DNA of 37,706 bases from Anaerolineae bacterium (GTDB lineage: Bacteria > Chloroflexota > Anaerolineae > Aggregatilineales > Phototrophicaceae). The notes beneath the pieces are model-generated. The model was given only the letters and a program-made list of their open reading frames with translations. It was not told the origin of the DNA and made no database searches. The translations under genes were made by a program, and so were the position numbers. Location of the stretch: contig JAGWBC010000002.1 in NCBI GenBank assembly GCA_021296115.1, forward strand, positions 3,086-40,791. Reading direction: 5' to 3'. This document shows, piece after piece, positions 1 through 37,706 of this stretch. Position 1 is the stretch's first letter; every line of letters begins with the position of its first letter.

Positions 1-2196
1 GGCATCGTGGACCTGCGCGGCGAATTCATCGACACGGCCTATTGGAGCCCGAGTGTGGTCACCGATGCGGCCGGCATGGCAACGATAGATCTGCGCCTGC
101 CGGATAATCTGACTACCTGGCGGCTGGATGCCCGCGCCTTGACCGAAGGGCGCGCCGGACGCCTGCTGGTCGGCGAGCAGACTTTCGATCTGCGCAGCAC
201 GCGTCCGCTGCTCATTCGCCCGCTGACGCCGCGCTTCTTCGTCGTGGGGGACAAGGCGCAGTTGGCGGCTATCATTAATAACAACACCGGCATGAATGTC
301 TCAGCCAGCGTTTCGCTTGAGACCAGCGCCGGTCTGAACCTGGCTGACGAGAGCTCGCTAGTCCAAGACCTGATGATTCCTGCCGGCGGCCGCAAGCGCC
401 TGACCTGGCTGGCGACGGTCGCGGATGTGGACACGGTCGCCCCTTCCTTTGTCGTGCGCAGCCAGGATGGCGCTTTCAGCGACGCCAGCATCTCACCGGT
501 CAGCGCAGACCGCGATGGCACGCTGCCGGTATACCGCTATGTAGCGCCGGCGGTGGTTGGCACGGCTGGAATGCTTGCGCAGGGTGGTGCGCGCGTGGAA
601 GCCCTGCGCTTGCCGCAGGACCGAACTGCGATCGACGGGCGGCTCAAGATTCGCTTGGATAAATCCTTGGCGGGCCTGACCGAAGAAAGCTTAACCTATC
701 TGGCAGCCGACACGCAGCATTTTCGCGAGTGTACCAGCACCATTGTCAGCCGATTCCTGCCCAACATCGTTGCCGTTCGCGCGCTTGATCAGATGGGCAT
801 TACGGATGCGGATTTGCGCGCCAGGCTGGATGGGCTGGTCACGGAAGGTTTGCAGGAACTCTACGCGCGGCAGTTAGCTGACGGCGGCTGGAGTTGGTGC
901 TCCTATCCCGAAGCGCAGGACTTGACGACAGCCTACGCGCTTTTGGGATTGGCCCAAGCCGCGGATGCCGGCTATCCGGTTGACGCCGCCGTCATCGGAC
1001 GCGCGCGGGCATATATTCGACAGGCCTTGATTAGGCCTTCACTGCGGCTGGAAAACTGGCGGCTGAATCGCCAGGCATTTATGTTGTACGCGCTGGCGCG
1101 ATCCGGCGCGGCTGATGTGGCGCGCAGCACGACGCTTTTCGAAAGCCGCGAGCGGCTGAACCTCGATGCCATCGCATTCCTGGCGCTGACGCTGCATAGC
1201 ATAAATCCGGAAGACGATTTTCGCCTGGAGGCCTTGACCCAGCTGATGCTTAACCGCGCCGTAACGCGGGCGACCGGAACCTTCTTTGAAGAGACTTATC
1301 AAGACCGCTGGAACTGGTCGTCGGATACCCGCTCGACAGCTCTGGTCTTAAATGCGCTCATCACGCTCCGACCTGAGAGCGAGCTGCTGCCCAATATCGT
1401 CAGACACCTGGCGAGCGCGCGCGTTGAACGAGGCGGCTGGGGCTCGCGCCAAGACGACGTCTGGTCAATCATCGCCTTGACGAACTGGATGCTGCACACT
1501 GGCGAATTCAAGGCCGATTATGCCTATAGCGTCTCCGTCAACGGTAGTGAAATCTTGCGCGACGCCGCCATGCCCGCTCATGAACAGCGAGCAGACGAGT
1601 TCAGCCTTGATTTCGCCGACTTGTTGATGTTGGAAACCAATACCATCGAATTCGAGCGCGGCGCTGGTGAAGGCGCCTTGTACTACACGGCTCATCTTCA
1701 CGCGAATCTTCCAGTGGACGAGATCCCGGCTGTCAATCGCGGTATTGATGTCACGCGCAGCTATACGCTTCTTGGGGATAACGCAGCGGGCTCAATTGAT
1801 CGCGCCGCCATTGGCGAAGCCGTGCAAGTTCGCTTGCGGCTGGTCGCGCCGCACAGCTTGCGCTACGTAGTAATAGAAGACTTCTTCCCCGCTGGCGCCG
1901 AAGCCATCAATCCCGAACTGGCGATTAGCCCGCAGTTGGGCACGCTGCCGGCTGGCGCGCGCATCGACCACGGCGACGCAGGTTGGGGATGGTGGTATTT
2001 CGATCATGTCGAGTTTCGCGATGAGAAGGCGGTCATCTACGCCAGCCATTTGCCGCCCGGCGTCTATGAGTATGTCTATAGCATCCGGCCCTCAGTCGCT
2101 GGCGAATATCAAGTGCTTCCGCCCGTCGCCAGGCAACTCTATTTCCCCGAGGTTTACGGGCGCGGAGAAGGCAGGTTGTTTACGATATCAGAGTAG
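1..2196 (+). CDS. Alpha-2-macroglobulin family protein, C-terminal part (5' truncated by window)
   Basis: The frame is open from base 1, so this is the 3' end of a larger gene; the GTG at 7 is internal. The first residues (DTAYWSPSVVTDAAGMA, then LPDNLTTWRLDARALTEG) match the A2M domain of bacterial alpha-2-macroglobulins. An alpha-toroid thioester-like domain follows, with GGWSW and GGWGSRQDDVWS repeats, and then the C-terminal receptor-binding-like region ending in a PPVARQLYFPEVYGRGEG stretch. Family members are large secreted or surface protease traps. At the thioester site (codons 730-741) the usual C-x-E-Q is C-T-S-T: the Cys is kept but the Glu and Gln are gone, so the internal thioester should not form. 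The gene ends 10 bp from a convergent gene. The family call is firm; a non-thioester trapping role is inferred. Confidence 0.9.
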   Translation, partial: GIVDLRGEFIDTAYWSPSVVTDAAGMATIDLRLPDNLTTWRLDARALTEGRAGRLLVGEQTFDLRSTRPLLIRPLTPRFFVVGDKAQLAAIINNNTGMNVSASVSLETSAGLNLADESSLVQDLMIPAGGRKRLTWLATVADVDTVAPSFVVRSQDGAFSDASISPVSADRDGTLPVYRYVAPAVVGTAGMLAQGGARVEALRLPQDRTAIDGRLKIRLDKSLAGLTEESLTYLAADTQHFRECTSTIVSRFLPNIVAVRALDQMGITDADLRARLDGLVTEGLQELYARQLADGGWSWCSYPEAQDLTTAYALLGLAQAADAGYPVDAAVIGRARAYIRQALIRPSLRLENWRLNRQAFMLYALARSGAADVARSTTLFESRERLNLDAIAFLALTLHSINPEDDFRLEALTQLMLNRAVTRATGTFFEETYQDRWNWSSDTRSTALVLNALITLRPESELLPNIVRHLASARVERGGWGSRQDDVWSIIALTNWMLHTGEFKADYAYSVSVNGSEILRDAAMPAHEQRADEFSLDFADLLMLETNTIEFERGAGEGALYYTAHLHANLPVDEIPAVNRGIDVTRSYTLLGDNAAGSIDRAAIGEAVQVRLRLVAPHSLRYVVIEDFFPAGAEAINPELAISPQLGTLPAGARIDHGDAGWGWWYFDHVEFRDEKAVIYASHLPPGVYEYVYSIRPSVAGEYQVLPPVARQLYFPEVYGRGEGRLFTISE

Positions 2197-2206
2197 GGGC
2201 GGTCCG

Positions 2207-3016
2207 CTATGACTCAACCATCTGGACCGCGCGCGAATGCTCATCTACAAAGACGCCACAGGGCCCGCCTTTGTCGCTGGCGAGAAAGTCCGCTTCTTCA
2301 CCAGCGAAGTTCAGTACCGGATGGTAGAACTCCGCCACTTTTTCCGCTTCGCCCACGATGTAATGGGCGATGAGCGCGCGGCGGAATCGCGTCGCGCTGG
2401 TATTGGGATAGCTGCCGTGAATCACTTGTCCGTTGAAAAAGACCACATCGCCGGCCTGCATGATGACCGGCGCCGCTTCGCTCCCTGGCGGAATCGGCAC
2501 GGTGGAAGCGCTGAAGCTCTGTGACGTATCCGCCTCCACAGTGCAAAGCCGGGGCAAGTCATGCGTACGCGGCACAATCCGCAGGCAGCCGTTTTCTTCG
2601 TCGCAGTCGTCGACCGCCATCCAGGCCGCCAGGCAAGTGCCCGGATGTACGCGCACCGGCGTCTGGTCCTGATGCAGCGCCTGCCCCCGAGCGGTCGGCG
2701 GCTTGAAATAGAACATAGTCTGCGCGGCATAGGGCTCGGCGCCGAGCAGCGCGGTGGTCCATTGCCGCAGGCGCTCATCCAGCAGCCAGTCCAGGGAGAA
2801 CTGGTCAAAGCGATGCGGGTGGATGATTCGCGGGAAGGCTTTCAGCGGATCATCGTCGCCCAGCAGCAACGGATCATCACCGGCGAAACCGTGGCCCGCC
2901 GCGTTCAGCGCCATATAGTGACCGCGAATGAAATCGATTTCATCCGCGGAAAAGAGCGACGGAATGACTACATAGCCGTCTTCATGGTATCGGTTAATCA
3001 AGGCATTATTTTCCAT
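2207..3016 (-). CDS. Phytanoyl-CoA dioxygenase (PhyH) family protein
   Basis: A 269-residue Fe(II)/2-oxoglutarate oxygenase of the PhyH family. The double-stranded beta-helix metal triad is visible: His115 and Asp117 in ALHQDQTP, and the distal His200 in QVIHGSYPN. Arg212/Arg213 just after it are candidates to bind 2-oxoglutarate. The N-terminal pattern (YHEDGYVVIPSLFSADEID) is typical of the family. AGGA lies 6 nt before the ATG. The gene is 13 bp downstream of a FemAB-type gene on the same strand, so the two are probably cotranscribed. The substrate cannot be read from sequence: family members hydroxylate lipids, amino acids or secondary metabolites. The operon context hints at an envelope or amino-acid substrate, but this is only inference. 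Confidence 0.88.
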   Translation of the reverse strand: MENNALINRYHEDGYVVIPSLFSADEIDFIRGHYMALNAAGHGFAGDDPLLLGDDDPLKAFPRIIHPHRFDQFSLDWLLDERLRQWTTALLGAEPYAAQTMFYFKPPTARGQALHQDQTPVRVHPGTCLAAWMAVDDCDEENGCLRIVPRTHDLPRLCTVEADTSQSFSASTVPIPPGSEAAPVIMQAGDVVFFNGQVIHGSYPNTSATRFRRALIAHYIVGEAEKVAEFYHPVLNFAGEEADFLASDKGGPCGVFVDEHSRAVQMVES

Positions 3017-3029
3017 TGTTTGTCCTGTT

Positions 3030-4088
3030 TCACATCAGCTTGAGCAAGCGGGGCGCCAACTGTTCGTAAGTGTAATACAAGAGCGGGCTGCTAGCGAAAT
3101 CCCAGGCGCCGATGTGCCGTGTCAACACGCCGCGGAATCCGCGCTTGAATTGATACACGCCCCACAGGCTGTCGCTCTCGTCAAAGCTGTCGGGCGCGCC
3201 CCACATATCGTAGGTCGCATAACCTTGCGCCTTGGCCCACTTCATCGCCTCCCACTGCAAAGCGTAATTGGGCATGCGTCCGCGTTCTTCGTTGGCTGAC
3301 GCGCCGTAGAAATACCAGCACTTGCTGCCGAAGTGGAAGAGAATGACCTGCGCGATGGCTTCGCCCTGGTATTCGGCGATCAGGGCATGGGCCAGCCCGG
3401 CCTCCATGAAAGCGCGCCAAGCCCGCTGATAGTACGCGAGGGGACGGATCAGAAAGCCGTCGCGCTGCCCGGTGACCTGATAAAGCTGATAGAGCAGGGG
3501 CAGGTCGTCGACGCTGGCTAAGCGAACCGTGACATCCTTCTTGGCGGCGACCCGTACTTTACGGCGCGTGTTGCCGCTCATCGCCGCCAGAATTTCGTCC
3601 TGGGATCGCCGCAAGTCGATGCATAAGGTATTGCGGAATTGCACTTGCGAGCCGGAAAAACGCCAGCCACGCTTTCTCAGCAACGCCAAAACCTGTTGCC
3701 CTTTGATGTCGGCATGGTCGTCCTCGCCCCCCGGCAGGCCGGTGGCGGCGACGACATCCGGATCGATTTTCAGCCAGACGACGCCGAAGCGCGCGGCGCG
3801 CTGTTCCAGCTCGTCAAGTACTGCGTCGGCCAGGTCCAGGTCGGCATAGTCAAGCGCCGGGCCCTTGCTGACGACCATGACTTTCAGCGGGCCCAGCTTC
3901 CTGGTCGCCAAGCTGGCCTGCGCCACGACTCGCCCATCGCGTTCGAGAGCCAGGCGCTGCGGCTGCCAGCCGCCCGTGACGCGCTTGAACTCGCCCCATT
4001 CCCAAGTCTGCAAGATATGCGCGCCGGGCAGACTGCGCAGGTTTTCGTTCCAGCGATCGCGCTCCCTGATTTCCTTGACCTTAAGAAT
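3030..4088 (-). CDS. FemAB/FemX-type peptidoglycan aminoacyltransferase (second of pair), non-standard start
   Basis: A Fem-family transferase of the GNAT-like fold. These enzymes use aminoacyl-tRNA to add residues to the side chain of the third stem-peptide amino acid of lipid II. Family signatures include LQTWEWGEFK near the N-terminus, YQLYQVTGQRDGF, YQGEAIAQVILFHFG, YFYGAS, NYALQWEAMKWAKAQGY, YDMWGAP and GVYQFKRGFRG. A conventional start would be TTG at 4013, giving 327 residues and cutting off the conserved lead-in. The frame stays open upstream, encoding ERDRWNENLRSLPGAHILQT as in relatives. There is no ATG, GTG or TTG before the preceding stop, but AGGAAG (4095-4100) sits 6 nt before an in-frame ATT at 4086-4088. 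That start gives 352 residues, matching the 353-residue sister gene. Family certain; start tentative. Confidence 0.85.
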   Translation of the reverse strand: MLKVKEIRERDRWNENLRSLPGAHILQTWEWGEFKRVTGGWQPQRLALERDGRVVAQASLATRKLGPLKVMVVSKGPALDYADLDLADAVLDELEQRAARFGVVWLKIDPDVVAATGLPGGEDDHADIKGQQVLALLRKRGWRFSGSQVQFRNTLCIDLRRSQDEILAAMSGNTRRKVRVAAKKDVTVRLASVDDLPLLYQLYQVTGQRDGFLIRPLAYYQRAWRAFMEAGLAHALIAEYQGEAIAQVILFHFGSKCWYFYGASANEERGRMPNYALQWEAMKWAKAQGYATYDMWGAPDSFDESDSLWGVYQFKRGFRGVLTRHIGAWDFASSPLLYYTYEQLAPRLLKLM

Positions 4089-4108
4089 GATGGGCTTCCT
4101 TTTCGTAT

Positions 4109-5170
4109 TTAACGCCGAAACTTCAGGGCCGCCCTATACGCCGCGTATACCAGCGGATTCCAGGCCAGATCCCAGGTCCCCAACGTCCGCGTCACCTGGC
4201 CGCCCCAGCCGCGCTTGAAGCCGTATACGCCCCAAAGTCCGTCTTTGCGGCTCTTGAATTGCGCTTCCAGTGTCGCAACGTCAAAGTCCGGCACGCCCCA
4301 CAGATCGTAGTAGCGGCAGCCGCGCTGCTGGGCCCATTCTATCGCCGCCCACTGTATGCCATAGGTCGCGTACAAGTTGCCTTGCGCTCTTGAGGACGCC
4401 CCATAGAGATACCAGGCGGTGTCGCCGAGCGCGAAAACCATGATGGCGGCCAGCAAGTCATCATCGTGCTCGGCCAGCAGCAGCGTGCCGTACCGCGGCA
4501 TAAACAAGTCGTAGACCGCCTCATAATAGTCGGGGCTGTGTACGCCGAATGCATTACGCTCGCCGGTCTGCAGCATCAAGCTGCTGCACTGCTGCAAATC
4601 GCGGCGCTCGCCTTCCCGATACACGATAGGGCCCGCGCGGCTCTTGCGGATCTTGCGGCGCGTGCCCTGGTTCATCCGCCGCATTATGGCGCTGTCATCG
4701 CCGCTGATATCGATGACTATTGTGGTCGGCGGTTGAATCGTCTGCGGACTGGGCCGGAACCCGGCCTGAGACAGGTCCGATGCAGACAATGCCGTGTTAT
4801 GGCCCGGCTCAAGCTTTAGGAAGGCGGCGCCGGTTTCGCGGCGGATCGCCTGCCAAAGCCGCGGATAAAGCGATGAGTCGCTCGCGTAGGCGCCCATAGG
4901 CACGTAGGCCAACTGGCCAGCGCCGGCTGGCAAACGCTGCAGCAGCGCCAGCGCGCCGGCCTGAATGCCATGCTCGTCCGAGAGGGCGATGATGCGCGCA
5001 TCCCAGCCAAATTGCGATTTCAGCTCGCCCCATCGCGACAGTTGCAGGAGATGGCCATAGGGCTGCGCGCGCACGTAATCGTCCCAGGCGGTCGCGGCTG
5101 GCTGGCCAATGGCTAGTTGCTGAGATTGTGAAACAGTCATGAGTTCATTTTGGGGCAGCTTGATTTCCAT
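4109..5170 (-). CDS. FemAB/FemX-type peptidoglycan aminoacyltransferase (first of pair)
   Basis: 353 residues, paralogous to the next gene downstream. Shared landmarks are LLQLSRWGELKSQFGW (N-terminal Fem motif), MRRMNQGTRRKIRKS, LMLQTGERNAFGVH, AWYLYGASS, YGIQWAAIEWAQQRGC, YYDLWGVPDF, DGLWGVYGFKRGWGG and a C-terminal GTWDLAWNPLVY. It probably adds an amino acid to the peptidoglycan interpeptide bridge at the inner face of the membrane, with the paralogue adding a further residue. ATG 5170 has little Shine-Dalgarno complementarity; an internal ATG at 5140 is an alternative. It lies upstream of femX2 and phyH in an apparent minus-strand operon and is divergent from nuoA across 290 bp. Confidence 0.88.
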   Translation of the reverse strand: MEIKLPQNELMTVSQSQQLAIGQPAATAWDDYVRAQPYGHLLQLSRWGELKSQFGWDARIIALSDEHGIQAGALALLQRLPAGAGQLAYVPMGAYASDSSLYPRLWQAIRRETGAAFLKLEPGHNTALSASDLSQAGFRPSPQTIQPPTTIVIDISGDDSAIMRRMNQGTRRKIRKSRAGPIVYREGERRDLQQCSSLMLQTGERNAFGVHSPDYYEAVYDLFMPRYGTLLLAEHDDDLLAAIMVFALGDTAWYLYGASSRAQGNLYATYGIQWAAIEWAQQRGCRYYDLWGVPDFDVATLEAQFKSRKDGLWGVYGFKRGWGGQVTRTLGTWDLAWNPLVYAAYRAALKFRR

Positions 5171-5280
5171 TCATAGTGCAAATTCAGCCTCGCCGACGAT
5201 AAGATTTCCGGCGCGGCAAGAGGCGGTGATTTCAGCCCCAGGATCTTGTTTTTGGGTGAAAAGCCGAATACAAAAGTCCG

Positions 5281-5309
5281 TTGCATTAGCGAAACCCTAC
5301 TGCTATACT
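5281..5309 (+). promoter_or_regulatory. Candidate sigma70-type promoter P1 of the nuo operon
   Basis: TTGCAT (5281-5286), 17 bp, then an extended -10 TGC-TATACT (5301-5309). An 8-bp inverted repeat, TGCATTAG (5282-5289) and CTAATGCA (5308-5315), overlaps both elements and could be an operator. The -35 is weak (3 of 6 matches); the extended -10 is good. Confidence 0.5.
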
Positions 5310-5341
5310 AATGCAGTTTGTGATAAAAGGCGCAATCCACA

Positions 5342-5370
5342 TTGAAGCGACGCCGATTGTGTACGATAAT
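5342..5370 (+). promoter_or_regulatory. Candidate sigma70-type promoter P2 of the nuo operon
   Basis: TTGAAG (5342-5347), 17 bp, GATAAT (5365-5370). It lies about 90 bp before nuoA and downstream of P1, giving a tandem arrangement for the long nuo-Fo transcript. The rest of the 5171-5460 gap shows no ORF of note, and I saw no convincing minus-strand promoter for the femAB genes. Confidence 0.5.
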
Positions 5371-5460
5371 CCGGCTTGAATCATGGGCTTTACACGGCGC
5401 TTTGAGTGGTCAGCCCGTAAAGAAAAATCGTAGCCTGGCGTAACTTAGGATGCACCACTG

Positions 5461-5823
5461 ATGAACGTTTTGAACGAATGGGCATTTGTCGGCTTGTTTG
5501 CCGTGATGGCGCCGGTGTTCCCGGCCCTGCCTATCGTCATTGCCTGGATCTTCCGTCCGCGCAAACCGAACGTGCTCAAGAGTTCTACTTATGAATGCGG
5601 CGTTGAGACTATCGGCGACACCTGGGTGCAATTCCGCGTACAGTACTACATTTATGGTCTGATTTTCTTGGTTTTCGATGTCGAAATGGTGTTCTTATTC
5701 CCATGGGCGGTGGCCTATAACGAGATGAGCCTTTTTGGATTCATCGCCGGTTTTCTCTTTATTTTCTTGCTGACGGACGCGCTTTTCTACGCTTGGAAAA
5801 AGAACGCGCTGGACTGGAAATAG
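5461..5823 (+). CDS. nuoA: NADH-quinone oxidoreductase subunit A
   Basis: 120 residues, normal for NuoA. Three membrane helices are evident (about 8-30, 64-84 and 90-112). The hallmark YECGVE motif contains the conserved cysteine of the loop that contributes to the quinone-site region, and FRVQYYIYGLIFLVFDVEMVF is the classic TM2 signature. It is a membrane subunit of complex I at the junction between arms. AGGA sits 10 nt before the ATG. It is first in a cluster that jumps directly to nuoH: the nuoB, C and D genes that normally follow are absent. Confidence 0.96.
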   Translation: MNVLNEWAFVGLFAVMAPVFPALPIVIAWIFRPRKPNVLKSSTYECGVETIGDTWVQFRVQYYIYGLIFLVFDVEMVFLFPWAVAYNEMSLFGFIAGFLFIFLLTDALFYAWKKNALDWK

Positions 5824-5852
5824 GCGCCAGCTGACGCGAGCGGGAGACGACA

Positions 5853-7070
5853 ATGGACGAGCTGTGTACAGGTTTGTGCCGCCTCATGGTGGATTCCGGC
5901 GCGGATGCCGGGCTGGCGCAGTTTTTGTCATTGCTGGTCGGCGTGCTGCTTGTCAGCGGCGTGCCGCTGCTCACCGTCATTCTCCTGATTTGGATTGAGC
6001 GCAAGGTGGCCGCGCGTATTCAAGACCGCATCGGCCCGAATCGCGTTGGCCCCATCGGCTTGATGCAGACCTTCGCCGATCTTCTCAAACTGCTGGGCAA
6101 GGAAGACATTACGCCGACCAATGCCGACCGCTGGCTGTATAACGCCGCGCCGCTGGTGTCATTCGCCTCGGTCGTTCTCATTTGGGCGGTAGTGCCCTTC
6201 ACGCCCTTCCACTACGGCGTCGATCTCGAAATCGGCGCGTTATTCTTTGTGGCCATCGCCTCCTTCGGCACGCTGGCCATCATGGTCGCCGGCTGGGCCA
6301 GCAACAACAAATACGCGCTGCTGGGCGCTTTTCGCGTGGTGTCCCTGCTGGTAAGTTACGAGGTGCCCTTGGTCTTCGCCTTGCTTGTGCCGGTTTTGCT
6401 AGCCGGCAGCATGAGCATGCTCGACATTGTTAACGCGCAGACGGGCATGTGGTTCGTTGTCTTGTCGCCGCTAGCGTTTGTCATCTTCTACGTGTCCTCG
6501 CAAGCCGAGACCGGGCGCGCGCCGTTCGACTTGATCGAGGCGGAGTCCGAACTGGTGGCCGGCTTCAATATCGAATACTCGGGTATGAAATTCGGCATGT
6601 TCTTCGCAGCCGAATTCTTGCACGTTTTTACAAACGGCATCTTGATGGCGCTGCTATTCTTCGGCGGCTGGTTGGGTCCGCTGTACTACGAATCGCCGCT
6701 GATTGCTTTCGCCTGGCTGGGCTTGAAGGGCGGCATCATCTACTTGACGACGCTATGGCTGCGCAATACTGTGCCGCGCTTGCGCATCGACCAGATCATG
6801 GCTTTCAACTGGAAGTTTCTGGTGCCGCTTTCCATCGCCAACTTGATCTTTGTATCGGCCGCGCTGAAAGTGATGCAGGAGCTTGGCTGGGCGCCCCGCG
6901 AGATGATTGGCGCCAGTTTTGTTGATTTGCTGCCGACCACGCTGATCCTGCTGCTCATCAACGGCGCGATGATCATCTACCTCTTGGGCATTTTGCGCAA
7001 GAAGGGCCGAGAGGCGCGCCGAGAATCGCCGTCGACGCGCGCAACGCTGGCCCAAGCGGCGGCGGACTAG
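5853..7070 (+). CDS. nuoH: NADH-quinone oxidoreductase subunit H
   Basis: 405 residues with about eight to nine helices, slightly longer than most NuoH. Signatures are IWIERKVAARIQDRIGPNRVGP near the N-terminus, FADLLKLLGKEDITP, SQAETGRAPFDLIEAESELV (the acidic loop lining the quinone-to-proton coupling path), and LWLRNTVPRLRIDQIMAFNWKFLVPLS near the C-terminus. NuoH forms the quinone-binding chamber with NuoB and NuoD, neither of which is encoded here. The C-terminal tail is charged and rich in Arg and Ala. GGGAG precedes the start by 8 nt. The gene follows nuoA by 29 bp and is followed at 11 bp by nuoJ. Confidence 0.96.
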   Translation: MDELCTGLCRLMVDSGADAGLAQFLSLLVGVLLVSGVPLLTVILLIWIERKVAARIQDRIGPNRVGPIGLMQTFADLLKLLGKEDITPTNADRWLYNAAPLVSFASVVLIWAVVPFTPFHYGVDLEIGALFFVAIASFGTLAIMVAGWASNNKYALLGAFRVVSLLVSYEVPLVFALLVPVLLAGSMSMLDIVNAQTGMWFVVLSPLAFVIFYVSSQAETGRAPFDLIEAESELVAGFNIEYSGMKFGMFFAAEFLHVFTNGILMALLFFGGWLGPLYYESPLIAFAWLGLKGGIIYLTTLWLRNTVPRLRIDQIMAFNWKFLVPLSIANLIFVSAALKVMQELGWAPREMIGASFVDLLPTTLILLLINGAMIIYLLGILRKKGREARRESPSTRATLAQAAAD

Positions 7071-7081
7071 GGGGCGGCGAG

Positions 7082-7594
7082 ATGGAACTCAACGCAGTCA
7101 CAATCGGGTTCGTCGTGTTTACCATATTCACGCTTGGCGGCGGTTTTGGCGTCGTGACCACGCGCAACCTCTTCCAAGGCACGATTTGGCTGATGCTCAG
7201 TCTCTTCGGCGTAGCGGGTTATTTCGTCCTGCTGAGCGCGCCTTTCCTGGCGGCTGTGCAGGTGCTGGTTTACATCGGCGCCATCGCTATCCTGATCACC
7301 TTCGCGGTCATGCTGACGCGCAGCGTGACGCGCATCAAAGCGCGCTATGTACGCCTCGTACCCAGTTTCATCGGGTCGCTGGCGCTTTTTCTGGTTTTAC
7401 TGCTCGGCATCACCATACCGATATTCGGCGGTCAATTGCCGGAATCGGCGCCGGAGTACGTCGCCACCACGCGCGAGCTCGGCGCGGCGCTGGTGGACGA
7501 GAACGGCTATGTCGTGCCTTTCATGCTGGCATCGGTATTGTTGACGGCAGCCATGATCGGCGCGATTTTCATCGCCCGCGACGAGACGACGTAG
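7082..7594 (+). CDS. nuoJ: NADH-quinone oxidoreductase subunit J
   Basis: 170 residues with five predicted membrane helices. TTRNLFQGTIWLMLSLFGVAGYFVLL and FLAAVQVLVYIGAIAILITFAVML (the latter bearing the pi-bulge helix TM3 region) are diagnostic of NuoJ/ND6. The subunit belongs to the central hydrophilic axis of the complex I membrane arm. It follows nuoH by 11 bp and is separated from nuoK by 14 bp. NuoI, which normally lies between H and J and carries two Fe-S clusters, is missing from this position. Confidence 0.95.
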   Translation: MELNAVTIGFVVFTIFTLGGGFGVVTTRNLFQGTIWLMLSLFGVAGYFVLLSAPFLAAVQVLVYIGAIAILITFAVMLTRSVTRIKARYVRLVPSFIGSLALFLVLLLGITIPIFGGQLPESAPEYVATTRELGAALVDENGYVVPFMLASVLLTAAMIGAIFIARDETT

Positions 7595-7608
7595 GGAGGA
7601 GTGACAAA

Positions 7609-7926
7609 ATGGCGCCTCTCTGGATGTATCTGGCGGTCGCTGCGGCCTTGTTTTCACTGGGTGTCTTTGGCGTGCTGGCGCGGCGCAACGCTGTCGCGAT
7701 TTTGATGAGTGTTGAGCTGATGCTGAATGCGGTCAATATCAACCTAGTGGCGTTCTGGCGCTACAGCGAAACGGGAACCGACCTGCTGCTTAACGGCTAC
7801 GCCTTCACCGCCTTTGTGCTGATAGTGGCGGCGGCGGAGGCTGCCGTCGGCTTGGCGATCATCATCACGGTTTATCGCAACCGGCGTTCGGTAATACCGG
7901 AACAAGCCGTCGCGCTGAAAGGGTAA
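7609..7926 (+). CDS. nuoK: NADH-quinone oxidoreductase subunit K
   Basis: 105 residues with three helices, normal for NuoK. The two buried glutamates of the proton path are present, in SVELMLNAVNINLVAF (TM2) and VAAAEAAVGLAI (TM3). The frame is open much further upstream, but that stretch overlaps nuoJ; the real start is ATG 7609, preceded by a strong GGGAGGA at 7594-7600. NuoK pairs with NuoJ in the membrane arm. The nuoL gene begins 8 bp later. Confidence 0.95.
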   Translation: MAPLWMYLAVAAALFSLGVFGVLARRNAVAILMSVELMLNAVNINLVAFWRYSETGTDLLLNGYAFTAFVLIVAAAEAAVGLAIIITVYRNRRSVIPEQAVALKG

Positions 7927-7934
7927 GGGCCCTG

Positions 7935-10277
7935 ATGGATTTCCTTAACGACCCGAACGCATTGCCTTGGCTTATCCCGGCCGGGCCCTTGCTGGCCTTT
8001 CTGATTATCACGCTGATCACCAACAAGTCGAAGCTGACGCCGGCCACGGACCAGCATGAATACGGCGGTCATCATCCGGATTACGAGGGCATGTCCGTGC
8101 CGGTGGTTCACCCCTGGAGCCGCGTAATCAGCGTCGTTGTGGGCATGGTCGGTGTCATCGCGGCGCTCTTGATTAGTTGGCAGACGCTTAGTATCGCCTC
8201 TCAGTTGCATCACATCGGCGAGGAAGTGCTGGCAAGCAGCATCGTCTGGATGGACACCGGCGACACCACGTTTAATATGGGCGTGCTGGTTGACCCGGCC
8301 ACCGTGATTATGCTGGTGATGGTGCCAATCGCCGTCTTGATGATATTCATTTACTCCATCGGTTATATGGCGCACGACCCGCGGCAGGCTCGCTTTTTCG
8401 CGCTCATTTCGCTTTTCGCCGGCGCCATGCTGACGCTGGTGGTGGCCGATAATGTGTTGCTGCTATTCGTCGGCTGGGAGATTATGGGCGTCTGTTCCTA
8501 CATGCTTATCGGCTTCTGGTTCGAGAAGGAAAGCGCCTACAAAGCCGCCATCAAAGCATTTACCACTACACGCATCGCTGACGTGGTCATGCTCTTGGGC
8601 ATCGCCTACCTATACAGCATCACTGGCACCCTTAGTTTCCGCGAAATTATGTACAATCCGGAAACGCTGGACATGCTGGCCACGACCACGCCTATCATTT
8701 TTGGCGGCTGGACCGTCAGCGCGGCTAGCATCATCGGCATCTTTCTCATCATCGGCACGGTGGGTAAATCGGCGCAGTTCCCGTTGCACGTTTGGCTGCC
8801 CGACGCCATGGAAGGGCCTACGCCCGTTAGCGCGATGATCCACGCCGCGGCCATGGTCTCGGCTGGCATCTTTTCGCTCATTCGTTTGTATCCGCTATTT
8901 GCCGCCGGCGGCGATCCACATCACGGCCTTATGACCGAGCCGCTGGCATTCATGGCGGTGGTCGGCGCATTCACGGCTTTGCTCGCGGCAACAATGGCGG
9001 TGGCGCAGAACGATGTCAAAGCTGTGCTGGCCTATTCGACGATTTCGCAGTTGGGCTTCATGATGGCGGCCTTGGGCATCGGCGCCTATATCGCGGCCGC
9101 CTTCCATCTCATCACCCACGCTTTCTTCAAAGCCCTGCTTTTCATGGCGGCCGGCTCGGTGATTCACGGCATGGAGCATGGCGAGCACCACGTACACGAA
9201 CACGCTCATGGACATCCTTCCCCTGATGCTTCGGGAGAAACGAGGGGGGTAGAGCACTTTGACCCGCAGGATATGTTTAATATGGGCGGCCTGCGCAAGA
9301 CCATGCCGGTCACCTTTTGGACATTCTTGATCGGCGGCTTGTCGCTATCCGGCTTGCCGATCATCACCGCCGGATTCTGGTCCAAAGACGAGATTCTGGC
9401 GGACGCCTGGCTGGGCATTGAGAAATACGGCAGCGGCGCCCATGCGCTGGTTTTTGTGCTGCTGGCCCTGGCGGCCTTCATGACCGCCTTTTACACCATG
9501 CGGCAGATATCGCTGACCTTCGGCGGCGAGCCGCGCACTGAAGCCGCCAAACATGCCAGCCTGGGGCAGGGACTCATCAGCTTTACCATGACGCTGCCGC
9601 TGATCATTCTGGCCGCGTTCGCCATCGTTGCCGGCTTCGTCGGCGTGCCGACAGATTTTCCGGTGCTGGGTCCGATCTTCTCGCCGGAGTACAACGCCTT
9701 TCATCATCTGGTGATCGAAGCGCTGCCGCTGTCCGAGTCGACCGCCGCCTTCGCCTCCTTGCCCGATTATCACCCGCACGCGCCGCCCTTTAACATCGTG
9801 CCCGTCGCCACTTCGTTTATGGTGGCGCTGCTGGGTTTGTGGCTGGGATACATGGTCTATTGGCGCAATCCGCTCAAAGCCGGGCAGAGCGATCCGCTGG
9901 TGAAGAGCCTGGGTCCGCTGCATCCCTTGTTCAAGAACCGCTATTACCTGGACGACATTTATGGCGATGTATTCGTCAAGCCGTCGCAATGGCTGGCGCG
10001 GCAGGTAATCACATTCCTCGATCGCGGCATTATTGACGCCATCTTGCATATCATCGCGCGGATTTCCACCTGGCTGGGCGACTTGACCAAGGTCCTGAAC
10101 CTCTGGCTCATCGACGGGGTCGGCGATGGCATCCCGATTGCCATCTTCAACTTCGGCGGCTGGCTGCGGCGTATGCAAACAGGACGGATTCAGCAGTACC
10201 TGCTGCTGGTGCTGATCGCTGCCGTTCTTATCGGCATCGTCCTGGTTCTGTCGTCGGGCGCGGCGCTGGCGCAATAG
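7935..10277 (+). CDS. nuoL: NADH-quinone oxidoreductase subunit L, elongated
   Basis: 780 residues against about 610-660 for most NuoL. Proton-channel residues are present: Glu in LFVGWEIMGVCSYMLIGFW, Lys in IGTVGKSAQFPLHVWLPDAM, the His/Lys region ITHAFFKALLFMAAGSVIHG, and SKDEIL in TM12. There are three additions: a hydrophilic loop near residues 33-57; a His-rich loop after VIHG (about residues 415-440); and a lengthened segment between LDRGIID (from residue 694) and RRMQTG (to about 749). The latter spans 55 residues from DRG to QTG, against 28 in Thermus Nqo12 as I recall it. This segment is part of the lateral helix HL that clamps the antiporter-like subunits. Start ATG 7935 has a weak ribosome site. 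Confidence 0.95.
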   Translation: MDFLNDPNALPWLIPAGPLLAFLIITLITNKSKLTPATDQHEYGGHHPDYEGMSVPVVHPWSRVISVVVGMVGVIAALLISWQTLSIASQLHHIGEEVLASSIVWMDTGDTTFNMGVLVDPATVIMLVMVPIAVLMIFIYSIGYMAHDPRQARFFALISLFAGAMLTLVVADNVLLLFVGWEIMGVCSYMLIGFWFEKESAYKAAIKAFTTTRIADVVMLLGIAYLYSITGTLSFREIMYNPETLDMLATTTPIIFGGWTVSAASIIGIFLIIGTVGKSAQFPLHVWLPDAMEGPTPVSAMIHAAAMVSAGIFSLIRLYPLFAAGGDPHHGLMTEPLAFMAVVGAFTALLAATMAVAQNDVKAVLAYSTISQLGFMMAALGIGAYIAAAFHLITHAFFKALLFMAAGSVIHGMEHGEHHVHEHAHGHPSPDASGETRGVEHFDPQDMFNMGGLRKTMPVTFWTFLIGGLSLSGLPIITAGFWSKDEILADAWLGIEKYGSGAHALVFVLLALAAFMTAFYTMRQISLTFGGEPRTEAAKHASLGQGLISFTMTLPLIILAAFAIVAGFVGVPTDFPVLGPIFSPEYNAFHHLVIEALPLSESTAAFASLPDYHPHAPPFNIVPVATSFMVALLGLWLGYMVYWRNPLKAGQSDPLVKSLGPLHPLFKNRYYLDDIYGDVFVKPSQWLARQVITFLDRGIIDAILHIIARISTWLGDLTKVLNLWLIDGVGDGIPIAIFNFGGWLRRMQTGRIQQYLLLVLIAAVLIGIVLVLSSGAALAQ

Positions 10278-10289
10278 GGAGACGCATTC

Positions 10290-11924
10290 ATGATTGATGT
10301 TTTCGGGATAGACGCGCTCTCGGTTCTGGTCTTCGGCCCGGCTCTTAGCGCCTTTGTCGTAGCGTCGCTCGCCTCGCTGGGCCCCAGCAAACAAGTCGGG
10401 CGCTGGGTCGCGCTGATTCTGTCGCTGCTGCTGGCGCTGCTATCCATCAAGGTCTTTTTCGATTACCAAGCCGCCGGCCTGGCGATTGGCGATGATCAGT
10501 TCATCGTGACGCAAGACAGCGCCTGGTTCGAAGCGCTGAATTCGCGCTGGACGCTCGGCATTGACGGCATCAGCGCTGTCATGGTTTTGCTCACCGGCAT
10601 CTTGACGCCGCTGGCGATCCTGGCCAGTTGGAATATCGAAGATCGCTCGAATATGCACTTGGCGCTGCTTCTATTATTTGAGACCGGCAGCATGGGCGTT
10701 TTCGTGGCCATGGACCTGATGGTCTTCTTCCTCTTCTATGAGTTGACGCTGGTGCCAATGTACTTCCTCATCAATCAATGGGGCAGCCTGCCAAAAGCCG
10801 GCGTGAAGTTTAGCGGGCGCTTCTACGCGTCGACCAAGTTCATGCTCTATTCCTTTGGCGGCACGCTGGGCATGCTGCTGGCGACCCAGCTGATCGGCTG
10901 GTCGGCCGGTACCTTCAACATTACTGCTTTGACCGAGACCTGGCCGCTCTTCCGGCAAGGCGAGGCGCTACTGGGCACGGACGTCAGCACAGTGAAGGCG
11001 CTGGCATTTGTTGGTTTCTTCGTGGCTTTCAGCATCAAAATACCGATCTGGCCTTTCCACACCTGGCTGCCTGATGCTCATGGCGAAGCGCCGACGGCCG
11101 GCTCCATGCTGCTGGCTGGCATAATGCTGAAACTAGGCGCCTACGGCTTCATTCGCTTGGTTATCCCCTTCTTCCCGGATGTCTGGCTGACCGAAGTGGC
11201 GATCATCGGCGTCAATGTGGCTACGCTCTTCGCGATTCTGTCTGTAGTCGGCATTGTGCTGGGGGCCTTCGCCGCCTTTGGCCAGACCGACATCAAACGT
11301 CTGGTCGCTTACAGCTCGGTCAATCACATGGGTTTCGTCGGCATCGGCATCGCCGTGATGGCGCAAACTTACGCGCAGATTTGGACGGGCGCCAATCCCA
11401 ATCCCGACCTGCAATCGGCGATCCTGGCGACCAACGGTACAGTCCTGCAAATGTTCAATCACGGGTTAAGCTCGGCGGGCATGTTTTTGCTCGCGGGCGC
11501 GCTTTATCACAAAACGCATACGCGCGAGCTTGGCGATTACGGCGGGCTGTGGGTGAAGGCGCCGGTGATGGGCGCGATCTTGCTCTTTACCAGTTTCGCC
11601 AGCCTGGGTTTGCCCGGCCTGAACGGATTCGTCAGCGAATTTTTGATTGTTCGCGGCGCCTGGCCGGTCTTCACCACGCTGACCGCCATCGCTATGATCG
11701 GTTTGCTTTTCACAGGCGGCTACATCCTCAAAGGCATTCGCGCCGTTCTTCATGGTCCCTTTAACATGCGCTGGCGCGATTACAATCTGGAGCTGACGCC
11801 GGCAGAGCTGCTGGGCATGGCGCCGCTGCTGGTATTGATGCTGTTGACCGGTGTCTATCCGAATTGGATCCTGCCGATTATCAACACCACGGTGTCGACC
11901 ATATTCGCCGGCTTGGCGAGCTAG
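10290..11924 (+). CDS. nuoM: NADH-quinone oxidoreductase subunit M, copy 1
   Basis: 544 residues and about 14 helices. The channel residues are standard: Glu in FLFYELTLVPMYFLINQWG, Lys250 in FSIKIPIWPFHTWLPDAH (TM7), Lys in GIMLKLGAYGFIR (TM8), and Glu in PGLNGFVSEFLI (TM12). Loop 6-7 holds a moderate insertion around FNITALTETWPLFRQGEALLGTD. This copy looks like a full proton-pumping antiporter module of complex I. It follows nuoL by 12 bp and is followed by the second NuoM gene after 10 bp. Confidence 0.93.
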   Translation: MIDVFGIDALSVLVFGPALSAFVVASLASLGPSKQVGRWVALILSLLLALLSIKVFFDYQAAGLAIGDDQFIVTQDSAWFEALNSRWTLGIDGISAVMVLLTGILTPLAILASWNIEDRSNMHLALLLLFETGSMGVFVAMDLMVFFLFYELTLVPMYFLINQWGSLPKAGVKFSGRFYASTKFMLYSFGGTLGMLLATQLIGWSAGTFNITALTETWPLFRQGEALLGTDVSTVKALAFVGFFVAFSIKIPIWPFHTWLPDAHGEAPTAGSMLLAGIMLKLGAYGFIRLVIPFFPDVWLTEVAIIGVNVATLFAILSVVGIVLGAFAAFGQTDIKRLVAYSSVNHMGFVGIGIAVMAQTYAQIWTGANPNPDLQSAILATNGTVLQMFNHGLSSAGMFLLAGALYHKTHTRELGDYGGLWVKAPVMGAILLFTSFASLGLPGLNGFVSEFLIVRGAWPVFTTLTAIAMIGLLFTGGYILKGIRAVLHGPFNMRWRDYNLELTPAELLGMAPLLVLMLLTGVYPNWILPIINTTVSTIFAGLAS

Positions 11925-11934
11925 GACTGCATTC

Positions 11935-13656
11935 ATGGATGGAACTGGATTCTCAGTTCTCACAGCGATCATCTTCATCCCGATCATTGCGGGTGTGGTT
12001 ATCCTTTTCCTCGATCGCAAGAACCGTGATCTCGTTCGCGGCGTCGGCATCACGGCCGCCTCGGCAGTGTTGGCGCTTTCGCTGGCCGTCTTCTTCGGTT
12101 ACGACAATTTCGTCAAGTCTGAAGATGGCTTAATTAGCCAACAGCAAGCCCTGCTTAAATCCGGCGCGGAGCTCAGCGGCGCGCAGATGTTCGCTGATGC
12201 GCTGGCCTTTGAGCAGCGTATCGTCTGGGTGGAATCGCTCGGCATCGCTTACCACGTTGGCGTCGACGGCGTATCTGCGCCGATGGTGCTGCTGACCGGC
12301 ATGGTGGCGGTGGCCGGCGTCTTGATTTCCTGGAATATCCAGGACCGCCTGCGCGAATTTATGGCCTTCTTTATGTTCCTAGTGGCCGGCGTATACGGCG
12401 TATTTATCGCGGTCGATCTCTTCATGTTGTTCTTTTTCTATGAGCTGGCGATCTTCCCCATGTACCTCTTGATCGCGGGTTGGGGCTGGGTCAAGCTGCG
12501 CGAGTACGCGGCCATGAAGCTGACGCTCTACATTTTGGTCGGCTCGGTCTTTGCGCTTGTCGGGGCGGTAGCCATGTACTTCGCCGCGGGCGCCTTCTTC
12601 GCTGGCGGAGGCGCTGATGTCTTTCATGCGGCGCTCGAAAGCGGGCTGCTGCCGGCGGATAGCCAGCCCTACAGTTGGAGCATCACCCAGTTGACGCTGG
12701 CTGCGGAAAATGGCGCCTATTCGCTTGAGATTCTGGGCATTGAAGGTTTGAGTTTCGCGCGCTTCTGGTTCCCCTTCATGTTTATGGGATTCGGCGTATT
12801 GGCCGGTGTCTTCCCCTTCCACAATTGGTCGCCGGACGGCCACGTGGCGGCGCCTACAGCTGTCTCCATGATTCACGCCGGCGTGCTGATGAAGGTCGGC
12901 GCATTCGCCGCCTTGCGCGCGGGAGTGCAGCTGCTGCCAGATGGCGCGGACACGCACTTGCCCTGGATCGTATTTTTGACGCTGATTAATGTGGTGTACG
13001 GCGCGCTCATCGCTTTCCGTCAGCGCGACTTCAAATATGTCATCGGCTTCTCGTCGGTCAGCCATATGGGGCTGGTTAGCATGGGCTGGGCCACGATGAA
13101 CCTCACCGGCATGACCGGCGCCGGCATTCAGATGTTCAGCCACGGCGCGATGACCGCGCTGTTCTTCGGCGTCGTCGGCATGGTTTACGATCGTTCGCAC
13201 ACCCGCGATATACCCAGCTTGGGCGGCTTCATCAAGGTGATGCCTTGGGTGGGCGTGGCCTTTGTCATCGGCGGTTTGACCAGCATGGGTATGCCCGGCT
13301 TAAGCGGCTTCATAGCGGAGTTCCCGATCTTCCAAGGCATGTGGGCCGCGTCGGAGCAGATCACGCTGCAGCTGGGCAGCTTCCAGCTGAGCAACTATTA
13401 CAGCGTCATGGTCATCATTGCCGCTTCCGGCATCGTCATTACGGCTGCATACGTGTTGCGCGTCGCCGGGCAAGTCTTCTTTGGCGAATTCGACGTCGAG
13501 CGCTTCCACGATGTCGGCAACATCGACATGACCGACCGCATTGTGCTGATCATTCTGGGCGCGCCCTTGATCATCCTGGGCTTGTATCCGCCCATCATGG
13601 CGCCCATGATCGAGTCCGGCATACGACCCCTTATCGCCTTGTTGGGAGGTGGCTAG
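11935..13656 (+). CDS. nuoM2: NADH-quinone oxidoreductase subunit M, copy 2 (TM7 lysine replaced)
   Basis: 573 residues. The upstream extension of the frame overlaps nuoM1; ATG 11935 with AGGA 8 nt before it is the start. It belongs to the NuoM family: FFYELAIFPMYLLIAGWG (Glu kept), AGVLMKVGAFAALRAG (TM8 Lys kept), and MGMPGLSGFIAEF (TM12 Glu kept). At the position of the conserved TM7 lysine the sequence reads FGVLAGVFPFHNWSPDGH, so Lys is replaced by Leu289. Loop insertions occur at about residues 60-100 and 225-275. Its sequence is clearly distinct from nuoM1, so this is an old paralogue rather than a recent duplication. Such second NuoM proteins have been described in complex I variants with an extra pump module. 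The stop codon directly abuts nuoN. Confidence 0.92.
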   Translation: MDGTGFSVLTAIIFIPIIAGVVILFLDRKNRDLVRGVGITAASAVLALSLAVFFGYDNFVKSEDGLISQQQALLKSGAELSGAQMFADALAFEQRIVWVESLGIAYHVGVDGVSAPMVLLTGMVAVAGVLISWNIQDRLREFMAFFMFLVAGVYGVFIAVDLFMLFFFYELAIFPMYLLIAGWGWVKLREYAAMKLTLYILVGSVFALVGAVAMYFAAGAFFAGGGADVFHAALESGLLPADSQPYSWSITQLTLAAENGAYSLEILGIEGLSFARFWFPFMFMGFGVLAGVFPFHNWSPDGHVAAPTAVSMIHAGVLMKVGAFAALRAGVQLLPDGADTHLPWIVFLTLINVVYGALIAFRQRDFKYVIGFSSVSHMGLVSMGWATMNLTGMTGAGIQMFSHGAMTALFFGVVGMVYDRSHTRDIPSLGGFIKVMPWVGVAFVIGGLTSMGMPGLSGFIAEFPIFQGMWAASEQITLQLGSFQLSNYYSVMVIIAASGIVITAAYVLRVAGQVFFGEFDVERFHDVGNIDMTDRIVLIILGAPLIILGLYPPIMAPMIESGIRPLIALLGGG

Positions 13657-15153
13657 ATGGAATTTGGTCTCTGGGCACAGCTGCCTTCCGTTCTGCCGGA
13701 AGTCGGCCTGACCGCGCTGGCGATCGTGGTGTTGTTCGCGGATCTTTACGGTTCAGCGGTGACGCGCCGCAATGTCGTCACTATTTCCGCGGTAGGCATG
13801 GCTTTGCTAGCGCTCGTGCCCCTGATCTGGCTGCCTGATCCCGCGCTCTTCGAAAACGGCACGCTGCTCTGGGGCGGCATGGTCAACTACGACCCGCTGT
13901 CGCAGATCTTCAAGGTGATGCTGTTGCTGGCGGGCGCAGTGACCTGTTTGATGGCGACCGGCGACAAGGGCGTCGGCGACAAGGGCGAATTCTATCTGAT
14001 CGTTATCGTGGCCACGCTCGGCGGCGTCATGATGTCGAGCGCCAGCGACTTGATTCTGGTATTTGTGGCGCTGGAGACCCTGTCGATTCCACTGTACATG
14101 CTGGCCAGCTTCCGCCGCGGCGATACGCGCTCGGCTGAGAGCGGCATGAAGTATTTCCTTTACGGCGCTTTTGCCTCTGCCATCATGCTCTTCGGTTTCA
14201 GCTTGCTCTACGGCTTCACTGGCACGACCAATCTGGCCGGCATTGCGGCGTCATTGGGCAGCGGTATCGGCGACAGCATCGTCGGCGTGATGACCGCGCT
14301 GGTGATGGTCGTGGTCGGCTTCGGCTTCAAGATCAGCGCCGTGCCCTTCCACTTTTGGACGCCCGATGTCTACGAAGGCGCGCCAACCCCGGTAACGGCA
14401 TTCGTCAGCGTATCCAGCAAGGCCGCCAGCTTTGCGCTGCTGGTACGTTTCCTGACAGCCGCCTTCCCGGTTGAGCTAGCTATCGGCGGCGTCATCATCC
14501 AAGATTTCTGGGTTAATCTGCTCATCGTCGTCTCGATCGTGAGCATGACCCTGGGCAACGTAGTCGCCCTGCGCCAGAGCAATATCAAGCGCCTGCTGGC
14601 TTATTCATCGATCGCCCAAGCCGGCTACACGCTCATCGGCGTGGCCGCGCTGCAGGGCGCGAATGACAGCCTGGCGGTAGCCTCCGTGTCCTTCTATATG
14701 TTCATGTATATCTTCACCAATCTGCTGGTGTTCGGCGGCGTCATCCTCTTCATTTCGGCGACGGATTCGGAAGAGATCAGCGATATGGCCGGTCTTAATC
14801 GGCGCAGTCCTTGGCTGGCGTTGTTCATCACCATCGGCCTGCTTTCGCTGGGCGGGATTCCGCCGGCAGCCGGATTCTTTGGAAAGTTCTTCTTGTTCCA
14901 GGCGGCGGTCAACGCCAACCTGGTGGGTCTGGCGCTGATCGCGGTCACCAATGCCATCATCGCGCTCTACTATTATTTAGTGGTCATCAAAGTGATGTAT
15001 GTCGATGTCAGCCCGGACGATGACAAGCCGATTGCGCTCCCGCGCTCCTATGCCTGGTCCTTGGGCATCACAGCGCTGGTTGTCATATTGTTGGGGACGG
15101 TCGCTGTGACGCCGATTTACGAATGGGCCACTTTGGGCGCGGCCGGTTTATGA
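13657..15153 (+). CDS. nuoN: NADH-quinone oxidoreductase subunit N
   Basis: 498 residues and about 14 helices. NuoN hallmarks are ALETLSIPLYMLASFRRGD (TM5 Glu), GFGFKISAVPFHFWTPDVYEGAPTPV (TM7 Lys), RQSNIKRLLAYSSIAQAGY, and GGIPPAAGFFGKFFLFQAA (TM12 Lys). It is the antiporter-like subunit nearest the quinone site. The ATG immediately follows the nuoM2 stop codon, and GGGAGGTGG at the end of nuoM2 acts as the ribosome site. It is the last nuo gene, 97 bp before atpZ. Confidence 0.96.
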   Translation: MEFGLWAQLPSVLPEVGLTALAIVVLFADLYGSAVTRRNVVTISAVGMALLALVPLIWLPDPALFENGTLLWGGMVNYDPLSQIFKVMLLLAGAVTCLMATGDKGVGDKGEFYLIVIVATLGGVMMSSASDLILVFVALETLSIPLYMLASFRRGDTRSAESGMKYFLYGAFASAIMLFGFSLLYGFTGTTNLAGIAASLGSGIGDSIVGVMTALVMVVVGFGFKISAVPFHFWTPDVYEGAPTPVTAFVSVSSKAASFALLVRFLTAAFPVELAIGGVIIQDFWVNLLIVVSIVSMTLGNVVALRQSNIKRLLAYSSIAQAGYTLIGVAALQGANDSLAVASVSFYMFMYIFTNLLVFGGVILFISATDSEEISDMAGLNRRSPWLALFITIGLLSLGGIPPAAGFFGKFFLFQAAVNANLVGLALIAVTNAIIALYYYLVVIKVMYVDVSPDDDKPIALPRSYAWSLGITALVVILLGTVAVTPIYEWATLGAAGL

Positions 15154-15179
15154 TTGCGGTAGCTATGCTTATTCGTTTG

Positions 15180-15188
15180 TGATAAAAT
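15180..15188 (+). promoter_or_regulatory. Candidate extended -10 promoter before the Fo genes
   Basis: TGA-TAAAAT in the nuoN-atpZ gap, without a recognisable -35 at the right distance. It could give the ATP synthase genes an internal start in addition to read-through from nuo. Weak evidence. Confidence 0.25.
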
Positions 15189-15250
15189 TCTCGAAGTCTG
15201 CCCGCCAGACGGCCAGACGACTGGTTTGCCGATGACAAGACGTGCAGTTT

Positions 15251-15520
15251 ATGAAGCGAAATAACAATCCCCTTTCGACATATGGATTGGTTGCGGGGGT
15301 TGTTGGGCAGGTCGGATGTTTAGTCCTGCTGGTTATTCTTGGAACGATTTTGCTCGGCCTGGCATTGGATGAGGCCCTAGGGACAGGCCCGACTTTCATA
15401 TTCGTGATGCTGCTGGTCAGCGTCCCCTTGAATCTGGCGGTTCTGTTCTTTTATACGCGTCATAAAGCCAGGCAGCTGCAGGGCGCTGCCAGACAGAAGG
15501 AGGAAGATATAAGTGAATAG
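15251..15520 (+). CDS. atpZ: AtpZ/AtpI-type F0F1 ATPase accessory protein
   Basis: 89 residues, two membrane helices forming a hairpin (about residues 10-35 and 43-62), and a charged C-terminal tail. The pattern LGTILLGLALDEALGTGPTF resembles the ATPase gene 1 (AtpZ) family, small proteins encoded ahead of atpB in many bacteria and implicated in Fo assembly or cation handling. An upstream GTG at 15242 is in frame, but ATG 15251 begins the conserved part. The ribosome site is poor. Its 3' end overlaps the start of atpB by 8 bp, which suggests translational coupling. The family call rests on topology, motif and position. Confidence 0.7.
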   Translation: MKRNNNPLSTYGLVAGVVGQVGCLVLLVILGTILLGLALDEALGTGPTFIFVMLLVSVPLNLAVLFFYTRHKARQLQGAARQKEEDISE

Positions 15521-16931
15521 TTTTTGGAACGGAAAACGCCGTTTCGTCGCTTTACTCATGTTCCTGGGTGGTGTGTTCGTCGCGCTGCGCGTTCCACCGG
15601 TCATACCCTTCATCCAGCTGCCCGGCGAGAAGTTCCCGGCAGGCTACGATATCCCCTTCCTGGATATCCGCCTGACGAATACTTTTGTCGGCTCGGTCAT
15701 CGTCTGGATTGTGCTGCTCCTATTCGTGGTCTACGTCACCCGGCGCCGGCCCAAAGATGGCAACGAAGTGCCTCCAGGCGGCTTCTACAACATGTTCGAG
15801 ATGCTCTTCGAGGGCTTGATGGGTTTCGTCGGCGGTATCGCTGGCGGCCGTCACTTTCGCTTGATCTTCAACATGTTTATGACGATTTTCCTGGTCGTGT
15901 TGCTGGCCAACTGGATGGAGCTTGTGCCCGGGGTCGACACCATCGGCTTCATTCATCCGCACGTCAAGGAAAAGTACGACGTGGAGAAGGATGAGTACAA
16001 GGTAGTCACAACCGACGGCTATGAGATTTATCAGGGCTTCCTTGGCATCTCCTACGTCAACGGACAGTGCGACTGGATCAGCCCGGCCGACGAAGCGGCT
16101 GCTGATGAAGCGGCGCTGACTGCGGCGGCAGCGGCGGCCAAGGCTGTCGAAATGGACCTGAGCCAGGACGCCGCCTATGCTCGTTATCAAGCCGAGCACG
16201 ACGACCACGGCGAAGGCGAAGCGACTGGCGATGCCCACGGCGACGATACGCACGCTGGGGAAGCGGTCGAGTCTGACGAAGCCGCGGCGGCCTACGACGA
16301 AGTGCTGGCTGCGCGCCTCGCTGAGAAGCAAGCGCGCAGGGACCGCAGTTGCTACACCGGTGTCGCGCCGGCGCCATGGGAAACTGGCGGCGACGATCAT
16401 GAGGACGAAGGCGAACATGCCGACGAGAAACACGACATCCTGCTGCATCCAGACCCGCGCAGTGAAGAGGCGAAACATGTGCCTTGGGTCGTCTTGCCTT
16501 TTGTGCGTGTGCCTTCCACCGATCTGAACATGACGCTGTCTATCGCCTTGATTGCCTTCGTCATGATTCAGTACATCGGTTTCAAGGCGCTGGGCATCGG
16601 CTATCTGACCAAGTTCTTCAACTTCTCCACGCTCTTCAAGTCGCCTTTGGGCGGTATTGATGTGGCGGTAGGTCTGCTGGAACTGATAGGCGACTTCGCC
16701 AAAATCCTGTCGTTCAGCTTCCGTCTCTTGGGGAATATCTTCGCCGGGTCGATTCTGCTCTTCGGCATGAGCTTCCTGGTGCCGATTTTGCCCTGGCCCT
16801 TCTTCATCCTGGAGTTCTTCGTCGGTGTCATTCAGGCGCTGGTATTCGCCCTGTTGACGGCAATCTTTATGAATCTGGCGACGGTCAGCCATCATCACGA
16901 TGATGAGCATGACCATGCCGAAGCACACTAG
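15513..16931 (+). CDS. atpB: ATP synthase subunit a with large acidic/His-rich insert
   Basis: 472 residues, against about 240-300 normally. The Fo core is intact: the ANWMELVPG helix end, STDLNMTLSIALIAF, the essential stator arginine in LSFSFRLLGNIFAGSILL, and the final FFVGVIQALVFALLTAIFMNL helix. Between VPGVDTIGF (to about residue 146) and STDLN (residue 335) lies an insert of about 185 residues rich in Ala, Asp, Glu and His, with two cysteines (NGQCDWIS and RDRSCYTG). By standard topology this TM2-TM3 loop faces the outside. There is also an extra hydrophobic N-terminal segment (about 10-28) and a His/Asp-rich C-terminal tail. Start is GTG 15513, with a strong AAGGAGG 9 nt before it, overlapping the atpZ stop. 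Confidence 0.95.
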   Translation: MNSFWNGKRRFVALLMFLGGVFVALRVPPVIPFIQLPGEKFPAGYDIPFLDIRLTNTFVGSVIVWIVLLLFVVYVTRRRPKDGNEVPPGGFYNMFEMLFEGLMGFVGGIAGGRHFRLIFNMFMTIFLVVLLANWMELVPGVDTIGFIHPHVKEKYDVEKDEYKVVTTDGYEIYQGFLGISYVNGQCDWISPADEAAADEAALTAAAAAAKAVEMDLSQDAAYARYQAEHDDHGEGEATGDAHGDDTHAGEAVESDEAAAAYDEVLAARLAEKQARRDRSCYTGVAPAPWETGGDDHEDEGEHADEKHDILLHPDPRSEEAKHVPWVVLPFVRVPSTDLNMTLSIALIAFVMIQYIGFKALGIGYLTKFFNFSTLFKSPLGGIDVAVGLLELIGDFAKILSFSFRLLGNIFAGSILLFGMSFLVPILPWPFFILEFFVGVIQALVFALLTAIFMNLATVSHHHDDEHDHAEAH

Positions 16932-16962
16932 TCTAGTTTGAGCAAATCTGGAGGAAACATCA

Positions 16963-17205
16963 ATGGATCCACAATCAACGATTATCTTGGGCAAAGCGAT
17001 CGGCGCCGGCTTGGCGATGATCGGCGCGGCCGGCGGCGGTATCGGCATCGGCCTGGCAGTGGGCGGCGCGGTGCAAGCCATGGGGCGCAACCCGGATCAC
17101 ACGCCGACCATCCAAACCAACATGATCCTCGGCGTAGCCTTCGCGGAAGCGGTCGCCATCTACGCCCTCGTTGTCTCGCTGATTATCCTCTTCGTTCTCA
17201 GTTAA
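16963..17205 (+). CDS. atpE: ATP synthase subunit c
   Basis: 80 residues forming a two-helix hairpin. Helix 1 contains the glycine-rich packing motif GAAGGGIGIGLAVGGA, the loop contains the conserved RNP of GRNPD, and helix 2 carries the ion-binding Glu in GVAFAEAVAIYALVVSLII. Helix 1 lacks the Gln, and the residue after the Glu is Ala rather than Ser/Thr, so the ring is predicted to carry protons rather than Na+. GGAGGA lies upstream with good spacing. It follows atpB by 31 bp and precedes the b-delta gene by 29 bp. Confidence 0.96.
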   Translation: MDPQSTIILGKAIGAGLAMIGAAGGGIGIGLAVGGAVQAMGRNPDHTPTIQTNMILGVAFAEAVAIYALVVSLIILFVLS

Positions 17206-17234
17206 GCTGAGCTAGAGACTCACTGGAGGAAATG

Positions 17235-17945
17235 ATGAGCGTACTTGACAATCTGGGTATCAATCCCGGTTTGATGTTGATCTGGCTGATCGCCTTTATC
17301 GTACTGTACACGGTGATGACGCGCTTCATCTATGATCCGCTGACCAACGTCTTGAACCAACGCCGTAACCGCATCGCCAAAGGTCTGGAAGATGCGGCGG
17401 CCGCGGCGCGGGCTCGTGAAAACGCCGAGGCTGAAGCCGAGAAGATCCTGGCGCAGGCGCGCGCCGAAGCGCAGAAGGTCATCGATGAGGCGCGCGGGCG
17501 CGGCGAAGAAGTCGCCGGCACGATCGAGCAGGATGCCCGCCAGGAAGCGGCCAAGATTCAATACGATGCGCAGAACGAAGCCGTGGCCATTCGCAATCAG
17601 GAATTGGGCAACTTGCGGGAGCAGGTGCTGAATATCTCGGTGGCCGTAGCCAGCCGCATCCTGGATGACAGCATCAGCAAGACCAAGCAGAAGTCGCTGG
17701 TGAACAGCTTTATCGCTGATTTGCCGGAAGGCGCCACGGGTCTTAGCGGCAGTGTGGAAGTCGTCAGCGCGATGCCCTTGACGGACGCCGAGCAGAAGAA
17801 AGTCCAGTCCTCAATCGGCGCCGATGAAACCGAATTCACGGTGGATCCCTCGATTCTGGGCGGATTGATCGTGCGCTGGTCAGGCGGCATGGTCGATGGC
17901 AGCGTTCGCTCGCAATTGAACGAATTGGCGCGCAGCCTGAATTAG
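17235..17945 (+). CDS. atpF: ATP synthase b subunit fused to delta C-terminal domain
   Basis: 236 residues. The N-terminus is a standard b subunit: one membrane helix (about 10-30), then RFIYDPLTNVLNQRRNRI and a long Ala/Glu/Arg-rich coiled coil to about residue 145. From about residue 172 the sequence changes to a delta-type C-terminal domain: SVEVVSAMPLTDAEQKKVQS, then VDPSILGGLIVRWSGGMVDG and SVRSQLNELARSLN. Delta normally links b to the top of alpha3beta3 and has an N-terminal helical domain, which is absent here. Mycobacteria have a related fusion of b-type and delta sequences in another arrangement. ATG 17235 is preferred over 17232 because GGAGG (17225-17229) is then 5 nt away. The gene is followed by a terminator and not by atpA. 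Confidence 0.9.
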   Translation: MSVLDNLGINPGLMLIWLIAFIVLYTVMTRFIYDPLTNVLNQRRNRIAKGLEDAAAAARARENAEAEAEKILAQARAEAQKVIDEARGRGEEVAGTIEQDARQEAAKIQYDAQNEAVAIRNQELGNLREQVLNISVAVASRILDDSISKTKQKSLVNSFIADLPEGATGLSGSVEVVSAMPLTDAEQKKVQSSIGADETEFTVDPSILGGLIVRWSGGMVDGSVRSQLNELARSLN

Positions 17946-17975
17946 CCGCCTGCTGCAATACAAGTCAAATTCAAG

Positions 17976-18008
17976 CGCGCTGGATAGCTTCCGGCGCGTT
18001 TTTATTTG
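17976..18008 (+). terminator. Rho-independent terminator of the nuo-Fo cluster
   Basis: CGCGCTGG (17976-17983), 7-nt loop, CCGGCGCG (17991-17998), then TTTTTATTT. The stem has eight pairs including one G-T. It lies 30 bp after the b-delta gene and marks the operon end. Confidence 0.9.
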
Positions 18009-18034
18009 TCACAGTCGCGTTTAGGTGCTTGAAT
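18006..18034 (+). promoter_or_regulatory. Weak candidate promoter of murE
   Basis: TTGTCA (18006-18011), 17 bp, TTGAAT (18029-18034). The -35 is good and the -10 poor. It sits right after the terminator and 46 bp before murE. Confidence 0.25.
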
Positions 18035-18079
18035 AAATAGGGAAACGTCATTGTCTTAACGAGGTCGTGATCGGTCGAA

Positions 18080-19624
18080 ATGCCTACGACACTTAACGCG
18101 CTTCTGGCTGCGTTTCCCGCCGACCAACTGGTGTCGGTACGTGGCGACCTCTCTATTGAGATCAACGCCCCCGTGGTTGAGTCGAGCCAGGATGTCCGGC
18201 CGGGCGGACTCTTCGTCGCGCGGGCCGGGGCTTCCACTGACGGCCATCATTTCATCCCAGATGCTTTGGCAGCCGGCGCCGCCGCCATCATCGGCGAGGC
18301 TGAGCTGCCGGACATGCCGGTTCCCTACGCGCGCGTCAAGAATGCGCAGCAGATTCTCGGGCGCTTGGCGGCAGCCTACAACGGCTATCCATCGCGGAAG
18401 CTTGTGATCATCGGCGTCACCGGCACCGATGGCAAGACGACTACCTGCCATCTGCTGCACAATATTTTGCAGCGCCAGCCGGGCTTTCGCGTTGGTTTCA
18501 TCAGCACGCTGTCGGCTGACTTCGGCGGCGAGGCAGCGCCGACCGGGCTGCATGTCACCACGCCCGGCGCGCCGCAGGTGCACGAATACCTTAAGCGCAT
18601 GGTCGATGCCGGCTTGACGCATTGCGTATTGGAAATGACCAGCCACGGCCTGGCGCAGGGTCGCTTAAACGGCGTCGACATTGATGTCGCTGTGCTGACC
18701 AATGTGACGCACGAACATCTCGATTTCCACGACAGCTGGGAAGACTACCGCGCCGCGAAAGCCATCATGTTTAGAATGCTGGCTGAAAGTCAGCGCAAGC
18801 CGAAAGTGCGCAAAACGGCCGTGATCAACGCTGACGATCCTTCGTCCGACTACTTCGCTGCTATCCCAGCAGAGCAAACCATGACGTATAGCGTGCAGAA
18901 GTCGTCCGATTTCCGCGCTACAGAGATTGCTCACGGCCCATCGGCAACGTCATTCGCCGCCGCCGGACAGCAGATCGAAATGAAACTGCGCGGAGACTTC
19001 AACGTCTTCAATGCCTTGGCGGCGCTATGCGCGGCCAGAGCGCTGGGCGTGGCTTGGGATATCATCAGGCAAGGGATATCGGAGGTTCTCTTGGTATCGG
19101 GTCGGATGGAACTGATCGACGAGGGCCAAGACTTCATGGCTATGGTCGATTTCGCGCATACGCCCAATGCATTGCGACGGGCGCTGGAGGCGGGCCGGCA
19201 AATGCTGCGACCGGGCAAACGCCTGATCGCGGTCTTTGGCAGCGCCGGCCTGCGCGATGTCGCCAAGCGCCGGCTCATGGCGGAGACGGCGGCCGAATTA
19301 GCAGATATGACCGTCTTGACTGCGGAAGACCCGCGCACGGAATCGCTGCATGACATCCTCGAGATGATGGCGGCCGGCTGCATTGCTCAAGGGGGCGTCG
19401 AGGGCGAGACCTTCGTCCTCGTGCCCGACCGCGGCGAGGCGATCTACCACGCCTGCCAACTGGCGCAGCCCGGCGATCTGGTGATGGCTTGCGGCAAGGG
19501 GCATGAACAGAGTATGTGTTTCGGCGAAACCGAGCATCCCTGGGACGACCGCGAGGCCATGCGCGCCGCTTTGCGTGGAGCGCCGCTGGCTACCTTGCCG
19601 ACCGCCCGAATGGGCTCAGATTGA
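18080..19624 (+). CDS. murE: Mur ligase, MurE type (UDP-MurNAc-L-Ala-D-Glu:diamino acid ligase)
   Basis: 514 residues with the three Mur ligase domains. These are an N-terminal UDP-binding domain (SSQDVRPGGLFVARAG); a central ATPase with the P-loop GVTGTDGKTTT (about 115-125), TNVTHEHLDFH and the carbamylated-lysine region YRAAKAIMF; and a C-terminal domain with SGRMELID, DFAHTPNALR and GKGHEQ. In meso-diaminopimelate enzymes the specificity motif is DNPR; here residues 416-421 read EDPRTE. The third-position residue may therefore not be mDAP. Ornithine or lysine would fit the nearby FemAB genes and is reported for Chloroflexus. Ligase identity is firm; substrate is inferred. It stands between the ATP synthase terminator and a separate glycosyltransferase promoter. 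Confidence 0.88.
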   Translation: MPTTLNALLAAFPADQLVSVRGDLSIEINAPVVESSQDVRPGGLFVARAGASTDGHHFIPDALAAGAAAIIGEAELPDMPVPYARVKNAQQILGRLAAAYNGYPSRKLVIIGVTGTDGKTTTCHLLHNILQRQPGFRVGFISTLSADFGGEAAPTGLHVTTPGAPQVHEYLKRMVDAGLTHCVLEMTSHGLAQGRLNGVDIDVAVLTNVTHEHLDFHDSWEDYRAAKAIMFRMLAESQRKPKVRKTAVINADDPSSDYFAAIPAEQTMTYSVQKSSDFRATEIAHGPSATSFAAAGQQIEMKLRGDFNVFNALAALCAARALGVAWDIIRQGISEVLLVSGRMELIDEGQDFMAMVDFAHTPNALRRALEAGRQMLRPGKRLIAVFGSAGLRDVAKRRLMAETAAELADMTVLTAEDPRTESLHDILEMMAAGCIAQGGVEGETFVLVPDRGEAIYHACQLAQPGDLVMACGKGHEQSMCFGETEHPWDDREAMRAALRGAPLATLPTARMGSD

Positions 19625-19684
19625 TTAGCTGAGGCTATGCGCCAACTTGACTGTACTATGTTTTAATTGCGGTTGGCGCATCTA

Positions 19685-19693
19685 TGGTAAAAT
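19685..19693 (+). promoter_or_regulatory. Candidate extended -10 promoter of the glycosyltransferase operon
   Basis: TGG-TAAAAT, about 30 bp before the preferred GTG start. The ATG at 19684 overlaps this element, which argues against using it as the start codon. Confidence 0.4.
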
Positions 19694-19722
19694 CCTGTCA
19701 GTCCAACGCGCTCGAGGGGAAT

Positions 19723-20628
19723 GTGCACGATCTCGGCATTGTCATTGTCAACTGGAATACACGCGAGTTTCTGCGCCGCTGCCTGGAAACGGTCGTGCTC
19801 AGCAGCGGAATAGACCGATACCGCGCCATTGTCGTTGACAACGCGTCGACTGACGGCAGCGTCGAGATGGTACGGCAGCTATTTCCGCAGGTTGAAGTCA
19901 TTGTCAACGACGCCAACATCGGCTATCCGCGCGCCAACAATGTCGGCCTGCGACATTTGGGTTATCGCGCCGCTGGCGATGTGGCCGAAACCGCGCCCCG
20001 ATACGCGCTCCTGCTCAATCCGGATACCGAACTGCCGCGCGACGCCTTGTCGCGGATGGTCAGCTTTATGGATTCGCGGCCCGATATCGGCGCAGCCGGC
20101 CCCAAACTGCTGCTTGCCGACGGCAGCCTGGACAAAGCCTGCCGTCGAGGCTTTCCCACTCCGTTGGTCAGCTTCTATCACTACTCCGGTCTGGCCAGGT
20201 TATTCCCGCGCAATAGACGTTTCGGCCGCTACAATATGACCTTCGCCGACGAAGACGCCGAGCTGGAAGTGGATTCGGTCGTTGGCGCCTACATGCAGGT
20301 GCGACGGGCAGCAATCGAACGCGTCGGCCTGCTGGACGAAGTCTTCTTTATGTATGGCGAAGATATCGACTGGGCCTTCCGCATAAAGGAAGCCGGCTAC
20401 AAGGTCTGGTACCATCCGGCGGTGACGGTGCGCCATTTCAAGCGCGCAGCGAGCCGGAAAAACCCCAAGGCGCAATTTGAATTCTGGCGCGCCATGCTCA
20501 TCTTTTATCGCAAACATTTTCGGCGGACGACTTTTTTCCCGCTGCATCTGTTAATCCTGACCGCGCTCCTATTTAAGGGGGGTCCCGGCTTATGGCAAGA
20601 GATCCGCAATCCGAAAGCTACACAATAG
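19723..20628 (+). CDS. Glycosyltransferase family 2 (rhamnosyltransferase-like)
   Basis: 301 residues from GTG 19723, with GAGGGG at 19714-19719. GT-A fold motifs are visible: IVIVNWNTREFLRRCLET, VVDNASTDGS, NDANIGYPRANNVGL, the DxD-like LLLNPDTELP, then SVVGAYMQVRRAAIERVG and the catalytic-region FMYGEDIDWAFRIKEAGY. A hydrophobic C-terminal segment (FFPLHLLILTALLF) may bind the membrane. Relatives of the WbbL/rhamnosyltransferase type extend lipid-linked saccharides for cell-surface polysaccharide. The downstream undecaprenyl-phosphate sugar transferase overlaps it by 37 bp, so the two are translationally coupled and probably act in one pathway. The sugar cannot be assigned. Confidence 0.88.
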   Translation: MHDLGIVIVNWNTREFLRRCLETVVLSSGIDRYRAIVVDNASTDGSVEMVRQLFPQVEVIVNDANIGYPRANNVGLRHLGYRAAGDVAETAPRYALLLNPDTELPRDALSRMVSFMDSRPDIGAAGPKLLLADGSLDKACRRGFPTPLVSFYHYSGLARLFPRNRRFGRYNMTFADEDAELEVDSVVGAYMQVRRAAIERVGLLDEVFFMYGEDIDWAFRIKEAGYKVWYHPAVTVRHFKRAASRKNPKAQFEFWRAMLIFYRKHFRRTTFFPLHLLILTALLFKGGPGLWQEIRNPKATQ

Positions 20629-22064
20629 CGCCTCGGCCAATACGGCTTAGCAATGACCATCTAAAGGCGCTTTCCACGCTGACGCTGCTGCTTGTCGATC
20701 TTCTGATGCTGGTTGTCGCTTTTCTCGTAAGCTACGAAGCGCGCGGGATATTGCCGTTCTTCCCCCGCCCCGAAGGACAGCCTCCGTTGACTAACTATCT
20801 GCCGACGATAATCTTACATAACGCCACGATCATTGTGATGTTTTATTTCTCGCAACTCTATCATTTGAAGCGCGCCTCAAGCCGTATCGACCAATTGCGC
20901 AGTCTGGTTGGGGTGGTCACGCTGGGAACGCTGCTGGCTAGCGGCACACAGGAGTTCCTCTTGCAGAATACTGCGCTGGAAACGCTGTATCCGCGAAGCC
21001 TGCTGTTCTACGTTTGGTTCTTCAGCCTGATTCTTGTGGTGGTCGGGCGGGAATGGCACCGCCGTTTCTGGACATTCATGCGCCGCCGAGGCGTCGTCCG
21101 CGACAGTCTGCTGATCGTCGGCGATGGCGAAATCGCGCTGAAGATCACGGACCTGGTCCGCAACAGCCCCGAACTCGGCTATGACATTGTGGGCATCGTC
21201 ACGGCCGAGGAAAAGCAAGGCGCCATGCTGGGATATCCTTATATTGGCGTCTACAGCGAAATCCCGCGGCTGATTGACGACCAGCAAGTCGAGCAAGTGA
21301 TCGTAGCCCTGTCCGACTATCGGCGCGGCGAATTGGTGGAGCTAATCAGCCTTTGCCAGCGCGGAAAAGTAGATATCAAAGTCTACCCCGATATGTTCTC
21401 TTACATGGCCGGCGACCTAAACGTGGATGATCTGGGCGGTACGCCGCTTTTGACCGTCCGCGACATTGCCTTGCGCGGCTGGAAGCTCAGCCTGAAGCGC
21501 GCCCTCGATCTCATCGGCGCCACCGTTGGCTTGGTGCTGCTCTCGCCCTTTATGCTGATAACGGCCTGTCTGATACGCCTCGAATCCCGCGGATCAGTAT
21601 TCTATTGGCAGATGCGGATGGGCTTGGACGGCAGACCCTTTCCCATGATTAAATTCAGGTCAATGCGGCCGGACGCCGAATCCAGCGGGCAAACCTGGAC
21701 GGTCGAGAATGACGCCCGGGTCACGCGCCTGGGCCACTACATGCGCCGCAGCAATTGGGACGAGATACCACAGCTAATTAACGTATTGCTTGGCCAGATG
21801 AGCCTGGTGGGTCCGCGACCGGAACGCCCGATGTACGTGCAGCAATTCCGCCAACAGATACCGGATTACATGATGCGGCATCGCGAGAAGTCCGGCATGA
21901 CAGGCTGGGCGCAGATCAACGGACTGCGCGGCGACACTTCCATAGCGCAGCGCACCGAAGCTGATCGCTTTTATGTGGAGAACTGGTCGCTCTGGCTGGA
22001 TATCGTCATTATCATCAGAACGATTTGGCAGTCGATTACCCGCTCCAATCCAAACGCATATTAA
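20592..22064 (+). CDS. Polyprenyl glycosylphosphotransferase (undecaprenyl-phosphate sugar-1-P transferase)
   Basis: 490 residues in the WcaJ/WbaP/EpsE-type layout. Four to five N-terminal membrane helices come first. A Rossmann-like domain (RDSLLIVGDGEIALKI, about residues 170-300) follows. Then comes a bacterial sugar transferase domain: KRALDLIGATVGLVLLSP, MGLDGRPFPMIKFRSMR, NWDEIPQLINVLLGQMSLVG, PRPERPMYVQQF and KSGMTGWAQINGLRG. It transfers a hexose-1-phosphate from a nucleotide sugar to undecaprenyl phosphate, the first step of exopolysaccharide or glycan assembly on the cytoplasmic membrane face. AAGGGGGG is 9 nt before the ATG. It overlaps the GT2 gene upstream and is followed after 14 bp by a MazG-like gene. 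Confidence 0.92.
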   Translation: MARDPQSESYTIAPRPIRLSNDHLKALSTLTLLLVDLLMLVVAFLVSYEARGILPFFPRPEGQPPLTNYLPTIILHNATIIVMFYFSQLYHLKRASSRIDQLRSLVGVVTLGTLLASGTQEFLLQNTALETLYPRSLLFYVWFFSLILVVVGREWHRRFWTFMRRRGVVRDSLLIVGDGEIALKITDLVRNSPELGYDIVGIVTAEEKQGAMLGYPYIGVYSEIPRLIDDQQVEQVIVALSDYRRGELVELISLCQRGKVDIKVYPDMFSYMAGDLNVDDLGGTPLLTVRDIALRGWKLSLKRALDLIGATVGLVLLSPFMLITACLIRLESRGSVFYWQMRMGLDGRPFPMIKFRSMRPDAESSGQTWTVENDARVTRLGHYMRRSNWDEIPQLINVLLGQMSLVGPRPERPMYVQQFRQQIPDYMMRHREKSGMTGWAQINGLRGDTSIAQRTEADRFYVENWSLWLDIVIIIRTIWQSITRSNPNAY

Positions 22065-22078
22065 CAGGATTCGCGGCC

Positions 22079-22411
22079 ATGGATCTCGACACATTGACCC
22101 AGGCAATGCACGCTTTTGTTGAGAGCAAGGGCTGGTACCGGGAAGACTCGCCCAAACGGCAGACACAGCGTAATCTGGCTATTTCGCTGGTATTGGAAGC
22201 ATCCGAAGTGCTGGAGCATTTTCAGTGGAACAGCGAGGTCAGCCGCCCGGACGAGTTGGCCGACGAATTGGCGGACGTCATGCTCTATCTGCTGCAATTG
22301 GCCAGCTGCAGCGGGATTGATTTGGGCGAAGCAGTAATGACTAAACTGGACAAGAATAAGGCCCGGGAGTGGCGCGAAAGCCCGAATGACGCCGGCATGT
22401 CCCGGGAGTAA
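22079..22411 (+). CDS. MazG-like nucleotide pyrophosphohydrolase
   Basis: 110 residues of the all-alpha NTP pyrophosphatase superfamily. The Mg-binding acidic helices are LVLEASEVLEHFQW and ELADELADVMLYLLQLA, the EExxE/ExxD arrangement of MazG, RS21-C6 and dCTPase-like enzymes. Members hydrolyse non-canonical or excess dNTPs to the monophosphate and pyrophosphate. The frame extends upstream into the previous gene, but ATG 22079 has AGGA 9 nt before it and begins the conserved domain. It probably rides on the glycosyltransferase operon; I see no functional link between them. The exact nucleotide substrate is unknown. Confidence 0.85.
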   Translation: MDLDTLTQAMHAFVESKGWYREDSPKRQTQRNLAISLVLEASEVLEHFQWNSEVSRPDELADELADVMLYLLQLASCSGIDLGEAVMTKLDKNKAREWRESPNDAGMSRE

Positions 22412-22613
22412 TTTCTCTACGCTCAGTGACCCCTTGATCGACAGGCAGCCGCTTAGAGTCTTTTAATCTGCCCTGAAAGCACTACAATACCTTGCGTTTT
22501 GCATCCAGCCGGATTGGCTCAAGCGCATTGGCCAGTATTTTTCTGGGTCTCATCTCTGTCCCGCAGACGTTTTAGCGGCCGCGGACACAACTTATCACGA
22601 AGGAATAGAAGCT

Positions 22614-24056
22614 ATGTCAGAACAGTCCGTCACCGCCCAAAGCGAAGACTTCTCCCGCTGGTATAACGAGATCGTCTACCGTGCCGATTTGGCGGCGCCC
22701 AGCCCGGTGCGCGGCTGCGTGATCATCAAGCCCTACGGCTACGAAATCTGGGAAGGCATCAAAGCCGGGCTGGACAGGCGCTTCAAGGCCACCGGCCATC
22801 AGAACGCCTACTTCCCGCTCTTCATTCCGGAGAGTTACATCCGGCGCGAGGCGCAGCACGTCGAGGGTTTCAGCCCTGAGTTGGCCGTCGTAACCCACGC
22901 CGGCGGCAAAGAACTGGAGGAGCCGCTGGTTGTGCGCCCGACCTCGGAAACCGTCATCGGCGAAGCCTTTAGCGACTGGATTCAGTCCTACAGGGATCTT
23001 CCGCTGCTGATCAACCAATGGGCCAATGTCGTGCGTTGGGAGTTGCGCACGCGCCCCTTCTTGCGCACGGCTGAGTTTCTCTGGCAAGAAGGGCATACCG
23101 CCCATGCAACACACGACGAAGCCGAGAGCGAGACCCTGCAGATGCTTGATATCTACGCCGATTTCGCCATCAATGACGCGGCGATTCCGGTTATCAAAGG
23201 CGAAAAGAGCCGTATGGAGCGCTTTGCCGGCGCGCTGCGCACCTACACCATAGAAGCCATGATGCGCGACAAGCGAGCGCTTCAATCCGGCACCAGCCAC
23301 AACCTGGGACAGAACTTCGCCAAGGCATTCGACATACGCTATCTGGCCGAAAGCAACAATCAAGAGTATTGCTGGACCACGTCCTGGGGTTTGAGTACGC
23401 GTATGGTCGGCGCGGTGGTCATGACTCACGGTGACGACAAGGGTTTGCGCCTGCCGCCCAAGCTGGCGCCTTATCAAGTGGTGATTGTGCCGATATTCAA
23501 AGACGATTCGCAGCGCGGCGCGGTCATGGACGCTGTGGAGCGCTTGCGCCGGTCGCTTGACAACGTCGGCATCCGAGTGCATGTAGATGATCGAGAAGGG
23601 CATTCGCCCGGCTTCAAGTTCAATGATTGGGAAATGCGTGGCGTGCCGTTGCGGATGGAAATCGGACCGCGGGACGTCGAAAAGAACAATGCCGTACTCG
23701 CTCGCCGCGACGTGCTGGGCCGCAAAGGCAAGCAATTTGTCTCGCAAGATGGCATCGTCGATGTCGTACGGTCGCTGTTGGCTGACATCCAGAGCAGCTT
23801 GCTTGAAGACGCTCGCGCATTCCGCGATGCGCATATCAGTGACGCGGCGACCTACGATGAGCTGCAGTCGGTTATCGCTGATGGCGACTGGGCGCGCGTC
23901 TTCTGGGACGGCAACGATGACGATGAAGAGGCCGTCAAAGATGAGACGGGCGCTACTATTCGCTGTTTCCCCTTCGACCAGCCGACTGAGCCGGGCAGTT
24001 GCGTCAGATCCGGCCGAACCACGGAGCGAGTGGCCCTCTTCGCCAAAGCATATTGA
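22614..24056 (+). CDS. proS: Prolyl-tRNA synthetase, eukaryote/archaeal-like type
   Basis: 480 residues, the length of the short class II ProRS without the bacterial editing insertion. Class II motifs are visible: motif 1/2 region LINQWANVVRWELRTRPF and LRTAEFLWQEGHTAHAT, and motif 3 GLSTRMVGAVVMTHGDDKG. The anticodon-binding domain follows (YQVVIVPIFKDD, GWxx-like KFNDWEMRGVPLRMEIGPRD), and then a C-terminal Zn-like domain with RCFPFDQP, GSCVRSG and the terminal ALFAKAY typical of this type. It charges tRNA-Pro in the cytoplasm. AAGGAA precedes the ATG by about 9 nt. The 202-bp upstream gap has only a weak -10 (TACAAT, 22483-22488) and no T-box signature. Confidence 0.96.
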   Translation: MSEQSVTAQSEDFSRWYNEIVYRADLAAPSPVRGCVIIKPYGYEIWEGIKAGLDRRFKATGHQNAYFPLFIPESYIRREAQHVEGFSPELAVVTHAGGKELEEPLVVRPTSETVIGEAFSDWIQSYRDLPLLINQWANVVRWELRTRPFLRTAEFLWQEGHTAHATHDEAESETLQMLDIYADFAINDAAIPVIKGEKSRMERFAGALRTYTIEAMMRDKRALQSGTSHNLGQNFAKAFDIRYLAESNNQEYCWTTSWGLSTRMVGAVVMTHGDDKGLRLPPKLAPYQVVIVPIFKDDSQRGAVMDAVERLRRSLDNVGIRVHVDDREGHSPGFKFNDWEMRGVPLRMEIGPRDVEKNNAVLARRDVLGRKGKQFVSQDGIVDVVRSLLADIQSSLLEDARAFRDAHISDAATYDELQSVIADGDWARVFWDGNDDDEEAVKDETGATIRCFPFDQPTEPGSCVRSGRTTERVALFAKAY

Positions 24057-24184
24057 GTTGAGCGCGTGTATATCTTGCTGGGTCGCTTTGACGTCAGACT
24101 GAGCGGGCTCAGGCACTCATTCAGCGCTTACCGCAAATTAACACGCTGCATCTGAAACTAACGGAAACTCATCCATTGTGAAAA

Positions 24185-24213
24185 TTGACACAATCAGAAA
24201 CTTGCTGTAGAAT
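24185..24213 (+). promoter_or_regulatory. Strong sigma70-type promoter with operator-like palindrome (NYN gene)
   Basis: TTGACA (24185-24190), 17 bp, TAGAAT (24208-24213). The -35 is consensus and the -10 matches 5 of 6. A palindrome ATTGTG-8 nt-CACAAT (24175-24194) covers the -35 and resembles a CRP/FNR-type half-site pair (TGTGA-6-ACACA). Transcription should start near 24220, leaving a leader of about 257 nt before the NYN gene. Confidence 0.65.
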
Positions 24214-24219
24214 GGTCAA

Positions 24220-24358
24220 GCGTCTGAAAATATTTGTTCTAAAGTGAGTGAAGCGGGCAGTAACAGGATGCGCGGGAAACGAGATGCGTAGATCTCGCGT
24301 AGAATGTGCAAATGCGTGAACCAGGGACGCCCTTACTTAATTGTTCTTGCAAGGTGTT
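24220..24358 (+). other. Leader RNA of the NYN gene, 5' part
   Basis: Non-coding leader between the predicted start of transcription and the 33-codon ORF. It contains a hairpin CGAGAT-6 nt-ATCTCG (24280-24297). No known riboswitch class was recognised, and no T-tract terminator follows. The preceding stretch 24057-24184, after proS, has a small CTGAG/CTCAG hairpin (about 24101-24116) without a T-tract and otherwise nothing I can name. Confidence 0.35.
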
Positions 24359-24460
24359 ATGACTATACGCCGTAGCATATTCCGTGAACTTGTTGCCCAT
24401 GCGTGTACGTGGAACTATGAGTTAGTCGCCGCCTTGATAGAGTACCGGCCGGCGCCGTAA
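24359..24460 (+). CDS. Possible 33-residue leader peptide / small protein
   Basis: The ORF runs from ATG 24359 to TAA 24458-24460 with AAGGTG just upstream. It encodes a 33-residue peptide beginning MTIRRSIFREL, then a stretch with VAHACTWNYELV, and ending EYRPAP. It is basic at the N-terminus and amphipathic in the middle, with no similarity I recognise. It ends 16 bp before the NYN gene, whose own ribosome site is weak, so translational coupling is possible. It may equally be a chance ORF. Confidence 0.3.
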   Translation: MTIRRSIFRELVAHACTWNYELVAALIEYRPAP

Positions 24461-24476
24461 CTTCTTGGACTAAAAT

Positions 24477-26624
24477 ATGGCTGCTTACTTGATTGTAGAC
24501 GTCGACGATCTGCTCAAATTCACCGCCGAACATGGAGTAGACTTGCAGGAGTTGGCAGTGGCGCTGCGCGGCAATGCAGCGCTGGTGGCCGGCTTGTATG
24601 ACACGTCCAACCTGAAGGCGATCGCCATTGCCGATTGGCGCACGGAATTGCAGGGTGAATGGCAAGTTGAACCGGAAACCATGTTCCGCAGCGTCGGTTA
24701 TGAAGTCTTTGATGCTGACGACCGCAGCTGTTTGCCCGACTGCTTGCTTGATGGTCTCTTTCGCCACGATCCCGCCCCAATCAGCGAATTGATTCTGGCG
24801 ACAACCAGCCTGGACCTGCTGCCGCTCATCTCCAAACTGAATCTGACGCGAAATTCGCGCATTCGCGTTTGGGGCGCCGACGAGAATATGTTGGCCGGTA
24901 CCGAGTATGAGGATCAGGTCATCTATCAATTGCTCGATGGCTTGTATGGCCTTCGCACGAAGAACGTCTGGGTCTATATTGACTTCGAGAACATTTCCAT
25001 CAGCCTGAACGAACAGGGCTTCGTGGTCAACCTCGACCACTTGATCGAGCGTTTGGTATCTCAAGCGAAAGCGCATGGCAAGCTGGTAAAGATGGCGGCC
25101 TACGCGCCTTGGGGGCAACGTGGCGCATTGCCGCCGCTGGTGGATTCGTCCGGGCGTGAAGTCGCCGGGGAAGCGCCGGCGCGTCTGATGATGGCCAACA
25201 TCGACCCGGTCTTTCATCTGCCCGGCAAGCAAAGCGCGGATATCCGCATCGCCCGCGATGTGCTGACGGACGCGGGACATCCGGAAGCCGGCGACGTCAT
25301 TATTCTGGCCACCGGCGATCGCGACTTCAACGATGTGGTTAATCCTCTGCTGCAGCGCAATAAGACAGTCATCGTCTGGGGCGTGCGCGGCAGCACCGGG
25401 CGGCTGCTGCAAAGCCATCCCTCCTTGCAGCTCGAGTATATTGACGACTTCACCGACCTGCAGACGCATCAGTCCTTGAGCGCAGTGGAGACCGAGCACG
25501 ACATTGAAAGCTTCATCCCTTCGCAGTGGTCCAGCGTCATCATTCAGTTCTACCGGCTTTCCGCCATGTCGGAAAATGCGACAACCACCGTGGACGAACT
25601 GATTAATCAGCTAATCGACGCTCGAGATGTGGTCTCATCCGAGCGAGGCGATGACTTGGTATCTCAGGCGATTTCACTGGGCATCCTGCAGCAGCAGAGC
25701 GCCGGCGGCGTTAGTCTCAACATGCAGCACCCGGTCGTCGAAAAGACTCTGCTGATTGTCAATCGCATGGTGCGCCGCGTGGCCAATACCTTGAGCTCGC
25801 GCAATTGGGAGTATGTCAATTACGGCTTTCTCCTCAAGGGCTTGGCGATGGAGCGCGACCTCGATCGACCGGGCATGAACGAAAACGACCAATGGCGCTC
25901 GCATTGGATCGACTGCCTGGTGCGTGAACGGGTCTTGCAGCGAGACCTTGTGCCGCATCGCCATAACCCGGATGACTTGGTGCCGGTTATTCGCATTCCC
26001 TCAGCCGAGGAGCACCCGATCGCGCGCCAAACTGAGCAGACGCACGGTGATGTCGAAGCGGCGGCGCAGAAGTGGCAGGGCGTCCCCCCACATCAGCTTT
26101 TCGAGACTGAGGCCGAAGTCGCGCGAATGGTGACGCGCATTGTGGTGAGTGTGCAGCAGTTCACCAGTTTCCGGAATTTCGCCTGGTGTCCGCTGGGCAG
26201 CTTGCACCGGAGGCTGCGTGAATTCGACAGCGGAGTGATCTTCCAGCAAGCTGTGGAATACTTGCTGGTCAACAATATGGTTGCGGTGAATGAGTACCCC
26301 AATCCGCGCAGCGACTACAACACCAAGGGTATCGAGTTGGATGAGAACAACCCCTTTGTAGCTGTCTTGCTCGCCGAGCGCGATGAATTCGTGCAGGTAT
26401 TGCTGCAGATGTACCGCAATAATACGACCATCACCCAGGCCAGCATTGAGCGGATCCTGCCTGACGGCTGGGATGTTCCGCTCTGGATCTCAACCATGCG
26501 CGTCGAGAATGTACTCAATCCGCTGCCCGGCAGATCGGATCAGTACAGCCTGTTTCGTACGCATCACTCGGTCAAGTTGGTTGCCAACGACGATGTAGAC
26601 GAAGTCGCCGCCGCCGGCAACTAG
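24477..26624 (+). CDS. Large NYN (PIN-like) ribonuclease-domain protein with two NYN-like copies
   Basis: 715 residues. Residues about 164-315 form a clear NYN domain: [11 protein letters not shown] (Asp169), [13 protein letters not shown] (Asp255), [13 protein letters not shown] (Asp281, Asp283) and VIVWGVRGS. The acidic residues are those expected of a metal-dependent PIN-like RNase. Residues 1-140 look like a second, degenerate copy: [12 protein letters not shown], then [16 protein letters not shown] and RIRVWGADE, with the catalytic GDxD replaced by TSLD. The remaining 400 residues are soluble and mixed alpha/beta; they may be winged-helix or LOTUS-like repeats, but I cannot assign them. 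It is transcribed from a strong promoter with a long leader, just upstream of rpsO-pnp, which suggests a role in RNA decay or processing. NYN assignment is firm for the second copy; function is inferred. Confidence 0.8.
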
Positions 26625-26631
26625 CTCGCCA

Positions 26632-26660
26632 TTGTCCAGTGCTGACATCGCTGATACAAT
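26632..26660 (+). promoter_or_regulatory. Promoter of rpsO
   Basis: TTGTCC (26632-26637), 17 bp, extended -10 TGA-TACAAT (26652-26660). It lies just after the NYN stop codon. The leader is about 62 nt. Confidence 0.6.
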
Positions 26661-26675
26661 CAGCGCGTTGTTTTG

Positions 26676-26706
26676 ACCGGCAGGCCCCCGATCCGGCCTG
26701 TCTGGT
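26676..26706 (+). promoter_or_regulatory. Hairpin in the rpsO leader, candidate S15 autoregulatory element
   Basis: ACCGGCAGGCC (26676-26686), 8-nt loop, GGCCTG-T-CTGGT (26695-26706): eleven pairs with one bulged T. It ends 8 nt before the AAGGGA ribosome site. S15 binds its own leader in several phyla through unrelated structures, so this is a reasonable candidate. Confidence 0.45.
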
Positions 26707-26728
26707 GGCTAACGAAGGGACGGAAATC

Positions 26729-26998
26729 ATGCCATTGGATAAAGCAACGAAGAACCAGATCATCAAAGACTTTGCTCGTGAAGAAGGCGACACGGGCTCG
26801 CCCGAGGTGCAGATCGCGCTGCTCACCGCGCGCATCTCGCAATTGACCGACCATCTCAAAATCCACAACCACGACGAACACTCGCGCCGCGGGCTGCTGA
26901 AGCTGGTGGGCCAGCGCCGCCGGCACTTGAGATATATTTCGCGCAAGAAGCCGGACGTCTATCGTGAATTGCTGCAGCGCCTTAGTCTGCGCCGCTAA
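26729..26998 (+). CDS. rpsO: 30S ribosomal protein S15
   Basis: 89 residues, the usual length of bacterial S15. Diagnostic stretches are [41 protein letters not shown] and [22 protein letters not shown]. It binds 16S rRNA helices 20-22 early in 30S assembly. The frame is open upstream to 26639, but ATG 26729 has AAGGGA 8 nt before it and matches the family start. As in many bacteria, pnp follows (194 bp later), here with the NYN gene upstream. Confidence 0.98.
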
Positions 26999-27192
26999 TA
27001 GTGGACGCCCGGCGAGGTCCAGGCAAGCCACTCGATGATATCGGCTACCCGGGCATTTCTTGCTCTCTGCGAATTACCGCTTGGATTCAATCTACTGAAG
27101 AAGAATGATGCGTCAGCCGTGGCTAGCAAGCGCAGTTTGCTTGGCTTGCTTTGTTCTCGGCTTATCTGCATTTCAACAATATGGAGAACTCT

Positions 27193-29433
27193 ATGACACT
27201 CGACATACATGAATATCGCTGCATGGTAGGGGAAAAAGAGGTCATTATCGAGACCGGCCGCCTCGCCCAACAAGCCGGCGGCGCTGTAACCGTCCGCATG
27301 GGTGATTCCATGCTCTTTTGCTCGGCGACTATGGGCTCGCCCCGGGCTCACTTGGACTTTTTCCCGCTGAGCGTCGACTACGAAGAAAAGATGTACGCCG
27401 GCGGTCGCGTGCCGGGCGGTTTTTTCCGCCGCGAGGGCCGTCCCTCCGAAGGCGCGATTCTTACCTCCCGCGTGATTGACCGAACGCTGCGTCCGCTCTT
27501 CCCCAAGAACATGCGCAATGACGTGCAAGTGATACTGATTTCGCTGTCACATGACAAGGAACATCATGTCGACATGATGGGCATCATCGCGGCCAGCACG
27601 GCTTTGATGATTTCTGACATCCCCTGGGGCGGTCCAGTGGCCGGCGCGCGCGTTGGCCTGGTCGATGGCGCGCTGAAAGTCAACCCAACTTACACGGAGA
27701 TGGAAACGAGCAAACTCGACTTGCGCGTTTCCGGCACAGCAGACGCCATCAACATGGTCGAATGCAATGCCGATCAGGTCGACGAAGACTTGATGCTCGA
27801 AGCGCTGTTCATGGCCCACGATTCGATTCAGGAAATCGTCGCGCTGCAGCTGCGCATTCGCGAAGAAATCGGCAAGGAGAAGCTGGAACCGTCGGTCGAC
27901 GAATATGCTAAGTCATTGCTGGCGGAGGTGCGCGAAAAGGTCGAAGCGCCAATCCGCGAGGTGATGACCGCCCACAGCGACCGAAATGCCCGCCGCGAGC
28001 CGCTGGGGGAGATCAAAAAAGCGCTGCTCGATGAATACACGCAGAAGAACGAGACTATCGCCGAGGCCGACGAGCAATTCAACATGAAGCACGTCACACG
28101 CGCCTACGATCACGTGATGAAAGATGTCGTGCGCGGGCGCATCGTTAATGAAGGCATTCGTCCCGACGGGCGCGATTTCGCTACGATGCGTCCCCTGGCC
28201 GCCGAAGTGGGCTACGTCCCGCGCGTGCACGGCTCCGGCTTGTTTATGCGCGGCGAGACGCAAGTGCTGACGATTGCGACCCTGGGTACGCCCCGCGATG
28301 CGCAATTTATGGACGGCCTCAGCCCGGAAGGCGACAAGCGCTACATCCATCATTACAACTTTCCGCCATATAGCACGGGCGAGAGCTATCCCTTGCGCGG
28401 TCCCAAGCGACGCGAAATCGGGCACGGCGCCCTGGCGGAAAAAGCGCTGCTGGCGATGATGCCCTCCGAAGAAGAATTCCCCTATGTCTTGAGGCTGGTC
28501 AGCGAGGTCATGAGTTCGAATGGCAGCACCTCGATGGCTAGCGTTTGCGGCAGCACCCTCGCGCTGCTGGACGCCGGAGTCCCGATCAAAAATCCGGTCG
28601 GCGGCATCGCCATGGGCTTGATAAAAGAGGGCGACAAGATCGCTGTTTTGACCGACATTCAGGGCATGGAAGATCACATCGGCGATATGGACTTCAAAGT
28701 GGCCGGTACCGTTGAAGGCATCACCGCGTTGCAGATGGACATCAAGATTGCCGGCGTCACTCGCGATATCATGCGGCAGGCCCTGGCGCAGGCGAAAGAC
28801 GCCCGCCTGCAGATTCTGGACGTGATGCAGGCGGCGATGCCTGCGCCGCGCGCTACGCTTAGCGATTATGCGCCGCGTATGGAATCCTTCCGCATCGCTG
28901 TCGACAAGATCGGCGCGGTTATCGGGCCCGGCGGCAAGAATGTCCGCGGCCTGCAGGAAGAGCACGGCGTCAAAGTTGATATTCAAGATGACGGCCTCAT
29001 ATTCGTGGCCGGCGAATCAGGCGCTGAAGTCGACAAGGCGATCGAAAAGATCCGCAACATGGTGGAAGATCCGGAACTGGGTCAAATCTATACCGGCAAG
29101 GTTACCCGCGTGGAGAACTACGGCGCCTTTGTCGAATTCCTGCCGGGCACTGAGGGCATGGTGCATGTCTCGCAGCTCGCTGACTATCACGTCAAGAGTG
29201 TGGAGGAAGAAGTCAGCGTGGGCGACGAGATCATGGTTATGGTCATCAATGTGGACAACACCGGCCGCGTCCGCTTGAGCCGACAGGCGGTCCTGGAAGG
29301 CTGGGACGTCGAAGAGGCCAAGCGCCGCGATGCCGCCGGCAGCCGTCGTGGGGGCGGGGGCGGGCGTCGCGATGGCAATCGCCGAGGCGGAGACCGTCGC
29401 AGTGGCGGTGGCAACCGCGACCGCCGCAACTAG
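27193..29433 (+). CDS. pnp: Polyribonucleotide nucleotidyltransferase (PNPase)
   Basis: 746 residues. It has two RNase PH domains (the first with the phosphate-binding [19 protein letters not shown], the second with the catalytic [10 protein letters not shown] and LQMDIKIAG aspartates). A helical linker separates them. A KH domain with [11 protein letters not shown] follows at about residue 577. An S1 domain begins at about residue 629 ([21 protein letters not shown]). It performs 3'-5' phosphorolytic RNA decay and untemplated polymerisation. The tail (from about residue 715) is Arg/Gly-rich, with repeated RRGG and RRDGN units, which should add RNA affinity. ATG 27193 is chosen because GGAG lies 6 nt before it; 27151 and 27181 are in-frame alternatives without that support. 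Confidence 0.97.
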
Positions 29434-29465
29434 GACGGGCGCCCCGAGTCGACTCAAACGTGCCG

Positions 29466-29489
29466 CGATGCGCCTGCGGCGCGTTTTTT
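29466..29489 (+). terminator. Rho-independent terminator after pnp
   Basis: GCGCC (29470-29474), TGC loop, GGCGC (29478-29482), G, then six T. A compact GC stem 36 bp after the pnp stop. Confidence 0.8.
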
Positions 29490-29525
29490 GATTATTGACC
29501 GGATGAATTTGGAGGAGCCTGAAGC

Positions 29526-29714
29526 ATGACCGATAAGGGCGACGCCGCCAACAACGCCCTCGCCGAGACCGACAACTATATGGTCTGGGAAGTGCGCGAG
29601 CCCGATGGCGAGATCACCTACCATGTCGAACTGGGCGCGGTTACCCTGCACTTCTTCCGCGAAGAATGGGACGAATTTCTGCGGCTGATCAAGGTAGCGT
29701 CGAGCAACAGCTGA
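29526..29714 (+). CDS. Small conserved-looking protein of unknown function
   Basis: 62 residues, acidic, no membrane helix and no signal peptide. It contains a compact beta-rich core (YMVWEVREPDGEITYHVELG, then AVTLHFFREEWDEFLRLI) resembling a small domain with a terminal helix. GGAGGA lies 9 nt before the ATG, which makes translation very likely despite the size. The stop codon overlaps the start of the next gene in TGATG, so the two are coupled. I do not recognise the family. Its position just after the pnp terminator and its coupling to a methyltransferase-like gene are the only clues. Confidence 0.75.
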   Translation: MTDKGDAANNALAETDNYMVWEVREPDGEITYHVELGAVTLHFFREEWDEFLRLIKVASSNS

Positions 29715-30541
29715 TGGATGCGCGGCGCGTGCAAAGCCATTTTGTCGCCGTCATGGCGAAGCATCTGCCGCCCAGCGCTTCCACCCTGCGTCTGCTTGAT
29801 CTCGACGGGGCTTCGGCCGGCATCCTGGCGAACTGGCGCGCCGATCTTGACACCTCGCATGTAATGCCAAGTGAGCTCGACGCGGCCAGGCTCGCGCCCG
29901 ATTCCTTTGATGCCGTGGTCGCCTATGATATCGAAATCAACCCGCAACTGCTCAGCGAATCTCTGAGACTACTTCGCCCCGGCGGCAGGCTAATCATGCT
30001 GCATTCGCGCGGCTCGGTCAGCGAAAGTCAGGCGCGAATTCTGCGCGACCAGGGCTACACGCGCCTATTGCTGGAGCCGGCGCTGGACGGCCTCGGCGTT
30101 TTGCTGCGTGGCGAAAAGCCGCACCTAACGGCGGATACGGCTGAGCGCGTCCATAGTGTCGCGCAGGCCGACGGAGACCTGCTTGACCTTGATCATTATG
30201 CCGGGCGCTACCTGCACCTTCTGATTCAGCAGCTTCCGAACAAGCCGGTTTGGAAATTAGCCAGCGACCAGATTGTGACCTGGCAAGCTGCTGCCATTGA
30301 CAGTGGCGCCTGGCAAGTACTGCTGGCCTTCAGCAGTTTGCCTAAGGCGGTCGCTTTTTTGCAGCCGGCTGTTCTTCAAGGCGTCATCCGCGATGTCAAT
30401 AAGGTCGGCAAGTTCAGCCGCGCCACCGCAAAGTCCTGGACCTGGGGCGTAGTTTTGAATCCGACTATGGCGTCAGTTCAAGGCAAGTCGCTGACCACCG
30501 TGCAGATCGACCCCGCCAGCGCCGAAGCGCCGGACGAGTAG
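29714..30541 (+). CDS. Divergent SAM-dependent methyltransferase-like protein
   Basis: 275 residues from ATG 29714, which overlaps the preceding stop codon by one base. The frame extends to 29666, but that would overlap the small gene by 49 bp. A class I methyltransferase-like core is suggested by LRLLDLDGAS (a weak motif I lacking the usual GxG), DSFDAVVAYDIEINP (motif II/III region), then ESLRLLRPGGRLIMLHSRGS. The second half (about residues 150-275) is not recognisable and contains WKLASDQIVTWQAAAID and a Trp/Lys-rich stretch. Because the SAM-binding glycine motif is degenerate it may be inactive or bind another ligand. The next gene, also methyltransferase-fold, starts 8 bp later. Confidence 0.55.
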   Translation: MDARRVQSHFVAVMAKHLPPSASTLRLLDLDGASAGILANWRADLDTSHVMPSELDAARLAPDSFDAVVAYDIEINPQLLSESLRLLRPGGRLIMLHSRGSVSESQARILRDQGYTRLLLEPALDGLGVLLRGEKPHLTADTAERVHSVAQADGDLLDLDHYAGRYLHLLIQQLPNKPVWKLASDQIVTWQAAAIDSGAWQVLLAFSSLPKAVAFLQPAVLQGVIRDVNKVGKFSRATAKSWTWGVVLNPTMASVQGKSLTTVQIDPASAEAPDE

Positions 30542-30549
30542 CGACTGCC

Positions 30550-31719
30550 ATGGCGCTGAGCCTGGACGACATCGCTTTTCTTCGCAGTGAGCGCGCTAGT
30601 CAGCTGTTGGCCGCTCACGCCGACTGCGATATCTCCGCAGGCAATACACTCTCGCTGTTGACCAGTCTGCGCCAGTCGCTGTCAGTTGCCGAGGCGTCCG
30701 CCGTACTGACGACATTGCGGCTGCGCAAAACGGCGGTCTCAAAGTTTCCGCGATTCGCCAGCGACATGCTATTCACCGAAGCGGCTTTGCAGCAGGCCAG
30801 CCACCCCCAGACGCGCCGCTACCGTGCCGGACTGGTCGCATCTCACATGGTGCTCGATGTCTGTTGCGGCATCGGGGGCGATAGCTTGGCCTTGGCCGCG
30901 GCTGGCAAGGCCGTGCTCGGGCTCGACATTGACCCAATTCGCATCGCCATAGCCAGGCACAATGCGGCGGCAGCGGGGCTCAGCGCGGTGTTCGAGGTAG
31001 CCGACGCGGCCGGGCCGCTTCCGCAGGGTTATAGCTGTATCTTCTTCGATCCCGGGCGCCGCGACCTGCAGGGCAAGCGAATCCGCCATGTCGAACATTA
31101 CCAACCGCCGCTTTCGCTGGCTCGCGCTTGGAAGGCGGACGAAATCATTGTTAAGCTCTCGCCCGCGGTGGATCTGCGGCAGCTCGCGGCCTACGGCGGC
31201 CAAGTCGAATTCATCTCGGCGAAGGGACAATTAATCGAAGCGCTGCTCTGGCTGCACCGACCGTCATCAGCGCCCCGCGCGACCCTGCTTACAGACGGCG
31301 GCGCCTTCCATCTGAGGCGCGGCGCTCCAGCCAGCATCGAAATCACATCGCCCAAGACATGGCTCTTTGAACCCGACCCGGCCGTCCTGCGGGCCGGGCT
31401 GGTGCAAGATCTGGCGCAGGCATTAAACGCCGCCATGATCGACGAGTCAATCGCTTATTTGACCATGGACGCGCGCGCCGAAACAGCCTGGGGCCGCTAT
31501 TGGAAAGCGCTCGACTGGATGCCATTCCAGTTGAAGCGACTGCGGCGCCATTTGGTGGAGCACGGCGTGGGACGCGTCACGGTGAAGAAGCGCGGCTTCG
31601 TCATGACGCCGGAGGAGTTGATTGCTCGTCTGCGGCTGCGCGCCGGCGCTGAGGAGCGTGTGCTGGTGATGACGCGCCATCTGGGCAAACCCATCGCCAT
31701 CATCTGCGAGCCCGTTTAA
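30550..31719 (+). CDS. THUMP-like domain class I methyltransferase
   Basis: 389 residues. It contains an N-terminal helical domain, a Rossmann methyltransferase core with SAM motif LDVCCGIGGDSLALAAAG (from about residue 101), LDIDPIRIAIARHNAAAAG, and the active-site-like FFDPGRRDLQGKRI (DPxR type), and a C-terminal THUMP-like region (WMPFQLKRLRRHLVEHG, GRVTVKKRGFVMTPEEL). This matches the uncharacterised PG_1098-like THUMP-like methyltransferases, presumed RNA or nucleotide methyltransferases. The target is unknown. It is 8 bp downstream of another methyltransferase-fold gene, so the two and the small upstream protein form one translational unit. Confidence 0.8.
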   Translation: MALSLDDIAFLRSERASQLLAAHADCDISAGNTLSLLTSLRQSLSVAEASAVLTTLRLRKTAVSKFPRFASDMLFTEAALQQASHPQTRRYRAGLVASHMVLDVCCGIGGDSLALAAAGKAVLGLDIDPIRIAIARHNAAAAGLSAVFEVADAAGPLPQGYSCIFFDPGRRDLQGKRIRHVEHYQPPLSLARAWKADEIIVKLSPAVDLRQLAAYGGQVEFISAKGQLIEALLWLHRPSSAPRATLLTDGGAFHLRRGAPASIEITSPKTWLFEPDPAVLRAGLVQDLAQALNAAMIDESIAYLTMDARAETAWGRYWKALDWMPFQLKRLRRHLVEHGVGRVTVKKRGFVMTPEELIARLRLRAGAEERVLVMTRHLGKPIAIICEPV

Positions 31720-31720
31720 T

Positions 31721-31749
31721 TTGGGTAAAGTAAACAAATCTTCTATAAT
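31721..31749 (+). promoter_or_regulatory. Promoter of the phosphoribosyltransferase gene
   Basis: TTGGGT (31721-31726), 17 bp, consensus TATAAT (31744-31749). It begins directly after the methyltransferase stop codon and predicts a 38-nt leader. Confidence 0.65.
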
Positions 31750-31793
31750 CGCAGATACATCTTACTCATGCCTGCTTGGCAAGGATCCGACAG

Positions 31794-32324
31794 ATGCTGA
31801 TGCGTCCAGACGAACCGCGTCAGCCTCGCCTGGTTAGCTGGGACGAGGTTGATCAGCTCATAGACGGTTTAATACCCCGCATTCAGCACCTCGGGCCTTT
31901 TGGCGCCATGGTCATGATCACGCGCGGCGGCGTTATCCCGGGCGGGTTATTGGCCGAAGCGCTGAGCATTCAGCACCTCTTGACCGCCTCGGTCGATTTC
32001 GTCGCCACGCGCCAGGCCGGCATGATGGCTTGGCCTACTTTCCTGCAGTTTCCGGATCCGGACTTGCTGCGGGGGAGGCGCACCTTGATCGTCGACGATG
32101 TATGGGGCAGCGGCCGTACCAGCATAGCCGTGCGCGAACGGGTTAATTCAGCCGGCGGGATTCCCTTCAACTGCGTGCTGCATTTCAATCCCTATCGAAC
32201 CATGTTCTCCAACATAAAGCCGGACCTTTACGGCGACGTAACCGATGCTTATGTCGTATACCCATGGGAGATAGACCGCGGATTGTTGGGACGGGGCTTC
32301 GGCGCCGCGCAGCCTGAAATCTAA
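31794..32324 (+). CDS. Type I phosphoribosyltransferase family protein
   Basis: 176 residues. The PRPP-binding motif is RTLIVDDVWGSGRTS, with a preceding ITRGGVIPGGLLAEALSI that matches the pyrophosphate loop of purine-type PRTases. The C-terminal VVYPWEIDRGL resembles the hood of xanthine/hypoxanthine PRTases (WP.E), so purine salvage is the likeliest role. Start: TTG 31776 would extend the frame, but ATG 31794 has AAGGA 8 nt before it and fits the promoter. Regulatory PRTases also look like this, so the substrate remains open. Confidence 0.8.
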   Translation: MLMRPDEPRQPRLVSWDEVDQLIDGLIPRIQHLGPFGAMVMITRGGVIPGGLLAEALSIQHLLTASVDFVATRQAGMMAWPTFLQFPDPDLLRGRRTLIVDDVWGSGRTSIAVRERVNSAGGIPFNCVLHFNPYRTMFSNIKPDLYGDVTDAYVVYPWEIDRGLLGRGFGAAQPEI

Positions 32325-32354
32325 GGCCGGCAGATTAATAACAAGTCCGACCGC

Positions 32355-32383
32355 GTGGCAATCTTCAGACTTTGCGCTATAAT
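32355..32383 (+). promoter_or_regulatory. Promoter of the first S1 gene
   Basis: GTGGCA (32355-32360), 17 bp, consensus TATAAT (32378-32383). It predicts a leader of about 225 nt. Confidence 0.5.
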
Positions 32384-32389
32384 GTTTTT

Positions 32390-32614
32390 TCCGACGGCTA
32401 CCAGATGTTTATGTCCGCTGGCAATTGACCGTGAAATACAGTATAGGGAATCCGCGCGTTGTAATGGAGATGTAAGGTGAATCCTATACTAATGCGGTTG
32501 CGATCGGAACGGCGTAGGTTCCGCCAGGAAACATTGTAGCAGAGAGCGCCTGTGGCATGACATTGGCTGAGGGCGCGATGATAACCTGCTTAAGCAGGAG
32601 GCAATCAAAATCCT
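32390..32614 (+). promoter_or_regulatory. Leader of the first S1 gene with ribosome site in a palindrome
   Basis: No ORF of note. Near the 3' end the perfect 14-nt palindrome CCTGCTTAAGCAGG (32585-32598) covers the first half of AGGAGG (32596-32601), which lies 13 nt before the ATG, an unusually long spacing. Folding would hide the ribosome site, as expected for translational feedback by S1. No known RNA family was recognised. Confidence 0.4.
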
Positions 32615-33805
32615 ATGAGTGAAGCGCAAGAACAAAATCCCCTGACTGACGAGAATTTCGAGGAGATGCTTGCCTCGTCCTTCGACTTTTCTTACACACC
32701 ACCCCGCCGTGGTGAAATCCGCGAAGCGACAATTCTGCAAATTGACGAGCGAGAGATCATAGTCGATCTCGGCGCCAAACAAGATGGCATTGTGCCATCG
32801 CAAGACCTGGAGCGTATGGAGGATGCTTTTCGGGAGAGCCTGGAAACAGGCGCCAGCGTTCCCGTTTATGTCGTCAATCCTCGCGACCAAAATGATAATC
32901 TGATTGTATCTATCAATATGGGCTTGCAGCGGTACGACTGGGAAAAAGCCCGCGAATTGCTGACATCTCAAGACGCGGTTGACGTTAAGGTCAGCGGATA
33001 CAACAAAGGCGGCGCGCTGGTTCGCTGGAATCGACTGGAAGGTTTCATTCCAAGTTCTCATTTGGTATCGACCAATTTGTCTGTTGATCGCAAAGAAGCG
33101 ATGACGCAATTGATTGGCAACACACTGGGCGTCAAAGTAATCGAAGTCGACCAGGATCGGCGTCGGCTGATCTTCAGCGAGCGTGAAGCGCAGAAGGAAT
33201 GGCGCGCCAAGCGCAAGGCGAAGCTGCTGGCGGAGTTGAACGTTGGCGATGTCGTGAACGGTGTTGTAACCGGCTTGCGCGATTTCGGCGCCTTTGTCAA
33301 CATCGGTGGGGCGGACGGCTTGATCCACGTCAGCGAGCTGGCTTGGCATCGGGTTGATCACCCGCGCGATATCCTGCATATCGGCGAGGAAATCGAAGTC
33401 TACGTGCTTAACCTGGATCGCCAGACAAACCGCATCGCGCTGAGCCGCAAACGCCTGCTCAATGATCCCTGGGACGATGCCCAATTCCGCTACCATGAAG
33501 GTCAGTTGGTATCGGGTTACGTGACCAACGTAGTGGATTTTGGCGCCTTCGTCGCTCTGGAAGACGGCCTGGAAGGCTTACTTCACCTCAGCGAAATGGG
33601 GGACGGCGCCTTGAAAGAACCCTACTCCTACGTGCAAAAGGGCGATCAACTGTCGCTGCGCATCAGCCATCTCGAACCGGAGAAGCGGCGGGTTGGCTTC
33701 ACCCAGCGCTGGGGTACCGAGCTCGGCGCTGACGAAGCAGGTGCTGGCGCTGCTGATTCCGAATCGCCGGAGATCGAAAGCGCGGAGGAATCGAAGCCGG
33801 ACTAG
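32615..33805 (+). CDS. rpsA: 30S ribosomal protein S1 homologue, four S1 domains (copy 1)
   Basis: 396 residues with four S1/OB domains. Their start points are about residue 29 (REATILQIDEREIIVDLG), 111 (VDVKVSGYNKGGALVRW), 211 (VNGVVTGLRDFGAFVNIGG) and 296 (VSGYVTNVVDFGAFVALED). Repeats 3 and 4 carry the full GAFV and GLIHVSEL or GLLHLSEM RNA-binding signature; repeats 1-2 are the more divergent ribosome-docking type. E. coli S1 has six domains; four are usual outside Proteobacteria. The C-terminus is acidic. The gene is followed by an 8-bp hairpin and then a second S1 gene. Confidence 0.92.
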   Translation: MSEAQEQNPLTDENFEEMLASSFDFSYTPPRRGEIREATILQIDEREIIVDLGAKQDGIVPSQDLERMEDAFRESLETGASVPVYVVNPRDQNDNLIVSINMGLQRYDWEKARELLTSQDAVDVKVSGYNKGGALVRWNRLEGFIPSSHLVSTNLSVDRKEAMTQLIGNTLGVKVIEVDQDRRRLIFSEREAQKEWRAKRKAKLLAELNVGDVVNGVVTGLRDFGAFVNIGGADGLIHVSELAWHRVDHPRDILHIGEEIEVYVLNLDRQTNRIALSRKRLLNDPWDDAQFRYHEGQLVSGYVTNVVDFGAFVALEDGLEGLLHLSEMGDGALKEPYSYVQKGDQLSLRISHLEPEKRRVGFTQRWGTELGADEAGAGAADSESPEIESAEESKPD

Positions 33806-33828
33806 CAGCTTGCAGCATTGTACATGCT

Positions 33829-33852
33829 AGCGCCTGTCATGCGGCAGGCGCT
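33829..33852 (+). terminator. Possible terminator hairpin after rpsA copy 1
   Basis: AGCGCCTG (33829-33836), 8-nt loop, CAGGCGCT (33845-33852). The stem is perfect, but only a short T-poor tail follows, so termination may be weak or Rho-assisted. Confidence 0.45.
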
Positions 33853-33876
33853 CGTTGATTTCCAGCGTCGGATATG

Positions 33877-33905
33877 TTGACAGCTTGCGGGCGCGACTGT
33901 ATAAT
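33877..33905 (+). promoter_or_regulatory. Full-consensus sigma70 promoter
   Basis: TTGACA (33877-33882), 17 bp, TATAAT (33900-33905): all twelve consensus bases and optimal spacing, the best promoter in the window. Transcription should begin near 33912. Confidence 0.85.
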
Positions 33906-33910
33906 TCGGC

Positions 33911-34019
33911 GCGATTTCGTAGGTGAGGCCGATTCGTCCGTTCAAGGCCCTAATCGCAGACGTCTTGGAAAGTCCGAGCCTGGTTGTTCAGCGAATTGCT
34001 GAGCCCGGGTTTTATTTTT
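33911..34019 (+). ncRNA. Structured leader or small RNA ending in an intrinsic terminator
   Basis: About 108 nt between a consensus promoter and a terminator. It has a closing stem GCGATT (33911-33916) with AATCGC (33952-33957), a hairpin CTTGGA-AAG-TCCGAG (33964-33978), and the terminator. It could be an attenuator or riboswitch controlling the second S1 gene, or a free small RNA. It matches no class I can name. From 34020 to 34142 the sequence has a GGCC-6-GGCC hairpin (34027-34040) and the ribosome site AGAGGAG, but no second promoter that I can see. Confidence 0.5.
33978..34019 (+). terminator. Intrinsic terminator/attenuator upstream of rpsA copy 2
   Basis: GCCTGG-TT-GT-TCAGC (33978-33992), loop GAATT, GCTGA-GC-CCGGGT (33998-34010), followed by TTTTATTTTT. 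About thirteen pairs with a 2-nt bulge and three G-T pairs. It ends 123 nt before the start codon. Confidence 0.75.
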
Positions 34020-34142
34020 GCTTGATGGCCGCGTGAGGCCAAACGTAGCCGGACAGCTGGGAGTGGTGGCGGCTTGCGATTGATCGGCGCGACGACGCCC
34101 ACCGGAAATCAATCCAATTTCGTAAGAGGAGAGTGAGTAGTT

Positions 34143-35453
34143 ATGCATACTGAATCTGCAGTAAATGAGTTGGCCGAAGAGATGGACTTTGCAGCGCTGT
34201 TGGAAGAATCGCTGGCCGCCAGCCATCTGGAGCGCGGCGATATCGTTAATGGAACCGTGCTTTCAGTAGACAGCCAGGGACTAATCGTCGATATCGGCTG
34301 GAAGCAAGATGGCATTGTGGCGCGTGGCGATATCGAGCGAATGGGTAGGACGACGGCCGATTACCAGGTGAACGCGGAAATCGCTGTAGCGGTGGTAAAT
34401 CTTAGCGACCACGACGGCAACCTGATTCTTTCCGCTGCGCAAGCCCGCCAGAACGAAGACTGGCTGCAGGCCGAAGAGTTCATGAACAGCGAGACGCTGT
34501 GGACGGGCGAGATCGCTGATACCAACAAGGGCGGCGTCATCGTGTCCTTCGGACATCTGCGCGGCTTTGTTCCCGCCAGCCATGTGCTGGACCTGCCGCG
34601 CGGCATGAAAGAAGATGAACGCATCGCATTCTTGCAGACGCTGGTGGGCAACGAAATCACGGTCAAAGTCATCGAGGTCAATCGCAAACGCCGCCGGCTG
34701 GTATTCAGTCAACTGGAAGCCGAACAGGAAAACCGCGCCGCGCGCAAGGAGGCGCTGTTGAGCGAGTTGGCCGAGGGCACATCGCGCAAGGGCGTGGTCA
34801 GCGGACTCTGCGATTTCGGCGCATTTGTTGACCTGGGCGGCGCCGACGGCTTGATCCATATCTCCGAATTGGCTTGGCATCGCGTTCGGCATCCCAGCCA
34901 GGTGGTCGCGGTAGGCGACGAAGTTGAGGTATACATCCTGAATCTGGACGCGCAGGGCAAGCGCATCGGGCTCAGCCTCAAGCGGCTGCAACCCAATCCC
35001 TGGAGCCTGGTGGACGACATGTATCACATCGGGCAACTGGTTGAGGGCGTGATCAGCCGGCTGGAATCTTTTGGCGCTTTCATCAGCCTGGAGCCGGGCA
35101 TTGAAGCCTTGCTGCACGTCAGCCAGATGTCGTCTAATCCTGACGAGAACCCGCTGCGTCATCTTTACGAGGGGCAGAAGCTGCTGATGCGAATAATCAG
35201 CATCGAAGCCGATCGGCAGCGCCTGGGCTTGAGCCTGACGGAAGTTACCGCCGCGGAAAAGGCGCAGTGGGATGAGCGTCAGATTGAGTTGGTCGCTGCA
35301 GCTGCGGAAGCGGCCCAGTTGGAAGCTGAGCAGAATGAGATCGCTGCGCAGGCCGAATCTGCCGACTTGCAGGAACAAAACGACGAACTGGCGCAGCACG
35401 AGCTGGAAGCCGAGGAAAACTCGCAGGCCCAACCGGCGCCAACTGAGAGTTAG
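34143..35453 (+). CDS. S1 RNA-binding domain protein, ribosomal protein S1 paralogue (copy 2)
   Basis: 436 residues with four S1 domains in the same order as copy 1: VNGTVLSVDSQGLIVDIGWK, WTGEIADTNKGGVIVSFGHL, RKGVVSGLCDFGAFVDLGG and VEGVISRLESFGAFISLEPG. Repeats 3-4 keep GLIHISELAWHR and ALLHVSQM. The C-terminal 75 residues are an extended Glu/Ala/Gln-rich tail, probably a helix or disordered. The two copies are clearly homologous but diverged. This one has its own promoter and attenuated leader, so it may serve different mRNAs or conditions. AGAGGAG lies about 11 nt before the ATG. Confidence 0.9.
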   Translation: MHTESAVNELAEEMDFAALLEESLAASHLERGDIVNGTVLSVDSQGLIVDIGWKQDGIVARGDIERMGRTTADYQVNAEIAVAVVNLSDHDGNLILSAAQARQNEDWLQAEEFMNSETLWTGEIADTNKGGVIVSFGHLRGFVPASHVLDLPRGMKEDERIAFLQTLVGNEITVKVIEVNRKRRRLVFSQLEAEQENRAARKEALLSELAEGTSRKGVVSGLCDFGAFVDLGGADGLIHISELAWHRVRHPSQVVAVGDEVEVYILNLDAQGKRIGLSLKRLQPNPWSLVDDMYHIGQLVEGVISRLESFGAFISLEPGIEALLHVSQMSSNPDENPLRHLYEGQKLLMRIISIEADRQRLGLSLTEVTAAEKAQWDERQIELVAAAAEAAQLEAEQNEIAAQAESADLQEQNDELAQHELEAEENSQAQPAPTES

Positions 35454-35532
35454 CCTGTTGCTGGCGGGAATTCCGATGTATACTGCAGGTTCACGAACGA
35501 CGACGAAATTACTAGAAGGTGGTGAGTAGAGC

Positions 35533-35724
35533 ATGGCTTCAGTCAAACTCAAGCCAGGCGAAAGTCAGGAACAGTTGTTGCGCCGTTTTCGCAAACGCGT
35601 AACCAACGCCGGCATATTGAGCACCGTTCGCCGCAAGCGCTGGCATATCTCCAAGAGCGAATTGCGCCGTATAGAGAAGAAGAAGGCGATCCGTCGTTCG
35701 CGGCGGCGTCAACGCAAAGTCTGA
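35533..35724 (+). CDS. rpsU: 30S ribosomal protein S21
   Basis: 63 residues, very basic. VKLKPGESQEQLLRRFRKRV near the N-terminus, then RRKRWHISKSELRRIEKKKA and a terminal Arg/Lys-rich tail are characteristic of bS21. S21 helps 30S subunits engage mRNA and neighbours S1 on the ribosome, so its place after two S1 genes makes sense. GGTGG lies before the ATG. A TATACT (35479-35484) with TTGCTG 15 bp upstream may be a weak promoter in the 79-bp gap. Confidence 0.95.
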   Translation: MASVKLKPGESQEQLLRRFRKRVTNAGILSTVRRKRWHISKSELRRIEKKKAIRRSRRRQRKV

Positions 35725-35782
35725 TTGCTACGCGGCTCAGACGAATCGACGGCGTACCACAGTTTGACTCAATCGCGCGGAT

Positions 35783-35811
35783 ATCCGCTGTGTCTCTAGT
35801 ATGCAGCGGAT
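35783..35811 (+). repeat. Inverted repeat between rpsU and infA
   Basis: ATCCGCTG (35783-35790), 13-nt spacer, CAGCGGAT (35804-35811). A perfect 8-bp inverted repeat ending 8 bp before the infA -10. It may be a terminator stem lacking a T-tract or an operator. Confidence 0.4.
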
Positions 35812-35819
35812 GGTTGCGT

Positions 35820-35825
35820 TATAAT
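35820..35825 (+). promoter_or_regulatory. -10 element of a candidate infA promoter
   Basis: Consensus TATAAT 31 bp before the infA start codon; no convincing -35 at 16-18 bp. The nearby inverted repeat occupies the -35 region, so an activator-dependent promoter is conceivable. Confidence 0.4.
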
Positions 35826-35856
35826 CGCGAAGCGAATATCAGAATTCAGGAGGCTT

Positions 35857-36093
35857 ATGGCTAAGAAAGAAGAAAAAATAGAAGTGGAAGGCACGGTAAT
35901 CGAGGCGCTGCCAAATACGCAGTTCATGGTGGAACTCGATAACGGGCATCGCGTCCTCTCTTATTTGTCGGGCAAAATGCGCAAGTTCTACATTCGAATT
36001 CTCTTGGGCGACCGTGTAAAGGTAGAGATGAGCCAGTACGATATGAATCGCGGCCGCATCATCTACCGGCACAAGGACAATGTGCGCGCCTGA
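35857..36093 (+). CDS. infA: Translation initiation factor IF-1
   Basis: 78 residues, a single OB fold. [20 protein letters not shown], then [20 protein letters not shown] and [21 protein letters not shown] are unmistakable. It binds the 30S A site and assists IF-2 and IF-3. AGGAGG is 5-6 nt before the ATG. In most bacteria infA lies in the alpha operon near rpmJ, rpsM and rpoA; here it stands between rpsU and a terminator, detached from ribosomal-protein operons. Confidence 0.97.
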
Positions 36094-36157
36094 TCGTCAA
36101 GCCGTCGTCGCTTGATAGGCGGCTAAGCCAAGGGAGCATCAACATGTTTCCCCTACA

Positions 36158-36198
36158 GAGCTAAGCAACGGGTCATCGCAAGATGGCTCGTTTTTTTT
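36158..36198 (+). terminator. Rho-independent terminator after infA
   Basis: CATC-GCAA-GATG (36174-36185) within GAGC (36158-36161) and GCTC (36186-36189), followed by G and eight T (36191-36198). The inner stem has a stable GNRA-type loop; the outer stem is asymmetric. Confidence 0.7.
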
Positions 36199-36229
36199 GC
36201 GAACTGTCGAGATGGCCGAGTCGAGTTGC

Positions 36230-36946
36230 TCAGCCCCGCTTAACGCCCCAGTGTATCGCCATCGTGCCGAACATCAGCGTCTTAAATTCGACATCGGAGA
36301 AACCCGCCACTTTGACCAGATCCGCCAGTTCCTGCGGGGTCTTGAATGCCTGCGTCGATTCAGGCAGATAACGGTAAGCGTCGCCGGCCGCTTTGCCGCC
36401 GACCAATCGGCCAACCAGCGGGATGCCATGTTTAAGGTGCAGCATGATCAGCGGTTTCAGCAGATTGTCGGGCGCTGGCGAGGTATCCAGGATGACGATG
36501 CGGCCTGCCGGCTTCAATACGCGCCACTGCTCGCCCAAGGCCCGCGCGATATCCACCACGTTTCGCATCAGATAACCTGAGACCACCGCGTCGAAACAGC
36601 TGTCGGCATAAGGCAGGCGCAGCGCATCGGCGCCCGTCCAGGCGACTCGCTGTCCAAATGGCGCGCGCCCTTTGCCCACTTGCATCATCCCCAGGGAGAA
36701 GTCGGCGCCCACGACACGGGCTGCCGGCGCGGTCTTCAGCGCCTGAAACGCGATGTCGCCCGTTCCCGCCGCGATATCCAGCAAGCTGCCTTCCGGCGCG
36801 AGGGCCGCCTTTTCCACCACGATTCGGCGCCATTTCATGTCTTGGCCGCCGCTGATGAGCCGATTTATCAGGTCGTAACGTTGCGCGATGCGGTTGAACA
36901 TCGCCTGCACATAGGCCTGCCGCTCTTCGCCGTCCAGTTGCGCCAT
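36230..36946 (-). CDS. menG: Demethylmenaquinone methyltransferase (MenG/UbiE)
   Basis: 238 residues of the UbiE/COQ5 family. Signatures are MFNRIAQRYDLINRLISGGQDMKWRR at the start, the SAM motif LLDIAAGTGDIAFQAL, FDAVVSGYLMRNVVD, and the C-terminal YRYLPESTQAFKTPQELADL plus GTMAIHWGVKRG. It performs the last C-methylation of menaquinone in the membrane-associated pathway, supplying the quinone used by complex I. No ubiquinone genes are seen, and menaquinone is usual in Chloroflexota. It starts 8 bp after the prmA stop, so the two form an operon. It converges with infA. Confidence 0.93.
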   Translation of the reverse strand: MAQLDGEERQAYVQAMFNRIAQRYDLINRLISGGQDMKWRRIVVEKAALAPEGSLLDIAAGTGDIAFQALKTAPAARVVGADFSLGMMQVGKGRAPFGQRVAWTGADALRLPYADSCFDAVVSGYLMRNVVDIARALGEQWRVLKPAGRIVILDTSPAPDNLLKPLIMLHLKHGIPLVGRLVGGKAAGDAYRYLPESTQAFKTPQELADLVKVAGFSDVEFKTLMFGTMAIHWGVKRG

Positions 36947-36954
36947 AAGGCTGC

Positions 36955-37706
36955 CTATTCCGCTGGCCGTCTGGCTTCGACCAGCATCCAGTCGCCCATC
37001 TGTCGCCGAGCATAGGGCTGAAGACCGGTATTGCGCAGGGCGTCCTCGATCTCGTCCACCTGCGTATCAATGATGCCGCTGAAGATCGCCACGCCGCCCG
37101 AACGCACAATCTCGCCTAGCCGCTCATTCGCCATCTCAACGATGATACGCGCCAGAATGTTGACGATGACAAGATCAAAGCGGCGCGCCGAGCTCAACAA
37201 ACAGTCATGGCTGCCGCGCTCGGCCTTCACTTTGTGCCCCACGCCATTTGCTTGCGCATTTTCACGCGTGGCATTCACTGCGATGGAATCTATGTCCAGC
37301 GCCAGTACACGTCCCGCGCCCAGCTTGGCCGCGGCGATGGACAAGATGCCGCTGCCCGAGCCAAGGTCCAGCACAGATTGCGCCGGCTGCAACAAGTCCT
37401 CCAGCGCTTGCAGGCAAAGCTGTGTAGTAGGGTGACTGCCCGTGCCGAAGGCCATGCCGGGATCCAGCGCAATTTCGATGTCATCCGCCGCCAGCGGCAA
37501 GTCAATCCAGAGGGGGCGTATTACCAGCCGCTGGCCAACGCGAAGCGGTTCGTAATGCGCCTTCCAGGCTTCGGCCCAGTCGTCATCTTCAACTTTGCGA
37601 TAGACCGGCGTCGACATCGGATACATCAGACGCATGTGGCCCAGGGCCGTCTCTAGTTGTGATTGTGTGGCTTCCAGTTCGTCATCATCGGGGAAATAGG
37701 CGCGCA
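36955..37706 (-). CDS. prmA: Ribosomal protein L11 methyltransferase (5' end outside window)
   Basis: At least 250 residues; the frame runs to the window edge with RAYFPDDDELEATQSQLE, as in the N-terminal domain of PrmA, so the start lies beyond 37706 and the ATG at 37635 is internal. Core motifs are DDDWAEAWKAHYEPLRVGQR, DPGMAFGTGSHPTTQLCL (SAM-proximal), VLDLGSGSGILSIAAAKLGA, ALDIDSIAVNATRENA and LVIVNILARIIVEM (the NPxx-like catalytic-loop equivalent). It trimethylates ribosomal protein L11 in the cytoplasm. It is followed by menG 8 bp later. Confidence 0.93.
   Translation of the reverse strand, partial: RAYFPDDDELEATQSQLETALGHMRLMYPMSTPVYRKVEDDDWAEAWKAHYEPLRVGQRLVIRPLWIDLPLAADDIEIALDPGMAFGTGSHPTTQLCLQALEDLLQPAQSVLDLGSGSGILSIAAAKLGAGRVLALDIDSIAVNATRENAQANGVGHKVKAERGSHDCLLSSARRFDLVIVNILARIIVEMANERLGEIVRSGGVAIFSGIIDTQVDEIEDALRNTGLQPYARRQMGDWMLVEARRPAE

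Follow-up and report, generated by a model that had tools for sequence, protein, structure and literature searches.

In the Chloroflexota type of 2M complex I, the membrane-arm genes lie in the order nuoLM1M2N, nuoBCDI is encoded apart and nuoC and nuoD are fused (PMC7117926), and in Chloroflexus aggregans both complex I sets are transcribed (PMC8004040). The number of protons that complex I moves, and the subunits that carry them, are still debated; for 2M complexes a fifth proton per cycle has been put forward in the literature as a hypothesis, and the literature searched offered neither biochemical nor structural proof of a 2M complex. Two generalizations about antiporter-like subunits bear on the question. 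The TM8 lysine has been described as the sole protonatable TM8 residue in MrpD-like subunits (PMC7419157), and each antiporter-like subunit is said to contain a Lys/Glu pair that gates the coupling wave (PMC9271201).

The window, the whole stretch of 37,706 nucleotides analysed here (G000:C240:3086-40791), comes from a 3.9-Mb Chloroflexota MAG of 302 contigs that is 83% complete and whose closest named relatives are Chloroflexota/Anaerolineae MAGs (best M2 identity 92-93%). Between 5461 and 15153 it carries nuoA, H, J, K, L, M1, M2 and N, and genes for ATP synthase subunits follow (Table 1). The start of nuoM2 is likely an ATG at about 11935, the mechanical ORF opening at a GTG at 11851. An earlier, sequence-only reading had singled out 10014-13656, which runs from the DRG motif of NuoL through the end of M2. 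Downstream, the ATP synthase subunit a (15513-16931) contains a long mid-protein insertion (~residues 150-320) that is acidic and rich in His, a single ORF at 17232-17945 combines an ATP-synthase b-type domain with a partial delta (OSCP) domain, and a Mur ligase gene comes next at 18080, the remaining F1 operon not being adjacent. The left edge of the window (7-2196) encodes the C-terminal part of an alpha-2-macroglobulin-like protein and is unrelated to complex I.

Table 1. Complex I genes and features of the window discussed in the text.
Feature	Position	Strand	Basis
nuoA	5461..5823	+	NCBIfam NF005839, E 1.5e-32, under curated cut-off
nuoH	5853..7070	+	NCBIfam NF004741, 333 bits, over cut-off 305
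nuoJ	7082..7594	+	NCBIfam NF005168, E 2.5e-28, under curated cut-off
nuoK	7609..7926	+	105 aa from MAPLWMYL, start inferred; NCBIfam NF004320, 96.7 bits, over cut-off 57
nuoL	7935..10277	+	780 aa; TIGR01974, 557 bits; NuoL fold, best Z 42.8 to 6khj_F
NuoL lateral helix	9939..10175	+	Residues 669-747, single continuous predicted helix (AlphaFold2); alignment of 144 NuoL; Thermus sequence
nuoM1	10290..11924	+	544 aa; TIGR01972 NDH_I_M, 460 bits, cut-off 263.8; canonical pump residues, clade support 97
nuoM2, extra antiporter-like subunit	~11935..13656	+	573 aa; TIGR01972 NDH_I_M, 411 bits, cut-off 263.8; structure model
M2 codon Leu289, TM7 lysine site (E. coli NuoM K234)	12799..12801	+	Leu/Met in 108/108 M2
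M2 codon His314, E. coli position 259, TM8	12874..12876	+	Ionisable; His in 94/108 M2
nuoN	13657..15153	+	TIGR01770, 392 bits, over cut-off 332.6

We conclude that the window very probably holds the membrane-arm operon of a Chloroflexota 2M-type complex I, with four antiporter-like subunits and a NuoL helix that would span the extra one, because it combines two NuoM, a long NuoL and the Chloroflexota gene order nuoLM1M2N with a fused NuoCD on another contig. These are features by which 2M complexes have been recognized (PMC7117926, PMC8004040), and the 2M design suggested by the sequence-only reading is upheld by them. The other contig, C119, carries nuoB, the fused nuoCD (625 aa) and nuoI, and in 11 members of the same class a nuoB-nuoCD-nuoI cluster with fused nuoCD likewise stands apart from nuoEFG. 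In five near-closed genomes no NuoF was found beside the 2M operon; since the MAG is incomplete, this genome taken alone leaves room for a missing nuoEFG. Contig C86 (L016/L020) encodes another complex I of this genome, of the canonical kind and accompanied by nuoE, F and G. NuoB and NuoI of this genome (L019:608-1450, 3399-4283) end in similar basic C-terminal tails (TPW[AS]E...RRxxALxRKA); a conserved docking tail common to the two proteins was considered and rejected, as the likeness is confined to this genome and absent in the NuoB of 11 relatives.

The 55 residues that the sequence-only reading counted from DRG to QTG in NuoL (10014-10178), against 28 in Thermus Nqo12, are exact, and the lateral helix is thus ~27 residues longer than that of Thermus, which agrees with the insertion of ~26-28 aa that marks 2M complexes. 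When 144 NuoL were aligned and measured between the E. coli VFVKP...NG anchors, the stretch fell into two groups of 42-47 aa and 70-77 aa with none between, the window NuoL having 72, and a split into two separate groups argues that the difference in length is not due to chance. All 90 NuoL from 2M operons lie in the long group, and 47 from one-NuoM operons in the short one. AlphaFold2, run with an alignment of 38 sequences, predicts a continuous helix of 79 residues followed by TM16 (752-779), so that in this single-chain model of moderate confidence (mean pLDDT 81 overall, 58-82 across the lateral-helix stretch) the insertion prolongs one continuous lateral helix. Matches of the model to E. 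coli NuoL at ~2.2 A rmsd end near model residue 693, and structural alignments that span the helix end are mostly at 5-8 A, as would be expected were the far end displaced. In E. coli, inserting 6-7 residues into the helix between NuoL and M strongly cut pumping (PMC3274701), and by analogy the extra residues are probably not without effect.

It had been held that a longer lateral helix is what an additional NuoM would require. This stands in one direction, as every 2M operon has the long helix, and fails in the other, since 16 single-NuoM operons have it as well, so that the long helix alone does not show an extra NuoM: it is necessary for a 2M complex and not diagnostic of one. In the main survey 7 of the 54 one-NuoM NuoL had a stretch of 71-76 aa, and nine more bring these to 16 Chloroflexota operons, the holders including the C86 complex of the same genome, a family of the same class (f2), a family (f14) called Dehalococcoidia-like from the small size of its genomes, and locus L083; the close one-NuoM relatives L105 and L106 have a stretch of 46. 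A NuoL tree from which the helix was left out shows no fewer than four changes of the length state, some of them in lineages whose genomes yielded no second NuoM, and a similar mismatch of helix length and 2M state has been published for Ca. Manganitrophaceae (PMC9040806). A hidden orphan NuoM that could fill the long NuoL of one-NuoM complexes was sought among the PF00361 matches of this genome and of the complete G005 and G036, and none came to light; an extra pair in G109 (L204) consists of one NuoL-like and one NuoN-like member and is not NuoM. One-NuoM complexes with an equally long helix therefore counsel caution against 2M calls made from helix length alone.

Several of these one-NuoM operons may be described in their own right. 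The NuoL of the canonical C86 complex (L016:7860-10328) has a lateral-helix stretch of 75 aa, and family f2 genomes have a similar, aromatic-rich NuoL insertion. Small (1.5-1.9 Mb) Dehalococcoidia-like genomes (L068, L190, L191 and L192) carry a one-NuoM operon with a stretch of 76 aa, and the complete genome G036 yielded no second NuoM. In L083 (G125), another one-NuoM operon, NuoL groups with 2M NuoL and the single M is sister to M1, and this locus has either lost M2 or is an intermediate.

As the sequence-only reading proposed, two diverged NuoM lie in tandem; both score over the family cut-off, and the second lies within the same operon. In a tree of 89 NuoM, M1 (support 97) and M2 (support 96) form distinct clades, each present in the class of the window and in more distant Chloroflexota families; the pair is thus old and not a recent tandem copy. 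M2 together with two single M2-like NuoM (support 100) is sister to single NuoM from other Chloroflexota, and this grouping and the separate clades together rule out a recent tandem nuoM duplication. The order L-M1-M2-N is kept wherever the genes share a contig among 80 named Chloroflexota loci, although the surveyed genomes are related and such counts are not of independent events. In two further loci (L056 and L057) the operon is L-M-N, its sole NuoM is M2-type, with Leu in TM7 and His in TM8, and its NuoL belongs to the short group (46 aa). This arrangement may be ancestral or may have arisen by reduction of a 2M complex, and it suggests that an M2-type NuoM can serve in a complex I.

The main difference between the two NuoM concerns the residues thought to move protons. 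At E. coli NuoM position 234, in TM7, 107 of the 108 M2 proteins have Leu and the remaining one has Met, a change that occurred once on the NuoM tree; Lys is found there in 103/103 M1 and 53/53 ordinary single NuoM, E. coli included. The TM5 Glu/TM7 Lys ion pair is therefore broken in M2, Glu144 being kept and Lys234 replaced by Leu. In TM8, 94 of the 108 M2 carry His259 and the other 14 carry Glu263, the two being mutually exclusive; all 156 M1 and ordinary single NuoM lack both. With rare exceptions M2 keeps Glu144, Lys265, His322, His348 and Glu407 (E. coli numbers), so that the central TM8 Lys, the bridging His and the distal TM12 Glu are all in place; in L042 and L051, Lys265 and His348 are missing at the aligned places and a Lys lies one residue away. 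The M2 counts describe Chloroflexota sequences. Decay of M2 to a pseudogene was rejected, since its reading frame is open in the loci viewed and nearly all other pump residues are retained. The structure model of M2 is an ordinary NuoM fold (pLDDT 90.5, Z 48.9 to NuoM 8e9g_M), and a sequence search returned no close solved relative. Judged by these residues, M2 is at odds with both generalizations given above, that of a sole protonatable TM8 lysine (PMC7419157) and that of a Lys/Glu pair in each subunit (PMC9271201). We found no mention of the TM7 lysine change in the mostly open-access literature searched; Chadwick et al. (2018) may already have noted it.

We propose that NuoA, H, J, K, L, M1, M2 and N would join the NuoB, NuoCD and NuoI encoded on C119 in a quinone-reducing, ion-pumping complex, with M1 and M2 assembled in one arm that would be driven by quinone chemistry. 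As this complex has no NuoEFG module of its own, NADH is probably not the donor of its electrons. M2 would be the fourth antiporter-like subunit; were the arm laid out in gene order, its likeliest place would be between M1 and NuoN, and the gain of ~27 residues (~40 A) in the NuoL helix would span it. The loss of the TM7 lysine argues against the standard pump cycle in M2, and the higher proton-to-electron ratio that the sequence-only reading predicted does not follow from gene content, since that lysine is absent in 108/108; as a hypothesis, a fifth proton moved via M2 becomes less certain on the same ground. The likeliest reading, to our mind, and one more probable than not, is that M2 still moves a proton, with its gate re-formed around TM8.

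A less likely alternative is that M2 sits in the arm as a spacer or relay that would pass the electrostatic signal on without pumping, so that four antiporter-like subunits would still yield ~4 H+ per 2 e-. The universal absence of the TM7 lysine would fit this, as would L042 and L051, where Lys265 and His348 are gone from the aligned positions as well, though with a Lys one residue off, and so would the description of the Lys/Glu pair as the coupling-wave gate of every antiporter-like subunit (PMC9271201). However, the five other pump residues are nearly invariant, an ionisable TM8 residue at one of two positions in all 108 M2 resembles re-engineering rather than decay, and an M2-type protein is the only NuoM of L056 and L057.

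Another possibility is that M1 and M2 belong to alternative complexes with one NuoM each, comparable to the cyanobacterial NDH-1 isoforms. Relatives with a sole M2-type (L056, L057) or a sole M1-like NuoM (L083) would be in keeping with this, but it is very unlikely, as a single NuoL and a single NuoN flank the M pair in every complete locus, always in the same order, and NuoL is short in L056 and L057 and long in all 2M operons. It is likewise most unlikely that the long lateral helix has nothing to do with the second NuoM and reflects lineage drift or the binding site of some other partner. The 16 one-NuoM operons at 71-76 aa and the repeated state changes on the NuoL tree, some in lineages where no second NuoM was found in the genome, speak for this; against it, the helix is long in 90/90 2M operons, its extra length fits one further antiporter unit, and 2M types of other phyla have a similar insertion (PMC9040806).

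A fourth subunit without the ion-pair lysine would be a natural test of the Lys/Glu pair, which may be a requirement for pumping or serve one form of coupling only. We put at about even the chance that throughout the Chloroflexota 2M complexes M2 departs by nature from the TM5-Glu/TM7-Lys rule, its gate rebuilt with a TM8 His or Glu, so that it would either pump by another route or relay the coupling signal without pumping; if so, current wave or domino models of complex I would have to take it into account.

Among known systems, the Nitrospira 2M complexes (clade 3; PMC6606698, PMC12342949) likewise have two NuoM and a lengthened NuoL, but differ in gene content, have separate NuoC and NuoD and are reported to be of independent origin. 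The Ca. Manganitrophaceae Complex_I_1 to _3 (PMC9040806) have a lateral-helix insertion of ~26 aa, the long helix occurring in non-2M complexes too, and in Complex_I_3 two MrpD-like subunits replace NuoL. The canonical 14-subunit complex of C86 shares its subunits and a long NuoL helix (75 aa) with the window, but its only NuoM has the full set of pump residues, its NuoC and NuoD are unfused, and it has a NuoEFG of its own. The closest likeness is to the 2M complexes of cultured Chloroflexota (Chadwick et al., 2018, as relayed in PMC7117926 and PMC8004040), such as those of Chloroflexus aggregans (Cagg_1620-1631) and Anaerolinea thermophila, which in these accounts share nuoLM1M2N, a separate nuoBCDI, the lack of nuoEFG and a long NuoL, with the fused nuoCD shared with the Anaerolinea type. 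As no feature in those accounts distinguishes the window operon from them, it is a species-level addition to this group, and the change in the TM7 and TM8 residues of M2 is common to the window and to all relatives checked.

Follow-up and report, generated by a model that had tools for sequence, protein, structure and literature searches.

Promoter, terminator and a covarying long-range helix form a candidate leader of an S1-domain gene in Anaerolineae

The region between two tandem S1-domain genes (S1-1 and S1-2) of the analysed window, the whole stretch of 37,706 nt, contains a consensus promoter, an intrinsic terminator and two short segments (the 5' box and the anti-box), which are predicted to form a long-range helix (P1) between the 5' end of the RNA and a place just before the Shine-Dalgarno sequence of S1-2; sequence comparison shows that promoter, terminator and box/anti-box pairing are conserved at S1-2. 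The preferred reading, held with moderate confidence, is that this region serves as the 5' leader in the mRNA of S1-2, composed of an attenuator and P1 and subject to feedback by S1 or by S1-carrying 30S. An earlier note on this DNA had proposed either an attenuator or riboswitch-like switch on the S1 gene or an independent small RNA; a cis-acting S1 leader with an attenuator is the part that finds support, while the small RNA and a metabolite riboswitch do not.

The genome from which the window was taken has a size of 3.9 Mb, and the order of the two S1 genes is kept in relatives, nearly all of the close ones (found by a search with the S1-2 protein) being metagenome bins. Going from S1-1 to S1-2, a terminator-like hairpin is followed by the promoter, the leader, the terminator and 123 nt that lead to the S1-2 start (Table 1). 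The leader lies directly 5' of the S1-domain gene in 34/34 genomes of the genus, and the S1-2 protein matches the NCBIfam ribosomal S1 models with scores below the model cut-offs, so that it may not be the ribosomal S1. The upstream gene S1-1 is itself preceded by a promoter-like sequence, GTGGCA-17-TATAAT (10/12 consensus, at 32355), and by a leader of about 230 nt (window 32355-32614), and a strong terminator-like hairpin with a T-run is found downstream of S1-2 on the + strand (36167-36192). In one genome of a sister genus (G267), a tRNA match of 62.4 bits is found on the minus strand between the S1 genes, on the 5' side of the S1-2 promoter (positions 117-192 of leader region L196); because this match is on the opposite strand, the S1 pair is possibly not one operon in that genome.

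Table 1. Features of the S1-1/S1-2 region, in window coordinates.
Feature	Position	Strand	Basis or remark
S1-1, upstream paralogue	32615..33805	+	396 aa, four S1 domains; context, outside the leader
Hairpin after S1-1, terminator-like, T-poor	33829..33852	+	context
Promoter TTGACA-17-TATAAT	33877..33905	+	12/12 consensus
Predicted prematurely terminated RNA, ~108 nt	33912..34019	+	promoter position and U-tract end; TSS inferred
5' box, the 5' side of P1	33913..33929	+	conserved block, covarying partner
Conserved middle segment	33930..33975	+	alignments A1 and A2; short blocks TCGTYCGT and CAGACG
Intrinsic terminator	33976..34019	+	hairpin 33976-34012, U-tract 34010-34019
Anti-box, 3' strand of P1	34097..34110	+	14 nt before the Shine-Dalgarno; pairs with the 5' box
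Shine-Dalgarno region of S1-2, AAGAGGAGAG	34124..34133	+	sequence
S1-2 gene	34143..35453	+	ORF of 436 aa; four S1 domains, each matched by Pfam S1

The perfect TTGACA-17-TATAAT promoter occurs three times in the genome, against none for a control pattern read backwards. It is present in 24 of the 24 genus copies that were first aligned from a nucleotide search, all of which also have the conserved blocks and the terminator, and ten further genomes of the genus, fetched by synteny, have both the leader and the promoter (10/10), with TATAAT or TACAAT as the -10 box. The length of about 108 nt given to the predicted RNA assumes that transcription would start some 7 nt downstream of the -10 box, near 33912, and end at the U-tract. 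By a uniform criterion, the terminator was detected in 33/34 genus leaders as compared with 23/340 dinucleotide shuffles, and its stem is paired in 98.2% of the alignment cells, with 13 double-change cells, while controls slid along the alignment pair in 24-66%. The only genus member lacking the terminator U-tract (leader L035 of genome G022) keeps the promoter and a degraded leader, and may represent a loss of attenuation. Between the terminator and 34143, the search gave no further sigma-70-like promoter; the three + strand sites in 32300-36300 are those at 32355, 32871 and 33877. The earlier note had described the perfect promoter, the terminator with its T-rich tail, the length of about 108 nt and the lack of another promoter before the gene, and all of these descriptions hold. 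Since the terminator-to-ATG distance is 49-50 nt in six genus genomes, transcription of S1-2 from either promoter would have to cross the terminator, a strong argument that S1-2 is read through it.

Orthologues of S1-2 were identified in 93 of the 98 genomes of the family, 34 of them constituting the genus. From the 59 orthologues outside the genus, the upstream DNA of 54 and of three more (L041-L043) was taken, and two (G274 and G278) were left out, one of them being at a contig edge. A TTGACA-16..18-TATAAT promoter precedes S1-2 in 40/54 of these family regions, as compared with 0/1080 shuffles, and almost all of the remaining regions deviate from it by one or two mismatches; one region in which no promoter was found (L206) was dropped from later tests, and alignment A3 was made without 14 of the 54, divergent clades among them. 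The RNA usually starts with a box like CGAUCUUAAGGAAGGGG; in most family leaders a GC-rich hairpin comes next, and then a terminator near +90 to +145. By the strict criterion, the terminator is present in 31/53 family leaders and was not found in the remaining 22/53 (24/530 in shuffles), and it is present in 13 of the 26 leaders obtained outside the genus by the search for relatives (three from the family and the rest from the order), against 7/260 shuffles, and was not found in the other 13. Across family and order, the sequence of the leader turns over while the promoter, often the terminator, and S1-2 stay together. Relatives have GGGGAG-type Shine-Dalgarno sites. Immediately 5' of the S1-2 start, many of the regions L184-L235 share an A-rich stretch and a ACCCUUGGGGG-type ribosome-binding sequence, possibly a second control element.

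The earlier note had given the RNA of about 108 nt a closed local fold, with a 6-bp closing stem and an internal hairpin. This fold was not confirmed: the single-sequence fold barely beats shuffles (z -1.19, 20/200 being equally good), in the genus alignments the 5' half of the leader shows no strong local fold that is conserved, and the 5' end has its conserved partner further downstream, in the anti-box. Searches for duplexes between the 5' box and the rest of the leader repeatedly pointed to one place, located past the terminator and a short way ahead of the S1 Shine-Dalgarno. In the window, the resulting P1 helix joins 33913-33918 to 34105-34110, 33922-33925 to 34100-34103 and 33927-33929 to 34097-34099. 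Within the 235-nt leader these pairs have base-pair probabilities of 0.77-0.999, and they were already present in the first MFE fold. The pairing was assessed by a permutation test, which does not model the species tree, in which each box was matched with its own downstream region or with those of other species. Own pairs are stronger in the genus (-17.66 versus -15.45 kcal/mol, sd 0.45, p 0.0002, n=34; with a wider target region, -16.61 versus -15.15, p 0.0004), in the family (-19.15 versus -15.50 kcal/mol, permutation sd 0.40, p 0.0002, n=53, with the same result for 48 non-redundant leaders) and in the order (-22.47 versus -18.94, sd 0.69, p 0.0002, n=18, the same for 15 non-redundant leaders), the order test covering leaders L044-L061, without L041-L043 and L062-L067. 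Ten control tests on other leader segments gave p values of 0.04-0.96.

A structural alignment of the family, in which a 12-sequence model was extended to 45 matches (10/45 rows being short, some on the wrong strand), has a covariation score of 0.250, as compared with 0.141 +/- 0.007 for shuffles and at most 0.077 for slid versions. In this alignment, which is fitted to the structure and does not model the species tree, 23/29 pairs changed on both sides; the pairs were listed apart for the 12 seed rows and for 23 full-length non-seed rows. When 40 family leaders were aligned with plain MAFFT, P1 came out misaligned. The covariation in relatives that the earlier note had named as a check was thus found, as compensatory changes in the terminator and as covariation of P1 in genus, family and order, and both elements show the conserved structure with compensatory changes by which ribosomal-protein leaders are judged.

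According to the preferred reading, the strong promoter would start transcription and part of the transcripts would stop at the intrinsic terminator as the RNA of about 108 nt, S1-2 being reached by read-through transcripts only. In the read-through RNA, the 5' box would pair with the anti-box, which lies shortly before the Shine-Dalgarno, so that P1 would close a domain holding the terminator hairpin and bring the 5' end of the RNA beside the ribosome-binding site. The S1 protein, or 30S carrying it, would be the regulator, and the leader would then act in feedback in the manner of ribosomal-protein leaders. The leader probably sets the amount of S1 protein made, and it is more tentatively suggested that read-through or translation is regulated. 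Autogenous control by S1 or S1-bearing 30S is the best guess by analogy, because the 5' box is U-rich and resembles a ribosome-binding site with a Shine-Dalgarno-like sequence, its start codon not being conserved, and because bS1, according to PMC10931766, is a known autogenous repressor in gammaproteobacteria that prefers U-rich sites 5' of the Shine-Dalgarno. The 3' strand of P1 follows the terminator, and for this reason P1 would be unable to act on it directly; control on the side of translation by way of P1, the end of which lies 14 nt ahead of the Shine-Dalgarno, is equally possible. Weighing against the preferred reading are the leaders of family and order in which the strict criterion gave no terminator, the loss of the terminator in G022, and the matches of S1-2 to ribosomal S1 models that stay under the cut-offs.

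A rather unlikely alternative is that the terminator sets a constant low yield, with no ligand and no feedback, and that P1 shields the 5' end of the mRNA or leaves the ribosome-binding site accessible; a terminator that is constant and unregulated would fit equally well. For a switch acting on termination or on access to the ribosome-binding site, the terminator is present, and the further pairings that were tried found no support. The candidate antiterminator, between GGUGAGG of the 5' box and CCGAGCC of the terminator arm (with tandem GA), gave -7.79 for own pairs and -7.86 for permuted ones (p 0.65) and was not favoured when growing RNAs were folded, a result that speaks for constant attenuation, as do the formation of P1 only once the terminator has been passed and the coupling of a strong promoter to a strong terminator. 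The anti-box was also tried as an anti-Shine-Dalgarno (own -10.52 versus permuted -11.25, p 0.98), a test with little power since the Shine-Dalgarno is too conserved. Against a device without a ligand, the conserved genus blocks outside both helices suggest a binder, and it can be argued, as a matter of reasoning, that a wasteful design kept over an order would be odd.

An extension of the preferred reading, considered improbable, is a two-level class of leaders in Anaerolineae, in which the box pairs with the anti-box in cis and the terminated RNA of about 108 nt, which carries the box without the anti-box, could target the same site of the full-length S1 mRNA in trans. If true, the by-product of the attenuator would regulate the very mRNA from which it derives, as a readout of how much free S1 or 30S is available.

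An independent small RNA, that is, a trans-acting gene of about 108 nt between the S1 genes with S1-2 expressed by read-through or from elsewhere, is regarded as quite improbable, although its own consensus promoter, terminator and defined length would suit it. A covariance model (R1), with 33 of the 34 genus leaders as its input, found exactly one copy in each of the 34/34 genus genomes, always at the S1-2 locus; the recovery of its 33 source leaders is by construction, while the single copy and the fixed locus are not. This occurrence tied to one gene argues against a free-standing small RNA, and so do the co-evolution of the RNA 5' end with the segment beside the S1-2 Shine-Dalgarno and the persistence of promoter, terminator and S1-2 in family and order while the sequence itself turns over. 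R1 had no match in 27 genomes of the family and order that belong to other genera, and matched 2/199 genomes across the class, both from the genus of the window; a second model (R2), built from 12 family leaders, matched 2/298 class genomes, both from one sister genus, and none of the genus members among the 298. Neither sequence model extends from one family to another, and the order-wide claim rests instead on position, promoter and terminator together with the P1 tests. A cis-acting S1-gene leader is much likelier than an independent small RNA, because of the single copy always at S1-2, the obligatory read-through and the covarying helix adjoining the Shine-Dalgarno.

A metabolite-binding riboswitch controlling S1-2 is very doubtful. 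The blocks that are conserved and unpaired might serve as a binding site; against this, Rfam searches gave no relevant match, there is no compact conserved fold and no metabolic gene lies downstream. No Rfam family reached the gathering score in the window, none appeared up to E=10 in 33800-34150, and no relevant match was obtained in 20 family and order leaders; the leader is not assigned by covariance-model match to any known Rfam riboswitch, leader or sRNA family, in line with the earlier remark that it fits no recognised class of RNA. Folding of the genus alignments (A2 without leader L035) gave no firm conserved structure for the middle segment. A leader-peptide attenuator, in which a ribosome stalling on a short ORF from the GTG of GGTGAGG would control the terminator, is hardly credible despite the GTG and the Shine-Dalgarno-like sequence near the 5' end and long open frames in some rows, since no short ORF is conserved before the terminator, the start codon being lost in whole clades (GGCGAG in one, GGAGAG in another) and the frame broken by one-base indels.

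The leader can be compared with known systems. Control of the S1 gene in several gammaproteobacterial families is translational, and the rpsA leader of these bacteria (PMC10931766) is similar in being a long leader of an S1 gene with S1 as the likely regulator. That leader has a specific fold and no canonical Shine-Dalgarno, whereas the S1-2 leader has a canonical one (AAGAGGAGAG at 34124-34133), a terminator within the leader and a long-range helix of its 5' end; as the lack of a canonical Shine-Dalgarno is a defining feature of the gammaproteobacterial rpsA type, the S1-2 leader is not of that type. The rplJL leader of Bacillus subtilis, where L10(L12)4 acts by transcription attenuation (PMC4538822), shares a ribosomal-protein-type gene and a leader terminator, and differs in the protein and in the RNA, and in that an antiterminator is unsupported in the S1-2 leader. 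The leader candidates of Eckert and Weinberg 2020 (PMC7247131) belong to the same class of ribosomal-protein leaders from comparative genomics, and that paper names conditional terminators and sequestration of the ribosome-binding site as mechanisms; the words 'rpsA', 'Chloroflexi' and 'Anaerolin' are all absent from its main text. A literature search, whose coverage misses most subscription journals, found no S1-gene leader in Chloroflexi. Taken with these systems, the S1-2 leader may work like a ribosomal-protein leader with an attenuator.

S1 is central to the choice of mRNA in many bacteria. The exact pairs of P1 are now named, and the question of feedback by S1 is open to a direct mutational test. 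A conserved terminator combined with a helix between the RNA 5' end and the ribosome-binding site in Chloroflexota would be a separate, long-kept way to control the supply of S1.
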